Shown here: one piece after another, positions 1-64,000 of the stretch
Position numbering within the stretch: position 1 is the first letter of the stretch
How the letters are laid out: every line of letters begins with the position of its first letter
Assembly: GCF_019448235.1 (NCBI RefSeq)
Contig: NZ_CP080409.1
Coordinates: forward strand, 62,001-126,000
DNA from: Nocardioides panacisoli
GTDB taxonomy: Bacteria > Actinomycetota > Actinomycetes > Propionibacteriales > Nocardioidaceae
DNA length: 64,000 nucleotides
Direction: 5' to 3'
Notes under the pieces: generated by a model
Told to the model about the DNA's origin: nothing
Databases searched by the model: none
What the model saw: only the letters and a program-made list of their open reading frames with translations
Translations under genes and position numbers: made by a program

Positions 1-40
1 GTTCGCTGTAGGACGTTGTTGGACGCCTCGTCCGGGCGAG

Positions 41-62
41 TTTGTATCAAGAGTTCGTATCA
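41..62 (+). repeat. Left-end integrase-type repeats (putative attL)
   Basis: Two copies of a TTYGTATCA word lie here: TTTGTATCA at 41-49 and TTCGTATCA at 54-62. The second sits inside a 13-base word, AGAGTTCGTATCA (50-62), that recurs exactly at 21237-21249 next to the integrase gene. Matching repeats at both ends of a lower-GC, integrase-bearing segment suggest attachment-site or arm-type recombinase binding sites. The first 40 bases and bases 63-188 show nothing else recognisable. Confidence 0.5.
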
Positions 63-188
63 CCGGCGCTGAGCTGATCTGTCCCCGACGTGACGTAGAG
101 TCCCGGCAATGGCGAAACCCCGGCGATGTGGCCTGGGCCAGTGATCGTTCCGGGGTCTTCGAGGAAGAGGATACAGGAAGAGTCGGGT

Positions 189-881
189 GTGGCCAACGCA
201 GGTGGAGGCTCGGGCGACCCGGCGCCTGCCCGAGACTACGCGGCGCTGGCGCGTCTGCTCTCGGCTGAACGCCTCGGCTCGTACCTGCGGTGGAGCGGCG
301 GCGACGTACCGGCCGCGTTCGCGCTGTACGAGTGGAACATGGCGGCCTCTGCCGCCGTCATGCATACGACAGGAATGGTTGAGGTCGTCGTACGCAACGC
401 CATGGACCGCGCGCTCGTCGAAATGGGCGACGCGAGAGGTTGGCCGTCGTGGTTCGACCGCGCTCCACTCGACCAGCGAGGGCGCATCGACATCCACAGG
501 GCGCGCGATCGCGCGACTCGCTTCGGCAGCCAGCCCGAGATTCACGGCAAGGTGGTTGCCGAGCTGAGCCTCGGCTTCTGGCGCTACCTCACGGCATCCC
601 GATACCTCACGGCGCTCTGGACGCCGGCGCTGTATCGCGCGTTCCCTGCGGGGCCGGCCGACAAGCTGCAACAGCAGCGGGAGGTCGATCGGCACCTGAA
701 GAACCTCCTGTTGGTTCGGAACCGCGCCGCCCATCACGAACCGATCCACCGGAGGAACCTCACGAAGGATCTTGAGGCCTCTATCGAGGTCGCGTCGTGG
801 GTGGCTCCTGAGGCGGGGGAATGGGTTGGGGACCTGTCGACCATCGCCCGCGTCGTTTCGAGCCGACCCAATCGCAACTAG
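189..881 (+). CDS. Abi_2/AbiD-like HEPN-type protein (probable abortive infection)
   Basis: This is a predicted 230-residue protein of the Abi-like (Abi_2, HEPN-superfamily) type. A characteristic GFWRYL...LTALW segment lies around residues 121-137, and a basic R-N-R-x-x-H-H-E-P motif near residues 178-186 fits the HEPN R-x4-6-H RNase active site. Family members are linked to abortive infection, probably by cleaving RNA, but activity here is inferred. The GTG at 189 is chosen because an AGGAAGAG-like ribosome site precedes it. An in-frame ATG at 126 would add 21 residues of poor quality. The next gene begins within or just after its 3' end, so the two may be co-transcribed. Confidence 0.7.
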   Translation: MANAGGGSGDPAPARDYAALARLLSAERLGSYLRWSGGDVPAAFALYEWNMAASAAVMHTTGMVEVVVRNAMDRALVEMGDARGWPSWFDRAPLDQRGRIDIHRARDRATRFGSQPEIHGKVVAELSLGFWRYLTASRYLTALWTPALYRAFPAGPADKLQQQREVDRHLKNLLLVRNRAAHHEPIHRRNLTKDLEASIEVASWVAPEAGEWVGDLSTIARVVSSRPNRN

Positions 882-3800
882 GGCGCGGGATCGAGCGGAA
901 GCTTGCTCCGCCAAAGGCCGGCAAAGAGTCTGGCCTCCTCGATAGCGTGCTGGTCGTGGATGACGCGGCCGCTGACCAGGACGTCAACAAGCGCGTCTTG
1001 ATGGCGGTCATCCACATCATCGAGGCCTGGATGGAGCGCGATCGCGGAGCATTGGCGCGTATCAACGGGGGCGCGTCCAGGCCAGATTCGGTGCTGGGGG
1101 AGAAGAGCAAACGCGCCTACTCCGTGCTCAAGCAGTACCTACCGTCACATGCACACGCGAACCTTGTGGCAGGGATAGCAGGGATCGCTCCCCGTGCCAC
1201 AGCAGGCGTCGGCGAGACGGCGCGCCGTTGGGCTCGACCGGAAGATCGGGTACGGGTGGCGCGTGCGCTGCTGGCGTCGGCCGCAAGGGCGCAGAGCGCG
1301 GCCGAGGAACGCGAGGAACGGGCACGGATAGCGGCCGAGCTCGAGGCAGCGCGGCTGGCTGCCGAGGCCGAGCGGCTGGCGGCTGAAGAGGCGCGCCGCG
1401 CGGCTGAGGCCGAGTCGGAAGCCCGACGGCGAGCCGAACGGGCTCGGGTGCTTGCTCGCTACCGCGGCGAAGCGGACGCTGAGCTGCGGCGAGACTTCCT
1501 CGGGGCTGATGCCTGGTTCGACTCGTGGGACACAGGAGGGCACGTCGCGCGGAGCGACTTCGAGGACTGGAAGGCCGCGTTCGTTCAGAACTGGGCTCGC
1601 GAAGTCCTCCACGATGACAAGTTCGACATCCAACAGGCCCGAGCCGTCTCGACAACTTCACACGATCTACGGCTCGTTGCCCGGGCAGGTAGTGGGAAGA
1701 CCCGCACCATTGTCACTCGGGCCTTGTTCCTCCAGCTGCACTGCCGGGTCGATCCCGGCGGGATCCTGTTGGTTGCCTTCAATCGCAAAGCAGTCGAGGA
1801 GATCAGCAAGCGCCTAGGGGAGGCGCTCCCGAAGGGTGCTCGCCTGCCGCACGTCGTCACCTTCCATGCGCTCGCGTACGCGCTGCTACGGCCAGAGGAG
1901 GAACTTGTCTTCGATGACTCCGAATCGCTCGCCCAGTCGAGGAAGGTCCAAGCCGTCGTGAACGACCTGATCGTCGAGCGGAAGGACGACGTGCGGCGGG
2001 CCATGCTCGGTCACTTCACCGACGACTGGAAGCGGATCCAGCAGCGCGGATTGCACATGAGTCGCGAGGAGTTCTTCGCCAGCCGGGCCGAGGTAACGCG
2101 AGTGACGCTCGGTGGCGAGTACGTGAAGTCATTCGGCGAGAGACTGATTGCGAACACGTTGTTCGAGCACGGTGTCGAGTACAAATACGAGCGCAACTTC
2201 ACCCGGGGAGGCTTCAACTACCGACCCGACTTCACGGTGCTGGTCAACTGGAAGCCCCGCGTTGTCATCGAGTACTTCGGAATCACCGACGACCCCCAGT
2301 ACCAGCGCAACGCCGACACGAAGCGCGAGTTCTGGGCGCAGCAGAGCGACGTGGTGTTCCTCGAGTACGATCCGTCGCAGATCGTTTCGCTCGGCGAGGA
2401 GGGATTCCGCGATCAGGTGCTCGCGGCTCTGGACCATGCCGAGATCCCGCATCGCTCGCTTAGTGAGGACGAGATCTGGGAGCGGGTTCGCCAGAGAGCT
2501 ATCGACACCTTCAGCAAGACCTTGCGTGGGTTCGTCAATCGGGCCCGGCAGCACAACCTCAGCCCTGACGACATCCGGCAGCGCATGTATGCGCTACAAG
2601 ATCCCGGCGACGGGGTGGTTGCGTTCCTGGAGTTGGCAGGCGACGTGCTCGAGGAATACCTCAACCGAGCTCGGCGTGACGGCTTCGAGGACTTCAGTGG
2701 CGTCATGTGGCGGGCCGCCGCAGAGGTACGCCGAGGGCGCGCCACCTGGACCCGGGCAGGCGGGAAGGAGCACGGCGACCTTCGCGATCTTCGATTCATC
2801 CACGTCGACGAGTTCCAAGACTTCTCCGAGATGTTTATGGACTTCGTTCAGGCGATCCGCGTACAGGCACCTGGGTCCTCGCTCTGCTGCGTCGGTGATG
2901 ACTGGCAGGCCATCAATGGGTTCGCCGGAGCTGACCTGCGGTTCTTCGAGAACTTCGAGACTGACTTCCCGAAAGCGGTGACCCACCAACTGGTCACCAA
3001 CTACCGCTCCGGTGGTCGGATTGTGTCGGCGGGCAACGCGGTTATGGATGGCTTCGGCGAACCTGCCCGCTCGTTCCAATCGCGATCCGGCAGCATCCAC
3101 ATCGCCCGGCTGACCGACTTCGAGCCCTCGCCCACCGAGCGCCATGTCTTCCAGGGTGACGTCGGCACACCTGCACTCCTCCGCTTGATCAAGAGTGGCC
3201 TCAACGAGACGGAGGGCACCGTCGCAGTCCTGTTCAGACGAAATACCGTTCCCTGGTTCACCAACACTGGCCAAGGTGCCTTCGTGCGGAAGCTGGACGG
3301 CTACCTCACCCATCTCCGAGGGCACTTCTCGGAGGACGATGGCAAGCGGCTCGAGGTCACGACATCCCACAAGTACAAGGGGCGGGAGTCGGACTTCGTG
3401 ATCGTCGCCGACGCCGACAAGAAGTCATACCCGCTGATCCACCCGACGGTGGAGCTTTTCGAGGTCTTCGGTGACACCGTCGACAGCCTTACCGATGCTG
3501 ACCGCAGGCTGTTCTACGTCGCAACGACGCGCGCCGAGTCCTCGCTCTGCTACCTCGTCAGTTCCGAGGACCCCTCAAGCTTCCTCGGCGCGGTTATGGC
3601 CATGGCGCGGCCCGTGGACTGGCGAGCGTTGCCGATTGCCGTCAGTGACGCCGACGCCCAGGTCGAGGTGCGCGTCTACGACGGCTTCGAGGTACGTCAG
3701 CGGCTAAAGGACGAGTTCGGCTTCCAGTTCGATGAGTCGACGAAAGTCTGGTACGTCTTCCGTCCGGCGGATGGATTCGACTTCCGCCACATCCAACAAG

Positions 3801-3901
3801 TCCTGTCGTTCGTTGGGCCACGTCTGATCGAGGTCCGCGACGAGACCCAGCGTGTGATCCATCGTGCCGGGGCTCGGCTCGAGCGCGGCCGCCCGATGTA
3901 G
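821..3901 (+). CDS. UvrD/helicase IV-like SF1 helicase with inserted nuclease-like domain
   Basis: This is a large SF1 DNA helicase (1026 residues from the ATG at 821). An alanine/arginine/glutamate-rich coiled-coil region (about residues 150-215) precedes a UvrD core. The core shows Walker A (GSGKT, about residue 290), motif II DEFQD (about 662), GDDWQAI, a TNYRS motif, HKYKGRESDFVIV (about 850) and a final YVATTRAES motif (about 900). Between motifs Ia and II, near residues 455-500, there is an RPDF...VVIEYFG segment like the PD-(D/E)XK-type insertion of helicase IV relatives. About 90 residues follow the helicase core. The first 40 residues look non-native, so GTG 947 or 956 may be the true start, which would remove the 61-base overlap with the HEPN gene. 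The context suggests defence, but no named system is assigned. Confidence 0.85.
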   Translation: MGWGPVDHRPRRFEPTQSQLGRGIERKLAPPKAGKESGLLDSVLVVDDAAADQDVNKRVLMAVIHIIEAWMERDRGALARINGGASRPDSVLGEKSKRAYSVLKQYLPSHAHANLVAGIAGIAPRATAGVGETARRWARPEDRVRVARALLASAARAQSAAEEREERARIAAELEAARLAAEAERLAAEEARRAAEAESEARRRAERARVLARYRGEADAELRRDFLGADAWFDSWDTGGHVARSDFEDWKAAFVQNWAREVLHDDKFDIQQARAVSTTSHDLRLVARAGSGKTRTIVTRALFLQLHCRVDPGGILLVAFNRKAVEEISKRLGEALPKGARLPHVVTFHALAYALLRPEEELVFDDSESLAQSRKVQAVVNDLIVERKDDVRRAMLGHFTDDWKRIQQRGLHMSREEFFASRAEVTRVTLGGEYVKSFGERLIANTLFEHGVEYKYERNFTRGGFNYRPDFTVLVNWKPRVVIEYFGITDDPQYQRNADTKREFWAQQSDVVFLEYDPSQIVSLGEEGFRDQVLAALDHAEIPHRSLSEDEIWERVRQRAIDTFSKTLRGFVNRARQHNLSPDDIRQRMYALQDPGDGVVAFLELAGDVLEEYLNRARRDGFEDFSGVMWRAAAEVRRGRATWTRAGGKEHGDLRDLRFIHVDEFQDFSEMFMDFVQAIRVQAPGSSLCCVGDDWQAINGFAGADLRFFENFETDFPKAVTHQLVTNYRSGGRIVSAGNAVMDGFGEPARSFQSRSGSIHIARLTDFEPSPTERHVFQGDVGTPALLRLIKSGLNETEGTVAVLFRRNTVPWFTNTGQGAFVRKLDGYLTHLRGHFSEDDGKRLEVTTSHKYKGRESDFVIVADADKKSYPLIHPTVELFEVFGDTVDSLTDADRRLFYVATTRAESSLCYLVSSEDPSSFLGAVMAMARPVDWRALPIAVSDADAQVEVRVYDGFEVRQRLKDEFGFQFDESTKVWYVFRPADGFDFRHIQQVLSFVGPRLIEVRDETQRVIHRAGARLERGRPM

Positions 3902-3933
3902 TGCGGCTTCGATCGCCTCGAAGACGTGCAGAA

Positions 3934-6900
3934 CTATTCGGAGTCGCTCGGCTCCTCGTCGCCTGGGTCGGCACTGGGCTCGAACGTCCACGACCGAGCC
4001 ACCTCGGCAGTCAAGACTCCGGTGAGGTGGACGGCGCCTTGGGGCTGAACCTTCAGGTGGTGGAGCGGATCGTGGATGATCCGGACCTCCGGGTTCCCCT
4101 GCCCCGCCTCGACATTGCCAACGAGTACCAGGAAATAGTCATCCGTCACGGCCATTGCGCGCTCGATCTGGCTGTTCTCCAGCTTCACTGTGTCGGGGAT
4201 CGGCCCTTGGTGGACCTTCAACTCGTAGTACCGCCCACGGTCGTCGACTGCGTCGGCGCCGACGTTTGGTTGGTGACGCACGTCGGTCAGGGCGAGGCCG
4301 TCGCTGTCAAGCACCATGCGGAGCAGATCCAGTCCGGCGCTCTCGCGCTCCTGAGCCGTGTAGTTTAGCGGACCTCTGCCGCCCGTCCTTGCCTGCTTGG
4401 GCTGGTCATACTTCGGTTCTGTCAGCTTCGACTTGCCGCCGGAAGAGGAACCGGTTGCCCCTGCGGCGTTCGCTGATTCGTCACCCCGGGGCCTGCCGAG
4501 GATGAGGTTCCCAGCCGTCCGGAGGACCAGCGCTTCCGTGTCCACGAGCGTGCGTGCCGGCTGTGGGGTTTGATGAGGCGCTGACGTGCCATTAACGGCC
4601 TTAGCGCCATTCCTCTGCTTCCGTGACGTCTTCCTAGGCCCTGCCTCGTTCGACGAGGGCAGGGAGATCAAGGCGGCCTGGCTCTTCTCCCGTCGGAGCT
4701 TCTCTTCGGCCGCACGCTCGGCTGCGGAAACGACAAGCTCGGCCTGTGCGCCTATTTCCGCGTCTGCCCATGCGACCACCCATGCTTGGTCGATCTCTCG
4801 AGGGCTAGAGCCGAAGAGCGATGCGAGTGCGTAGCCAGCGCAGCGTGGTCGATGAGCCGCCTCGGGGGATTCGACGAGGAGCGTGCCACGGCTGACGTCG
4901 AGCCACGAGGGGACCGGCACCTGATGGCCGGCGCTGTCGGGGATGGCCACATGGACTCGAAGCTCGGGGAGCACTGCGACTTGGAACTCGGCGAGTTCTT
5001 CCCACGTGACGCTGATGGTCTCCGCTGTCCGCGGTGCGCTGACCGTCAGATCTGTTTGGAGGTTGCGCACTGCTCGCCTGAAGGTCTCAGTGAGATCCAG
5101 GTCGTATGTCGCCGAACCCTCACCGAGCACACGCGCCTGAGTGCCGTCGATCGACGTGAGAGCGAGGGGCTCGATCAGAGGCTTGAGTTGCGTCAGCGGG
5201 CCACCCGGCTGCCAGATGGGCACCTTCGTCTTGAGCGCTTCCGCCAGCAGCGGATTCTCAACCGCGTAGACGGGGCGGTTGCTCATCCATCCGGTTCCAA
5301 CGTAGACCGGTTGACGGCGTAGGCGGCCAACGCTCTCGGCAGGTGTTCGGGCGAGAATCCGCAGCGCTTCGAGCATGATCTGCCGCTCGTCAGCGTCCAT
5401 GACCCGACGTCCTGCAAGCTTCTTGATCACGCGCTTCGCGTCGTCCGCGTCGGGTGGCTGGACTCCCAACGCTGCCCAGAGCGGCTCGGCACCGGCCACT
5501 GCGGGGACGAATGCCGCGAGGTCTCCGAATATCGGGGGACCCGACCGGGTTGCCGAGATTCGTCGCCAGCCGTGGCTTGTGATGATCAATCCGTGGCCGC
5601 GATCAAAGTCGGCCCGCACCCCGCTTGCCTGTCTGTTGCCGATAGTCCGCCGAGCGCCTGTGCCGCGGACCTCGGCCGCGAGCGCCTGATATAGCGGTGC
5701 TGCGAGGTCGGCCGCCTCTGTGACGGCCAGGGGGCGGTCGCCGGTCGTGTCGGGTGTCAACGACTGCCCCGAGAGGTGAGCTTCTCGAATCGCTATCAGC
5801 TGGGCGATCAGCGCCGCGACGGTCGGATTGCCCGCAACTCCGAGAGCGGCAAGCACGTCGCGAGACGCGGCATCGTCGTATGCATCTGCCAGATACTGAG
5901 CGGGATCAGAGCCGTGCAAGGCCTCGTTCGCCTGGGTCTTGAGGCGTAGCTCACCGGGGGCAGCTTGTCTTCCGCGACCGTTTCCAAGCCACGGGACAGA
6001 TGCCGCCTGGCTGATCCACCACGCGTCGACCTCGCCCTTGTCGATCCACCCGTTGTACGGCACGACGGCAGACACCTTCGCGTACGGCTCCAGACGGTCC
6101 CAGTTGCGCGCGAGACAGCCGAGCAGCGCGGTAGCCCTCTGGCGGCGCAGCGCACCGTTCCTTTCGGCTGCGATGCTCGCCAACACCTTGTCCAGGTCTG
6201 GTGCAGCGTGGTCATTGCGGGTGCACTGAGCTCCGACCTCGTCCATCTGCCTCTTCCGGCGGGCAGGCGAGCCCGGCGCATCCCGCAACAGGCCCCGCCC
6301 GTAGTAGACGAACTGCTTGTAGTGAAGGTCGTCGTCGGGGAACTCCTGCAAGCGAGGTACGTTCTCTGCGCCGAGCAGCCGGAACAGCTTTTGCGGGCCG
6401 AGTCCGGCTCGTCCTGCGGGGGTGCGCAGGTCCTTCAGGTAGCGGCGGTGGAGCCAGACCAAGTCGGGGGTCCGCTTAGCGGCGTTCGACCAGGTGCCCT
6501 TCTCCCGCTCGATTAAGTACGAGTCTGCGGGCCGGGCATGGATGCGCTTCGGCTTGCCGTCGGTACCGTACACAGTCGCTTCAAGGCGGATCGCACGGCC
6601 GATCCCCACGCCCAACCCCGGGCGCAGCGACTCGTCGACGGACTCCAGTGCCGCACGCAGCGCGTTGGCTTGATCGTCGCTGAGGGGGTCCGGCAGCTCG
6701 ATGCCCATCCGCCCCGCCGCGGCCAGCACACGTAGGGCGTCGTCGTTGGTGGCTGTCCGTCGCAGGGTGTCGTTGTTGAGCAGCCACTCGGCCACTCCCG
6801 GCCACCCAGGACGTGCCGTGTAGTCAGGATGCAGGTGGGCGCCGAACCCCAACGTTGACCAAAGTGGCGCGGCGTCCTCGGGAAGGAGCACGCCCAAGTC

Positions 6901-8520
6901 CGACGCATCCGCGGGGCTGACGCGTCGGCCGTCATCGAGGACGAGGCAACTTGAGTCGATGAGCTCCACCTCCAGATCCTCGTCTTCCTCCTCGTCACGC
7001 GTAGCTACTTCGACAACGGCGGCTGTCAGATCGGCGATGAACTCAACCGTTCGATCGTCGGCGTTCAGTAGCTGAACGGCGCTGGCCACGTCGACAACGA
7101 CCGGCGTCTCGGCCCCGAGGTTGTCGAGCTCGGCGATGACGTCACGCCACCTGCCGTCGTGCGACCGGTTCGCGACAACGACGACATCGGCCGCGCCAGC
7201 GAGTCCGCGGATGTCGTTGTCAGTCAGGATGTTGGTGAGGGCGGGTGTCTCGAAGGCGAGATCTCGCAACGGGTGGGCGCTGCCTTCGTCGCCAACGAGT
7301 CGGAGTCGTTCCGCCAACGCAAGACGAGCTCGAGTCATCAGAGACTCGCTGAAGGCGTCGTTGAGTTGCCCAGTCGCCATCGCGTTCGACGCGTACTCCT
7401 CGTCGAGCGGAACAGACGCCCAAGCGTTGCTCGCATCCAAGCGAAACTGGTCGAGAATCGCGTCCCGCCAGAGATCGGCCACGAGTTCTACCAGGTGAAG
7501 ATTCCATTGACTGTCGGCGAGGTCGCGGCGGTTGGCGAGTGGATCGAACTGTCCTGCAAAACGGAAGGGCAGGCCGACCGATCGCACCGGCAGGCCGACG
7601 TGGGCATGCCCCTCATCCCCGACGAACCTCGCGAACGCCACGGACACCGGCGTCGTGTCATGGTGCGACTTGCCGGCTCGGTGGCCCACCGGGCTCTTGG
7701 CGTTGCGCGTATAGAGCACCCAGGACCGGTCCTCCGCGGTGACCGTCATTCGGGTTGCCTCGCCGCCTTCAAAGTTCAGGGTCTCCGCGTCGGTGCGATC
7801 GATGGCGAGCCGAGCCACGGCTTGCCCGTCCGGATCGAGCAGGGTGACCTCTTGAAGGGTGCGAAGGAAGATCAAGCCCGCGTCTCCCCACGACTGGAGC
7901 CATCGCGCCACCTCGTCCTGGGTGGTGGCGCCATGCTGGAAGGGCACTACGAACACGGTCGTCGCAGACGCCGGCTTGTTGGGCCAACGGTCGTCGTGTT
8001 CCGCCGGCTTTAGGGTGCTCCGCCCGAGACGGATGTGGAAGTGCCCGTTGTGGCCCTCCAGGGTCTCCGAGAGCGACTGCAGAGTCTTGAGCCCGATGCC
8101 GAATCGCCCCAGCTTCTCGGCCTTGCTGGTCTTCTCGCTCAGCCAGGGGATCGTGAGGCCCCAGACGTCTGGCAGCGTGAAGTCGTTGCCGTTGTGGCCC
8201 AAAAGCAGTCTGTCGTTGTCGACCAGGAAGTAGGCACTGTCCGCGCCCTCGTCGTCTGCGTTCTGCAGCAGCTCAGCGAGCCCTTGGAGGCGGTCATCCG
8301 ACAGTTGGGCAGCGTTGCCCGATGCGCGCCCCAGAGCACCACGGATGCTGGGAGGGAGCTTCTGGAACTCGGCTGCCAGCGCAGTGAGGCTGGCCGACGC
8401 GGCCGCTGCGTCGACCGGCGCAGGCATGCGATCCCAAGGGGTGTCGGGATCATGGTGGACAACCTCGCGGGCAGCGTCAGCTGCCTCTGCCTCGCTGAAC
8501 CACCACGTGTCTTCGCCCAC
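3934..8520 (-). CDS. Sacsin/Hsp90-type ATPase with C-terminal DUF3883-like domain
   Basis: This is a 1528-residue protein. Near residue 85 it has LLQNADDEGAD, the N-box of sacsin-like GHKL ATPases, and near residue 143 GRFGIGLKTLQ, the lid/G-box. The middle ~1000 residues match nothing I recognise. A lysine/serine/glycine-rich linker leads to a C-terminal domain (about 1390-1500) with NVGADAVDD...YYELKVH, which fits DUF3883, a PD-(D/E)XK-type nuclease fold. An ATP-driven sensor fused to a nuclease-like end is typical of uncharacterised defence proteins; function is inferred. It starts at a GTG, 13 bases after the AlpA-like gene, so it is the last gene of a three-gene operon. It converges on the UvrD-like gene with a 32-base gap. 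Confidence 0.8.
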   Translation of the reverse strand: MGEDTWWFSEAEAADAAREVVHHDPDTPWDRMPAPVDAAAASASLTALAAEFQKLPPSIRGALGRASGNAAQLSDDRLQGLAELLQNADDEGADSAYFLVDNDRLLLGHNGNDFTLPDVWGLTIPWLSEKTSKAEKLGRFGIGLKTLQSLSETLEGHNGHFHIRLGRSTLKPAEHDDRWPNKPASATTVFVVPFQHGATTQDEVARWLQSWGDAGLIFLRTLQEVTLLDPDGQAVARLAIDRTDAETLNFEGGEATRMTVTAEDRSWVLYTRNAKSPVGHRAGKSHHDTTPVSVAFARFVGDEGHAHVGLPVRSVGLPFRFAGQFDPLANRRDLADSQWNLHLVELVADLWRDAILDQFRLDASNAWASVPLDEEYASNAMATGQLNDAFSESLMTRARLALAERLRLVGDEGSAHPLRDLAFETPALTNILTDNDIRGLAGAADVVVVANRSHDGRWRDVIAELDNLGAETPVVVDVASAVQLLNADDRTVEFIADLTAAVVEVATRDEEEDEDLEVELIDSSCLVLDDGRRVSPADASDLGVLLPEDAAPLWSTLGFGAHLHPDYTARPGWPGVAEWLLNNDTLRRTATNDDALRVLAAAGRMGIELPDPLSDDQANALRAALESVDESLRPGLGVGIGRAIRLEATVYGTDGKPKRIHARPADSYLIEREKGTWSNAAKRTPDLVWLHRRYLKDLRTPAGRAGLGPQKLFRLLGAENVPRLQEFPDDDLHYKQFVYYGRGLLRDAPGSPARRKRQMDEVGAQCTRNDHAAPDLDKVLASIAAERNGALRRQRATALLGCLARNWDRLEPYAKVSAVVPYNGWIDKGEVDAWWISQAASVPWLGNGRGRQAAPGELRLKTQANEALHGSDPAQYLADAYDDAASRDVLAALGVAGNPTVAALIAQLIAIREAHLSGQSLTPDTTGDRPLAVTEAADLAAPLYQALAAEVRGTGARRTIGNRQASGVRADFDRGHGLIITSHGWRRISATRSGPPIFGDLAAFVPAVAGAEPLWAALGVQPPDADDAKRVIKKLAGRRVMDADERQIMLEALRILARTPAESVGRLRRQPVYVGTGWMSNRPVYAVENPLLAEALKTKVPIWQPGGPLTQLKPLIEPLALTSIDGTQARVLGEGSATYDLDLTETFRRAVRNLQTDLTVSAPRTAETISVTWEELAEFQVAVLPELRVHVAIPDSAGHQVPVPSWLDVSRGTLLVESPEAAHRPRCAGYALASLFGSSPREIDQAWVVAWADAEIGAQAELVVSAAERAAEEKLRREKSQAALISLPSSNEAGPRKTSRKQRNGAKAVNGTSAPHQTPQPARTLVDTEALVLRTAGNLILGRPRGDESANAAGATGSSSGGKSKLTEPKYDQPKQARTGGRGPLNYTAQERESAGLDLLRMVLDSDGLALTDVRHQPNVGADAVDDRGRYYELKVHQGPIPDTVKLENSQIERAMAVTDDYFLVLVGNVEAGQGNPEVRIIHDPLHHLKVQPQGAVHLTGVLTAEVARSWTFEPSADPGDEEPSDSE

Positions 8521-8533
8521 GTCGGCAATCTAC

Positions 8534-8857
8534 TCAGGCGGACCGACGCCGTCGCTTGGCTTGCGGCAGCATCTGGCTCAGGGAGGTTCCTTCGCTGTCC
8601 AGGCGAACGAGAGCTTCGAGAGCCGCATTGGCGAGTTCCATGCGCTTGTCCTCCCAGGACAGTAGGTGGTCAAGGCGCCACCGATCGGGGTGCGTCATCA
8701 CGGGCGGCGGGATGAGGTCGCGGTCCTTGAGGTTCTGGTAGCCTTTCGTCTTGCCCCACCCGTAGCGCGCCATCACGTCGCGCGCGTGGAGGAACACGTG
8801 CCGCGGATCGACGCCGGGGTCGAGGCTTCGAACATTTCGGTCATCAATGCGGCTCAT
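8534..8857 (-). CDS. AlpA/MerR-like small DNA-binding protein
   Basis: This is a 107-residue protein whose residues ~20-75 fit a winged-helix, excisionase-like fold: ARDVMARYGWGKTKGYQNL followed by RDLIPPP and DRWRLDHLLSWEDKR. Such proteins act as recombination directionality factors or transcription regulators in integrative elements. The C-terminus is basic (KRRRR). Its start overlaps the end of the upstream zinc-ribbon gene by 14 bases and its stop is 13 bases before the large ATPase, so it is probably co-expressed with both. Its place inside the defence operon, far from the integrase, argues for a regulatory role as well as or instead of excision. Confidence 0.65.
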   Translation of the reverse strand: MSRIDDRNVRSLDPGVDPRHVFLHARDVMARYGWGKTKGYQNLKDRDLIPPPVMTHPDRWRLDHLLSWEDKRMELANAALEALVRLDSEGTSLSQMLPQAKRRRRSA

Positions 8858-9440
8858 GATCCACCTCGAGCGGGTCCTGTGGCTCTTGATCCGGGTCGCC
8901 CTGGTTGTAACTCGGCGTGGTGGGCACCGGGCCGACCGGGGTGGCGCCAGTGATGACGTCGACCCCGCTTCGCAGTTCGAGGATGGCCTGATAGCAGACA
9001 GCCCATCCGGGATCCTCTGTCGGGTACTTCAACTCGCGGATGAGGTCGCTCAGATGGCCGAGTACGGCGGCACAGAGCGTCGGGTCGGCGACGACAACCT
9101 CAACGCAGTACGACGGGTTGGCTCTACAGAACTTTCGCAGGACGTCCTTGGATGTGTACGTCGTCCGGCGGTCGCGCTGCGCCTTGCCGGCAAGCTCACG
9201 TTCTAGCTCGAAAGACAGGACGGGAGCCGCGTGGTGTGGCGATGGAGCTGACAGGTCGTCGGCGGACTTGGCCGAGGCCCGTTCGCGCTCGATCCAAGGG
9301 TCGACGTCGTGCCGCTCCTCGTAGGCGGCCTGCTTGCACGAGTCGCTGCAGTAGGTACGTGGTCGGCCGCGCTTGCGCTGCTTGAGGGGTGAGTCGCAGA
9401 CCGGGCATCGACGTGCCGCCTGTGTCGCTGGGTTGTCCAT
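8844..9440 (-). CDS. Zinc-ribbon protein of unknown function
   Basis: This is a predicted 198-residue protein with an N-terminal four-cysteine ribbon, CPVC...YCSDSC (residues ~12-33). An unrecognised region of about 100 residues and a proline/aspartate-rich acidic tail follow. The ATG at 9438-9440 is chosen because GGAAAGGA lies about eight bases upstream. A longer in-frame reading to 9557 would translate the repeat array at 9486-9559 and is less likely. It is the first gene of the minus-strand operon with the AlpA-like and Hsp90-type genes. Its role may be nucleic-acid binding or regulation, but this is inference only. Confidence 0.6.
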   Translation of the reverse strand: MDNPATQAARRCPVCDSPLKQRKRGRPRTYCSDSCKQAAYEERHDVDPWIERERASAKSADDLSAPSPHHAAPVLSFELERELAGKAQRDRRTTYTSKDVLRKFCRANPSYCVEVVVADPTLCAAVLGHLSDLIRELKYPTEDPGWAVCYQAILELRSGVDVITGATPVGPVPTTPSYNQGDPDQEPQDPLEVDHEPH

Positions 9441-9485
9441 GGCGAGTCCTTTCCGGTGGTCGATGGCAGCACCGAAGCCCGGGGC

Positions 9486-9559
9486 GCTCACCAGTTCGCT
9501 CACCAAACCGCTCACCAAGCGCACTTGGGCGGTCACGATTTGGTAACGGCCGCTCACCA
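9486..9559. repeat. 12-bp iteron-like GCTCACCA repeats upstream of the defence operon
   Basis: GCTCACCA occurs at 9486-9493, 9498-9505 and 9510-9517 with an exact 12-base period, and again at 9552-9559. Between them an inverted repeat CCAAG...CTTGG occupies 9516-9529. The array lies 46-119 bases upstream of the zinc-ribbon gene start. It could be an operator array for the AlpA-like or zinc-ribbon protein, or arm sites for the recombinase. No coding gene is supported in 9441-9644. Confidence 0.5.
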
Positions 9560-9644
9560 GTCGGCCTCCGGCGTTGATTCCGCCGGTCCGGTCCGCAGCG
9601 GTGGTTGTTGCGAGGCTCGCGGCGGTGCTAGAGATCGGCGGGGG

Positions 9645-9983
9645 TCATCCGGGATCGCCGCCTGGCTTCGATCGCGCGACGCACCCAGCGGCGTGCCGCC
9701 TCGATCCGCAGGCTGTGTGCTGCAGGTCCTCCGAATCGCCAAGGAGGGCGTCCAATCGGCCGTCGAGGTCGGCGAGTCCGGTGTCGCGATCGGCGACGTG
9801 GAATCGCACGAATCGCGGGATTCGCCGTTGCCCGTAATCGACGAGCTCGGCGCGTGCGATTCCCAGACACGGCAACACCAGGGCGCAGCCAGGCGAGGCG
9901 ATGCCTTCCAGCGCGGCGATCAGAGACACGGCTACCGCGAACGCGCGATCACGCATCGCGCGGTCGGTCAGGTCATCGCGCAC
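9645..9983 (-). CDS. Hypothetical protein, uncertain
   Basis: This is an open frame for a 112-residue protein. Its first ~80 residues look protein-like, with a hydrophobic stretch (AVAVSLIAALEGI) and a segment PRFVRFHVADRDTGLADLDGRLDALL. The last ~25 residues are poor in character. I recognise no family. It could be a degraded gene in the accessory stretch between the two defence operons. Confidence 0.3.
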   Translation of the reverse strand: MRDDLTDRAMRDRAFAVAVSLIAALEGIASPGCALVLPCLGIARAELVDYGQRRIPRFVRFHVADRDTGLADLDGRLDALLGDSEDLQHTACGSRRHAAGCVARSKPGGDPG

Positions 9984-9997
9984 GGGATCATTCTCAG

Positions 9998-10513
9998 GTG
10001 CTCGTGCTTAACGCCCAACTGTGGCCACGCGGGGACGCGACCGGATCGGAGATGCTCGGGCGCATCGCGATCGGGCAGGTTGCCCGCAGCACCGGCGGCG
10101 ACTACGCGGACTACGTCGTCGTCCGCCTCGACACCGACGGCCGAGCGTCGAAGGCGTCGATGCTTGGACGCCGGAGCGTGATGGCGAGCTGGCGTGACCT
10201 GCTCTGGGCAGCGCTCGACGGCGAGGGCGCCGAGCCTGTTGCGATCGACGACCCAAAGGTCGTCAAGATCATCGCTAAGGTGCGCGCCGGCGTCTCTGTG
10301 CCGATGAGCCTCGATCGGCGTTTACCGGCCGTGCGCGCTGACAACACCGCCAATTCGTCATGCACCTCATGCACTGACGGAACGGTTGGCCGATCACGGT
10401 TGTCCGGAGCGTGCCTGACCTGGGTATCAACCGCGACCCGTCCCGCTTGGCGGACTAGGCTCTCCGAGCCGATGTCGAGAGTCGTCGCCGCGGTCGTTCA
10501 GCCTCGGTCTTGA
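9998..10513 (+). CDS. Hypothetical protein, probably 3'-truncated or decayed
   Basis: The frame beginning at GTG 9998 encodes about 110 residues of convincing protein: a [10 protein letters not shown] start, [25 protein letters not shown] and [12 protein letters not shown]. About 60 residues with the look of translated non-coding DNA follow. An intact N-terminal part with a random tail suggests that the gene lost its original 3' end. The family is not recognised with confidence. There is no clear ribosome site, though GGGA lies about ten bases upstream. Confidence 0.4.
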
Positions 10514-10760
10514 ATACTATGCGCTGACCGCGCCGGACCCTCTCGGCGTACTTCGTCAGGTGGCGTGCGGAGATGCTCCCGCCGTCCCGCTCGAACAGGG
10601 CGACGATGGTTCGCTTGGTGACGTCCAGGTCATGACCCTCGTCGGGGACGAGCCGATCCGGGTCCTGTCTTCTGCGATGTTCTTCACGGCTGGCGCGATG
10701 GCCGCCTTCAGAGCCGCCTCGTTGATCTTGAACTTCAGATCACTCTCCGTGTGGTTGATT
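10455..10760 (-). pseudogene. Frameshifted remnant of an unidentified gene
   Basis: Read on the minus strand from about 10758, one frame gives [19 protein letters not shown] and on to KNIAED. Near 10,665 the sensible reading moves to another frame, giving [18 protein letters not shown] and then [19 protein letters not shown], with a TAG at 10455-10457. Two adjoining protein-like frames joined by a one-base shift, with no start codon at the 5' end, suggest a decayed gene. It fills most of the gap between the truncated gene at 9998 and hsdM. Confidence 0.35.
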
Positions 10761-10792
10761 TTGCTAGATCACTATGCAAACATAACAAACAT
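10755..10792 (+). promoter_or_regulatory. AT-rich hsdM promoter/operator with CAAACAT repeats
   Basis: A strikingly AT-rich patch directly precedes the hsdM start. It holds a TTGATT -35-like word (10755-10760), TATGCA (10773-10778) and two direct copies of CAAACAT (10777-10783 and 10786-10792), the second covering the first bases of the start codon. The methylase carries an N-terminal XRE-type HTH, so these repeats are candidate autorepressor sites. The spacing of the promoter words is not ideal, and the exact -10 is uncertain. Confidence 0.4.
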
Positions 10793-12611
10793 GACAGACA
10801 CTGCGACCGTCCCCTCAACCCTCCAGGCGATCCGTGCTGCGCTCGACCTGACTCAGGCTGAGCTGGCCGAGCGCCTCGGTGTCTCGTTCGCCACGGTCAA
10901 CAGGTGGGAGGGCGGAGCGAACAAGCCACAGAGGGCCCAACTGGCCAAGATCACTGCACTGGCCGAAGAGGCCGGCGTCGACCTCGGCGATGCTCCGGTC
11001 GTCGGCGGCGCGGTTGTGACCCGTCGTCGTGGCCGTCAGGCCAAGTCGGCGACGCCGACCACCAAGCCGATGGAGCAGATGCTCTGGGACGCGGCCTGCT
11101 CGATCCGTGGCGAGAGGGATGCGCCGAAGTTCAGGGACTACCTGCTCCCGCTGCTGTTCCTGAAGCGCCTATCCGACGTTTTCGATGACGAGATCGACCG
11201 CCTCGCCGAGGAGTACGGCGACCGCGAGGTTGCGATCGAGATCGCCGACAACGATCACAGTCTCCTCCGCTTCTACCTCCCGCCCGAAGCTCGGTGGGCA
11301 GTCATCAGCGGCCGGGCCCAATATGACTGGCCAGACGACGAGCGTGGTCGCTCGACCCGCCCCCGCGACGTCGGCGAGCACCTGACCAAGGCGGTGCGTG
11401 CAGTCGTCCGCTACAACCCGACCTTGGCTGGCGTCATCGACGTCGTCGACTTCGCGGCCGAGCGCAACGGCGAGCGAGACATCAACCCCGGCAAACTCAA
11501 CGGTGTCGTCGAGACCTTCTCGGACCCGCGCTACCGCCTCGGCCTCGCTGATGTGCAACCCGACTTCCTCGGTCGCGCATACGAGTACCTCCTCCGCAAG
11601 TTCGCCGAGGGTTCCGGCCAGAGCGCCGGCGAGTTCTTCACGCCGACCGAGGTGGGCTTCCTCATGGCCCGGATCTTGCGCCCGAAGCCCGGCCAGGCGT
11701 GCCACGACTACGCCTGTGGATCGGCCGGCCTTCTCATCAAACTCCAACTCGTTGCCAACGAGCTTGATCCGACCGCGAAGGTTCCCCTGAAGCTCTACGG
11801 GCAGGAACTTCAGGCCGAGAGCTACGCGGTCGCGCGGATGAACGCGATCATCCACGACATGGACATCGACCTCCGGCGTGGCGACACCATGATCAATCCG
11901 AAGTTCCGTACCCCGTCTGGCTCACTCGACCAGTTCGACCTCGTTGTCGCCAATCCGATGTGGAACCAGCCCTTTGGGGCCAGCATCTTCGAGGACGACC
12001 CGTACGACCGCTTCATCAGGCATGGCGGAGCGACTTCGGGCAAGGGTGACTGGGCGTGGGTCCAGCACACGTCGACAGTCCTCAAGGACGGAGGGCGTGC
12101 CGCCGTGGTTCTCGACACCGGCGCTGTCACCCGCGGCTCCGGCTCCAGGAACCAGGACAAGGAACGCAACATCCGCAAGTGGTTCGTCGACCAGGACCTC
12201 ATCGAGGGCGTCATCCTCATGCCGGACAACCTGTTCTACAACACCATGGCCGCGGGCGTGATCGTGGTGCTCAACAAGCGCAAGCCCGAGTCCAAGAAGG
12301 GCCAGATCACGCTCGTCAATGCCAGCAAGCGCTTCACGAAGGGCAAGCCCAAGAATCACCTCGCTGAAGAGGACGTCGCCGATCTCGCGAGGCTCTTCAA
12401 CACGGGCGAGCCTGTAGAGGGCGAGGTCGCAGTAATCGACCTCCAGCAGGCCGCAGATGCGGACTACAACCTCAGCCCGAGTCGCTGGATTCAGCAGGCA
12501 AGTGCTCTGGATCACCGCACCGTCCCGGAGCTGCTGAGCGAACTTGTCGAGTTGGACAGCGCTGCGCGACAGATCGATGAGGCGCTCGCGAACATGCTGG
12601 TGAAGCTGTGA
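10791..12611 (+). CDS. hsdM: Type I restriction-modification methylase HsdM with N-terminal XRE HTH
   Basis: This is a 606-residue DNA N6-adenine methyltransferase subunit. Residues ~8-60 form a Cro/CI-type helix-turn-helix ([20 protein letters not shown]), which is not part of classical HsdM. The methylase follows: [18 protein letters not shown]-binding motif [11 protein letters not shown] (about 306-315) and catalytic motif IV as NPMW (about 388-391, the NPPF/Y position). The ATG at 10791 puts the HTH at the N-terminus and follows the AT-rich promoter patch; an in-frame upstream extension to 10560 is not protein-like. The stop overlaps the hsdS start by four bases. It heads a coupled six-gene operon, and the HTH suggests it may control its own expression. 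Confidence 0.92.
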
Positions 12612-13893
12612 GCGCGACCGACTGGGCGACGAAGCCCTTGGGGGAACTCTTCGCGGTAGGTGCAGGCAAGACCATGTCGGCGGCAGCGCGAGCCGGCGAG
12701 AACAAGGTGCCGTTCCTTCGTACTTCGAATGTTCTGTGGGACGAGATCGATGTTGCCGTCGTCGATCAGATGGCGATTCCTGAGCGCGAGTTGATCGAGA
12801 AGAGTTTGAAGGTTGGGGACCTGCTCGTGTGCGAGGGGGGCGAAATCGGTCGTGCTGCCGTCTGGGAAGGCGGGCAGGAACCCATGTCCTTCCAGAATCA
12901 CCTGCACCGTCTCCGCCCGAAGGTCGATGACGTCGATCCCCGATTCTACGTCTACTTTCTCCAGGCGGCCTTCACGCAGTTGGGCATTTTCGGGGGCGCC
13001 GGCAACAAGACCACGATTCCCAACCTGTCCTCGGGCCGCCTCAAGGCCTTGGACGTCCCGCACCCGCCGCTCCCTGAGCAGGTCGCAATCGCCGACGCTC
13101 TGCGGCACGTCCAGAGGGCGCGACGACTCAACGCGCGGCTGATCGCGACAACCGAACAGTTGAAGACCGCGGCTATGCGCCAGTTGTTCTCGCGGGGGCT
13201 GCGGGGGGAGTCGCAGAAGGAGACCGAAGTCGGGCCGATCCCCGGGAGCTGGGAGCTTGTCGAACTCGGCGAGGTCCGCGAGTTCCTCCAGTACGGAACA
13301 TCGGTCCACTGCACCTTGGACCCCAAGGAATACCCAGTCCTCAGAATTCCGAACATCGAACCGGGTCGTGTGAACGACTCCGAGCTCAAGTACTGCGACC
13401 TCCCTGAGGCGCAGGCGAAGAAGTACCTGCTTGAGAACGGCGACCTGTTGTTCATTCGGACGAATGGCGTCATCGACCGCCTCGGCTCCTGTGCGGTCTA
13501 CGCCGGCGCTCCGGAGTCTGCACTGTTCGCGTCCTACCTGATCCGCGCACGGCTGAAGGCTAGAGCGCTACCGAAGTTTGTCGCGTACTTCTATGGTTCG
13601 ACGCTCGGGACGTCACTGGTCGCGGGGCGAGCGACGCCGGCCTCGGACGGCAAGTACAACCTCAACACCGGAACGATCGACGCGCTGCCACTTCCGCTGC
13701 CGTCGACACTTGAGGAGCAGCAGGAGATCGTGGACGTGCTCGACGCCCTCGATCGCAAGATCGACTTGCATCGTCGCAAGCGCGAGGTACTCGACCAGCT
13801 CTTCAAGTCGCTGTTGCACAAGGTGATGACCGGCGAGGTCTCGGTCGACGACCTCGACCTGAGTGCGCTGCCGACGTTCGAAGGGAGCGCTGC

Positions 13894-13897
<4 letters not shown>
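12608..13897 (+). CDS. hsdS: Type I restriction specificity subunit HsdS
   Basis: This is a 429-residue DNA-recognition subunit with two target-recognition halves. The first spans about residues 1-195 and ends in the conserved [13 protein letters not shown] helix; the second spans about 205-415 and ends in [35 protein letters not shown] links the halves and [12 protein letters not shown] closes the protein, both usual for HsdS. The two halves probably read the two parts of a bipartite site. The GTG start overlaps the hsdM stop (GTGA) and the stop overlaps the hsdR start (ATGA), so the three subunits are translationally coupled. The recognition sequence cannot be read from the protein. Confidence 0.93.
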
Positions 13898-16838
<2,941 letters not shown>

Positions 16839-16839
<1 letters not shown>

Positions 16840-17168
16840 TGGCACGCCCCAAGATGAGCCTGACCGCTGACCAGGTACTCACCCGCAAGGCGATGGCCTG
16901 GGCGGCGAAGATCCGCGTGAACCCCACCCGAGTCGTGATCGCTGAGCTGGAGAACAAGTGGGGTTCCTGCGCCCCTGACGGCGTGGTCACTCTGGCTGGA
17001 GATCTCGTCGACATGCCCGAGGAGTTCCAGGACTACGTCGTCGCCCACGAGTTGCTCCACCTGCGCTACCGCTCCCACGGCAAAGCGTTCAGGGCCATGA
17101 TGACCGCCCTCGTGCCCGACTGGCGGGAGTTGGAGGCATCAAGTCCCGTACGGGAGGTGCGCAAGTGA
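16839..17168 (+). CDS. YgjP/DUF45-type HExxH metallopeptidase
   Basis: This is a 109-residue predicted zinc metallopeptidase. The core reads NKWGSC...AHELLHLRYRSHGKAF, with HELLH as the zinc motif and the downstream His of RSHG as a likely third ligand. Short YgjP-like (DUF45) peptidases are often found beside type I restriction genes, but their substrate is not established. It begins on the last base of the hsdR stop codon and its stop overlaps the AAA+ gene start by three bases, so it is firmly part of this operon. Confidence 0.8.
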
Positions 17169-18394
17169 GTGAAGCGGGGAACGTCGAGGGGCGTTCCGAC
17201 GGGCATCTGATCAAGGTGCTTGAGGTGCTCGATGGGGGCGAGGCGTTCCTCGGCCGTACATCGAACGGCGGCACTGCCCGATTCTCGCTGGGACAGCTGG
17301 CCGATATTCGTCGGGGATCTGTTGTCTTCGTGAGCGAGGACAGTTGGGAGGTAGTTCCTGCCAGTGCCTGGCCCGAGATTCCCGAGGTGGCAATTATCCG
17401 GAAGATTCTCGACGACGGACTACTGATCGAGTACGGGGCTGGGATTCGGTTCGTCCCCGGTCATCCGTCTGTCGAGGTCGCCGTCGGAAACACGGTCCAG
17501 TTCAGCGAGGTCGACGGCGTGCTCCGGGTACTTGAACCGGGTCCGGTCCGGTACAGGGATGAGGGCGTCGGAGACGACAGCATTGACGAGTACCTCGTCA
17601 CTTCCGGCGCCGATGGTCCGACATTCGCCTCGTTCGCCGGCTACCACGACGTTCGGCAGCGCGCAGTTGAGTTGATCGAGACCCAATTGAAGAACCGCGA
17701 GCGTTTGTCGGCTCTGGGTGCCCGGCCTGTGAAGGGCATCATCTTCACCGGTCCTCCTGGGACCGGAAAGACGCACCTCGCACGGGTCATCGCACACGAG
17801 TCCGGAGCCTCGTTCTACCTGATCAGCGGGCCGTCCATCGTCAGCAAGTGGGTCGGCGACAGCGAGGAGGCGATTCGCCGGATCTTCCGGTCTGCAGCGA
17901 AGAAGGAGAGCGCGATCATCTTCTTCGACGAGATCGACAGCATCGCCGAGCGCCGCACGGAGGAATCTCACGAGGCGTCCAGGCGACTCGTTGCGCAACT
18001 GCTGACGGAGCTCGACGGCTTCGATCAGAGCGGCTCGAATCTCATCGTCATCGCGGCCACGAACCGGATCGAGAGTGTTGACGAAGCGCTCCTTCGACCC
18101 GGCCGGTTCGACTGGGAAATCGCTTTCGGGATGCCGACCGCTGAAGATCGGCTAGAGATCCTGCAACTTGGCGCGGGCCAGATGAAGACCGAAGGGACGC
18201 TGCCGCTGGAGTCTGTGGCCGCCGCGAGCGACGGCTGGTCAGCGGCAGGACTTGCGTCGCTCTGGACGGAGGCTGCCCTCTTGGCAGCGGCCGATGGTCG
18301 CATGGCCATTGTTGATGAAGACGTCGCGCAGGCTTTCGAACGTGTCGCCCGGCGGCCGATGCGTGAGGCGAAGAGAGTCACGAGTGGCTCGTAA
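17165..18394 (+). CDS. CDC48/Mpa-like AAA+ ATPase
   Basis: This is a 409-residue protein. The first ~150 residues are beta-rich and not clearly assigned (possibly OB-like). A classical AAA module follows: Walker A GPPGTGKT (about 196-203), Walker B IIFFDEID (about 252-259), a sensor-1 ATNR region and the second region of homology RPGRFD (about 312). The motif set matches CDC48, FtsH, Mpa/ARC-type unfoldases rather than McrB. A protein remodeller in a type I restriction operon, next to a metallopeptidase, suggests handling or turnover of the restriction complex; this is inference. The GTG start overlaps the previous stop and the next gene starts 11 bases before its end. Confidence 0.85.
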   Translation: MSEAGNVEGRSDGHLIKVLEVLDGGEAFLGRTSNGGTARFSLGQLADIRRGSVVFVSEDSWEVVPASAWPEIPEVAIIRKILDDGLLIEYGAGIRFVPGHPSVEVAVGNTVQFSEVDGVLRVLEPGPVRYRDEGVGDDSIDEYLVTSGADGPTFASFAGYHDVRQRAVELIETQLKNRERLSALGARPVKGIIFTGPPGTGKTHLARVIAHESGASFYLISGPSIVSKWVGDSEEAIRRIFRSAAKKESAIIFFDEIDSIAERRTEESHEASRRLVAQLLTELDGFDQSGSNLIVIAATNRIESVDEALLRPGRFDWEIAFGMPTAEDRLEILQLGAGQMKTEGTLPLESVAAASDGWSAAGLASLWTEAALLAAADGRMAIVDEDVAQAFERVARRPMREAKRVTSGS

Positions 18395-19745
18395 TAGTTG
18401 GTGGCGTCGGCTCCGTGATCGATGGCGCGCGAAGCGCGCACGGAAGGTCGTCGAAAAGGGCCGCCCACTTCGCGAGTTTGTGTACCTGGACGAGGTCAGC
18501 CTCACGAGCCTGCTCGTGTCTCAGCGAGACACGATTCCGGAGCATGTAACGAGCGGCAGGTCCGTCTCCGAGCAAGCCGAAGTCTCGGCGAAGGCCTCGG
18601 TGGATGCAGTGGCTGCCAAGGCTGAGAGCGCGACCCGCTATCAAACCGCGAACTCCAGTTCGGTCGAGAGCTTACGCAAGGCGGTGGTCCAGACCTTGTT
18701 CAACGAGCTCCGCGACGATGCGTGCCTGCCGATGTCGCTACACGACGATGCGACCGGCCCTGTGGTTCTCGCATGCGACGGCTCGTCCCAGGATGGTGCC
18801 CTCCGCGGGTGGCGAGGGGATGGCCTGCTGCGGGGACAGCTGATCGAGCTGGAGGTCGTGCTCGAAGTTGACCCCGTGTTCAAGCTCGGGACGATGGTGT
18901 CGGAGTTTTCCGCAATGGCCGCCGAGTATCCGCAAATGGCGGGCCCCTCTGGGCTTGCCATGCTCGACGAGATCGAGCCGGTGAAGAAGGTCCTTGATCG
19001 TCTACTAGCGGGGCTGATTCCCATCAGGGCGAGGGCCTGCAATTACTCGGTGGCAACAATGAGCGGGCAGGACTATGTGGTCCGTTCCCGTGCGGCCGCC
19101 GAGCACGGGGTTCCAGTCCGTCCGCTCGAAGTCGTCGGTGTTACGGAACACATCGGCTACTGGAAGGACATCCGGCGAGTGCTCTTCTCGTCGGCCCAGT
19201 TCAAACTCCTGTGCCGCGTTGCGCGGCCTGGTCTCCACGAAACCTGGACCCCGGTCAAGGTCGCCCATCTGTTCGGCGACGTCGCGCCAACTTTGGTCCA
19301 GCAGATCGACGCACTGAGCAAGGCCGGCACGTCCGGGCTGCCCGGTCTTCCTGCTGGGCAGGTACACCTCGCCCTCCTGCGGGCTCTCGCAATCTACGCC
19401 GACGAGATTGCCCCGGCGGCCAATGATGCTATCCATTCCGCAGAGACCGTCGAGCTCATAGAGATCGCAGCGCGAGTCTCCAACGAGGCATCGCCCACCG
19501 CTCAGCGGCAGGCATTTGCTGAGGTTCGGGACCTCCTCGTTGAACGCAACCCTGGGCTCGCGCCCACGCCTGCGCAGGACCTTGATGCCCGTCGGAACGC
19601 CAGAGAGCACGCTGGCCTCCCTGTCATGCCAGGTGGTGCCGATGGTGCGACTGCGACAAGCACACACGACGACTCGCCGGGTGGCCGGGCGAACGCCGAC
19701 GCGGCGAAGCTGATTGACGTCGAGGTCGTGGCCATCTACTGGTGA
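18384..19745 (+). CDS. Unrecognised protein of the extended restriction operon (possible DUF6414-like)
   Basis: This is a 453-residue protein starting at GTG 18384, inside the end of the AAA+ gene. The N-terminus is highly basic (RNSWWRRLRDRWRAKRARK), and LREFVYLDEVSLTSLLVSQ follows (residues ~32-50). The YLD...SLL pattern resembles DUF6414-type proteins seen near defence genes, but I am not certain. A serine/alanine-rich region (about 55-100), a mixed alpha/beta body and a low-complexity tail complete it. No catalytic motif or membrane segment is visible. Its coupling to the AAA+ gene suggests it is that protein's partner or substrate adaptor. Confidence 0.6.
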   Translation: MARNSWWRRLRDRWRAKRARKVVEKGRPLREFVYLDEVSLTSLLVSQRDTIPEHVTSGRSVSEQAEVSAKASVDAVAAKAESATRYQTANSSSVESLRKAVVQTLFNELRDDACLPMSLHDDATGPVVLACDGSSQDGALRGWRGDGLLRGQLIELEVVLEVDPVFKLGTMVSEFSAMAAEYPQMAGPSGLAMLDEIEPVKKVLDRLLAGLIPIRARACNYSVATMSGQDYVVRSRAAAEHGVPVRPLEVVGVTEHIGYWKDIRRVLFSSAQFKLLCRVARPGLHETWTPVKVAHLFGDVAPTLVQQIDALSKAGTSGLPGLPAGQVHLALLRALAIYADEIAPAANDAIHSAETVELIEIAARVSNEASPTAQRQAFAEVRDLLVERNPGLAPTPAQDLDARRNAREHAGLPVMPGGADGATATSTHDDSPGGRANADAAKLIDVEVVAIYW

Positions 19746-19787
19746 TGAGACGATGTTCTCGCCGTCCCCTCCTGCTTCCGCAAGGCG

Positions 19788-21197
19788 TCAACGCTTTGTG
19801 AGCTTCGCAACCGAGTCGCGGAGGGCGTCTTCGCCGGTACGGACGTAACGGTTCAGGATTGTGGTGAGCTTGTCGCCGAGGTACTGGGCGACAACCTCCC
19901 AGGACTCCCCGAGCTCCTCGTGGAACCACTTGGTCGCGGCGTGGTGGCGGAGGTTGCGGTAGACGATTGTCTTGGGCCAGGCGTTGTCGGGGTCGTTGTC
20001 GTCAACCCACCTGCGGATGCGGTGCCAGCGCTCGTTGTGGAGCTCGGGCTTCACCGGGAGGCCGGTGACGGTGTCGACGAAGACCCATTGCTCGTCCTCG
20101 GGTGCGATTGGATAGTTCCACCAGGCGACGGTCTTGTCTGGTTCGCGCGCGGCAAGATGGGCGCGACGTTGACGCTCCTCCTCCTGGGCGTTCAATACGC
20201 GTTGCAGCGTTGCGTTGGCGGGGAGCCCGAGCAGGTCCTTCACCCGGGGGAGCAGCTCGTCCTGCATCACCGAGCGGGGGAGGGGGACCTCGTGGATGAC
20301 GTGATTCTTCACAGGGCCGCGGAAGCCCGGTGAATGGCGCGGCGTGATCCAGCTGCCGTTGACCTGCACGTAGCCGTGCTCGAAGAAGACGTCGATCGCT
20401 CGGAGGCCGTTCTGCTCGCCGAGCCGGAGTCCGCCGAAGCCGGCGACGCGGATCTTGGTGTCGAAGAGCGGCAGCCGGGTCAGTAGCGGGTCCGTGCCCT
20501 CCGGCCCGCACAACTTGTCCGCGGCGTCGGCTATGGCCTTCACCTGGCGGGTCTCTGGTCGGAGACGCGGGTCGACGTACTGGGTCGTCGTCCCCTGGAA
20601 CACGGCCGACCGCCCGATCTCAAGACCGTCGAGCGGGTCGAACCGGCGATCCAGCCACTCCAGGCGCCACGCCAGCTTGCGCATCGCCGCCAGGACGCCG
20701 CGCACGTCCTCGCGCCCTCGGGCGGAATGCACCGTCTTGGAGGCTCGATCGAGCACCTGCTGGCTGTGCTCGACTCGCCACTTCGCGACGGGCACGTGGC
20801 CGATCGCCGGAATGATATGCGCATTCACCCGGGACTCGCGACCCTGGATCGTGCGGGGCGCCTTGCCCCGGCGCTTGCTGTCGGCGATGTACTCCGCCGC
20901 GAGCGCTTCGATGGTGCGGGTCGCTCGCACCTTCGCGCTGGCCGGCGCTGCCTGCTCGTGGTCGAGTGCCTCCTCCGCCTGGGCGAAGATCTTCCTCGCC
21001 TCGGCCTCGGTGTTGGCCCGACGCAGAACTGGCTTCCAAGGCTCACCTTCACCGGCGGGGGCCTTGAACTTCACCTGGTAGCTCGTGCCGCCCGGCGGGG
21101 GAGCGTAGAGGCGGACACGCCACGGCCAGCCGGTGCCGTCGAGGCGGCGCTCCTTGCCCTGCGCAAGCAGGGTCGACTTCCTACGGGCTGCTGCCAT
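19788..21197 (-). CDS. Tyrosine recombinase (phage-type integrase)
   Basis: This is a 469-residue integrase. The N-terminal region has an AP2-like arm-binding part ([19 protein letters not shown]). A SAM-like core-binding domain follows ([19 protein letters not shown]), then the catalytic domain with Arg in GGLRLGEQ (about 257), the [12 protein letters not shown] box and the nucleophile Tyr in ILNRYV (about 449). Two usual histidines differ: the first residue of the H-x-L-R-H box reads Arg (RNLRH), and the LGH position reads LGD. The ATG at 21197 is chosen for its GGAGG site about ten bases upstream. The repeats at 21237-21282 lie just upstream, as expected of attP. Confidence 0.9.
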
Positions 21198-21236
21198 CGC
21201 GACCGACCTCCTACGCTGGCGACGAGGAGCTACGAG

Positions 21237-21282
21237 AGAGTTCGTATCAACTGTTTGTATCATCGGGCCCATATTGATACAA
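21237..21282. repeat. Right-end integrase-type repeats (putative attR)
   Basis: AGAGTTCGTATCA (21237-21249) repeats the left-end word exactly. TTTGTATCA follows at 21254-21262 and an inverted copy, TTGATACAA, at 21274-21282. The cluster sits between the integrase start and the chromosomal thioredoxin-domain gene (21310), which probably marks the right boundary of the island. The island therefore abuts, and may supply part of, that gene's promoter region. Confidence 0.5.
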
Positions 21283-21309
21283 GCATCACTGGATCGGAGC
21301 ACTGCCCTG

Positions 21310-23370
<2,061 letters not shown>

Positions 23371-23371
23371 G

Positions 23372-24241
23372 GTGGACCTGCGCCCGCAGCCGGAGCAGCC
23401 CGATCGGTTCCACGACGCCGAGGACGGCCCCGGCAGCGAGCCGCGGATCGTGCTGCAACGCGAGCTCGACGCCGGTGTGGAGCGGTTCCGGATGCTGCGT
23501 CGGCTGGCCTACCGCGACGAGGAGTACGGCGAGATCGTGGTGCCGGACGACCTCGACACCTTCCGCACCGACCTCGCCTCGGTGCCGACGCTGTTCACCT
23601 GGCTCGTCCCGCGGTCGGGTCGACACCTGCCCGCAGCCCTGGTCCACGACGGCCTGGTCCACGACGCCCCGGGCTCGCCGCCCCACTACGTGTCGGTCGA
23701 GGGCCACGTCATCGACCGGGTGGGCGCCGACCGGGTCTTCCGGTCCGCGATGCGCGACTCCGGCACCCGCGTGGTGCGGCGCTGGCTGGTCTGGTCCGCG
23801 GTGACCCTGGCCACCATCTGGGGCGGCTCGGCGACCTGGACGCCCGCCCGCCACTGGCGCTACCGCCTCGCGATGGTGGGCTCGCTGCTGGTGGTGGCCG
23901 TGCTCGGCGTCCTGGCGACGCTCGACCTGTTCGACCGCGGTGTGGCGCTGCCGTGGATGGGGGAGGCGGCCTGGTGGGTCGAGCTCGCCGGGGGCGCCGC
24001 CGGTGCCGTCGTGGTCCCGCTCCTGCTGTGCCTGGCGTGGGGCCGCTTCGCGGTCGCGGGTGCGGTCACGGGCGTGGCGCTGGCGCTGCTGCTCCACGTG
24101 ACGGTCGTGCTCGCGCTGCTGCTGGTGGCCTACCGCGCCGCGGAGTGGCTCGCCGTACGCCGCCCGCTGGCGCTGGTGGTCACCGCGGGTGTCGTGGTGG
24201 CCGCGGCCGCGGTGCTCGTGGTCGCCCTCTTCTGGACCTGA
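23372..24241 (+). CDS. DUF1353 family membrane protein
   Basis: This is a predicted 289-residue protein. The N-terminal ~140 residues carry the DUF1353 signature (TDLASVPTLFTWLVPRSGRH followed by LVHDGLVHD). Four to five hydrophobic segments follow between residues ~150 and 289, so the DUF1353 domain is tethered to the membrane. DUF1353 is known from phage and bacterial proteins without a settled function. The GTG at 23372 lies two bases after the yyaL-like stop, which suggests one transcript. The end converges on the hemolysin III gene with a nine-base gap. Confidence 0.7.
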   Translation: MDLRPQPEQPDRFHDAEDGPGSEPRIVLQRELDAGVERFRMLRRLAYRDEEYGEIVVPDDLDTFRTDLASVPTLFTWLVPRSGRHLPAALVHDGLVHDAPGSPPHYVSVEGHVIDRVGADRVFRSAMRDSGTRVVRRWLVWSAVTLATIWGGSATWTPARHWRYRLAMVGSLLVVAVLGVLATLDLFDRGVALPWMGEAAWWVELAGGAAGAVVVPLLLCLAWGRFAVAGAVTGVALALLLHVTVVLALLLVAYRAAEWLAVRRPLALVVTAGVVVAAAAVLVVALFWT

Positions 24242-24250
24242 ACGAGCCGC

Positions 24251-24979
24251 TCAGCGCAGCGAGTACGTCGCGAGCGAGACGCCGACGTAGTGCGCGGCGA
24301 ACGCGAGGATCGTGAAGGAGTGGAACACCTCGTGGAAGCCGAACCACCGCGGGGAGGGGTCGGGCCACTTCAGGCCGTAGACCAGGCCGCCGAAGGTGTA
24401 GAGCGCGCCGCCGACGCAGATCAGCACGAACACGGCGACGCCGATGCCGACGCCGAGGGCCAGGGCGCCGTCGAGGAACTGCGGGATGAAGAACACCGCC
24501 GCCCAGCCGAGCGCGATGTAGATCGGTGCGGACAGGCCCCGCGGGTGGTGGGGCCACAGCACCTTCAGTGCAATGCCGCTCAGGGCGCCGCCCCACACGA
24601 CCGAGAGCAGCGTGATGCGCTCCCAGCCGTCCAGCAGGATCAGGCTGAAGGGCGTGTAGGACCCGGCGATCAGCAGGAAGATGTTGGAGTGGTCGAAGCG
24701 CTTGAGGAACAACCAGACCCGCGGTGACCACGTGCCGCGGTGGTAGATCGCGGAGACCCCGAAGAGCAGCATCGCCGAGACGGCGTACAGCGTGGAGCCG
24801 ATGCGGGTCGTCGCGGTCGGGGAGAGGGCGATGAGCACGATGCCGGCGGCGAGCACCAGTGGCGTGGTGCCCAGGTGCAGCCAGCCGCGCAGCTTGGGCT
24901 TGACCTCCTCGTAGCGGTCGTGGAGGTGACCGACCTTCGCCCGCACGGCCTCGTTCGCGTGCTGCAGCGCCTGGTTCAT
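24251..24979 (-). CDS. Hemolysin III / YqfA family membrane protein
   Basis: This is a 242-residue integral membrane protein with seven hydrophobic segments. Family hallmarks are SAIYHRGTW (about residues 75-83), FDHSNIFLLIAGSYTPF (about 95-111) and a C-terminal HEVFHSFTILAFAAHY with the conserved histidines of the HlyIII/PAQR fold, probably metal-binding. The function in bacteria is unclear despite the name. ATG 24979 is preferred over an upstream in-frame start at 25042, which would add 21 residues lacking family character and reach the iron box. Confidence 0.85.
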   Translation of the reverse strand: MNQALQHANEAVRAKVGHLHDRYEEVKPKLRGWLHLGTTPLVLAAGIVLIALSPTATTRIGSTLYAVSAMLLFGVSAIYHRGTWSPRVWLFLKRFDHSNIFLLIAGSYTPFSLILLDGWERITLLSVVWGGALSGIALKVLWPHHPRGLSAPIYIALGWAAVFFIPQFLDGALALGVGIGVAVFVLICVGGALYTFGGLVYGLKWPDPSPRWFGFHEVFHSFTILAFAAHYVGVSLATYSLR

Positions 24980-25043
24980 GCCCCGGAGCCTACCGGGGGC
25001 GGCCCCGTGCGGACGGCGGTTGTCCCTTCCCGCGGATCGCATG

Positions 25044-25062
25044 CGAGGATAGGCAACCCTAA
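25044..25062 (+). promoter_or_regulatory. DtxR/IdeR-type iron box upstream of the siderophore importer
   Basis: The 19 bases match 14 positions of the DtxR/IdeR consensus TTAGGTTAGGCTAACCTAA. The site ends 27 bases before the first permease start, where a bound iron-loaded repressor would block transcription. It implies induction under iron limitation. Confidence 0.75.
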
Positions 25063-25089
25063 GTAAGTCGACCTGTTGCAGAGGACCCC

Positions 25090-26157
25090 ATGACCACCAC
25101 GCGACCGGCCCCCGAGGTCGAGCGGGCAGCGCCGCGTGCGGGCCGCTCCTTCGGCGCCTCGCTGGGACGCGTCGGCCTGGTCGCGGTCGTGCTGCTCGCC
25201 GCCCTCGTCGCAGTGTCGGTCGCCAGCCTGGCCTGGGGGGTGCGCGACATCGGGTTCGGCACCGTGGTCCGTGCGCTCGTCGCGCCGGAGGAGGGCAACC
25301 CCCTGCACTCGGTCGTGCGCGACCAGCGCCTGGTCCGCACGCTGATCGGGCTCGCCGCCGGCGCCGCGCTCGGGGTGTCGGGCGCCTTGCTGCAGGGCCT
25401 GACCCGCAACCCGATCGCCGATCCCGGACTGCTGGGCATCAACGCCGGTGCCTCCCTGGCGGTCATCGTGGCCATCGCCGTGTTCGGCATCGGCCAGCCC
25501 GCCGGCTTCGTCTGGTTCGCCTTCGCCGGCGCCGCGGCCGCCGCCGCCGTGGTGTACGGCGCCGCCTCGGTCGGGCGCGACGGTGCGACGCCGGTCAAGC
25601 TCGCCCTCATCGGGGCCGCGGTCACCGCCTCGTCCACCTCGGTCATCACCATGGTCCTCCTCACCGACTTCCAGGTGACGGCGGCGTACCGCTTCTGGCA
25701 GGTCGGTGCGCTGGTCAACCGACCCCCCGACACCCTGGTGACGGTGCTGCCCTTCATCGTGGTCGGGCTGCTGCTCGCCGCCGGCGCCGCACGTTTCCTC
25801 AACGCCATGGCGCTGGGGGAGGACATGGCGCGGGGCCTGGGGCAGCACGTCGGCCGCGGCCGCGCCCTCACCCTGGTCGCCGCGGTGCTCCTGGCCGGCG
25901 CGGCGACCAGCCTCGTCGGGCCGATCGCCTTCGTCGGGCTGATGGTGCCCCACGCCGCGCGAGCCATGGTCGGCCTGGACCACCGCCGGATGCTGCCGAT
26001 CTCCGCGCTCCTCGGGCCGGTCGTGCTGCTCGCCGCCGACGTGCTGGGCCGGCTGGTGGTGCAGCCGAGCGAGCTCGAGGCCGGGCTGGTCGCTGCCGCG
26101 GTCGGCGCGCCGGTGCTGATCGTGCTCATCCGTCGCAAGGGAGGTGGGGGACTGTGA
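25090..26157 (+). CDS. Iron-siderophore ABC transporter permease (FecCD family)
   Basis: This is a 355-residue permease with about nine to ten hydrophobic segments. FecCD signatures include RLVRTLIGLAAGAALGVSGA, LLQGLTRNPIADPGLLGI and a late GPIAFVGLMVPHAAR loop that contacts the ATPase. It would move ferric siderophore across the cytoplasmic membrane as a heterodimer with the next gene product. It is the first gene of a permease-permease-ATPase-binding-protein order under an iron box. Its TGA overlaps the GTG start of the second permease. Confidence 0.93.
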   Translation: MTTTRPAPEVERAAPRAGRSFGASLGRVGLVAVVLLAALVAVSVASLAWGVRDIGFGTVVRALVAPEEGNPLHSVVRDQRLVRTLIGLAAGAALGVSGALLQGLTRNPIADPGLLGINAGASLAVIVAIAVFGIGQPAGFVWFAFAGAAAAAAVVYGAASVGRDGATPVKLALIGAAVTASSTSVITMVLLTDFQVTAAYRFWQVGALVNRPPDTLVTVLPFIVVGLLLAAGAARFLNAMALGEDMARGLGQHVGRGRALTLVAAVLLAGAATSLVGPIAFVGLMVPHAARAMVGLDHRRMLPISALLGPVVLLAADVLGRLVVQPSELEAGLVAAAVGAPVLIVLIRRKGGGGL

Positions 26158-27230
26158 CCGCCACCCTGGCCGGCGACGAGGTCGGCACCGACCGCCACGC
26201 CGCGGCGCTGGACGGCATCCGGCGTACCGAGCGGCGGCGCCGTACGCGCCGCCTGGTGGTGGCCGTGCTGCTGTTCGCCGTCACCGTCGGGTCGGTGGTC
26301 GTCGCGCTCAACTTCGGCGAGATCACCCTCGAGCCGGGGGAGGTGCTGGCGGTCGCGCTCGGCGGCGGCGAGGAGGTCTCGCGCCTGGTGCTGCTGGAGT
26401 TCCGGCTGCCGCGCATCCTGCTGGCGGCGTTGATCGGGATCGGCTTCGGCCTGTCCGGGGCCCTGTTCCAGAGCGTGCTGCGCAACCCGCTCGCCAGCCC
26501 CGACATCATCGGCATCTCCCAGGGCGCGACCGTCGGTGCCGTCACCGGCACGCTGGCGCTCGGCCTGACCTCGGGCATCGCCGTCCAGGCGCTGGCCTTC
26601 GTCGGCGCCCTCACCGTCGCCGCGCTCAACTTCCTCGTCGCGTGGCGGGGCGGGCTCACCGGCCAGCGCTTCGTGCTGTGCGGGATCGCGCTCGCCTTCG
26701 CGTGCACCAGCGCCATCGGGTACCTGCTGACCCGCACCGAGGTCCGCGACGCCCAGGCGGCCATCGCCTGGATGGCCGGCAGCGTCGGGTCGGCCGACTA
26801 CGACGTCATCGCCCGGACGGCGATCGCGCTGGTCGTGCTCGTGCCGGCCGCCCTGTGGCTCGCCTCCCGGCTGGGCATGCTCGAGATGGGTGACGACGTC
26901 GCGTCGGCGCTCGGGGTCGCCGCGGTCCGCATCCGGATCGTGGCCATCGGCGTCGGCGTGCTGCTCGCCGCCGTGGCCACCGCCGCCGCGGGCCCGGTGC
27001 CCTTCATCGCGCTCACTGCCGCGCCGATCGCCCGGCGCCTGGTCGGCGACGGCCGGGTGGCGCTGTGGCACAGCGCGCTGGTCGGGGCGACCATCGCCGT
27101 CGTCGCCGACCTGGTGGCCCAGAACGCACTCGACGACGCCCAGGTGCCCGTCGGCGTGATCACCGGCCTCATCGGCGGGCCGTACCTGATCTGGGTGCTG
27201 TCCCTGTCCCAGCGAGCCCGGAGGGGCTGA
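26154..27230 (+). CDS. Iron-siderophore ABC transporter permease (FecCD family), second subunit
   Basis: This is a 358-residue second permease. It shows EFRLPRILLAALIGIGFGLS, GALFQSVLRNPLASPDIIGI and the coupling loop GPVPFIALTAAPIARRL. The N-terminal ~40 residues are cytoplasmic and arginine-rich, and precede the first membrane segment. The GTG start overlaps the previous stop (GTGA) and its TGA overlaps the ATPase ATG, so the three membrane-complex genes are translationally coupled. Confidence 0.93.
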   Translation: MTATLAGDEVGTDRHAAALDGIRRTERRRRTRRLVVAVLLFAVTVGSVVVALNFGEITLEPGEVLAVALGGGEEVSRLVLLEFRLPRILLAALIGIGFGLSGALFQSVLRNPLASPDIIGISQGATVGAVTGTLALGLTSGIAVQALAFVGALTVAALNFLVAWRGGLTGQRFVLCGIALAFACTSAIGYLLTRTEVRDAQAAIAWMAGSVGSADYDVIARTAIALVVLVPAALWLASRLGMLEMGDDVASALGVAAVRIRIVAIGVGVLLAAVATAAAGPVPFIALTAAPIARRLVGDGRVALWHSALVGATIAVVADLVAQNALDDAQVPVGVITGLIGGPYLIWVLSLSQRARRG

Positions 27231-28030
27231 TGACCACCTCACTGACCGCGGAGAACCTCGTGCTCGGCTACGACCGGCACGACGTCGTGCACGACCTGAC
27301 CCTCGCCGTCCCCACCGGACGCGTGACGGCCATCGTCGGTGCCAACGGCTGCGGCAAGTCCACGCTGCTCCGCGGGCTCTCCCGCCTGCTGCGTCCCCGT
27401 GCCGGCCGGGTCCTGCTGGGCGAGCAGGAGCTGCACCGGATGAGCCACGCCGCCGTCGCGCGACACGTGGGCCTGCTGCCGCAGCAGCCGATCGCGCCGG
27501 AGGGCATCACCGTCGCCGACCTCGTCTCCCGGGGTCGCTATCCGCACCAGGGCATGTTCAGTCGCTGGGTCGGCGAGGACGACGCGATCGTGGCCGACGC
27601 GATGACCCGGACCGGCATCAGTGACCTCGCCGAGCGTCGCATCGACGAGCTCTCCGGCGGGCAGCGCCAGCGCGTGTGGATCGCGATGGTGCTCGCCCAG
27701 CAGCCGGAGGTCCTGCTGCTCGACGAGCCGACGACGTACCTCGACGTGGCCCACCAGGTCGAGATCCTGGACCTGCTGCGCGAGGTCAACGGCGAGCGCG
27801 GCACGACCGTGGTGATGGTGCTGCACGAACTCAACCTCGCGGCGCGGTACGCCGACCACATGGTCGTGATGACCAACGGACGCATCCACGCCGAGGGCGC
27901 GCCGGGGGAGGTGCTGACCGAGGCCACCGTGCGCGATGCCTTCGGCCTGGATGCCGTCGTGGCGCCCGATCCGGTGACCGCGGGGCCGATGGTCGTCCCA
28001 CGATGCGGCCCACCGTCCCGCGTGTATTAA
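27230..28030 (+). CDS. Iron-siderophore ABC transporter ATP-binding protein
   Basis: This is a 266-residue ATPase of the FepC/FecE type. It has Walker A GANGCGKST (about residues 37-45), Q-loop LLPQQP (about 84), signature LSGGQRQR (about 142-149), Walker B VLLLDEPTTYLD (about 161-172) and the switch His in VLHELN. It powers the two upstream permeases. The stop codon TAA forms the first bases of a second iron box, placing the operon's end and the next gene's control region on top of each other. Confidence 0.95.
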   Translation: MTTSLTAENLVLGYDRHDVVHDLTLAVPTGRVTAIVGANGCGKSTLLRGLSRLLRPRAGRVLLGEQELHRMSHAAVARHVGLLPQQPIAPEGITVADLVSRGRYPHQGMFSRWVGEDDAIVADAMTRTGISDLAERRIDELSGGQRQRVWIAMVLAQQPEVLLLDEPTTYLDVAHQVEILDLLREVNGERGTTVVMVLHELNLAARYADHMVVMTNGRIHAEGAPGEVLTEATVRDAFGLDAVVAPDPVTAGPMVVPRCGPPSRVY

Positions 28031-28046
28031 GGTTAGGCTTACCAAA
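28028..28046 (+). promoter_or_regulatory. Second DtxR/IdeR-type iron box, before the binding-protein gene
   Basis: The sequence matches 16 of 19 positions of TTAGGTTAGGCTAACCTAA. It starts in the stop codon of the ATPase gene and ends 27 bases before the lipoprotein start, the same spacing as the first box to its gene. The solute-binding protein may therefore have its own iron-regulated promoter and be made in excess. Confidence 0.8.
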
Positions 28047-28073
28047 GGTCGCTCCGGCGACGAATCGACGAGA

Positions 28074-29138
28074 ATGGGGATGCCGGTGTCCACTGCCCGC
28101 ACCTACCGACGCCGTGCCACGCGCGTCGGAACCGCAACCATCCTGAGCACCGCACTGCTGGCCTTCGCCGCCTGCGGCAGCGACTCCGGTGGCGGCGACG
28201 ACACCGCCGCCGACGGTGGCGGCGAGTTCAGCGAGGTCACCCTCGAGCACGCCTTCGGCGAGACGACCATCAGCGAGGAGCCCACCTCGGTCGTGACCCT
28301 GGGCTGGGGATCCTCCGAGGCCGCGATGGCCCTGGGCACCATCCCCAGCGCCATCGAGATCCAGGAGTACGGCGGCAACGAGGAGGGCGTCCTGCCCTGG
28401 GTCGAGGAGGAGCTGACCGCCCAGGACGCCGACACCCCGACCCTGCTGCCCTCGACCAACGCCGGCGACCCGGCGTACGAGGAGATCCTCGCCGAGACCC
28501 CGGACCTGATCCTCGCGCCGTACTCCGGCATCACCGAGGAGCAGTACGAGAAGCTGGCCAAGATCGCCCCGACCGTCGCCTACCCCGAGGTGCCGTGGTC
28601 CACGCCGTGGCGCGACGTCATCCGCATCACCGGCGAGGCGCTGGGCAAGGCCGACCAGGCCGAGGAGCTGGTCACCGAGATCGACGGGGACCTGGCCGAG
28701 CAGGCCGAGGCACACCCCGAGTTCGAGGGCGTCAGCATCGCCACGTTGGCCGGCGACACGACGCAGTTCTACACCTACACCCCGGCCGACCCGCGGGCCG
28801 CGTTCCTGGAGGACCTCGGCTTCACGACCGCGCCGAGCGTGGAGGAGTTCGCCGAGACCGGTGAGGAGGGTGCGTTCTTCATCGGGTTCTCCTTCGAGAA
28901 GGCCGACCAGCTCACCTCCGACGTGCTGCTGACCTACATGGACTCCGAGGAGAACCAGCAGACACTGGAGGGCTCCGCGCCGTACCAGTCCATGGAGCAG
29001 GTCCAGGAGGGCACCGTCGCCCAGGTCGTGGGCCAGTCCTACGTCTCCTCGGTCAGCCCGCCGAACGCACTCTCGCTCCAGTGGGGCCTGCCCCACCTGA
29101 TCGAGCAGCTCGAGGGTGCGGTGGCGGACCTGTCCTGA
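28074..29138 (+). CDS. Iron-siderophore substrate-binding lipoprotein
   Basis: This is a 354-residue binding protein. The N-terminus has a basic patch, a hydrophobic core and a lipobox-like LLAFAAC, so Cys34 is the likely lipidated residue. A GSDSGGGDD linker follows. The body has PBP2-type features of siderophore-binding proteins: TISEEPTSVVTLGWGSSEA near the start of the fold and ETPDLILAPYSGITEEQYE in the middle. It captures the ferric siderophore outside the membrane for the upstream permease pair. In-frame starts at 28080 and 28086 are also possible. Confidence 0.92.
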   Translation: MGMPVSTARTYRRRATRVGTATILSTALLAFAACGSDSGGGDDTAADGGGEFSEVTLEHAFGETTISEEPTSVVTLGWGSSEAAMALGTIPSAIEIQEYGGNEEGVLPWVEEELTAQDADTPTLLPSTNAGDPAYEEILAETPDLILAPYSGITEEQYEKLAKIAPTVAYPEVPWSTPWRDVIRITGEALGKADQAEELVTEIDGDLAEQAEAHPEFEGVSIATLAGDTTQFYTYTPADPRAAFLEDLGFTTAPSVEEFAETGEEGAFFIGFSFEKADQLTSDVLLTYMDSEENQQTLEGSAPYQSMEQVQEGTVAQVVGQSYVSSVSPPNALSLQWGLPHLIEQLEGAVADLS

Positions 29139-29152
29139 CCGGGTCACCCGCC

Positions 29153-29200
29153 GCACGCACCGGCGCCCGCCCCCGAGGGGAGCGGGCGCCGAGTGCGTGC
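29153..29200. terminator. Strong bidirectional hairpin terminator
   Basis: An inner stem CGGCGCCCGC (29161-29170) pairs with GCGGGCGCCG (29182-29191). An outer stem GCACGCAC (29153-29160) pairs with GTGCGTGC (29193-29200), with one bulged A. This 18-pair hairpin fills the gap between two convergent genes and has no long U tract, as is common in high-GC actinobacteria. Confidence 0.8.
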
Positions 29201-29210
29201 GGGACGAGCC

Positions 29211-30239
29211 TCAGTGGGTGTGCGGGGGTACGCCGCCCTCGGACGGCTGCACGATGACGAAGCCGCGGCCGTTGAACGCGACCTGGAAGGCCTCGCCCGA
29301 GCCGCGACCCACCAGCGAGCCCGCGGTCATCGTGGACTTGATCGAGGTCTGCAGCTCGATCGACCACGCCACCAGCGCCTGGGCGTCGGCGAAGGTCGGC
29401 GCCTCACCCGCGTCGAGCACCACCGGGTCGCCCTCGGTGGTGATGGCCACCCACCCGGTGCCGCGCAGCGTGGTGTTGAACAGGCCGCCGGCGGCCATGC
29501 TGCCGCCCTTGACCCGCTCGATGTTCCAGTCCAGCGAGGCCGAGAACGCCAGCACGTTGTCGCCGTTGATCGAGATGCCGGAGTTGGCGAGCCGCAGGAT
29601 GTGGACCCGCTTCTGCGTGTCGGCCAGGAACGCGTCGCCCTGTCCCTCGACCCGCATCAGCGACAGGCCCTCACCGGTGAACGCCTTCTTCAGGAACTTC
29701 CCGGCACCGCCGCCCTGGTAGTTGAACGTGACCGGCCCCTGGTAGGCGACCATCGCGCCCTGGCGCGCCATGAACGGCTCGGCGAGGCGGACGCGCAGCA
29801 TCTTGTCGTTCTGCAGCATCGGACCCGGGGCCGAGCTGGTCGTCTCCCCGTAGCGACCGTCGATCAGGTCCCCGGAGATGCCGCCCGCACTCGCCGTCGG
29901 CTGGTGCCCGGCCGTGACCGGCGCGGCCGCAGCAGCCGCCTCGGCCACCGGCGTCTCGGTCGCCTCGTGCGCGGTCGCGGTGTCCTCGGCGACCGGAGCG
30001 GTCGCGGTGTCCTCGGCCACCTGCTCCCCGCCGTACCTCGCGGCGTACGCCGGATCGCCGCCGTGCGGGTCGTGCCCGTAGGAGACCTCCTGGGCAGCAC
30101 CGGTGTCCGGGCCGGGGGCGTCGAGCGGGTCGGTCGCCTGGACGCCTGCGTCGGCGACGTGCTCGGTCCACTGGTTGCCGTCCCAGTAGCGCAGCTCGTG
30201 CTTGCCGGTCGGGTCCGGGTGCCAGTCGGCTGGGATCAT
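29211..30239 (-). CDS. DUF2510-AIM24 family protein
   Basis: This is a 342-residue protein. Residues ~4-28 are a DUF2510 motif (WHPDPTGKHELRYWDGNQWT), a short domain typical of actinobacterial membrane or surface-associated proteins. A low-complexity Ala/Thr/Glu-rich linker with repeated VAEDTATA units (about 73-115) follows, then an AIM24 domain of about 200 residues (LAEPFMARQGAMVAYQG, NTTLRGTGWVAI, GRGSGEAFQVAF). The biochemical role of bacterial AIM24 proteins is unknown. It is a single gene, divergent from the prenyltransferase gene and convergent with the siderophore operon. Confidence 0.85.
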   Translation of the reverse strand: MIPADWHPDPTGKHELRYWDGNQWTEHVADAGVQATDPLDAPGPDTGAAQEVSYGHDPHGGDPAYAARYGGEQVAEDTATAPVAEDTATAHEATETPVAEAAAAAAPVTAGHQPTASAGGISGDLIDGRYGETTSSAPGPMLQNDKMLRVRLAEPFMARQGAMVAYQGPVTFNYQGGGAGKFLKKAFTGEGLSLMRVEGQGDAFLADTQKRVHILRLANSGISINGDNVLAFSASLDWNIERVKGGSMAAGGLFNTTLRGTGWVAITTEGDPVVLDAGEAPTFADAQALVAWSIELQTSIKSTMTAGSLVGRGSGEAFQVAFNGRGFVIVQPSEGGVPPHTH

Positions 30240-30342
30240 CGGGAACTACCTCTCTGGGTGTCTAGGGCCTTCCGGATGGGTGCCGGGCTCATCGTGTCAG
30301 GCTCACCCAACGCCGCGGAAGCACCTCGCGCACCCGGTGTCC

Positions 30343-30348
30343 TAACCT
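30343..30348 (+). promoter_or_regulatory. -10 box TAACCT for a leaderless transcript
   Basis: TAACCT ends seven bases before the GTG start of the prenyltransferase gene, so transcription should begin at or next to the start codon. No ribosome site precedes the gene, which fits a leaderless mRNA. Confidence 0.5.
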
Positions 30349-30355
30349 TGGGCCC

Positions 30356-31129
30356 GTGGCGGACTGGAAGCGCGGACTGCGGCGGGTGCTCTATCCGGCC
30401 TACGAGGCCCGGATGGTGCGTCGGCTGCCCGACAACCTCCCGCAACACGTCGGCGTGATGCTCGACGGCAACCGCCGGTGGGCCCGCGCCGTGGGCCGCG
30501 ACACCGCCCACGGCCACCGCGCCGGTGCGGCGAACATCGAACCCTTCCTGGGCTGGTGCGAGGAGATCGGCATCGAGGTGGTCACGCTGTGGCTGCTCTC
30601 CACCGACAACGTCAACCGGTCCCTCCACGAGCTCGAGCCGCTGCTGGAGATCATCGCCGACGTCGTCGACTCGCTCGCCGACGCGGGGCGCTGGCGACTG
30701 CACCTGGTCGGTGCGCTCGACCTCCTCCCGGCCGCGACGGCCGAGCGGCTCAAGCTCGCGGCCGCCCGCACCGAGGAGGTCGACGGACTCCTGGTCAACG
30801 TCGCCGTCGGGTACGGCGGCCGGCGCGAGATCGCCGACGCCGTCCGCTCGCTGCTCACCGAGCACGCGGAGAAGGGCACCACCCTGGAGGAGCTGGCCCA
30901 GCTCATCGACGTCGAGCACATCGCCGAGCACCTCTACACCAAGGGACAGCCCGACCCGGACCTGGTCATCCGCACCTCCGGCGAGCAGCGCCTCGGCGGG
31001 TTCCTGCTGTGGCAGAGCGCGAAGTCGGAGTTCTACTTCTGCGAGGCCTACTGGCCCGAGTTCCGGCGCGTGGACTTCCTCCGCGCCATCCGCGCCTACG
31101 CCCACCGCGAACGCCGCTTCGGCACCTGA
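30356..31129 (+). CDS. uppS: Isoprenyl transferase (cis-prenyltransferase)
   Basis: This is a 257-residue enzyme of the UPP synthase family. It condenses isopentenyl diphosphate onto an allylic primer to give Z-prenyl diphosphates, lipid carriers for wall polymers. Signatures are HVGVMLDGNRRWAR (about 31-44, with the catalytic Asp), the TLWLLSTDNVNR region, and the C-terminal DPDLVIRTSGEQRLGGFLLW and SEFYFCEAYWPEF. It may be the short-chain Z-farnesyl type, as in mycobacteria, which encode more than one such enzyme; chain length cannot be read here. The GTG start fits a leaderless transcript. Confidence 0.92.
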   Translation: MADWKRGLRRVLYPAYEARMVRRLPDNLPQHVGVMLDGNRRWARAVGRDTAHGHRAGAANIEPFLGWCEEIGIEVVTLWLLSTDNVNRSLHELEPLLEIIADVVDSLADAGRWRLHLVGALDLLPAATAERLKLAAARTEEVDGLLVNVAVGYGGRREIADAVRSLLTEHAEKGTTLEELAQLIDVEHIAEHLYTKGQPDPDLVIRTSGEQRLGGFLLWQSAKSEFYFCEAYWPEFRRVDFLRAIRAYAHRERRFGT

Positions 31130-31180
31130 GGGCGCGGGTGCCTCCGTCGCGCGGGGGATCCGCGCCGTCCGCTCTCCGCC

Positions 31181-31186
31181 TACGGT
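31181..31186 (+). promoter_or_regulatory. -10 box TACGGT for a leaderless transcript
   Basis: TACGGT ends six bases before the GTG start of the sensor kinase gene. No ribosome site is visible in the 63-base gap after the prenyltransferase gene. Confidence 0.45.
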
Positions 31187-31192
31187 GGGGCC

Positions 31193-32569
31193 GTGGACAC
31201 GACGATCCCCCAGCGGCTGAGCGGCTTCTTCGCGCTGGACGACGACTGGGAGCGCCGGGGCGGGGTGGCACCGCGCGACTGGGTCGTCGGTGGTGCGATG
31301 TTCGTCGTCGCGATGGTGATGCTCGAGCTCGTCCGCAGCGTCGGGGGCCTGACGGAGGTGGACGAGCCGCGGTGGGTGCAGTGGCTGGCGGTGGCCTCCG
31401 GTGCCGCGCTGCTGGTCCTGCGCCGCCGCTGGCCGCTGGTCGTGGCGCTGCTCGCCTCGGCCCACATGTTCGTCATCGGCCTGTGGATGCCGGAGGTGAT
31501 GGCGCAGCTGTCGTTGCAGATCGTCTACTTCGTCGCGATCTTCTCCGGCGTGGCCTGGGCGCGGAGCCGCCGCCACGTCGCCGTCGTCGTCGGCGCCATC
31601 GTGCTGTTCATGTTCGCGTGGCTCGCCTGGATGTTCGCGCTGGGCACCTGGGTCGACGACTTCCGCGCCAACGCCGACCTCGACGGTGAGCGTCCCGGCC
31701 CGCTGGGGCCGGTGACGGCCGGTGTCCTCATCACCTCGCTGGTCAACCTGCTCTACTTCGGCGGCGCGGTGATCGGCGGCCAGGTCGCCTGGCGCAGTGC
31801 CCGGCAGCGTGCCGACCTGGCCGACCAGGCCGCCACCATCGCCGAGCAGTCCGACCAGCTGCAGCGGCACGCGGTGGTGGAGGAGCGGCTCCGGATCGCC
31901 CGCGAGCTGCACGACGTCGTGGCCCACCACGTGTCGGTGATCGGGATCCAGGCGGCGGCCGGCCGCCGTGTCCTCGGCCGCGACGAGGCCGCCGTCGCCG
32001 AGGCGCTCGGCCACGTCGAGGCGTCCTCGCGGGAGGCGGTCGACCAGATGCGCAGCCTGGTCGGCACGTTGCGCGACCCGTCCCGCACGGGCGGCGACGG
32101 TCCGGACGAGTCGCGCGCACCCGAGCCGACGTTGCGCGACGTCGCCGCGCTGATCGCCGCCAGCAACGACCACGGGCTCACGGTCGACTACGACGTGGTG
32201 GCCGACACCCCCGAGGACCTCGAGCGGCTCCCGGCCGCCCTGGGCAACGCCGTGCACCGCACGGTGCAGGAGGCGCTGACCAACGTGCGACGCCACTCGA
32301 CCGCCGACCACGCCACGGTGGTGCTCCGGATCGTGCGTGCGGGCCGGTCGCCGTACGCCGAGGTCGAGGTCACCGACAACGGCCGCCCGCGGGTCGGCTC
32401 GACCGGCTCGGGACTCGGCCTGCTCGGTGTCCGCGAGCGCGTCGCTGCGGTCCGGGGCGAGGTCGAGATCGGGCCCCGCGCCGTCGGTGGGTTCCGGGTC
32501 CGGGTGCGGTTGCCGCTGACCTCCGCCGACGCCGGCCGGGACACCGCATCCCGGGCGGTGCAGGCATGA
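31193..32569 (+). CDS. NarL/DesK-type sensor histidine kinase
   Basis: This is a 458-residue membrane kinase with five to six hydrophobic segments in residues ~30-195, no large extracellular domain and a short coiled region. A HisKA_3 box follows, RIARELHDVVAHHVSVIGIQ, with the phospho-accepting His near residue 242. The HATPase domain shows VQEALTNVRRHS (N box), VTDNGRP and STGSGLGLLGVRERV (G box). It pairs with the regulator that starts four bases before its end. The ABC exporter downstream suggests a membrane-stress or antibiotic-type signal, which is inference. Confidence 0.92.
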   Translation: MDTTIPQRLSGFFALDDDWERRGGVAPRDWVVGGAMFVVAMVMLELVRSVGGLTEVDEPRWVQWLAVASGAALLVLRRRWPLVVALLASAHMFVIGLWMPEVMAQLSLQIVYFVAIFSGVAWARSRRHVAVVVGAIVLFMFAWLAWMFALGTWVDDFRANADLDGERPGPLGPVTAGVLITSLVNLLYFGGAVIGGQVAWRSARQRADLADQAATIAEQSDQLQRHAVVEERLRIARELHDVVAHHVSVIGIQAAAGRRVLGRDEAAVAEALGHVEASSREAVDQMRSLVGTLRDPSRTGGDGPDESRAPEPTLRDVAALIAASNDHGLTVDYDVVADTPEDLERLPAALGNAVHRTVQEALTNVRRHSTADHATVVLRIVRAGRSPYAEVEVTDNGRPRVGSTGSGLGLLGVRERVAAVRGEVEIGPRAVGGFRVRVRLPLTSADAGRDTASRAVQA

Positions 32570-33225
32570 CTCGTGTGCTGCTGGCCGACGACCAGCACCT
32601 GGTGCGCTCCGGCTTCCGCCTGATCCTGTCGGTGGAGGACGACATCGAGGTGGTCGGGGAGGCCGTCGACGGCGCCGACGCCGTGGCACAGGCCGCCGCC
32701 CACCGTCCCGACATCGTGCTGATGGACGTGCAGATGCCCGGCACCGACGGCATCGAGGCCACCCGCCGCATCGTCGCCGAGGGTCTGGCCCGGGTGATCA
32801 TGCTGACCACCTTCGACCGCGACGACTACCTCTTCGCCGCGCTCGAGGCCGGCGCCACCGGCTTCCTGCTCAAGAACGCCGACCCCCAGGCCCTCGTCGC
32901 CGCCGTACGCCGCGCCGCCGACGGGCACGCACTCCTCGCCCCGGAGGTGACGCTGCGCGTCATCGAGCGGATGACGGCCGAGCGGGCCGCCGAGCCGCCC
33001 GCGACCGACGCCCTGGAGCGCGCCGGCCTCACCGAGCGCGAGCGGGAGGTGCTCGTCCTGGTGGGGGAGGGGCTGAGCAACTCCGAGATCGCCGCCCGGC
33101 TCCACCTCGGCCCGGCGACGGTCAAGACCCACGTCTCGAGCTGCCTGGCCAAGCTCCACCTGCGCGACCGGGTGCAGGCGGTCGTGTGGGCGCACCGGCA
33201 CCGGCTCGTCCCCGCGGCGGAGTGA
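32566..33225 (+). CDS. NarL/LuxR-family response regulator
   Basis: This is a 219-residue regulator. The receiver has the acidic pair ADDQH (about residues 7-11), phospho-acceptor Asp in IVLMDVQMPG (about 54) and the conserved Lys in GFLLKNADP. The C-terminal LuxR helix-turn-helix reads LTEREREVLVLVGEGLSNSE followed by TVKTHVSS. It is coupled to the kinase gene by an ATGA overlap. The exporter genes behind it are its likely target. Confidence 0.94.
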   Translation: MTRVLLADDQHLVRSGFRLILSVEDDIEVVGEAVDGADAVAQAAAHRPDIVLMDVQMPGTDGIEATRRIVAEGLARVIMLTTFDRDDYLFAALEAGATGFLLKNADPQALVAAVRRAADGHALLAPEVTLRVIERMTAERAAEPPATDALERAGLTEREREVLVLVGEGLSNSEIAARLHLGPATVKTHVSSCLAKLHLRDRVQAVVWAHRHRLVPAAE

Positions 33226-33267
33226 GATCTCCGCCGCGCGGCGGATCCGGGCGGGCCGTGACCCGCC

Positions 33268-33273
33268 TAGCGT
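33268..33273 (+). promoter_or_regulatory. -10 box TAGCGT for a leaderless exporter transcript
   Basis: TAGCGT ends seven bases before the ATG at 33281. It overlaps the alternative GTG at 33272, which therefore cannot be in a transcript made from this promoter. This decides the start of the ATPase gene. Confidence 0.5.
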
Positions 33274-33280
33274 GAGTCGC

Positions 33281-34162
33281 ATGCTCGAGGTACGCGAACT
33301 CACCCGACGATTCGGAGACCTGGTCGCCGTCGACCACGTCACCTTCGACGTCCCCGCAGGAGGCCTGACCGGCTTCGTCGGCGGCAACGGCGCCGGCAAG
33401 ACCACCACCATGCGGATGGTCATGGGCGTGCTCGCGCCGCACGGTGGCGAGGTGCGCTGGGACGGACGCCCCCTGACCCGCGCCGACCGTCGTCGCTTCG
33501 GCTACATGCCCGAGGAGCGCGGCCTCTACCCGAAGCAGCCGATCCTGGACCAGCTGGTGTACCTGGCGCAGCTGCGCGGCATGCCGGCAGCGGCCGCGCG
33601 CACCGAGGTGCAGGCCCTGCTCGACCGCTTCGGCCTGGCCGACCGCGGCAAGGAGCACCTGGAGAAGCTCTCGCTCGGCAACCAGCAGCGGGTCCAGATC
33701 ATCGCCGCACTCGTGCCCCGGCCTCGGGCGCTGATCCTCGACGAGCCCTTCTCGGGACTGGACCCGACCGCGATCGACGCAATGGCCGACCTGCTGCGCG
33801 AGCAGGCCCGCGGCGGCGTACCCGTCGTCTTCTCCTCCCACCAGCTCGACCTGGTCGACCGCATCTGCGACCGCCTCGTGGTGATGTCCGGCGGCCGGGT
33901 CGCGGCGGCCGGCACGGGCGAGGAGCTCCGCGCCGGCGCTCCGGTCCGCTACCGCGTCGAGCTCGACCGCGACACCGGCTGGCTGCGAGGTGCCGAGGGC
34001 ATCCACGTCGCCGACGTCGACGGCCCGACCGCACTGATCGAGGTGCTCCGGCCCGGCGCCGAGCAGCAGGTGCTGACCGAGGCGACCCACCGCGGACAGG
34101 TGCGCGACTTCAGCCGCGTCGTCCCGAGACTCAGCGAGATCTATCGAGAGGTCACGGCATGA
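33281..34162 (+). CDS. ABC-2 exporter ATP-binding protein
   Basis: This is a 293-residue ATPase of the NatA/DrrA type. It has Walker A GGNGAGKTT (about residues 33-41), Q-loop region YMPEERGLYPKQ, signature LSLGNQQRVQ (about 130-139), Walker B ALILDEPFSGLDP (about 150-162) and the switch His in SSHQLD. The C-terminal ~90 residues form a DUF4162-like extension. It energises the permease encoded by the next, overlapping gene. The start at 33281 follows the leaderless promoter; a GTG nine bases upstream is the alternative. Confidence 0.93.
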   Translation: MLEVRELTRRFGDLVAVDHVTFDVPAGGLTGFVGGNGAGKTTTMRMVMGVLAPHGGEVRWDGRPLTRADRRRFGYMPEERGLYPKQPILDQLVYLAQLRGMPAAAARTEVQALLDRFGLADRGKEHLEKLSLGNQQRVQIIAALVPRPRALILDEPFSGLDPTAIDAMADLLREQARGGVPVVFSSHQLDLVDRICDRLVVMSGGRVAAAGTGEELRAGAPVRYRVELDRDTGWLRGAEGIHVADVDGPTALIEVLRPGAEQQVLTEATHRGQVRDFSRVVPRLSEIYREVTA

Positions 34163-35421
34163 ACCACCCGACCGACACCACCGACGACCTCCACGGCACC
34201 GAGGGCATCGCCGGCACCGCGCCGGCCGAGGACCCCGCTGGCGAGCGCGGTGGCGAGGGCGGCCTCTGGGCCGTGGTCGCCCGGCGCGAGATCTTCGCCA
34301 AGCTCAGCGACAAGTCCTTCCTGATCGGCTCGGTGGTGATGCTCGGCCTCATCATCGGGCTCATCGCCCTCCAGGTGGTGCTGGAGAGCCGGACCACCTC
34401 CCACGAGGTCGCCGTGAGCGACCCCGCCGCGGTCGCCCTCGTCGAGTCCGCCGACGCCCTCGCCGCGGAGCGCGACGAGGACGTGGTGCTCGAGGTCCGC
34501 GAGGTCTCCGGCGACGGTGCGCGGGACCTCGTCGCCGACGACGACGTCGACGGCTGGCTCCACCGCACCGGTGACGGCTCCTGGGAGCTGGTGACCAAGG
34601 ACGTCGCCGACCGGTCCCTGGAGCAGCTGCTCGCCGAGGTCGTCCGGGAGTCGGCGATGGCCGCCAACGCCGACGCTGCGGGCACCTCGCTGGACGAGCT
34701 CACCGCGGGCGCGGACCTCGCCACCGCCCAGGTCTCCGGGGACGCGGCCGAGTCGGAGTTCCGAGGCCTCCTCGGCTTCGCCTTCGCCTTCTTGTTCTAC
34801 GTCGCCTCGATCATGTTCGGGATGACGATCGCGCAGAGCATCGTGGAGGAGAAGCAGTCGCGCATCGTGGAGATGATCGCGGCCGCCGTGCCGCTGCGCC
34901 AGCTCCTCGCGGGCAAGGTCCTGGGCAACACGGCGCTGGCGTTCGGGCAGATGGTGCTCTACGTCGCCGTCGCGATGGTGGGCCTGTCCTTCACCGAGTA
35001 CGCCGACCTGGTGCCGGCGTTCTCCGGCGAGGTCGGCTGGTTCCTCGTCTTCTTCGTGGTCGGGTTCCTCGCCCTCGCCTGCCTGTGGGCCGTGGCCGGT
35101 GCCCTCGCGAGCCGGATCGAGGACCTGCAGTCGACCTCGGCGCCGCTGACCATCCTGCTGGTGGTGATGTTCCTCGGCTCCGCCTTCCTCGACGGTCGCT
35201 GGGCCACCCTGGCCTCCTACGTGCCGCCGGTGTCGGCGATCGTCATGCCGCAGCGCCTCGTCGAGGGCACCGCGGCCTGGTGGGAGCCCGTCGCCGCGCT
35301 GGCGCTGCTGGTCGCTGCGGCCGGTGCGCTGGTGCTGGTCGGGGAGCGGATCTATCGGCGTGCCCTGCTGCAGACCGGGGGCAAGCTCTCGCTGCGCCAG
35401 GCCTGGCGGCTGGAGGGGTGA
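34159..35421 (+). CDS. ABC-2 exporter permease
   Basis: This is a 420-residue permease of the NatB/ABC2_membrane_3 type. An acidic N-terminal tail (about 35 residues) and one membrane helix (KSFLIGSVVMLGLIIGLIAL) are followed by an extracytoplasmic domain of ~150 residues. Five or six helices follow, including the family motif SIVEEKQSRIVEMIAAAVPL just after the second helix. It starts four bases before the ATPase stop. It probably exports a peptide, drug or ion under control of the upstream two-component system. The last 70 bases overlap the convergent EamA gene. Confidence 0.9.
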   Translation: MNHPTDTTDDLHGTEGIAGTAPAEDPAGERGGEGGLWAVVARREIFAKLSDKSFLIGSVVMLGLIIGLIALQVVLESRTTSHEVAVSDPAAVALVESADALAAERDEDVVLEVREVSGDGARDLVADDDVDGWLHRTGDGSWELVTKDVADRSLEQLLAEVVRESAMAANADAAGTSLDELTAGADLATAQVSGDAAESEFRGLLGFAFAFLFYVASIMFGMTIAQSIVEEKQSRIVEMIAAAVPLRQLLAGKVLGNTALAFGQMVLYVAVAMVGLSFTEYADLVPAFSGEVGWFLVFFVVGFLALACLWAVAGALASRIEDLQSTSAPLTILLVVMFLGSAFLDGRWATLASYVPPVSAIVMPQRLVEGTAAWWEPVAALALLVAAAGALVLVGERIYRRALLQTGGKLSLRQAWRLEG

Positions 35422-36314
35422 CCGGCGACGCGTGAGTCCTCCCGGGGACGGCGGTGGGCAGTCGCGATGAGCACGCCGCTGACCACGGCGACCGCACCGG
35501 CGAACTCGCCGGGTGCCACACGCTCGCCGAGCAGGAGCCACGCCGAGCTCATGCCGACCACGGGGACCAGCATCGAGAACGGCGCCACCGCCGACGCGGG
35601 ATGACGCGCCATGAGCCAGGACCACAGCCCGGAGCCGAGAACGGTCGCCACGAGTGCGGTGTAGGCAAGGCCCACCACGGCCGGCAGCGTGGTGCCGGCC
35701 TCCCAGGTGGTCAGCGCCGATCCGATCCGCGCCGGTCCCTCGACGGTGAGCGCGAGGGCCAGCAGCGGCACCGGCGGGACCACCGACATCCACAGCGCGA
35801 GGTGCCACGGGTTCGGCGGCCGGGCCTGCGCCGTGCACAGGTTGCCGAACGCCCAGGCGAGCCCGCCCGCGAGCACGAGCAGGAAGGGGACCAGGTCCGC
35901 CGGACCGGCGGCCCGTTGCCACCCGACGGTCGCGAGTCCCGCGCAGGCGAGGCCGACCCCACCGGCAGCCCGCGAGGTGAGCGGTGTCCGCAGCAGGACG
36001 GTGCCCAGGAGCACCGTGAACGGCGCGGAGGCCTGCAGGACCAGGGAGGCCAGGCCGGTCGGCATGCCCGCGGTCATGCCCCAGTACAGGAAGAGGAACT
36101 GGAACGTCCCGAACCCCAGCCCGTAGCCGACCAGCCACCGCGTCGCCACCGCCGGTCGGGGCACCAGGAGCACGGTCGGGACGGCGATCACGGCGAACCG
36201 CAGGGCGGCGAGGAAGAACGGCGGGAAGTGGTCGAGCGAGGCGTCGATGGCGATGAAGTTCAGGCCCCAACAGACGGCGACGACGGCGGCAAGCATGCGG
36301 TGAGGAGTGGGCAC
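35352..36314 (-). CDS. EamA/DMT-family transporter
   Basis: This is a 320-residue integral membrane protein with ten hydrophobic segments in two repeated halves, as in EamA (drug/metabolite) transporters. It starts RMLAAVVAVCWGLNFIAI, has GLASLVLQASAPFTVLLG in the first repeat and ASAVAPFSMLVPVVGMSSAW in the second. A ~35-residue hydrophilic tail reads into the opposite ABC permease gene for 70 bases. It is divergent from the LysR regulator 71 bases away, which is its likely controller. The substrate is unknown. Confidence 0.88.
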   Translation of the reverse strand: MPTPHRMLAAVVAVCWGLNFIAIDASLDHFPPFFLAALRFAVIAVPTVLLVPRPAVATRWLVGYGLGFGTFQFLFLYWGMTAGMPTGLASLVLQASAPFTVLLGTVLLRTPLTSRAAGGVGLACAGLATVGWQRAAGPADLVPFLLVLAGGLAWAFGNLCTAQARPPNPWHLALWMSVVPPVPLLALALTVEGPARIGSALTTWEAGTTLPAVVGLAYTALVATVLGSGLWSWLMARHPASAVAPFSMLVPVVGMSSAWLLLGERVAPGEFAGAVAVVSGVLIATAHRRPREDSRVAGHPSSRQAWRSESLPPVCSRARR

Positions 36315-36373
36315 GCCTCGATGGTGGGTCGCCAGACAATCAAGGACAAGCGAAAAGTGCTCAAGTGTTTCTG

Positions 36374-36379
36374 TAGCGT
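36374..36379 (+). promoter_or_regulatory. -10 box TAGCGT for a leaderless LysR transcript
   Basis: TAGCGT ends six bases before the ATG of the LysR gene. The 71-base divergent gap also holds AT-rich words, including AAGTGTTT, where the regulator may bind between its own gene and the EamA gene. Confidence 0.5.
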
Positions 36380-36385
36380 ATCTAC

Positions 36386-37285
36386 ATGGACGTGCGTCAC
36401 CTCGACCTTCTCCGCGAGCTCGCCGACCGTGGCAGCATCACCGCCGTGGCCGCGGCGACCCACCGCACGCCCTCGGCGGTGTCCCAGCAGCTCAAGGGCG
36501 CGGAGCGAACGCTCGGCCTCGCCCTGGTCGAGCCGGTGGGGCGCGGCGTACGGCTGACCGACGCCGGGCGCGTGCTCGCCGCGGCGGGCCGGGACGTCGC
36601 CCATGCGCTGGCACGTGCGGAGGCACGGTGGGAGGAGTTCCGCGGCGAACCGGTCGGCACCGTCACCGTGGCCGCGCTCCCGAGCGCTGCGGCCTTCCTG
36701 CTGCCGGGTGTCCTGCGCGAGCTCGCCGGCCTGCCGATCGAACTGGCGGTGACCGACGTCGACCTCGCCGAGTCGTCCTACCCCGACCTCGTCGCGGACC
36801 ACGACCTGGTCGTCGCGCACACGCTGCTCCGGCCACCCGGGAAGGAGGCCGGGCTGGTCACCGTCGAGCTGGCCCGCGAGCCCCTCGACATCGCGATGGC
36901 GCCCCGCCACCGACTCGCGGGGCGCACGACGGTCCGTCCCGAGGACGTCGTCGAGGAGGAGTGGATCGGGGTGCCGGTCGGGTTCCCCTTCGACACCGTC
37001 CGGCTTGCCGTCGAGGAGGTGACCGGTCGTGCCGTGACGGTCCGACAGCGCATCCGGGACAACCGACTGGTCGAGGCACTGGTCGCGTCCGGCGACTGCG
37101 TGGCGGTGCTCCCGCGCTTCACCACGCCCTCCCACGAGGGCGGTGTCGCACTGCGGCCGTTGGCCGGCATCGCGACCGGGCGACACGTCTACGCGACGGC
37201 GCGCCCCGACCGGGCCGAGCGACTGGTCGTACGTCGGGTGCTCGACGCGCTCGTCCGGGTCGGCGGTGTCGTCGGCGCCGGGTAA
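36386..37285 (+). CDS. LysR-family transcriptional regulator
   Basis: This is a 299-residue regulator. The N-terminal HTH reads LDLLRELADRGSITAVAAAT followed by TPSAVSQQLKGAERTLG (residues ~6-44). The effector-binding domain spans about residues 90-295 (EPVGTVTVAALPSAAAFLLP at its start). It is divergent from the EamA transporter and probably controls it in response to a transported or related compound. The leaderless start is supported by the adjacent -10 box. Confidence 0.9.
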   Translation: MDVRHLDLLRELADRGSITAVAAATHRTPSAVSQQLKGAERTLGLALVEPVGRGVRLTDAGRVLAAAGRDVAHALARAEARWEEFRGEPVGTVTVAALPSAAAFLLPGVLRELAGLPIELAVTDVDLAESSYPDLVADHDLVVAHTLLRPPGKEAGLVTVELAREPLDIAMAPRHRLAGRTTVRPEDVVEEEWIGVPVGFPFDTVRLAVEEVTGRAVTVRQRIRDNRLVEALVASGDCVAVLPRFTTPSHEGGVALRPLAGIATGRHVYATARPDRAERLVVRRVLDALVRVGGVVGAG

Positions 37286-37351
37286 TCTGGCCGTGTTCGG
37301 CCCCCTGTCGCGCTCGACCGGGGGTTCTCATGCTGCCCCTGAAGGTGACCC

Positions 37352-40300
37352 GTGACCCTTGCCGGCCTCGCCGACGCCGTCCTCGCCGACCCGGACCTGT
37401 CCGCTGCCCTGACCGAGGCCGCCGGCGGCGCCGTGACCGCCCGCGAGCTCACCGGTCCCGAGTCGCTGCGGCCGTTCGTCGCCGCCGGCCTGGCCCGTGC
37501 GGGGCGCCCGGTGCTCGCCGTCACCGCCACGACCCGTGAGGCCGAGCAGCTCCTCGCCGAGCTCGAGGACCAGGTGGACCCCGCCACCGTCGGCTACTAC
37601 CCGAGCTGGGAGACCCTGCCGCACGAGCGGCTCAGCCCGCGCAGCGACACTGTCGGCCGTCGCCTGGCGGTGCTGCGGCGCCTGTGCCACCCCGGGCCCT
37701 CGACGGGCTCGACCGGCCCGCTGTCGGTCGTGGTCGCACCAGTGCGATCGCTGCTGCAGCCGCAGGTGAAGGGCCTGGGTGACCTCACGCCGGTCGAGCT
37801 CGCCGTGGGCGACTCGGTGGACCTCGACGACGTCGTGGCCGGCCTGCTCGACGCGGCGTACACCCGCGTCGACCTGGTGGAGCGCCGTGGCGAGTTCGCC
37901 GTCCGTGGCGGCATCGTCGACGTCTTCCCGCCGACCGAGGAGCACCCGCTGCGCGTGGAGTTCTTCGGCGACGACGTCGAGGAGATCCGGTCCTTCGCCG
38001 TGGCCGACCAGCGCACCATCGACGCGCTGGACCGCGTTTGGGCACCGCCGTGCCGGGAGCTGCTGCTCACCGACGACGTACGCCGGCGGGCCGCGGAGCT
38101 GGGACGGGCCCACCCCGAGCTGGTCGAGATCACCGACAAGCTCGCCGAGGGCATCGCCGTCGAGGGCATGGAGGCCCTCATCCCGGCGCTGGTCGACGAG
38201 CTCGAGCTGCTGGTGGACCTGATGCCCCCGGACACCCAGGTCGTCGTCCTCGACCCCGAGCGCGCCCGCGCCCGTGCCCACGACCTCGTCGCCACCAGCG
38301 AGGAGTTCCTCGGTGCCTCGTGGGCGGCCGCGGCCAGCGGCGGCGACGCACCGATCGACCTGCAGGCGGCGTCGTACCGCACGCTCGCCGACGTCCGCAC
38401 CCACGCGCTGGACCGCGGTCAGTCGTGGTGGACGCTCAGCCCGTTCGGGCTGGCCGGCGACGCCGCGGAGGCAGAGCCCTCCCTCGACGCCGCGGCGGAC
38501 GCCACGGATCCCAGCACCGGCTTCACGCCGGCGCCCAACTACCGCGGTGACGTCGAGCGGGCCTTCGGCGAGATCGCCAAGTGGCGCGCGGAGGGCTGGA
38601 CCGTCGCGGTGGTCCACCCCGGCCACGGCCCGGCGGAGCGCATGGTCGAGGCGCTGGGGGAGCGCGACGTCCCCGCCCGGCTCGTCGAGGACCTCCCGGC
38701 CGGCACGGTGCCCGGACCGGACGTCGTCACCGTCGTGCAGGGCACCCTCACCCACGGCCTGGTCGACGAGGGCCGCCGGCTGGCGATCCTCACCGGCGAG
38801 GACGTGCTGGGTCAGAAGGCCGCGACCCGCGACAAGGGCGCCATGCCCACCCGCCGCAAGAAGCAGATCGACCCGCTGGAGCTCAAGGCCGGCGACTACG
38901 TCGTCCACGAGCAGCACGGCGTCGGCCGCTTCGTGGAGATGCGCCAACGCGAGGTGCAGGGAGCCACCCGCGAGTACCTCGTCATCGAGTACGGCGCCTC
39001 CAAGCGCGGGCAGCCGGCGGACCGGCTGATGGTGCCCGCCGACACCCTGGACCAGATCACCCGCTACGTCGGCGGCGAGCAGCCGAGCCTGGACCGCCTG
39101 GGCGGCGGCGACTGGACCAAGCGCAAGAACCGCGCCCGCAAGGCCGTCCGGGAGATCGCCGCCGAGCTGATCAAGCTCTACGCCGCCCGACAGGCCACCC
39201 GCGGCCACGCCTTCGGCCCCGACAGCCCGTGGCAGCACGAGCTCGAGGACGCCTTCCCCTTCCACGAGACCCCCGACCAACTGACGACCGTCGACGAGGT
39301 CAAGCGCGACATGCAGCGCGTCGTCCCCATGGACCGACTGGTGTGCGGCGACGTCGGCTACGGCAAGACCGAGATCGCGGTGCGGGCGGCGTTCAAGGCC
39401 ATCCAGGAGGGCAAGCAGGTGGCCGTGCTGGTCCCGACCACGCTGCTGGTCGGCCAGCACCTGGCGACCTTCACCGAGCGGATGGCCGGCTTCCCCGTCA
39501 CCATCAAGGGGCTCAGCCGCTTCCAGACCGAGTCCGAGGCGCAGGCCGTGCTCGCGGGGCTCACCGACGGCAGTGTCGACCTCGTCGTCGGCACGCACCG
39601 GCTGCTCAACCCCGAGACCCGGTTCAAGGACCTCGGCCTGATCATCGTCGACGAGGAGCAGCGCTTCGGTGTCGAGCACAAGGAGCAGATGAAGCGCCTG
39701 CGCACCTCGGTGGACGTGCTCGCGATGAGCGCGACGCCGATCCCGCGGACGCTGGAGATGGCCATCACCGGTATCCGGGAGATGTCGACCATCACCACGC
39801 CGCCCGAGGAGCGGCACCCGGTGCTGACCTACGTCGGCGCCTACGAGGACCGCCAGGTCGTCGCCGCCTGCCGCCGCGAGCTGCTGCGCGACGGCCAGGT
39901 CTTCTACATCCACAACCGCGTCAGCTCCATCGAGAAGGCCGCGGCGCGGCTGCGCGAGCTCATGCCCGAGGCCCGCGTCGCGACCGCGCACGGCCAGATG
40001 GGGGAGGCCCAGCTCGAGCAGGTGATGGTCGACTTCTGGGAGAAGCGCTTCGACGTGCTGGTGTGCACCACCATCGTCGAGTCGGGCCTGGACGTCTCCA
40101 ACGCCAACACCATGGTCATCGAGCGGGCCGACACCCTCGGGCTCTCGCAGCTGCACCAGCTGCGTGGGCGGGTCGGCCGCTCCCGCGAGCGCGCCTACGC
40201 CTATTTCCTCTACCCGCCGGAGAAGCCGCTCACCGAGACCGCGCACGAGCGGCTGGCCACGCTGGCGCAGCACTCCGACCTCGGCGGTGGCATGGCGATC

Positions 40301-40909
40301 GCGATGAAGGACCTGGAGATCCGCGGCGCCGGCAACCTGCTGGGCGGGGAGCAGTCGGGCCACATCGCCGACGTCGGCTTCGACCTCTACGTCCGCCTCG
40401 TCGGCGAGGCCGTGCGGGACTTCCGCGACGACGCACCGGAGCAGCTGGAGGAGGTCCGCGTCGAGCTCCCGGTCGACGCCCACCTGCCGCACGACTACGT
40501 GCCCAGCGAGCGCCTGCGGCTGGAGATGTACAAGCGGCTCTCTGAGGTCCGCGAGGACGCCGACGTCGACCAGCTCAGCGAGGAGATGACCGACCGCTAC
40601 GGCGAGCAGCCCGAGCCGGTCGCCGCGCTGCTGCTGGTCGCCCGGTTCCGTGCCCGGGCCCGGCAGGCGGGGCTGAAGGAGATCAGCACCGTCGGCAAGA
40701 ACGTGCGCTTCGCGCCGGTCGTGCTGCCCGACTCCCGCACCGTCCGGCTCCAGCGGCTCCACCCCAAGGCGCTCGCCAAGCCGCAGACCGAGACCGTGCT
40801 GGTGCCGCGTCCGCCCACGCCGGGCAAGGTGGGGCGTCCGCTGGAGGGCATCGCCCTGCTTGAATGGGCCCGTGGTGTGATCGACGCCATCATCGACCCC
40901 AAGGAGTGA
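37352..40909 (+). CDS. mfd: Transcription-repair coupling factor Mfd
   Basis: This is an 1185-residue DNA translocase that removes RNA polymerase stalled at lesions and recruits UvrA. The UvrB-like N-terminal module includes [20 protein letters not shown] (about 185-205). The RNA polymerase-interacting domain is at [16 protein letters not shown] (about 511-526). The translocase has Walker [10 protein letters not shown] (about 667), DEEQRFG (about 768), [10 protein letters not shown] and the TRG-type [15 protein letters not shown]. The TRCF C-terminal domain is complete. An in-frame relic of the dispersed CTCGACGGGCTCGACC repeat adds PSTGSTG near residue 116. The GTG start is 66 bases after the LysR gene, with a TAATCT -10-like word at 37283-37288. 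Confidence 0.97.
37697..37716 (+). repeat. Diverged dispersed repeat inside mfd
   Basis: CCCTCGACGGGCTCGACCGG is a diverged relative of the GGTCTCGACAGGCTCGACCA element found twice in the yyaL-like gene. It is in the same reading phase, encoding PSTGST against VSTGST there. It falls in a surface linker of the UvrB-like module. Confidence 0.5.
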
Positions 40910-40918
40910 TCCGCGATC

Positions 40919-41593
40919 GTGTCTTCGGTGAAGTGGCCGGCAGCCGGGGTGCTCGCACTCGGCCTCGCGCTGAGCGCCTGCAGCAGTGACGGCGTACCGC
41001 AGACGGGCGGCGTCGCCGCCGAGGTGGCGGACCAGACCATCACCCTCGAGGACGTCGACGTGCTGACCGACGCGTTGTGCACGTCCAACGCCGCCACCGG
41101 CGACGCCCGCTACACGCGCCCCCGCAGCCAGATGCAGGGCGACGTGCTCGGGGCGCTGACCCAGGCCGCGATCGCCGACGAGCTCGGCCTCGCCGGTTCG
41201 GTCGAGGACCCCGTCGACACCGACCAGGTGCCGGGCTGGGCCGAGATGACCGAGGACGAGCAGCGCGAGCTCGCGGAGTTCCTCGACGCCGACGCCCGCC
41301 TCCGCGCGGTGCTCCAGGAGATCGGCGACCCGGACGAGGCCGACCCCCAGGCGGCGGCCCAGAGCGGTCTCGGTGAGCTCGCCCGGCGCTCGACCGAGGC
41401 CGGCATCGACGTGACGGTCAACCCGCGCTTCGGCATCACCGTCGAGGACGGCGCCATCACTGGCGCCGGCGACCTCTCGACCCCCGTCGGCGTCGAGGCC
41501 ACCCGCGGCCAGGAGCTGAGCCCGGACTACCTCGCCTCGCTGCCCGAGGCACAGCTGTGTGGCGCGCGGCCCGAGGCCGGCGTGGCGGGATGA
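40919..41593 (+). CDS. SurA N-terminal-like lipoprotein
   Basis: This is a 224-residue secreted lipoprotein. The signal peptide ends in the lipobox LALSAC, lipidation at Cys21. The mature part starts VAAEVADQTITLEDVDVLTD, the pattern of SurA/peptidyl-prolyl isomerase-like N-terminal domains, but no parvulin domain follows. The mature protein is acidic and mostly helical. The GTG start is nine bases after mfd, and the end overlaps mazG by four bases, an order seen in other actinobacteria. It may be an envelope chaperone; this is inferred from the N-terminal domain only. Confidence 0.75.
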   Translation: MSSVKWPAAGVLALGLALSACSSDGVPQTGGVAAEVADQTITLEDVDVLTDALCTSNAATGDARYTRPRSQMQGDVLGALTQAAIADELGLAGSVEDPVDTDQVPGWAEMTEDEQRELAEFLDADARLRAVLQEIGDPDEADPQAAAQSGLGELARRSTEAGIDVTVNPRFGITVEDGAITGAGDLSTPVGVEATRGQELSPDYLASLPEAQLCGARPEAGVAG

Positions 41594-42225
41594 CCGCGGA
41601 CGGCATGGCCGTCGAGGAGTTCCTCGAGGTCATGCGACGGCTGCGGGCGGAGTGTCCCTGGAAGGCGGCGCAGACCCACCGGTCGCTGACGCGCTACCTG
41701 CTGGAGGAGACGCACGAGGCCGTCGAGGCGATCGACGCCGGCGAGGCCAGCGGCGACTGGGACCACCTCCGCGAGGAGCTCGGTGACCTGCTGCTGCAGG
41801 TCGTCTTCCACGCCGTGATCGCCGAGGAGGCCGGCCGCTTCGACCTCGACGAGGTCGCCGCCGGCATCACCGCGAAGATGCGCCGCCGCAACCCCCACGT
41901 GTTCGCGGCCGGCGCGACCGCCTCCGAGGACGGTGCCCCGCTGGACGCGGCCGCGGTCAACGACCTCTGGGAGCGGGCCAAGGCCACCGAGCGCACCGAG
42001 GCCCCCGGGGCGGGGGACCCGATCACGAAAGGATTGCCGCCCACCCTCCCGGCCCTGCTCTACGCCGACAAGGTGCTCGACCGGCTCGACCGTGCCGGAC
42101 GCGACGCCGCCGTGGACGGTGGCGACGACCTCGGCGAACGCCTGCTCGCGCTGGTGGCCGAGGCCCGCCACGCCGGCACCGATCCCGAGCAGGCGCTGCG
42201 CGACGCCGTACGCCGTCGCCTCTGA
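41590..42225 (+). CDS. mazG: MazG-type nucleoside triphosphate pyrophosphohydrolase
   Basis: This is a 211-residue enzyme that hydrolyses (d)NTPs to monophosphates, thought to cleanse nucleotide pools or lower (p)ppGpp. The MazG core shows LRAECPWKAAQTHRSLTRYL, metal-binding EETHEAVEAID (about 41-51) and REELGDLLLQVVFHA (about 61-75), then KMRRRNPHVFA. The usual CPWD motif reads CPWK here. It has one MazG domain plus a shorter C-terminal part. It is translationally coupled to the lipoprotein gene. Confidence 0.93.
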   Translation: MTADGMAVEEFLEVMRRLRAECPWKAAQTHRSLTRYLLEETHEAVEAIDAGEASGDWDHLREELGDLLLQVVFHAVIAEEAGRFDLDEVAAGITAKMRRRNPHVFAAGATASEDGAPLDAAAVNDLWERAKATERTEAPGAGDPITKGLPPTLPALLYADKVLDRLDRAGRDAAVDGGDDLGERLLALVAEARHAGTDPEQALRDAVRRRL

Positions 42226-42243
42226 CGCGACGCGGGTCCCGGC

Positions 42244-43152
42244 TCAGATGCCGTGGCCCCGCCGGTGGGCCAGGTCCAGCAGCCGCTCGGCGCTGACCAT
42301 CCGCAGTGCCACCGATGCGGCGAGGTAGGCGCGCGGCTCGCGGGGTGCGACCCGGAGCGTGGAGACCACCGCTCGCCGCGCCTCGGCGCGCTGGCCCAGC
42401 GCGGCCAGTGCGAACGCGCGCCGCCCGTAGAGCCGACCGAGGGCGTGGGGGTCGCGATGGAAGACCGCGTGCTTGTCCAGGGAGTACTCGATGGCGTCCA
42501 CGATGGTCTGCCACTGCCGCGAGAACTGGGACCCGCCCCAGTGGACCCGCACCAGCGGTCGCGGCACGACCGAGACCCGGCCGACCTCGGCCGCGCGCAG
42601 CAGCCAGTCGAAGTCCTCGCCGTAGCTGCCGGGGATCTCCTCGTCGACCAGGCCGATCGGGCCGAGGAGCGCCGGGCGCCGGACCACCACGCTGGAGGGG
42701 TGGGCCGCCATGACCCGGTGCCGGGCGAGGTGGGCGAGCTCGAGCTCGTGCGGCTCGGGGACCCGGTCGACCGCGTGGCCGTCGTACTCCACGGTGATGC
42801 CGGTGACGCAGCAGTCGGTGCCCTCGGCGTCCAGGAGCGCGACCTGTGCGGCCAGCTTGCCCGGCGCCCAGACGTCGTCGTCGTCGCAGAAGGCGACCAG
42901 GTCGCCGTCGCCGGCGAGGATCCCGCTGTTGCGGGCGCCGGCCAGACCCGGGGAACGGGTGTTGGTCAGCACCCGGACCGAGCGGCCGGGTGACTCGTGG
43001 GCGATGCCCTGGTCGGGCTCGCACTGGTCGAAGACCACGTGACAGGTGAGGTCACGGTCCACGTCCTGCGCGAGGACGCCGGCGATGGCGCGGCGCAGCA
43101 GTTCGGGACGGTTGCGGGTCGCGATGACCACGTCGATCCTCGGTCGGCTCAT
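42244..43152 (-). CDS. Family 2 glycosyltransferase
   Basis: This is a 302-residue GT-A glycosyltransferase. It opens IDVVIATRNRPELLRRAIAG, has the acidic metal-binding cluster LVAFCDDDDVWAPGK near residue 90 and GSYGEDFDWLLRAAEVG near residue 180. It probably transfers a sugar to a cell-surface glycan or glycolipid in the cytoplasm. The ATG overlaps the stop of the CDP-alcohol phosphatidyltransferase gene by four bases, so the two act together. No membrane segment is evident. Confidence 0.9.
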   Translation of the reverse strand: MSRPRIDVVIATRNRPELLRRAIAGVLAQDVDRDLTCHVVFDQCEPDQGIAHESPGRSVRVLTNTRSPGLAGARNSGILAGDGDLVAFCDDDDVWAPGKLAAQVALLDAEGTDCCVTGITVEYDGHAVDRVPEPHELELAHLARHRVMAAHPSSVVVRRPALLGPIGLVDEEIPGSYGEDFDWLLRAAEVGRVSVVPRPLVRVHWGGSQFSRQWQTIVDAIEYSLDKHAVFHRDPHALGRLYGRRAFALAALGQRAEARRAVVSTLRVAPREPRAYLAASVALRMVSAERLLDLAHRRGHGI

Positions 43153-43904
43153 GGGGCCACTCCTTCGGTCGCCACGCTCGGTGGGTGCTGGTCCAGGTGG
43201 TCGGCGATGCGCCAGATCCGGCGGGCGTTGAGCAGGTCGGCCACCACGTAGAAGGCGAGCGCGACCACGATCGCCCACGGCAGGTGCGCCGTCGGCACCA
43301 GCAGCGGGGCGAGGCCCAGCGTCGCGATTTCCGCCTCCACCGCCCACGGCACCGCGGAGACCGAGTGACGCTCGCAGTAGCCGACCCACTGCCGCAGCGG
43401 CGTCCACGACGGGCTCCACGCGTGTGCGGAGCCGCCGGTGCCGAGGCCGGCGCGCGCCGCGAGGCGCTTGCGGTAGCCCAGCTGCCAGTTGTAGATCCCG
43501 AGCAGGCCGAGCAGCACGAGCAGCCACGGCAACGCGAGGTGTCCGGCGTCCACCAGGTACCACCCAAGCGCGGCGTACGCCGCCGTCACGCCGATCACGT
43601 CGGCGCCGAGGTCGAAGAACGCGCCTCGCGTGCTGCACGTGCCCTGGAGGCGGGCGACGGCACCGTCGAGGCAGTCGACGAAGAACCGGAGGAGGAAGAG
43701 CACACCGCCGGTGCGGAGGCGTCCGGTGGCGAAGCACGCGGCCGCCGCGACGCCGAGCGTGAGCGCGACCGCGGTCAGCCGGTTGGGGGTCACCGCCCCC
43801 ATGCCGGCGAGGCGCCGGGCCAGGGGCTGCCCGAGCGGGTCCACGGCGAAGTGCGTCCACAACTCCGTCAGTGGCTGGCCGATCCGAGGGGCCTCAGCAC
43901 TCAT
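43149..43904 (-). CDS. CDP-alcohol phosphatidyltransferase family protein
   Basis: This is a 251-residue membrane enzyme. The complete family motif DG-x2-AR-x8-G-x3-D-x3-D is present as DGAVAR...GAFFDLGAD (about residues 80-102), so it should be catalytically competent. It would move a phospho-alcohol group from a CDP donor to an acceptor lipid or polymer. Six hydrophobic segments are visible. It is the first gene of a two-gene operon with the glycosyltransferase and diverges from a fused nucleotidyltransferase-aminotransferase, which may make its CDP-activated substrate. Confidence 0.9.
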   Translation of the reverse strand: MSAEAPRIGQPLTELWTHFAVDPLGQPLARRLAGMGAVTPNRLTAVALTLGVAAAACFATGRLRTGGVLFLLRFFVDCLDGAVARLQGTCSTRGAFFDLGADVIGVTAAYAALGWYLVDAGHLALPWLLVLLGLLGIYNWQLGYRKRLAARAGLGTGGSAHAWSPSWTPLRQWVGYCERHSVSAVPWAVEAEIATLGLAPLLVPTAHLPWAIVVALAFYVVADLLNARRIWRIADHLDQHPPSVATEGVAP

Positions 43905-44040
43905 CGCCCAATCGCCTCCGTGTGGTGTCCGTGGCCGCGCTGCGCCGCTGGTCGTCGCAGGGCCACCACGCCATCGAACCCGACCGCCCGTGGCGCTGTA
44001 CTCACCGATTTGGGCGATGTTCGGCGTCCTCGGGCGGACC

Positions 44041-44046
44041 TAGCGT
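44041..44046 (+). promoter_or_regulatory. -10 box TAGCGT before the fused nucleotidyltransferase gene
   Basis: TAGCGT lies in the 185-base divergent gap, about 44 bases before the ATG at 44090, giving a short leader. The rest of the gap (43905-44089) holds no gene. Confidence 0.35.
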
Positions 44047-44089
44047 CACGGGAGTCAGCCATCGACCCACCACCCCACGGGGGCCTCTC

Positions 44090-45910
44090 ATGCAAGCTGT
44101 GATCCTCGCTGCCGGGATGGGGCGCCGACTCGGGCGCCTCACCGGCGACCGCACCAAGGGCATGGTCGAGGTGCACGGGCGCACCCTGCTGCACCGGAGC
44201 ATGGACGCGTTGGTCGAGCACGGCGTCGAGCGCATCGTGCTGGTGGTGGGGCACCGCGCGGACGGCGTCCGCGAGGCCGTCGGGACCGAGCACCGTGGCG
44301 TGCCGGTGCACTACGTCGACAACCCCGACTACGCCACCACCAACAACATCCACTCCCTGCACCTGGCCGCGGCCGAGCTGGTCAGCGACGACACGCTGCT
44401 GCTGGAGAGCGACCTGATCTACGACGCCCGCATCATCGAGCGGTTGGTGAACCACCCGGCGCCGGACGTGGTGGCGGTCGCGGCGCGCGAGTCCTGGATG
44501 AACGGCACCATGGTCACCCTCGGGCCGGACCGGCAGATCGAGTCCTTCGTGCCCGCCCACCGGGTCGACCCACGCTCGGCCGAGGACCTCTACAAGACCG
44601 TCAACATCTACAAGTTCTCCCGTCGCTTCCTCGAGGACCAGTACCTCCCCTTCCTCCAGGCCTACGTGCGGTCCGTGGGCGTCAACGAGTACTACGAGCA
44701 GGTGCTCCGGGTGATCGCCGGGCTGGACCACGGCGGCCTGGTCGGTATGCCGGTGGACGAGCGCTGGTACGAGATCGACGACCTGCAGGACTACCGCATC
44801 GCCGAGACGCTGTTCGCCCCGCACGAGGAGCGCTACGAATACTTCCTGCGCCGTCACGGCGGGTTCTGGCGGTTCCCGCAGGTGCTGGACTACTGCTACC
44901 TGGTCAACCCCTGGTTCCCCACCGAGGCGATGTACGAGGACTTCGGCCGCTCGATGCGCCACCTGCTCGCCGACTACCCCTCCAGCCTGCAGGTGCAGGC
45001 CCAGCTCGCGGCCGAGATGTTCGACGGCGACCCCGCCTGCTTCACCGTCGGCAACGGGGCCGCCGAGCTCATCGCCACGCTCGGCGAGGTGCTCGACGCC
45101 GGACGCGTCGGCGTCACCGTGCCGACCTTCGAGGAGTACCTCAAGCGCTTCCCGCATGCCCAGGTGGTGACCAAGGAGGCAGGCGGCGCCGACTTCGAGA
45201 CCGGCTTCGACCACCATGCCGAGCTGCTGGCGCGGGTGGACGCACTCGTGCTGGTGAACCCCGAGAACCCGACCGGGCGCTGCCTCACCGCCGAGGAGGT
45301 GGTGGCGTTGCTGGAGCTCGCCGAGGAGACCGGCAAGCGGATCGTGCTTGACGAGTCCTTCGTGGACTTCACCGACCCGACCCACTGCACCAGCCTGCTG
45401 CGCCAGGGCGTCCTGGACGACCACCCCTCGCTGGTCGTCCTCAAGAGCATCAGCAAGAGCTACGGGGTTCCCGGGGCACGGCTGGGCGTCATGGCCACCC
45501 GCGACGCGGACCTGCTCGGCCGCGTCGTGGAGCGGCTGCCGGTGTGGAACATCAACTCCATGGGGGAGCACTTCCTCCAGGTCATCGGCCGCCACCGCGG
45601 TGAGTACGTCGACGCCTGCGCGGAGCTGCGTGCGGAACGCGAGCGCTTCGCCAAGGCGCTCGACGACATCCGCGACCTCCACGTCGTGCCCTCGCAGGCC
45701 AACTACCTCCTCTGCCGGCTGCCCGACGGGGTCTCCAGCCGCAGCGTCGTCACCCGGCTGCTCAACGAGCACGACATCCTGGTCAAGGACTGCGGGGGCA
45801 AGCCCGGCTTCGGTGACGGGGCGGCGTACGTGCGCATCGCGGTGCGGGACGAGGTCGACAACGAGGTCATGATCGGCGCCCTCCGCGGCGTGCTGGCCTC
45901 GGTCCGCTGA
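44090..45910 (+). CDS. Fused NTP-transferase / class I-II aminotransferase
   Basis: This is a 606-residue two-domain protein. Residues ~1-235 are a LicC-like nucleotidyltransferase: LAAGMGRRLGRLTGDRTKGM, then NPDYATTNNIHSLHLA and LLLESDLIYD with the metal-binding Asp. Residues ~245-606 are a PLP-dependent, HisC-like aminotransferase (VLVNPENPTGRC), with the PLP Lys in SISKSYG near residue 455. The fusion recalls PntC-type phosphonate cytidylyltransferase-transaminases, but no phosphonate-forming gene is in the window. It may make an amino-alcohol phosphate and activate it as a CDP derivative for the divergent phosphatidyltransferase. Confidence 0.88.
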   Translation: MQAVILAAGMGRRLGRLTGDRTKGMVEVHGRTLLHRSMDALVEHGVERIVLVVGHRADGVREAVGTEHRGVPVHYVDNPDYATTNNIHSLHLAAAELVSDDTLLLESDLIYDARIIERLVNHPAPDVVAVAARESWMNGTMVTLGPDRQIESFVPAHRVDPRSAEDLYKTVNIYKFSRRFLEDQYLPFLQAYVRSVGVNEYYEQVLRVIAGLDHGGLVGMPVDERWYEIDDLQDYRIAETLFAPHEERYEYFLRRHGGFWRFPQVLDYCYLVNPWFPTEAMYEDFGRSMRHLLADYPSSLQVQAQLAAEMFDGDPACFTVGNGAAELIATLGEVLDAGRVGVTVPTFEEYLKRFPHAQVVTKEAGGADFETGFDHHAELLARVDALVLVNPENPTGRCLTAEEVVALLELAEETGKRIVLDESFVDFTDPTHCTSLLRQGVLDDHPSLVVLKSISKSYGVPGARLGVMATRDADLLGRVVERLPVWNINSMGEHFLQVIGRHRGEYVDACAELRAERERFAKALDDIRDLHVVPSQANYLLCRLPDGVSSRSVVTRLLNEHDILVKDCGGKPGFGDGAAYVRIAVRDEVDNEVMIGALRGVLASVR

Positions 45911-45915
45911 GCGGT

Positions 45916-45953
45916 CCGTTGAGCCCCGGATCGGCGGATCCGGGGCTCAACGG
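45916..45953. terminator. Perfect 17-bp hairpin terminator
   Basis: CCGTTGAGCCCCGGATC (45916-45932) pairs perfectly with 45937-45953 around a GGCG loop. It lies between the convergent aminotransferase fusion gene and the glycosylphosphotransferase gene, so it probably terminates both transcripts. Confidence 0.85.
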
Positions 45954-45956
45954 CGG

Positions 45957-47387
45957 TCAGTAGGCGCCGCGGTGGCCGCAGACGGCGGACACGGTGAGCA
46001 GCAGGATCTTCAGGTCCAGCAGCGGCGACCAGTTGTCGACGTAGGACAGGTCGAGGCGCACGCTCTCGTCCCAGTCGAGGTCGGAGCGGCCCGAGACCTG
46101 CCACAGGCCGGTGATGCCCGGCGCCACGGCGAAGCGCCGGTGCACGTCGTCGGCGTACTGCGCGACCTCCTCGGGCAGCGGCGGCCGGGGACCGACCAGT
46201 GCCATGTCGCCGCGCGCGACGTTGAGCAGCTGCGGCAGCTCGTCGAGGGAGTAGCGGCGCAGGAAGCGACCCAGCCGGGTGATCCGGGGGTCCTGGCGCA
46301 TCTTGAACAGCACGCCGTCGTTCTCGTTGAGGTCGGCCAGGTCGTCGCGCTGCTGCACCGCGTCGGTGCGCATGGTGCGGAACTTGTACATCGTGAACGG
46401 CACCTCGTGCTGGCCCACGCGCGTCTGCCGGAACACCGCGGGACCGGCGGAGTCCCACCGGATCGCGACGGCGACGGCGAGCAGCAGCGGTGAGAGCAGC
46501 ACCAGCGCGCTCGCCGCGGCGACACGGCCACACCACCGCGCCACGGTGCGACGCACGCTGGTGAGCTCGGTGTGGCGCACGTGCACCAGCGGCAGCTCCT
46601 CCAACGTCGCGACCGAGGCGCGCTGGACGCCGACCCCGGTGAGGCCGGGGGACAGCAGCAGGTGGCGGTCGTCCTCGGCGAGGCGCCACGCCAGCCGGCG
46701 GGTCGCCGCCGGCGTGAGGTGCGGGCACGGCAGCACGATCACGCCGTCGACCTCGAGGGACTCGGCCTGGACGGGGATGAGCTCGGGGTCGGGGCCGCAC
46801 ACCCCGACCACTCCCACGGGGCCGCGGGCGTTGCGCGAGAGCTCCCGGACGAGGCGTTGTGCGGCGGTGTCGTGGCCGACGACCAGCACCCGCGACGTGG
46901 CGCGGCCGGTGCGCTGCCGGGCGCGGTCGGTCGCACCGACGACCAGTCGGTGCGCGGTCGACACGGCAACGGTCATCGCGACGGCCCCGATGACGGCCGG
47001 GCGGGGCACCGTGGGCAGCAGGAACCAGGCGGCCGCGGCGGCGAGGACGGTCAGCCGGACCCCCGCACACAGCACGGTGCGGGTCTCGCCGCGGCAGGCG
47101 TCGACCAGCCGGTCCCGGTAGCCGCCGACGCTGGCGACCAGGGCGACCCAGCCGATCACGAGTGAGACGGTGAGGACGACCGCGGTCGCCGACACGGCCG
47201 CGACCCAGCCCGGCCAGACCAGCACCACACTGCCCGTCGCGGCGGCGACCACGTCGGCCAGGACCCGCTCGGTCGACCGCGTGCGGACCCCGCTGGTGCG
47301 CAGGCGCCGGGACGGTCGCGGCATCGAGACCCGCGGGACCGCCGGCGCACCCGGCAGCAGTTGGGGTCCGAGGCCGGCGAGGGTCAT
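45957..47387 (-). CDS. Polyprenyl-phosphate glycosylphosphotransferase
   Basis: This is a 476-residue WbaP/CpsE-type initiating transferase. It places the first sugar-phosphate on undecaprenyl phosphate to start exopolysaccharide synthesis. Four N-terminal membrane segments, a Rossmann-like cytoplasmic region (TSRVLVVGHDTAAQRLVREL) and a fifth hydrophobic helix (SALVLLSPLLLAVAVAIRW) precede the catalytic domain. That domain holds VFRQTRVGQ, FTMYKFRTMR, SLDELPQLLNV and GITGLWQVSGRS. The ATG start overlaps the stop of the Alg13-like gene, making it the third gene of a coupled operon. Confidence 0.94.
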   Translation of the reverse strand: MTLAGLGPQLLPGAPAVPRVSMPRPSRRLRTSGVRTRSTERVLADVVAAATGSVVLVWPGWVAAVSATAVVLTVSLVIGWVALVASVGGYRDRLVDACRGETRTVLCAGVRLTVLAAAAAWFLLPTVPRPAVIGAVAMTVAVSTAHRLVVGATDRARQRTGRATSRVLVVGHDTAAQRLVRELSRNARGPVGVVGVCGPDPELIPVQAESLEVDGVIVLPCPHLTPAATRRLAWRLAEDDRHLLLSPGLTGVGVQRASVATLEELPLVHVRHTELTSVRRTVARWCGRVAAASALVLLSPLLLAVAVAIRWDSAGPAVFRQTRVGQHEVPFTMYKFRTMRTDAVQQRDDLADLNENDGVLFKMRQDPRITRLGRFLRRYSLDELPQLLNVARGDMALVGPRPPLPEEVAQYADDVHRRFAVAPGITGLWQVSGRSDLDWDESVRLDLSYVDNWSPLLDLKILLLTVSAVCGHRGAY

Positions 47388-47944
47388 CGGCCCGCGTGGG
47401 TGAGTCGTCGCTGCTGGGTGGCCGCCACGAGCTCGCCGAAGCGGCGACACGTGGTGGCGTCGGGGCCGCGGTCGAGCACCGAGGCGTGTCCCGCGCCGAT
47501 GGCGGCGTGCACCTCGCGGCGGAAGTCGGTCTCCGTGAGCGTGCGGTGGATGCCGCCACCCAGCGCGAGGCGCTCGGTGAACCGGACCTGGTGGTCGTCG
47601 ACGTGCTCGCCGTGGTGCGGGTCGCGGGGGACCACCACCGGCACGTGGCCGGCCAGGTGGGCGTCCATGATCATCCCCGGCCCCCCGTGCGTCACCACGG
47701 CGGCGGCACGCTCCAGCAGCCCGTCCAACGTCGCCTGGTCCAGGTAGTCCTGACCCCCGGTGCCGGCCGTGGGGTGCCACGGGGTCGCGCCGTGCTGCAC
47801 GAACCACTCCGCCCAGCCCTCGGCGGCGCAGTCCCGCACCCACGACAGCAGCCGGTCGAAGCGGTGGTGGTCGGTGCCCACGAAGACCGCGACGAGGGGA
47901 CGGCGTACGTCGGTGCCCGGCCGGTCCCACTCCACGGCGATCAC
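47384..47944 (-). CDS. Alg13/PssE-like glycosyltransferase subunit
   Basis: This is a 186-residue protein resembling the catalytic half of split GT-B enzymes (Alg13, PssE, CpsG). It has VFVGTDHHRFDRLLSWVR at the start and AAAVVTHGGPGMIMDAHLAG (about 100-120), the donor-nucleotide-sugar-binding HGG loop. It should pair with the Alg14-like protein at the membrane to add the second sugar onto the polyprenyl-linked first one. The GTG start overlaps the Alg14-like stop (GTGA), and its own stop overlaps the next start (ATGA). Confidence 0.82.
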   Translation of the reverse strand: MIAVEWDRPGTDVRRPLVAVFVGTDHHRFDRLLSWVRDCAAEGWAEWFVQHGATPWHPTAGTGGQDYLDQATLDGLLERAAAVVTHGGPGMIMDAHLAGHVPVVVPRDPHHGEHVDDHQVRFTERLALGGGIHRTLTETDFRREVHAAIGAGHASVLDRGPDATTCRRFGELVAATQQRRLTHAGR

Positions 47945-48390
47945 CACACACCGCCCAACAGGACCGAGGACCGGTACAGCCGCTGCTGCTCGGGCCACTG
48001 GACCAGGAACAGGTCGGTGACCGGCTGGCACAGCCGCCCGGTCAGCGTGGGGGAGTCGATGCGGTCGAAGACCTCGAGGTAGACCGTGGTCGCGCCGAAC
48101 ATCCGGTGCAGCCAGAAGAACGGGACCGCGACGCCGGCGCCGGTCGAGACGATCACGTCCGGCCGCCACGTGCGCAGCAGGCGCCAGGCCAGGGCGGTGT
48201 TGCGCGCCAGGTTCGGCACGTTGCGGGTCGTCGGGTGGTGCGCCCACGTGACGTCCTCGCCCTGCAACTTGCTCGTCGCGTCCCCGGTCTCGAAGGTGAC
48301 CCACCGTCGTTCGTGGGGAGCCCACCACGGCTCCAGGCGCATCAACTGCGCCAGGTGGCCCCCGGAGGAGCAGACCAGCAGAATCTTCAT
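47941..48390 (-). CDS. Alg14/PssD-like membrane-anchor subunit
   Basis: This is a 149-residue protein with the Alg14/PssD opening KILLVCSSGGHLAQLMRLEP and a central WRPDVIVSTGAGVAVPFFWL segment. In this family it anchors and supports the Alg13-type catalytic partner, which is the next, overlapping gene. It heads the three-gene operon that ends with the initiating glycosylphosphotransferase. Confidence 0.85.
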   Translation of the reverse strand: MKILLVCSSGGHLAQLMRLEPWWAPHERRWVTFETGDATSKLQGEDVTWAHHPTTRNVPNLARNTALAWRLLRTWRPDVIVSTGAGVAVPFFWLHRMFGATTVYLEVFDRIDSPTLTGRLCQPVTDLFLVQWPEQQRLYRSSVLLGGVW

Positions 48391-48493
48391 GTCCCAGGTC
48401 CCAACGTTCGCGCGACGGCGGGATTGCCGATGACCTGAACCCTAGGAATCGGCGGTGCGGACAGGCATGCCCGAAATCGGCGAAAAGGCCGAC

Positions 48494-49174
48494 TCAGTGG
48501 GGCGTTGCCACCCACCCGGCGCGTCGCGCGACGCCCACGGCGGCGACCTGGGAGGACACCTCGAGCTTGGCCAGGATCGACTTGACCTGCGTGCGCACGG
48601 TCGCCTCGGACACGACGCTGTGGCGGGCGATCTCGCGCACCTGGCGTCCCTCGATGAGGTGCGCCAGCACCTCGGACTCGCGCCGGGTGAGGCGCTCCAT
48701 CCGGGACCGTGCATCGCGCACCTCGTGGCGCTCCCGGTGCCATGCCCGCACCATCTGGCCGCGTTCCTCGACCGTGGTCACGGGCAGGCCCTCGTTGATG
48801 CGGCGGATGGTGGCGAGGACGTCGTTGAGCGGCGTCGCCTTCGACATCACCTTGCGCGCCCCGAGCGCGACCGACTCGCCCCACCGCGCCGGCTCCCCGC
48901 TGCCGGTCATGATGATGACCGTGATGCCCTCGGCGACGAGCGGCTCGACCAGGCGCATGCCGTTGCCGTGGCTGCCCAGGTCCAGGTCCAGCAGGACCAT
49001 GGTCGGTCGGGTGCGCAGCACGAGCGGCAACAGGCTCGACACGTCGCGGTGCTCGCCCTCCAGGGCGATGCGGCGTACCTCGTGTCCCTCCACCTGGAGT
49101 GCGACCGCGAGGGTCTCGGCGAAGAGGACGTGGTCCTCCACGATCGTGATGCGGCTACCGGTGTGTCGTCCCAT
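48494..49174 (-). CDS. LuxR-family response regulator of the polysaccharide locus
   Basis: This is a 226-residue regulator. The receiver has ITIVEDHVLFAETLA (acidic pair near residue 13), the phospho-acceptor in MVLLDLDLGSHGNG (about 62) and Lys in KVMSKATP. The LuxR-type HTH reads LTRRESEVLAHLIEGRQVRE followed by TVRTQVKSILAKLEV. A GAGGAG ribosome site precedes the ATG. It lies nine bases after the kinase gene. Its position amid exopolysaccharide genes makes them likely targets, and the palindromes near 50715, 58379 and 60540 are candidate binding sites. Confidence 0.92.
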   Translation of the reverse strand: MGRHTGSRITIVEDHVLFAETLAVALQVEGHEVRRIALEGEHRDVSSLLPLVLRTRPTMVLLDLDLGSHGNGMRLVEPLVAEGITVIIMTGSGEPARWGESVALGARKVMSKATPLNDVLATIRRINEGLPVTTVEERGQMVRAWHRERHEVRDARSRMERLTRRESEVLAHLIEGRQVREIARHSVVSEATVRTQVKSILAKLEVSSQVAAVGVARRAGWVATPH

Positions 49175-49183
49175 GCTGACTCC

Positions 49184-50644
49184 TCAACGTGGCAGGACCA
49201 TGGCGAACGAGGTGCCGCTCGAGGAGTGCTCGAGCACCAGTTCGCCCCCCTGCTGCCGGATGGCTTGACGGGCGGAGAACAGGCCCAACCCCTCACCGGA
49301 GGAGTCCTTGGCCTTGCCACGGCGGGTGAACAGCGTCGACCGGACGTCGGGCGCGATGCCCGGTCCGTCGTCGCGGATGTGCAACGTCACCGTCTCGTGG
49401 TCCGCCTCGGGCGTGATCGTGACGGTGGCGCCGGGAGCGTGCTGGCGGGCGTTGCACAGCACGATGTGGACCGCCTTGGCCAGCTCGAGTGCCGAGCAGG
49501 TGGCGGTGAGGCCGGTCGGTGCCACCTCGATGGTGGCGCCCTGGCTGCGCTGGGCGACGACGAGCGGCTCGAGCAGCTGGTCGAGCTCGACGACCTCGAT
49601 CTCCGCCGCGGCCCGTGCGGCATCGCTCTGCATCATCGCCTGCAACCGCGTGAGCTCGGCCTCGAGCATGCGCTGGAGCGAGTCGCGGTGCTCCGGCGGC
49701 AGGTGGATGGAGGACTGCAACAGCAGGCGCGTCGCGGAGTCGATGCCGGCGACGGTCGCACGGAACTCGTGGAGCATCTCCTCGCCCTGGTGGGCGGCGG
49801 TCTCCGCGCTCGCGGCCCGATCGGTCAGTGCCACCAGGCGCCGTGCGTGGATCCGGAACGCGTCGTGGAGCAACTGCGAGGAGAGCACCACGAGCAGCGC
49901 CGAGCCGATGCCGACCGACAGCGCCACGGTCATCGTCGCGGCCGGCGGCGACAGCGCCGCGTGCGGCAGCAGGTGGTAGCAGAAGACCCCGAAGAGGTTC
50001 AGCGCGATGAAGACGCGTGCCTTCGTCCGCGGGATGCTCCGCAGCGTGTGCGGCGCGGCGTTGGCACACACGCCCGCCGCGACCGGGAAGGCGGCGGCGA
50101 TGAGGGTGAAGGTGGCCCACACCGGCACCGTCGGGCCGAACCACTCCCACAGGTCCCGGATCCCGGCCAGTGCCAGGCCGCCGCCGATGCCGACCATGAG
50201 CGGCTGGCGCCAGCCCATCGCCGGCACGCGGCGTACGCCGGCGCGCACCATCGCCACGATCGCCACGATCGCGAGCAGGTCGACCACCGAGAGTGGTGTC
50301 GACCACGAGCTCGACGGCGGCGCGAGCAGCGGCTGGAGGTAGACCCCCATGCACAGCAGCGCCGCGGCAGCCCAGGCCGATCCGGGTTCACCGAGCAGGA
50401 ACCACCGGCAGATGAGCATCACCGCACTCGCGAGCACCGCGAGGTTGAAGCACATCCACACCGGGCCCGGATCGGAGAGACCCGTGGTCGTCTCCTGGCT
50501 CGCCCACACGAGCATGGTGATCAGGAGCGCTACGGGCGCTCCTGCCATGAGAATGACTTTGTTCCGCCGTTGACGAAGGGTGCGGAGACCGCGGACACAG
50601 ACGTTCCGCAGTGCCCGGCGTGGCCCGAATCGCCGGTGGATCAC
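49184..50644 (-). CDS. Membrane sensor histidine kinase of the polysaccharide locus
   Basis: This is about 486 residues. After a basic N-terminus (TLRQRRNK), eight to nine hydrophobic segments fill residues ~35-260. A dimerisation helix follows with the probable phospho-His in GEEMLHEFRATVAGID (near 293), then an HATPase domain with VLCNARQHAPG (N box), IRDDGPGIAP and SGEGLGLFSARQA. It has no separate sensor domain, so the membrane part is the likely sensor. The start is uncertain: GTG 50644 keeps the basic residues before the first helix, ATG 50545 is shorter, and GTG 50737 would read through a palindromic regulatory site. Confidence 0.85.
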   Translation of the reverse strand: MIHRRFGPRRALRNVCVRGLRTLRQRRNKVILMAGAPVALLITMLVWASQETTTGLSDPGPVWMCFNLAVLASAVMLICRWFLLGEPGSAWAAAALLCMGVYLQPLLAPPSSSWSTPLSVVDLLAIVAIVAMVRAGVRRVPAMGWRQPLMVGIGGGLALAGIRDLWEWFGPTVPVWATFTLIAAAFPVAAGVCANAAPHTLRSIPRTKARVFIALNLFGVFCYHLLPHAALSPPAATMTVALSVGIGSALLVVLSSQLLHDAFRIHARRLVALTDRAASAETAAHQGEEMLHEFRATVAGIDSATRLLLQSSIHLPPEHRDSLQRMLEAELTRLQAMMQSDAARAAAEIEVVELDQLLEPLVVAQRSQGATIEVAPTGLTATCSALELAKAVHIVLCNARQHAPGATVTITPEADHETVTLHIRDDGPGIAPDVRSTLFTRRGKAKDSSGEGLGLFSARQAIRQQGGELVLEHSSSGTSFAMVLPR

Positions 50645-50714
50645 TCCCAGTTGAGCCGTGGTCTTCTGTTCCCCCCGTGGCGGGTTTCCCCTGTCCACCC
50701 GAGAGATATTAGGA

Positions 50715-50729
50715 CGATATCGGCGATCT
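50715..50729. promoter_or_regulatory. CGATATCGGCGATCT site between kinase and Wzz genes
   Basis: This 15-base word matches 14 bases of CGATATCGGTGATCT at 60543-60557, upstream of the wzy-wzz fusion. AT-cored palindromes are rare in this GC-rich DNA. It lies 71 bases upstream of the chosen kinase start and 196 bases before the Wzz gene, a plausible shared operator for the regulator pair next door. Confidence 0.5.
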
Positions 50730-50737
50730 GTCACCAC

Positions 50738-50849
50738 TTATGGGGGTCATACCCATAACTGGGGACGGCCGGCATCGTTGTTCTCCCTCTCGGCCGGATG
50801 CGTGCGCCCTGCGCCCGGTGCCCCGGCGGGTTGTCCCCAATTTGTGGGG
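50738..50849. promoter_or_regulatory. Inverted repeats in the divergent kinase/Wzz gap
   Basis: TTATGGG (50738-50744) faces CCCATAA (50752-50758), and CCCCA (50835-50839) faces TGGGG (50845-50849). The 280-base gap 50645-50924 holds no gene. It is AT-rich for this genome and contains these two inverted repeats plus the CGATATCGG site, so it is a likely multi-site control region for the two divergent transcripts. Confidence 0.45.
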
Positions 50850-50924
50850 TTTCTCCCGACGGGCGACCCGTGGCCGCCGCCGTCGTGGTCACCATGTCGC
50901 CCTCACGTTCAGTAGGGGGACAGC

Positions 50925-52358
50925 ATGGAATCGTCCGTGAGCTCCGGCGCCGCCCGGTGGATCCGCTGGGGGGCGGTGTTGACGTTGCTCCTGGGGGTCG
51001 CCGGTGCCGGCGCGGGCTACGTCTACGGCCGCTCGGCGGACCGGATGCACGAGGCCGAGGCCGTCGTGCTGGTGCATCCCAGCGAGGGCAACCCGTTCAG
51101 CCCGGGGACTGGTGACGACCTGGTCAACCTGACCACCGAGTCGGAACTGGTCACCGCCGACGCCGTGGCCGAGGCCGTGGCCCGCAAGGAGACCGGGGTG
51201 ACGGCCGACGACGTCCTGGCGAGTGTCTCGACCGTGGTGCCGGCCAACACCCAGCTGATCCGGATCACCGTCACCCACCCCGACCAGCAGGTGGCGACGG
51301 CGCGGGCCCAGGCCTTCGCCGACTCCTACCTGGACTACCGCGCCACGCGCACCACCTCGGCGCTCTTCGACCAGGGTGCGCACCTGGCCGAGCAGGAGCG
51401 CACCGCGGAGAAGAGCCTCGCCGCCGCGTTCGACCAGCTCGCGTCGCTCACGCCGAGCACGCCGGCCCGGGCGCGGGTCGAGCAGCAGATCGACGTGCTC
51501 AGCGCCCAGCTGGCGCAGCTGCGGACCGACCAGGCCACGGTGCGCTCGGCCGCGGTGGAGCCGGGTGAGGTGATCACCCCCGCGGCTGCGGCCGCGGCCG
51601 GTCCGCTGCCCGCGACCGTGTGGGCGACCGGCGCGGGAGCCCTGCTCGGCGTGGCGATGGCGGTCGGCCTCACCGCCGCGCGCGTACGCCGTCGCGACGT
51701 CGTCGACGGTCGCGCCGACCTGGAGGCCGCGGACCACGAGGTGCTCGGCACGCCCGACGACCTCACCCAGGTCCGCGCGCGACTGTTGGTCGCCGCACCC
51801 CAGCGACCCCTGGTGTGCCTCGCCGCGGGCACGAGCGCGGGCTCTCCGATGACGGCGACGCAGGCCGCCGAGCTCGCGGCCTGCTTCGCACGGTCGCGGT
51901 GGGAGACCATCCACGTCGACCTCGACCCGCAGGCCGGGACCGACCCGGCCTCCGTGCTGCCCTCGCGGCTCCTCGGACTGCGCGAGGTGCTTCGCGACGA
52001 GGCCAGCATCGACGACGCCCTCGCGGTGCAGGGACCGCACCTGCACCGGCTGCACGTCGGCGCCGGGGTGGTCCCCGAGGACCTGCCCGACCTCGTCGGC
52101 GGCCCGACGATGGGGGCGATCTTCGACGAGCTGCGCAAGCGCGCCGACTTCGTGCTCGTCTCCGGCCCGGACCTCTCCGACCCCGGTGCCCACCAGCTCC
52201 TGGCGCACGTGGACTGCGTCCTGCCGTGGATCGTGCGGCGCTGCTCGACCCTGGGCGAGCTCGACGCGGCGACGACCGTGGCGAGCGCCGCGGGCGTCCC
52301 CGTCGTCGGTGCGGTGTACGACGCCGGCCGGTCACCCGCGCGCTGGGGTGGACGGTGA
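50925..52358 (+). CDS. Wzz-type chain-length protein with degenerate BY-kinase-like domain
   Basis: This is a 477-residue protein. A Wzz module has membrane segments at about residues 15-35 and 220-245 flanking an extracytoplasmic coiled region. A cytoplasmic P-loop-like domain follows from about residue 290. Where bacterial tyrosine kinases have a GxxGxGK(S/T) Walker A, this protein reads CLAAGTSAGSPMTATQAAEL, lacking the key Lys, and no Tyr-rich tail is present. It may act as a structural co-polymerase without kinase activity. AGGGGGA precedes the ATG. Its stop overlaps the flippase start. Confidence 0.85.
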   Translation: MESSVSSGAARWIRWGAVLTLLLGVAGAGAGYVYGRSADRMHEAEAVVLVHPSEGNPFSPGTGDDLVNLTTESELVTADAVAEAVARKETGVTADDVLASVSTVVPANTQLIRITVTHPDQQVATARAQAFADSYLDYRATRTTSALFDQGAHLAEQERTAEKSLAAAFDQLASLTPSTPARARVEQQIDVLSAQLAQLRTDQATVRSAAVEPGEVITPAAAAAAGPLPATVWATGAGALLGVAMAVGLTAARVRRRDVVDGRADLEAADHEVLGTPDDLTQVRARLLVAAPQRPLVCLAAGTSAGSPMTATQAAELAACFARSRWETIHVDLDPQAGTDPASVLPSRLLGLREVLRDEASIDDALAVQGPHLHRLHVGAGVVPEDLPDLVGGPTMGAIFDELRKRADFVLVSGPDLSDPGAHQLLAHVDCVLPWIVRRCSTLGELDAATTVASAAGVPVVGAVYDAGRSPARWGGR

Positions 52359-53908
52359 CCACCCTGGGACGTGCGGCACCGGCACGCACCCACCTGGACC
52401 GCGTGGCCCGCGGCGGTTTCCTCGGACTGCTGGGCGCGGTCGCGGCCGCGCTGTCCGGCTTCGCGCTGGTCGCGGTCATCACCCGTGGCGTGAGCGCCGA
52501 CGTAGCCGGCACGTTCTTCGCGGTGACCTCGATGTTCCTCATCGTCGAGGGCGTCGCCGCGCTCGGCACCGGCGCCGGGCTGGGACGATTCCTGCTGCGC
52601 CACGAGGCCGCGGGTCGCCCGGAGGCGGTGGCGGCCACGCTGCGGACGGCGGCGGTCCCGGTCCTCCTCACGGCCACGGTCGCCGGCGCCGCCCTCTTCG
52701 TGCTCGCCGGGCCGATCGCGGCCTGGGCCGGGCTCGGGGAGGCAGGCGTCGCGCCACTGCGTGTGGTCGCGCCGGTGCTGCCCTGTGCCGCAGCGGCCGA
52801 GCTCGCCCTCGCGGCGGCCCGGGCCTTCGGCGAGATCCGCAGCACGGTGCTGGTCGACCGCGTGGTGCGATCCGGACTCCAGCTCCTGCTGGCCTGCTTG
52901 GTGCTCGCGCTCGGTGGTGGCCTCGCCTGGCTCGCCGCGGCCTGGGCGGCGGCGTACCTGGTCGCCGCGGCACTGGCGCTGGCGGCACTGCGGCGCACCC
53001 TGCGGCGGCGCCGCGAGGTGGCGCCCCCAGCGAGCGTGACCGACGCGGACACCTCCGGCGTGGCGCGGGAGTTCTGGTCCTTCACCTGGTTGCCGGGGAT
53101 CTCCCGCGTCGCCCAGCTGGGCATGCAGAAGCTCGACATCATCCTGGTCGCCGCGCTGATCTCTCCCGCGACGGCAGCGGTCTACACGGCGGCGACACGG
53201 TTCGTGCCGCTCGGCCAGCTCGCGGTGCAGGCGATCCAGCAGGTGCTCCAGCCGCAGTTCACCGCGATCCTGATCAGTGAGGACACCACCACACTGCGAC
53301 AGGTGCACCGGGTGGCCAGCGCCTGGAGCATCGTGCTGGCCTGGCCCCTGCACGTGTCGGTGGCCGCGCTGGCCGGCACCTACCTGGCGATCTTCGGCGA
53401 TGACATCGCCGGCGTCGACGGAGCGCTCGCCACCGTGCTGATCATGGCGGCCGCGATGATGGTCGCCGTCGCCACCGGCCCCGTCGACACGCTGCTGCTG
53501 ATGTCGGGCCGGAGCCGCGCGAGCGCCACCAACGCCGTCGCAGCGCTCGTCACCGACATCACGCTGTGCGTGCTGCTCATCCCGCGGTGGGGCCTGGTCG
53601 GCGCCGCCGTCGCCTGGGCAGCCGCCGTCCTGCTGCGCTGCGGGTTGGCCTACCACCAGGTCAATCGGGGCCTCGGGGTGCGCTCGGTCGGCCGCCAGCT
53701 GCTGCTCGCCGGCACCCTGCCGATCCTCTGCCTCGGTGCCCCGTTGGTCGTGATCAGCCAGCTGTCCTCGGGCAGCCTGCTCGGCGTCGTGGTCGCCGTG
53801 GTGGTCGCCGGCGCGGCGTACCTGGCCGCGCTGCGCCGCTTCCGTGCCGAGCTCGAGCTGGACCACCTGTGGGCGGCCCTGGCCCGACGTCGAGGAGGCC
53901 GTCGATGA
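52355..53908 (+). CDS. Polysaccharide flippase (Wzx/MOP superfamily)
   Basis: This is a 517-residue membrane protein with about fourteen hydrophobic segments. The first is GGFLGLLGAVAAALSGFALV, and a typical central FTWLPGISRVAQLGMQKLDI segment is followed by AAVYTAATRFVPLGQL. It would flip polyprenyl-linked repeat units outward before polymerisation. The GTG start overlaps the Wzz stop (GTGA) and the stop overlaps the sulfotransferase ATG (ATGA), so export and modification genes are coupled. Confidence 0.9.
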   Translation: MTTLGRAAPARTHLDRVARGGFLGLLGAVAAALSGFALVAVITRGVSADVAGTFFAVTSMFLIVEGVAALGTGAGLGRFLLRHEAAGRPEAVAATLRTAAVPVLLTATVAGAALFVLAGPIAAWAGLGEAGVAPLRVVAPVLPCAAAAELALAAARAFGEIRSTVLVDRVVRSGLQLLLACLVLALGGGLAWLAAAWAAAYLVAAALALAALRRTLRRRREVAPPASVTDADTSGVAREFWSFTWLPGISRVAQLGMQKLDIILVAALISPATAAVYTAATRFVPLGQLAVQAIQQVLQPQFTAILISEDTTTLRQVHRVASAWSIVLAWPLHVSVAALAGTYLAIFGDDIAGVDGALATVLIMAAAMMVAVATGPVDTLLLMSGRSRASATNAVAALVTDITLCVLLIPRWGLVGAAVAWAAAVLLRCGLAYHQVNRGLGVRSVGRQLLLAGTLPILCLGAPLVVISQLSSGSLLGVVVAVVVAGAAYLAALRRFRAELELDHLWAALARRRGGRR

Positions 53909-54792
53909 ACCCACGACGCTGGGTGCAGCGCGCCCGCCGGAGGCTCCCGGACCCGCTGGTGCGGGCGGTGCGTGCGACCGCACTGGGCTGGGGGATGCTC
54001 ACGGCGCGGTGGCGCCTCGCGCCCTCGGTCATCGTGGTGGGCGCCCAGCGCTCGGGCACCACGACGCTGTTCCGCCTGCTGGAGGAGCACCCGGAGCTGG
54101 TGCGCCCCACCCTGTCCAAGGGCACGGGCTACTTCGACGACCACTACCACCGCGGCCCGCGGTGGTACCGCGCCCACTTCCCGCTGCGCTGGGTCGCGCG
54201 TCGGGTGACCAGCGGCGCAGCGCCCCGGTCCTTCGAGTGCAGCGGCTACTACCTGTTCCACCCGCTCGCGGCCGAGCGGATCGCCCGCGACCTCCCCGAC
54301 GCCCGAGTGGTGGTGATGCTGCGCGACCCCGTCGCGCGCGCCCACTCGGCGTACCGCCACGAGTTCTCGCGGGGGTTCGAGTCCGAGCCGTTCGAGTCCG
54401 CGCTGGCGCTGGAGGAGGAGCGGACCCGTGGCGAGGCCGAGCGGCTCCTGACCGACCCGCACCACTGCAGCTACGAGCACCGCCACCACTCCTACCGGGG
54501 CCGCAGTGACTACGGCCCGCAGCTGGCGCGCTTCGTCGAGGCCGTCGGTCGCGACCGCATCCACCTGATCGAGGCCGAGCGCTTCTTCGCCGACCCGGCC
54601 GGGGAGTTCGCGGCGCTCCAGGACTGGCTCGGGCTGACGCCCTGGCACCCCGGACCGGTCCGGGCATGGAATGCCGAGCCCGGTACGCCGCTGCCCGACC
54701 GACTGACCCGCGAGCTCTCGACCTGGTTCGAGACCCGCGAGGGACCGCTGACCGAACTTCTCGGACGTCCACCCGCCTGGAGGGAGAAATGA
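53905..54792 (+). CDS. PAPS-dependent sulfotransferase
   Basis: This is a 295-residue sulfotransferase-family protein. The 5'-phosphosulfate loop is VVGAQRSGTTTLFRLLEEHP (about 43-62) and the 3'-phosphate-binding region is VVVMLRDPVARAHSAYRHEF (about 135-154). It probably sulfates a sugar of the exopolysaccharide or a glycolipid. The basic N-terminus and a weak hydrophobic patch hint at membrane association. It starts four bases before the flippase stop and ends overlapping the next gene. Confidence 0.9.
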   Translation: MNPRRWVQRARRRLPDPLVRAVRATALGWGMLTARWRLAPSVIVVGAQRSGTTTLFRLLEEHPELVRPTLSKGTGYFDDHYHRGPRWYRAHFPLRWVARRVTSGAAPRSFECSGYYLFHPLAAERIARDLPDARVVVMLRDPVARAHSAYRHEFSRGFESEPFESALALEEERTRGEAERLLTDPHHCSYEHRHHSYRGRSDYGPQLARFVEAVGRDRIHLIEAERFFADPAGEFAALQDWLGLTPWHPGPVRAWNAEPGTPLPDRLTRELSTWFETREGPLTELLGRPPAWREK

Positions 54793-56096
54793 GCATGGCA
54801 TCACAACTGACCGGTCGACCCCGGCCCCAGCTCGACCGATGGAAGCGGCGGTGGTCCTCGGGGGTGCACCGCGTGGCCGCGGCCGGCTACACCGGGGCGC
54901 GCAACGCCCCGATGCCGGAGTCGGTGCGCAGCGGACTGAGCGGTCGACTGGCGTGGCGGGGGGAGCTGACCCGGGTGCCGGTGGACAAGCTGCTGCTCGG
55001 CGGCCAGGGCCAGCGCTCCGCGCAGGCCTTCGCGGCCGCGACCGATGACCTGATGTGGTCCTCGCGACGGGTGATGGACGGTCCCCACGCCGACCTGCTC
55101 GCCCGCGCGCTGCAGCGCGACCTGGACGACACCGAGATCCTCGCCTCCGAGTACGCCACCCTCGCGCGGCGGTGCATCGCCCTGACGGGGGAGTACTTCT
55201 CCGCGACGGACGACGCCGGCATCGTGGAGGTGGCCCGGGACTTCATCGCCCGCGCGAAGGGCGAGGAGGTCGAGGGGCCCCGGAAGCCGCGGCAGAGCCC
55301 GCGGGGGATGCCGATCCGGGTGAGCCCGGTGCTCGACTCCGACTGCTACCAGGTCGTCGACGGCCACCACCGGGTCGCGGCGCTCGGGCTCGCAGGTGAG
55401 GAGACGATCCCGGTCCAGGTCAACCGCATGGGTGTCCGCACGCCGCTGCAGTCGTTGCTGCAGGAGATGACCTGGATCGGTGGGGAGCGCGAGCTCTACC
55501 AGCCGATCGACGCGCCGGAGCTGGAGCAGTGGCCGACCGTGCGGGGCTGTGAGGACCGCCTGGAGTCGATCGCCGGATTCCTGGCCGGCAGCGACTCCTC
55601 GACCTACCTCGACGTCGCCAGCTGCTACGGCTGGTTCGTCGCGGCGATGGGGGACCTCGGGCACGAGGCCGAGGGCATCGAGCGGGACCGTCTCGCGCCG
55701 ACCCTGGGGTCGGCGATCTACGGGCTGGACCCCCGCCAGATCATCACCGCCGACGCCGTCGACTTCCTCCGTGGCACCGACCGCACCTGGGACGTCGTGT
55801 CCTGCTTCAGCCTGCTGCACCACTTCGTGCTGGGGCGCGGCGTGGTGGATGCACCGAGCCTGCTGCGGCTGCTGGACAAGGTCACCGGTTCGGTGCTCTT
55901 CATCGACACCGGCCAGGAGCACGAGCGGTGGTTCAGTCGCTCGCTCGCCGGGTGGGACACCGCGGCCGTGCAGTCCTTCCTCGAGCGCGAGACCAGCTTC
56001 GACAAGGTCATCGACCTCGGTCCCGACCGTGACGACCGGCCGCCGTACTCCGGCAACTACGGCCGCCACCTCTTCGCCTGTGTCCGGGATGCGTGA
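54789..56096 (+). CDS. ParB-like domain fused to class I SAM methyltransferase
   Basis: This is a 435-residue protein. The first ~200 residues end in CYQVVDGHHRVAALG (about 187-201), the DGHHR motif of ParB/sulfiredoxin-like domains, which bind or hydrolyse nucleotides. From about residue 265 a Rossmann methyltransferase follows: TYLDVASCYGWFVAAMGDLG (motif I), EGIERD, then WDVVSCFSLLHHFVLG (motif IV region) and VLFIDTGQEHERWF. Position suggests methylation of a polysaccharide or its precursor, with an unknown role for the ParB-like part. The ATG overlaps the sulfotransferase stop. Confidence 0.75.
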   Translation: MSMASQLTGRPRPQLDRWKRRWSSGVHRVAAAGYTGARNAPMPESVRSGLSGRLAWRGELTRVPVDKLLLGGQGQRSAQAFAAATDDLMWSSRRVMDGPHADLLARALQRDLDDTEILASEYATLARRCIALTGEYFSATDDAGIVEVARDFIARAKGEEVEGPRKPRQSPRGMPIRVSPVLDSDCYQVVDGHHRVAALGLAGEETIPVQVNRMGVRTPLQSLLQEMTWIGGERELYQPIDAPELEQWPTVRGCEDRLESIAGFLAGSDSSTYLDVASCYGWFVAAMGDLGHEAEGIERDRLAPTLGSAIYGLDPRQIITADAVDFLRGTDRTWDVVSCFSLLHHFVLGRGVVDAPSLLRLLDKVTGSVLFIDTGQEHERWFSRSLAGWDTAAVQSFLERETSFDKVIDLGPDRDDRPPYSGNYGRHLFACVRDA

Positions 56097-57300
56097 GATG
56101 CGGCCCGTCGTGCTCCGCGACGGGCCGCCGGCCCCGCTGCTCGACACCGTCGCGGCCCTGTGGCCGCACGCCGAGGTGCGGCTGGTGCACGGGCACGCGC
56201 GGGGGAGTGACGTCCGCGCGGAGTTCGCGCTGGCGCCCAGCGCCCGCTCGCCGCGGATGGCGATCCCGGTCGCCCCGGCCGCCGCGGCGGCGGGTGCGAT
56301 GGGACGGGCGAGTGCCGCCACCGGCGCGGGGGAGGTCGCGACCCGACTGGCCGCGTCCCGGTTCCTGCGCGTGGGCGGCGTACGCGCGCTGGCCGACCGC
56401 GTGCAGGTGCGTGGACCCTCGGACGACTCCCTCCAGGATCACCTCGAGGAGTCGCTCGGGCTGCCGCTCGTCTTCGCCCTGGGCATCGGCACCGACCGGG
56501 TGAACCGCAAGCCGGTGCTGGAGGCCTTCGACCTCCGCGGCCGTCGCGTGGGCTTCGTCAAGGTCGGCCTGGGGCCGGTCGCCCGCGAGAGCGTCACCGC
56601 CGAGGCGGCCGCGCTGCAGCAGGTGCGGGCGCTGGCCGGCTCGGGCATCGAGGTGCCACGGGTGCTGCACCACTCGACGTGGCGCGGCGCACCGGTCCTG
56701 GTGATGACCTCGGTGCCGACACCGGGGGCCATCGTGGACTGGGACCGTCGTCGGATCCCGACGTCGTGGATGCGCACCTTCGACCGCCGTTTCGCCGCGC
56801 CCTCCCGACGCCTCGGCGACCTGCCGTGGTGGCACGACGTGGTCGAGCGGCTGGCGTCGGTCACGCGTCGCCGCGAGCGGCGCAGCGCCCTGGAGTGTGC
56901 GGATCGACTCGCCTCCACCGCGACGACGGCGCTGCCCGTCAGTGCCTGGCACGGCGACTGGACGCCGTGGAACATGGCGCGCCACCGGCGCGGCCTGAGC
57001 CTGTGGGACTGGGAGCGCTTCGAGGTCGGCGTCCCGTCCGGACTCGACGTGGTCCACTACGCCGTCAACGTCCACACGGTCGCCGACGGCGAGACGCCGG
57101 CCGCCGTCGCGCGCGGCGCCGCCCGGGCGCGTGGTCACCTGGACCTGCGGGAGGGGGAGGCGGACACGGTCGTGGGCGCCTACCTGGCGGCGATCAACGC
57201 CCGCTACCTCCCGCTCGCCGAGGGACCCGGCGGCACGGCCATCGCCGACCGCGCAGCCAGCTTCCTCACCGCGTGGCAGGAGTGGTCAGGAGACCGGTAG
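56089..57300 (+). CDS. Aminoglycoside-phosphotransferase/choline-kinase-like protein
   Basis: This is a 403-residue kinase-fold protein. The first ~110 residues are unassigned; the N-lobe-like region includes RRVGFVKVGLG with the candidate ATP-binding Lys. The catalytic loop is SAWHGDWTPWNMARH (about 283-297, HGDxxPxN) and the metal-binding motif is LSLWDWERFEVG (about 303-314). It probably phosphorylates a small molecule or sugar used by the locus. The start at 56089 overlaps the methyltransferase stop by eight bases; ATG 56098 is an alternative. The end overlaps the convergent hydrolase gene by 15 bases. Confidence 0.8.
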   Translation: MREMRPVVLRDGPPAPLLDTVAALWPHAEVRLVHGHARGSDVRAEFALAPSARSPRMAIPVAPAAAAAGAMGRASAATGAGEVATRLAASRFLRVGGVRALADRVQVRGPSDDSLQDHLEESLGLPLVFALGIGTDRVNRKPVLEAFDLRGRRVGFVKVGLGPVARESVTAEAAALQQVRALAGSGIEVPRVLHHSTWRGAPVLVMTSVPTPGAIVDWDRRRIPTSWMRTFDRRFAAPSRRLGDLPWWHDVVERLASVTRRRERRSALECADRLASTATTALPVSAWHGDWTPWNMARHRRGLSLWDWERFEVGVPSGLDVVHYAVNVHTVADGETPAAVARGAARARGHLDLREGEADTVVGAYLAAINARYLPLAEGPGGTAIADRAASFLTAWQEWSGDR

Positions 57301-58299
57301 CCGGGCCGTGCCCTCCAGCGCGTCGGTGAAGGCCTCTTCCTTCACCGGCATCTCCAGGTGCCACGGGGCGACGCTGTTGAGCTTGGAGTTGAAGTAGGAC
57401 ATCGCCACTCCGCCGCGCTTGACCAACCGGCGATGGGTGCGATCGATCCACTGCGGGGTCCGTCGCGCGGCGTAGTCGGTGTAGCCGGTCTCGGCCAGCC
57501 CCCAGCGCACGCCCTTGCGCTTGGCCCACCGGCTGATCTTCGCGAAGTAGTCGCCGTCCATGTCGGTCGGTCCGAGTCGCTTGCCCCGCTTCACCAGGCC
57601 GTGGGCGTTGTAGATGTCGAAGCCGGCGACGTCGATCTTGGTGCCGCGCGGCCAGATCCGCTTCAGCGAGCGTGACGACTTGCCGTAGAACTGGTGCCAA
57701 CCCGTCAGGATCACCGTGAAGGCGACGTTGCCCGCCTTCCGTCGCACGATCGGTGCGAGCCGCTCCTGGGTCTTGCGCCACTTGCGCAGGAACCCGTCGC
57801 CCTCGGGCTCGTGGTGGAAGGCCACCCAGACCGGCCCGTCGACCCGCTTCAGCGAGCGGGCGACCTTGCGTGCCCAGGCGTCGCCGTCACCGCGCGCCAT
57901 CCGCCACCACTTGTGCGGGAACTTGAAGCTCACCCAGGGCAGGCGACCCGCCGCGGCGTCGGCCCGGGCGGTCCGCACCGCGGCACCGATCTGGTCGTGG
58001 CGGAAGAAGGTGCGGCGTACGCCGAGGCGGCCGACGCGACGCTCGAGCCGGCTCGGGTCGGCGTTGCCGCCGTAGGCCATGCCGAGGTAGCCACCGCAGC
58101 GCGGGACGCCGCGTCGGCTGACGCGGCAGTCGTTGGTGAGCCGTCCGCCGGAAGCCTGGAGGGCGGCCGCGCCCTGGGCGGCTTGGCCGGCCGCGCTGGC
58201 AGTGGATGCCGCCGGCGGTGACGCGGTGCCCGCGACGCTGGTGGAGGAGAGGAGCAGGGTCGCCAGCAGGGCGACGATGAGCAGGCGGCGACCCGGCAT
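57286..58299 (-). CDS. Secreted glycoside hydrolase, GH26-like
   Basis: This is a 337-residue exported protein with a signal peptide (RRLLIVALLATLLLSSTSVA) and an Ala/Ser-rich stretch. The hydrolase barrel shows SFKFPHKWWRMA, VWVAFHHEPEGDG (about 156-168, candidate acid/base Glu) and WGLAETGYTDYA (candidate nucleophile Glu, about 271), as in GH26-like clan A enzymes. Cys residues in TNDCR and VPRCGG may form a disulfide. Such hydrolases beside exopolysaccharide genes often trim or release the polymer. A palindrome at 58379-58392 lies 80 bases upstream of its start, at the end of the wzy-wzz gene. Confidence 0.82.
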   Translation of the reverse strand: MPGRRLLIVALLATLLLSSTSVAGTASPPAASTASAAGQAAQGAAALQASGGRLTNDCRVSRRGVPRCGGYLGMAYGGNADPSRLERRVGRLGVRRTFFRHDQIGAAVRTARADAAAGRLPWVSFKFPHKWWRMARGDGDAWARKVARSLKRVDGPVWVAFHHEPEGDGFLRKWRKTQERLAPIVRRKAGNVAFTVILTGWHQFYGKSSRSLKRIWPRGTKIDVAGFDIYNAHGLVKRGKRLGPTDMDGDYFAKISRWAKRKGVRWGLAETGYTDYAARRTPQWIDRTHRRLVKRGGVAMSYFNSKLNSVAPWHLEMPVKEEAFTDALEGTARLPVS

Positions 58300-58377
58300 G
58301 GCGAATCCTCCGAGACTGTCGGGTGACTGTGATCAGGGCGCACAGTAACCACCGACGTGCCCGGGGACCGTCGTTTC

Positions 58378-60504
58378 TCACCAATATTGGGGATGCGTGA
58401 GGACCGGTCGTCCCCAACGGGGACGTGGCCGGCGTGCGGTGGTCACCTCCTCTCGTACCGGTCGGAGTCGCGCCGCGAGGGCCAGCGCGACGCCCACCAG
58501 CAGGCCGAGACCCAGGCCCGACACCGTCGTGACGGCCCGGTCGGGGGACTCCGCGGAGGCGGGCACGACCCGCACCAACCGGCCCACGGACTGCTTGTCG
58601 GCGAGCAGGCGGTTGATCGCGACGTTGAGCTGCTCCGAGACCCGGATCGCGGCCGGGTCACCGGTCGGCAGCTCCTTGAGGACCCCCCGCAGCTCGGAGA
58701 CCAGCGACTGGCGTCGTCGCTCCAGGTAGGCCTGCCGCGAGGCGAGGTAGGAGTCGGCGACCTCCTCGGCGCCCTGCTGGGCGACCGCGGGGTCCGCGGC
58801 CCGGAACCGCACCACCAGCAGGTCGGTGTTGGGCACGGCCGTGACCTGCAGTGCCTCGCGGAGGTCGTCGGTGTCGGGGCCCCCGTTCGCCGCCTGCTGG
58901 ACCGCGACCGGTTGCAGGGTCCGCTCGGAGAGCACGAGCGCGGCCTCGGTGTCGATGGTGATGTCCCGCGCGCCGGCGATCGGGCCCGCCTCCTCGGCGG
59001 TGCCGAGACCGGCGGCCAGGTAGACGGGCACGGGGGTGAGCGCGATGCGCGCCTCGCTCACGTGGTCGACGTCGTCGCCGCCGGGCGTGAGGAACCAGCC
59101 CAGCGTGGCGCCGACGACGGCCAGTGTCACCGCGACGGGCACGACCTGCCGTCCGCGGGCGAGCAGCTGTGCCGTCGTCCGTGGCGTCGTGGCCGCCTCG
59201 CGCTGCTCGCGCCAGACCAGCCCGATCGCCACCATCACCAGCATCAGCGGCAGGCCGAGGGTGTCGTAGACGAAGAGTTGGATCGCGAAGAAGACCAGCA
59301 CGAAGGTCGCCACGGTCTCGTTCAGGGTGCGACATCGCCAGGACCGCCACAGCCACGACATGAGGAAGGTCAGGAAGAAGGCCAGGCCCAGCCACCCCTG
59401 GGAGAACAGCACCAGCCACAGGTGGCCCTGCGTGCCGAGCGGGGGTACGCCGCAGGCCGGGCAGTCGGGGGTCGCGCCACCGGCGATGGAGGCGAAGCTG
59501 CCCTCGACGTCGCGCGTCGTGCCGAAGCCGGCGACGGGGGAACCCTCCGACACCGCGGACACGGTCGCCTCGAGCAGCTGTCCCCGCCGATCGTTGCTGT
59601 GCTGGTTGTCCAGTCGCTCGGAGACGACGTTGCTCAGCGGGCTCAGCGCCACCATCACCACCGCGACGGCGGCGCCGGCGACCAGCAGGACGGCACGGTC
59701 GGCGCGCATGCGGCGTACGGCCAGCACGACCGCGCCGAGGGCGCCCAGGCCGAGGCAGACCCACAGGCCGCGGTTGAGCGAGTGGACGACCGGCACGAGT
59801 GCCACCGCGATCACCCCGGCCACGGCGAGCCGGGTCCGGGCGCCCGACCTGATCGCACGGACCACGAGGAAGACGACCGACAGCGCCAGCACGCTGCCCC
59901 AGGTGTTGGTGAAGGCGAAGGGCGCCTTCGGGCGCGGTGAGGGGTGTCCCAGGACGTACTGCACGTCGGCGACCTCGACGTGGACCAGGGAGCTCACGAA
60001 GGAGTTGGCACGCAGGCCGCCGGGGAGGACGGACTCGAGGGCGGAGCGGAATTCCAGCTGGGGGACCGCGAGGCCGAGGAGGCCCCCGGCGGCCGCGACC
60101 ACGAACAGCACGCCGATCAGGCCGTGGACGGTGCGGTCAGGGAGGCGCGCCCGCGAGCTGTTGCCCACCCACAGCAGCACGATCGTGCAGGCGAGGTACC
60201 AGGCGAGGCGGTAGCCGTAGACGATGGGTCGCCCGGGGCCGCCGCCGCCGTCGACGGCACCCGGTGCGTCGGACCACAGCAGGGCGCAGCCCAGCACCAC
60301 CCAGACCAGGAAGAGCAGCCACCAGGCGGCCGCAGGCGGCACGTGGACCCGCGTGTCACGGCGCATCAGGTACCACGCCATGCCGGCGGCGAGGGCCAGC
60401 GGGAGGAACGCCTGGATCCCCAGCACCCACCAGACCGGAAGCCCCACGGTGAGCAGTGCCAGGGGCGCAGCCGACTGCCAGAACGGGGACCTGGTCATCG
60501 GCAT
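58378..60504 (-). CDS. Wzy-type polymerase fused to a Wzz-like chain-length domain
   Basis: This is a 708-residue membrane protein. Residues ~1-440 hold about eleven hydrophobic segments and a Wzy/O-antigen-ligase pattern with VPVVHSLNRGLWVCLGLGAL and a long loop, SEGSPVAGFGTTRDVEGSFA to GTQGHLWLVLF. From ~460 to the end is a Wzz-like module: a membrane segment (VVPVAVTLAVVGATLGWFL), an extracytoplasmic part with coiled QAYLERRRQSLVSELRGVLK and a last helix (SGLGLGLLVGVALALAARL). Polymerisation and chain-length control would thus be on one chain. ATG 60504 is preferred; an upstream in-frame start would read through the 60540 palindrome. Confidence 0.85.
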   Translation of the reverse strand: MPMTRSPFWQSAAPLALLTVGLPVWWVLGIQAFLPLALAAGMAWYLMRRDTRVHVPPAAAWWLLFLVWVVLGCALLWSDAPGAVDGGGGPGRPIVYGYRLAWYLACTIVLLWVGNSSRARLPDRTVHGLIGVLFVVAAAGGLLGLAVPQLEFRSALESVLPGGLRANSFVSSLVHVEVADVQYVLGHPSPRPKAPFAFTNTWGSVLALSVVFLVVRAIRSGARTRLAVAGVIAVALVPVVHSLNRGLWVCLGLGALGAVVLAVRRMRADRAVLLVAGAAVAVVMVALSPLSNVVSERLDNQHSNDRRGQLLEATVSAVSEGSPVAGFGTTRDVEGSFASIAGGATPDCPACGVPPLGTQGHLWLVLFSQGWLGLAFFLTFLMSWLWRSWRCRTLNETVATFVLVFFAIQLFVYDTLGLPLMLVMVAIGLVWREQREAATTPRTTAQLLARGRQVVPVAVTLAVVGATLGWFLTPGGDDVDHVSEARIALTPVPVYLAAGLGTAEEAGPIAGARDITIDTEAALVLSERTLQPVAVQQAANGGPDTDDLREALQVTAVPNTDLLVVRFRAADPAVAQQGAEEVADSYLASRQAYLERRRQSLVSELRGVLKELPTGDPAAIRVSEQLNVAINRLLADKQSVGRLVRVVPASAESPDRAVTTVSGLGLGLLVGVALALAARLRPVREEVTTARRPRPRWGRPVLTHPQYW
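58379..58392. promoter_or_regulatory. CACCAATATTGGGG palindrome upstream of the hydrolase gene
   Basis: This is a near-perfect 14-base palindrome with the core CCAATATTGG. It overlaps the last codons of the wzy-wzz gene and lies 80 bases before the GH26-like gene start on the same strand. It shares the pattern CACC-R-ATAT-Y-GG with the perfect palindrome at 60540-60553. Confidence 0.45.
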
Positions 60505-60539
60505 GGAGCCAGCCAATCCTGCACCCGTCGGGAGGCCGT

Positions 60540-60557
60540 CACCGATATCGGTGATCT
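60540..60557. promoter_or_regulatory. CACCGATATCGGTG operator between wzy-wzz and the surface-protein gene
   Basis: CACCGATATCGGTG (60540-60553) is a perfect 14-base palindrome, 36 bases upstream of the wzy-wzz start and in the divergent control region of the surface-protein gene. With its right flank it repeats the 50715-50729 site almost exactly. It is a good candidate operator. Confidence 0.55.
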
Positions 60558-60594
60558 TGCCGGTCGGAGCCCGTTCGGCGCCCGCGAGCGGTCC

Positions 60595-60600
60595 TATCGT
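60595..60600 (+). promoter_or_regulatory. -10 box TATCGT of the surface-protein gene
   Basis: TATCGT lies 52 bases before the ATG at 60652, leaving a short leader with an AAGGAA ribosome site about ten bases before the start. The palindrome at 60540 would sit about 45-55 bases upstream of this box, a position suited to an activator. Confidence 0.4.
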
Positions 60601-60651
60601 GCGAGAGATCGGCCGCGGCGGCCGACCTCGTTCACGCAAGGAATCCCGACC

Positions 60652-63600
60652 ATGTCCAAGACCGTCGTCTCGCTGCTCTCCCTGCTCCTGGCCGTCGCTG
60701 TGCTGGCCGCCTCACCGCCGGCCTCCGCCGAGGACTCACCCGGTGGCCAACTCGTCAGCGATTCGGCCGTCAACGGCACCCCGCACGTCCTGGACGGCCG
60801 GGTGTACTCCGTGACCCAGGTCGGCGACACCATGTTCCTGGGCGGCACCTTCAGCACGGCCCGCAACAACAACAGCCAGTCGACCCTGTCACGAGCCAAC
60901 CTGCTCGCCTTCGACGCCGACTCGGGACAGATCAGCAACAGCTTCGTGCCCAACCCCAACGGCGTGGTGCACAAGGTCCTCTCCGCCGGTGACGGGGCGA
61001 CGGTCTACGTGGCCGGCAACTTCAGCTCCATCGGCGGCGTCGCGCGCAAGAACCTGGCGCGGGTCCGGATCTCCGACGGCTCCGTCGTCTCCAGCTTCGA
61101 CGCCGGCAACATCACCGGTCAGATCCGTGACACCGCGCTCGTGGACGGCCGGCTCTGGATCGGCGGCGCCTTCACCCACGTCGGCGGCACCGCGCAGCGG
61201 GCGCTGGCCACCGTCGACCCGGGGTCGGGCGACCACGTGCCGTACATGGGCCTGGTGCTGGACGGCAACCACAACGACGGCAACACCCAGGTCCTGAAGT
61301 TCGACCACTCGCCCGACCGTGACCGGCTCGTGGCCGTGGGCAACTTCGACACCCTCGACGGCGTCGTGAACCACCAGCTCCTCGCACTGGACACCAGCGG
61401 TCCGTCCGCCGCACCGGCCTCGTTCCGGACCAACTTCTACACCGCCACCTGCTCGCGCTCCTTCGACACCTACATGCGCGACGTCGACTTCTCGCCCGAC
61501 GGCCGCTTCTTCGTGGTCACCACCACGGGGGCGTACGGCGGCAGCAACGGACCGTGCGACACCAGCGCCCGCTTCGAGACCGATGCCGTCGGCACCGACG
61601 TGCAGCCGTCCTGGGTGGACTACACCGGCGGCGACACGACCTACGGCGTCGAGGTGACCGACACCGCCGTCTACGTGGGCGGTCACTTCCGCTGGCAGAA
61701 CAACCCCTTCCGTGGCGACAACCCGGGCCAGGGCGCCGTGGGTCGCGAGGGCATCGCCGCCCTCGACCCGGTCAACGGCCTCCCGTACTCCTGGAACCCG
61801 GGCCGCACCAAGGGCGTGGGGGTCTTCGACTTCCTGCGCACCGCGGCCGGCCTGTGGGTCGCCTCTGACACCGATCGGATCGGCAACTTCCAGTTGCGCA
61901 GTCGCATCGCGCTGCTCGGATCCGACGGCCCCGACGTCCCGGCCGTGTCCACGCCTGGGCTGCCCAACGACCTCTACGCGGTGGGGAGGACGGGAAGTGT
62001 CCCCGACCCGAGCATCCTCTACCGCGTGAACGCGGGTGGCCCCGAGATCGCCGCCCCCATCGGTCCGGTCTGGCAGGCGGACACGGCCGGGACTCCCTCC
62101 CCGCACCTCAACGGCGGACAGCAGATCGCGAGCTGGGGCCCGGTCCCGACCGTCGACGGCACGGTGCCCTCGAGCACGCCGTCGGAGGTCTTCTCGACCG
62201 AGCGGTGGGACCCCTCCTCGGCCCCGGAGCAGCAGTGGGACTTCTCGGTCCCGTCCGGGACGCCGCTGGAGGTGCGGTTGTACTTCGCCAACCGCTGTGA
62301 CTGCACCGACCAGGTGGGGGAGCGCCGCTTCCACGTCGACATCGACGGCACGCGGGTGCTCAACGACCTCGACCTGGTGGCCAGCGTGGGTGACGACGTC
62401 GGCACCATGCGGTCCTTCGCGGTGACCAGCGACGGCAACGTCGACATCGACCTCTTCCACCTCGTGGAGAACCCGCTCATCAACGCGATCGAGATCGTGC
62501 GCACCGACGTGCCCCCCGTGGAGCCGGAGGACGGGGCGATCGAGCGGCGGCCGATGACCGAGACCACCGTGGGTGAGGCGCAGGCCGTGCCCGGGGGCGG
62601 GATCGACTGGAACCAGGTCCGTGGTGCGTTCATGCTCAACGGGTGGCTCTACACGGCCACGAGCGACGGCATCTTCACGCGGCGTACCTTCGACGGCAAC
62701 GCGTACGGCGCCCCGCAGCCGGTCGACGGGGCCGACCAGATCGTGGCGCTGACCGACTGGCGCTCCGACATCGGGAGCCTCACCGGCCTGTACTACGACT
62801 CGGGCCGCATCTACTACACCCTCGCCGGATCGGACTTCCTCCACTACCGCTACTTCACCTCCGAGAGCGGCGTGGTGGGCGCGAAGCGCCTGGTGGCGGC
62901 GAGCAGCACCGGCGAGATCGACTACTCCGAGGTGCGCGGTCTCTTCGGCACCGCCTCGCAGCTGTTCTGGGCGACCTCGTCGGGGGACCTGCGCCGCATC
63001 GACTGGCAGCACCAGGGTGCCTCCGGTGCCCCGGTCGCCGGCACGGCCACGACCGTCTCCGGGCCCGGCGCCGACGGCGTCGAGTGGGGCGCGCGCGACT
63101 ACTTCCTGGCCCAGGACGAGGACGGCCAGAACTCGGCCCCGAACCAGGCGCCGGTGGCGTCGTTCTCGGTGTCGTGTCTGGGGTTGACGTGTTCGTTCGA
63201 TGGTTCGGGTTCCTCGGATGCGGACGGGAGTGTGGCGTCGTATGCGTGGGACTTCGGTGATGGGGAGTCGGGGTCGGGTGCGTCGGTGTCGCACACGTAT
63301 GCGGATGCGGGGCCGCGGACTGTGGAGCTGACGGTCACTGATGACGATGGTGCGGTGGGTTCGGCCACGGAGCAGGCGGATCCGGAGGAGGGTCCGGTGG
63401 CTGCGGTGTCGTTCGTGGGGAGCGATTCGAGCAACACGAATGCGGCGGACCACACGGTGTTCGTGCCGGGTGGGGTGCAGGCCGGTGACCGGTTGTTGTT
63501 GTCGATGGCGGTGAACACCGAGGGGGTGTCGGTGGCGGATCCGGCGGGGTGGACGCCGTTGGAGAGTGTCGCGGGCAGCAATGTGCAGGGTCGGTTGTGG

Positions 63601-64000
63601 ACGCGTGCGGCGACGGCGTCGGATGCGGGGTCGCTGGTGGTGGTGAGCCTGGATGGGTTTGCGAAGGCTGACCTGACGGTGACGGCGCATCGGGGTTCGG
63701 GTGGTGCTGCGTCGGTGAGTGATTCGGGTGCGGAGATCTTGACTGCGGACGGGACGGCGCATGCGGTGCCGGACGTGTCGACGGGTCCGGGTGACTGGGT
63801 GGTGAGTTCGTGGGCGGCGAAGGCGTCGCATGCGGTGGCGTGGTCGGCGCCGGGTTCCTATGAGGTGCGTGCGGGGACTGATGGTGCTGGTGGTGGTCGG
63901 ATCACGTCGATGACTGCTGACACGGGTCCGGTTGCTGGTGGTGCGCAGTCGGGTGGGGTCGCGACCTCGGATCCCTCGGTACGCCGTGTGGTCGCCCTGA
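60652..64000 (+). CDS. Large secreted surface protein with malectin-like and PKD domains (runs off window)
   Basis: This frame stays open for 1116 codons to the window's end. A signal peptide (VVSLLSLLLAVAVLAASPPA) leads to repeated beta-propeller-like blades (YVAGNFSSIGGVARKNLARV, LWIGGAFTHVGGTAQRAL, VYVGGHFRWQ). A malectin-like carbohydrate-binding region follows near residues 508-612 (LEVRLYFANRCDCTD...RRFHVDIDGTRVLND), then another beta-rich region. A PKD domain is at about 836-905 (SYAWDFGDGESGSG, VSHTYADAGPRTVELTVTDD). The last ~200 residues look like another beta-sandwich repeat. It is probably an extracellular matrix or glycan-binding protein. Codon use changes abruptly within it at about 63,150. 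Confidence 0.85.
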   Translation, partial: MSKTVVSLLSLLLAVAVLAASPPASAEDSPGGQLVSDSAVNGTPHVLDGRVYSVTQVGDTMFLGGTFSTARNNNSQSTLSRANLLAFDADSGQISNSFVPNPNGVVHKVLSAGDGATVYVAGNFSSIGGVARKNLARVRISDGSVVSSFDAGNITGQIRDTALVDGRLWIGGAFTHVGGTAQRALATVDPGSGDHVPYMGLVLDGNHNDGNTQVLKFDHSPDRDRLVAVGNFDTLDGVVNHQLLALDTSGPSAAPASFRTNFYTATCSRSFDTYMRDVDFSPDGRFFVVTTTGAYGGSNGPCDTSARFETDAVGTDVQPSWVDYTGGDTTYGVEVTDTAVYVGGHFRWQNNPFRGDNPGQGAVGREGIAALDPVNGLPYSWNPGRTKGVGVFDFLRTAAGLWVASDTDRIGNFQLRSRIALLGSDGPDVPAVSTPGLPNDLYAVGRTGSVPDPSILYRVNAGGPEIAAPIGPVWQADTAGTPSPHLNGGQQIASWGPVPTVDGTVPSSTPSEVFSTERWDPSSAPEQQWDFSVPSGTPLEVRLYFANRCDCTDQVGERRFHVDIDGTRVLNDLDLVASVGDDVGTMRSFAVTSDGNVDIDLFHLVENPLINAIEIVRTDVPPVEPEDGAIERRPMTETTVGEAQAVPGGGIDWNQVRGAFMLNGWLYTATSDGIFTRRTFDGNAYGAPQPVDGADQIVALTDWRSDIGSLTGLYYDSGRIYYTLAGSDFLHYRYFTSESGVVGAKRLVAASSTGEIDYSEVRGLFGTASQLFWATSSGDLRRIDWQHQGASGAPVAGTATTVSGPGADGVEWGARDYFLAQDEDGQNSAPNQAPVASFSVSCLGLTCSFDGSGSSDADGSVASYAWDFGDGESGSGASVSHTYADAGPRTVELTVTDDDGAVGSATEQADPEEGPVAAVSFVGSDSSNTNAADHTVFVPGGVQAGDRLLLSMAVNTEGVSVADPAGWTPLESVAGSNVQGRLWTRAATASDAGSLVVVSLDGFAKADLTVTAHRGSGGAASVSDSGAEILTADGTAHAVPDVSTGPGDWVVSSWAAKASHAVAWSAPGSYEVRAGTDGAGGGRITSMTADTGPVAGGAQSGGVATSDPSVRRVVAL
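63150..63950 (+). other. Segment of foreign-looking codon use inside the surface-protein gene
   Basis: Up to about 63,145 nearly every codon ends in C or G, with C favoured. From there GTG, TCG, TTG, GAT, GGT, GGG and TAT codons dominate, covering the PKD domain and the following beta domain. C-ending codons return at about 63,955. The reading frame is kept throughout. The block looks like a recombined or horizontally exchanged domain cassette. Confidence 0.7.

Follow-up and report, generated by a model that had tools for sequence, protein, structure and literature searches.

The five-gene stretch near the left end of the window (the 64,000 nucleotides of the Nocardioides panacisoli genome analysed here; assembly GCF_019448235.1, contig NZ_CP080409.1, forward-strand positions 62,001 to 126,000) makes up the left half of an integrative element of ~21.5 kb that carries several independent defence-type units; instead of forming one new defence machine, its genes are separate cargo of this mobile element. 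The reading that we favor, with somewhat better than even confidence, is that these units are an HEPN toxin silenced by a small RNA and the ATPase-nuclease TmtA, with a UvrD helicase possibly forming a third. The positions of all features are listed in Table 1.

Table 1. Features of the element and its flanks, in window coordinates unless stated otherwise.
Feature	Position	Strand	Remarks
att repeat, left copy	G000:C1:61910-61927		left of window
Predicted small RNA	108..161	-	ends and strand inferred
40-nt hairpin	117-156	-	helices of 7+4+4 bp, covarying in 14 aligned copies
TAnnnT -10 box (TATCCT on minus strand)	168..173	-	11 nt from hairpin
Possible -35 hexamer (TTGGCC)	191..196	-	17 bp from -10, overlaps HEPN start; read from sequence
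HEPN/Abi_2-type putative RNase toxin, 230 aa	189..881	+	P0241
UvrD/helicase IV-like SF1 helicase, 981 aa	956..3901	+	P0121
PD-(D/E)XK-like insertion in UvrD, residues 393-471	2132..2368	+	model secondary structure, invariant residues
TmtA (Tiamat) ATPase-nuclease, 1528 aa	3934..8520	-	PADLOC PDLC03968
C-terminal PD-(D/E)XK domain of TmtA, residues 1384-1512	3985..4371	-
Sacsin-type GHKL ATPase domain of TmtA, residues 81-155	8056..8280	-	NF047352
AlpA-like DNA-binding protein	8534..8857	-	mobile element backbone
Zinc-ribbon protein	8844..9557	-	weak, below-cut-off zinc-ribbon matches
Type I restriction-modification genes hsdM, hsdS, hsdR	10560..16839	+
YgjP-like metallopeptidase, AAA ATPase, DUF6414 protein	16662..19745	+	gene order shared with genome G018
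Tyrosine integrase	19788..21317	-	true start probably near 21203
yyaL-like gene	21310..23370	+	5' end supplied by element
att repeat, 18 bp, right copy	21457..21474	+

The integrative element at yyaL

The element is integrated in the 5' end of yyaL and has the two features of an integrative element, flanking direct repeats (18 bp) and, at its right edge next to the target gene, a tyrosine integrase; a step in G+C content also supports integration. The integrase is divergent from yyaL and within 150 bp of it in 29 of the 30 integrase loci read. This integrase family is found in 33 of 341 family genomes, and points to where more cargo, including some defence genes, may be sought. AlpA is a gene of the element backbone and is invariably accompanied by the yyaL integration site; its label was given by eye, the protein having no match in the profile libraries searched. 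Family-genome matches number 12/198 for AlpA and 2/198 for the ATPase. The zinc-ribbon gene occupies the position where relatives have an excisionase-like HTH_17 gene.

The five reading frames are all open as the first-pass annotation described them, including an ATPase of 1528 residues, with the HEPN/Abi and UvrD genes transcribed rightwards and the ATPase, AlpA-like and zinc-ribbon genes leftwards, and the two groups lie tail to tail with stops at 3901 and 3934. The HEPN gene, said to overlap or abut UvrD, overlaps it only if UvrD starts at the ATG at 821; the database prediction for this genome (981 aa) starts at 956, leaving a 74-nt gap after the HEPN stop.

A predicted structured RNA beside the HEPN gene

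The HEPN gene is PD-T4-5/Abi_2-like and, judged from its sequence, likely encodes an RNA-cutting toxin. Its frame could alternatively open at 126, but the start at 189 fits better because 126–188 reads through a conserved hairpin. In 20 aligned homologues the motif RNRAAHH is invariant at R177, N178, R179, A180, H182 and H183 and nearly so at A181. All 20 match the PADLOC PD-T4-5 model (best E 2.2e-12) and one matches PADLOC AbiD, and there are weak Pfam matches to Abi_2 (15/20, below cut-off, best E 0.0042) and to HEPN_Swt1 (13/20, best E 0.0021).

The hairpin lies directly upstream of the HEPN gene and was missed by the first-pass annotation. Its frame is present upstream of the gene in 24 of 31 HEPN loci, and no such hairpin is seen by eye in four others (L055, L176, L180 and L183); in some loci (L169, L186) two hairpins are visible. 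Among 14 copies in an alignment that was itself fitted to the structure, 96.1% of cells pair, 9 of the 15 pairs are changed on both sides, and there are 25 doubly changed cells as against 6.4 +/- 1.9 in shuffles; sliding the partners by 1–3 columns leaves at most one. Further pair types are not above shuffles (11 vs 13.4), and the window hairpin with its flanks folds no better than shuffled sequence (z -0.64). The covariance model R1 gives the window copy, one of its seeds, 72.5 bits. A scan of 335 genomes with the model finds an HEPN gene beside 10 of the 12 matches of at least 28 bits, these ten including two model seeds (G000, G056) and three that show the same stretch (L196–L198), and beside none of 14 weaker matches. 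At one locus (L193, 58.8 bits) the RNA and -10 box are present and the HEPN reading frame is absent. The window hairpin has no match in Rfam 15. We conclude that an undescribed small structured RNA beside the HEPN gene probably keeps the toxin in check.

The strand of this RNA is suggested by promoter-like sequence. In 13 of 24 loci a minus-strand TAnnnT box is separated from the hairpin by 10–11 nt; the corresponding number in 5000 shuffles, which ignore kinship among the loci, is 0.68 on average and 5 at most. Minus-strand boxes cluster at 9–11 and 14–16 nt, and three of the 24 loci (L056, L171, L182) have none within 9–16 nt; a scan for strict sigma-70 consensus promoters finds none at the small RNA. 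It is this near-fixed distance that makes transcription away from the toxin gene our preferred reading, with the RNA a putative antitoxin of the AbiF/type III-like kind.

A possible, though less probable, arrangement is that the structured RNA works in the toxin-sense orientation, like RCd22 with AbiF. In that case excess leader RNA, its hairpin resembling a terminator, would bind HEPN, the toxin mRNA would come from rare read-through, and the minus-strand -10 box would serve as a second promoter or bind a protein. The best-studied AbiF system has this same-strand arrangement in the available text describing it, and pyrimidine-rich bases follow the hairpin on the sense strand too. However, upstream of the hairpin the plus-strand TAnnnT boxes cluster little, with at most two at any one distance, unlike the minus-strand clusters, and the wobble pairs lean the same way: three cells (L051, L170 and L176; alignment A12) that read C-A or A-C in the sense orientation form G-U pairs on the opposite strand, against one U-G pair on the sense strand (L181). 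It is unlikely that the hairpin is a DNA-level feature common to HEPN genes, either a regulator's operator or a two-way terminator, and not a functional RNA; the outer 7-bp arms are palindromic and covariation is expected of a binding site too, but the 7-, 4- and 4-bp helices keep pairing even though the internal loops are asymmetric and the end loops range from 4 to 17 nt, and a terminator needs neither the conserved inner helix nor the fixed promoter distance.

In the divergent-RNA reading that we prefer, the HEPN RNase toxin would be paired with the ~50-nt structured RNA encoded just upstream, which would bind the HEPN dimer and silence it. Because it would be antisense to the toxin mRNA leader, the RNA may also limit toxin expression. 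Phage takeover would deplete the short-lived RNA and free the toxin, which would cut RNA and stop the infected cell. The 40-nt hairpin is a testable element, with co-variation visible between copies. Whether Actinomycetes carry a distinct, widespread class of HEPN toxins under RNA control is, in our estimate, evenly balanced; such a class would be a separate branch of the AbiF-like systems, the presumed ancestors of Cas13, and its ~50-nt divergent RNA, with its own promoter and a terminator-like end, would belong to an uncatalogued RNA family with several structural subtypes matched to their toxins.

TmtA, UvrD and the independence of the units

The PADLOC model of TmtA, which we take to be Tiamat, matches the ATPase over its full length (PDLC03968, 1354.6 bits, residues 6–1507 of 1528). 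The sacsin-type domain of the ATPase scores 66.9 bits with NCBIfam NF047352 (cut-off 50) and matches sacsin in the PDB at E 3.7e-6; the 21.6 bits of PF25794 do not reach its cut-off (32.8). A DUF3883-like domain had been suggested at the C-terminus, but none of the profile libraries searched names DUF3883 there, and the modelled fold instead matches PD-(D/E)XK nucleases, with invariant D, E and K residues (D1423, E1433 and K1435) and with the D and E-x-K placed on the core fold. This predicted nuclease end with its invariant residues is a result of the present analysis, and no paper describing it was found. The GHKL ATPase would change shape on sensing infection, and this change would license the C-terminal nuclease to cut DNA.

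A third unit, separate from these two, may be the putative helicase-nuclease UvrD. The helicase domain is well matched (E 6.5e-35), and the insertion is modelled as a helix, several strands, a helix and a strand (pLDDT 57–89 per block), an order compatible with PD-(D/E)XK; P424, D425 and E439 are invariant and the lysine of E-x-K is absent.

That these are separate units and not one module follows from the neighborhoods of their homologues: at none of the loci examined beyond the window do HEPN, UvrD and ATPase homologues occur together. Single-sequence tblastn (E up to 1e-3) finds no HEPN or UvrD gene within up to 10 kb of the ATPase relatives at 44 loci, of which 11 are truncated by the end of a contig. 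Eight HEPN relatives (31–58% identity) have no UvrD or ATPase gene within ~8–9 kb. Around the only other UvrD found in the 341 family genomes there is no HEPN or ATPase gene for ~14 kb on one side and ~18 kb on the other. It is doubtful that HEPN, RNA and UvrD form a two-gene pair (a toxin plus a DNA-end sensor or processor) with TmtA separate; the two genes share a strand and lie 74 nt apart, but in genome G286 another gene lies upstream of UvrD (81% identical) and the 35 kb read contain no HEPN, and UvrD is absent beside those same eight HEPN loci. HEPN and UvrD relatives above 85% identity (P0242, P0243, P0122 and P0123) also exist. The single multi-gene system of HEPN, UvrD and TmtA that the first-pass annotation proposed, to be checked by co-occurrence, has in its favor the adjacency of the genes in this one genome and their compact tail-to-tail layout, and is now very improbable, being largely refuted by the lack of a shared neighborhood at 44 TmtA, eight HEPN and one UvrD loci. 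We agree that the parts are of defence type, and found no name for the whole combination, but its ATPase already has one.

Comparison with known systems

UvrD shares the SF1A fold of UvrD/PcrA and Gabija GajB, and many GajB models match its helicase part; it differs from Gabija in an extra ~200-aa N-terminus and the nuclease-like insertion, and GajA was not identified among the neighboring genes searched. TmtA here has the make-up of Tiamat, one large protein whose N-terminus is a sacsin/GHKL ATPase, and nothing beyond sequence divergence is seen to distinguish the two. The available text of a survey places Tiamat among Actinobacteria-enriched systems, with its mechanism unknown (PMC10482375), and the conserved nuclease triad offers a direct active-site test.

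PD-T4-5, whose PADLOC model is shared by all the aligned HEPN homologues, is described as a plasmid-borne, distant AbiF/D relative, toxin–antitoxin-like with Abi defence, and the available text mentions no RNA partner (PMC9519451); its model has 309 positions as compared with 230 aa here.

A further close resemblance is to AbiF–RCd22 and AbiF–AbiFr, in which an Abi_2-type HEPN protein with an R-x4-H motif, the likely type here, lies beside a short structured RNA. Here R177 and H182/H183, in R-x4-6-H spacing, are invariant in 20/20 homologues with Abi_2 below cut-off, and the hairpin frame in 24/31 loci, its covariation and the model scan provide the adjacent structured RNA of AbiF-like systems. 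As far as the available text goes, R202 and H207 are key to the toxic activity of AbiF, which is neutralised by direct binding of the RNA antitoxin RCd22 (PMC12373285), and the two RCd22 motifs resemble the paired hairpins of L169 and L186. The systems differ in that the RNA here has no RF03085 (abiF motif) match, either in 18 HEPN loci (E up to 5) or in window positions 1–400 (E up to 10), the Pfam Abi_2 match is weak, the RNA is apparently divergent from the toxin gene, and the hosts are Actinomycetes, as against Bacillota and Pseudomonadota in the available text of that study. If the RNA is an antitoxin, RNA-guarded HEPN toxins, a kind described in the available text of PMC12737573 as ancestral to Cas13, extend to a phylum where the papers found do not describe them.

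Integrative element at yyaL

The genes form a defence-type block on a mobile element, with a known system (Tiamat), an unlinked helicase and an RNA-toxin pair. The genome (G000) is a single contig of 3.57 Mb, with the window at C1:62001-126000, and the G+C content of window positions 1-21000 is 0.61-0.69 per kb, compared to about 0.69-0.78 on either side. The interrupted target is a DUF255/thioredoxin-domain gene that we take to be of the yyaL family; its 5' part, left of the window, breaks off after the CHWCHV codons, an intact copy lies in the window, and both copies are closed by the 18-bp repeat TGCCACTGGTGCCACGTG. The tyrosine integrase gene adjoins the intact copy divergently, and its product matches Pfam Phage_int_SAM_3 above and Phage_integrase below the cut-off. 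The split yyaL, the repeats and the divergent integrase therefore mark out an integrative element that is site-specific and about 21.5 kb long. Related integrases are present in 33 of 341 family genomes (this one included), and in 29 of the 30 loci read are divergent from yyaL and no more than 150 bp from its start, the exception being one copy in genome G008.

Features of the element (window positions unless marked)
Feature	Position	Strand
18-bp repeat, left	C1:61910-61927 (contig)	
Hairpin, pairing	117-156	
ORF segment reading through the hairpin	126-188	
HEPN/Abi_2-type putative toxin	189-881	+
UvrD helicase	956-3901	+
TmtA (Tiamat) ATPase-nuclease	3934-8520	-
AlpA-like	8534-8857	-
Zinc ribbon	8844-9557	-
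hsdM/hsdS/hsdR	10560-16839	+
HsdM ORF	10560-12611	+
YgjP/AAA/DUF6414	16662-19745	+
Tyrosine integrase	19788-21317	-
Intact yyaL-like gene, start	21310	
18-bp repeat, right	21457-21474	

AlpA matches occur in 12 of 198 family genomes, two of them weak. All 12 AlpA regions read, each of 24-42 kb, have a yyaL 5' copy or remnant, that in G185 being only 17 residues; they come from nine numbered genomes, the window, L004 (from Nocardioides sp. T2.26MG-1) and L005, with the two weak matches left out. The AlpA neighbours vary, with TmtA in L004 and L005, AbiEii in L082 and L088, and other genes elsewhere. In L004 and L005, TmtA lies on yyaL elements and is followed by a similar regulator gene (HTH_3 and Peptidase_M78 in L005, which also codes for a 1169-aa SIR2_2 protein). 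Several related elements have, in addition, genes for a TrwC-type relaxase (Pfam E 1.2e-49 in the L004 copy) and an XRE regulator and, adjoining AlpA, an excisionase-like HTH_17 gene. In the window's element neither the HTH_17 gene nor a separate XRE gene was found by tblastn, and no relaxase-sized unassigned ORF by ORF reading; the zinc-ribbon gene occupies the place of the HTH_17 gene.

Genome G018 has a yyaL element (C1 1038100-1077999; L091, L089) with the same hsd-YgjP-AAA-DUF6414-integrase half, and genes unlike the window's beyond AlpA. Downstream of hsdR, G018 has the YgjP metallopeptidase, the AAA ATPase and the DUF6414 protein in the window's order at 73-91% identity, and these three may belong with the type I system in a single unit. 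HsdM starts with an XRE-type helix-turn-helix domain followed by HsdM_N, and the start of the G018 homologue is likewise matched by an XRE query; it is possibly a self-regulating methylase.

A hairpin upstream of HEPN genes

HEPN homologues are present in 9 of 198 family genomes (E up to 1e-20) and 37 of 342 order genomes (E up to 1e-15), own genome counted. The DNA upstream contains a recurrent frame, (A/G)CCCCGG ... CCGGGG(U/C), and a fixed rule finds it at 24 of the 31 loci. Among the remaining seven, L170 is recovered by a covariance model, L185 and L187 have a variant hairpin by eye, and none was seen by eye upstream in L055, L176, L180 and L183. Two tandem hairpins precede one HEPN gene in L169 and L186 (by eye), recalling the two abiF motifs of RCd22, the RNA antitoxin of AbiF. 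Rfam 15 gave no match at the hairpin in window 1-400 or in 18 of the HEPN loci. The predicted N-termini of the database proteins P0242, P0243, P0296 and P0302, like ORF 126-188 in the window, resemble translated hairpin, which is probably an annotation artefact.

The model, built from five copies, finds 14 at E up to 0.001, including these seeds and an L176 copy lying elsewhere than upstream of its HEPN gene. Among the 14, 96.1% of cells are paired, both sides change in 9 of 15 pairs (3.9 +/- 1.1 in shuffles), and 25 cells are doubly changed (6.4 +/- 1.9), in an alignment that was fitted to the structure; further pair types show no excess (11 vs 13.4). Sliding partners by 1-3 columns lowers pairing to 29-54%. 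For example, CGAU/AUCG is replaced by CAGU/ACUG in L176, and UGGC/GCCA by CAGC/GCUG in L169 and by UGAC/GUCA in L179 and L184. A second subtype, at five loci, has a longer stem and 2 doubly changed pairs.

A scan of 335 family genomes, blind to proteins, gave 26 matches in 23 genomes (E up to 0.001). A HEPN gene lies within the ~1.5-kb flanks of 10 of the 12 matches of 28 bits or more vs none of the 14 weaker ones; the ten take in two seeds (G000, G056) and three same-sequence loci (L196-L198). Two more of them, L199 and L212, share one genome, G252, where they are oppositely oriented about 5.9 kb apart. The L193 match has no HEPN frame in its flanks, and at L194 the hairpin is mutated beside a broken HEPN-like remnant (by eye only), both appearing decayed. 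The hairpin is very probably a functional RNA.

Strand of the RNA

In 13 of 24 loci a minus-strand TAnnnT box stands at a distance of 10-11 nt from the hairpin, against a mean of 0.68 and a maximum of 5 in 5000 shuffles; at 9-16 nt the box is present in 21 of 24. The loci are related, and these figures carry no correction for common descent. It recurs at 11 nt in seven of eight later scan loci, some repeating the same sequences, and is absent in L194. Comparable clustering was not seen for plus-strand boxes upstream of the hairpin. A possible -35 hexamer overlaps the HEPN start codon, and such a promoter would begin the RNA a few nt ahead of the hairpin, ending at GGGGUUU. A strict promoter scan found no promoter, which counts against this. 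Non-standard pair cells favour the minus strand three to one (alignment A12), numbers too small to decide the strand. On balance we lean towards an RNA transcribed divergently from the HEPN gene; such an RNA would also run antisense to the leader of the toxin mRNA.

Comparison with AbiF

The RNA-toxin pair merits experiment. In AbiF systems an Abi_2 HEPN toxin is neutralised by a partner RNA that binds to it (PMC12373285), and a review places AbiF at the root of Cas13 (PMC12737573). By analogy the window's pair may work alike, and neutralisation of the HEPN protein by the hairpin RNA is somewhat favoured. However, the RNA fails the test for RF03085, the Rfam abiF motif family, and may be oppositely oriented to its toxin; for these reasons we regard the pair as a new variant rather than a member of AbiF.
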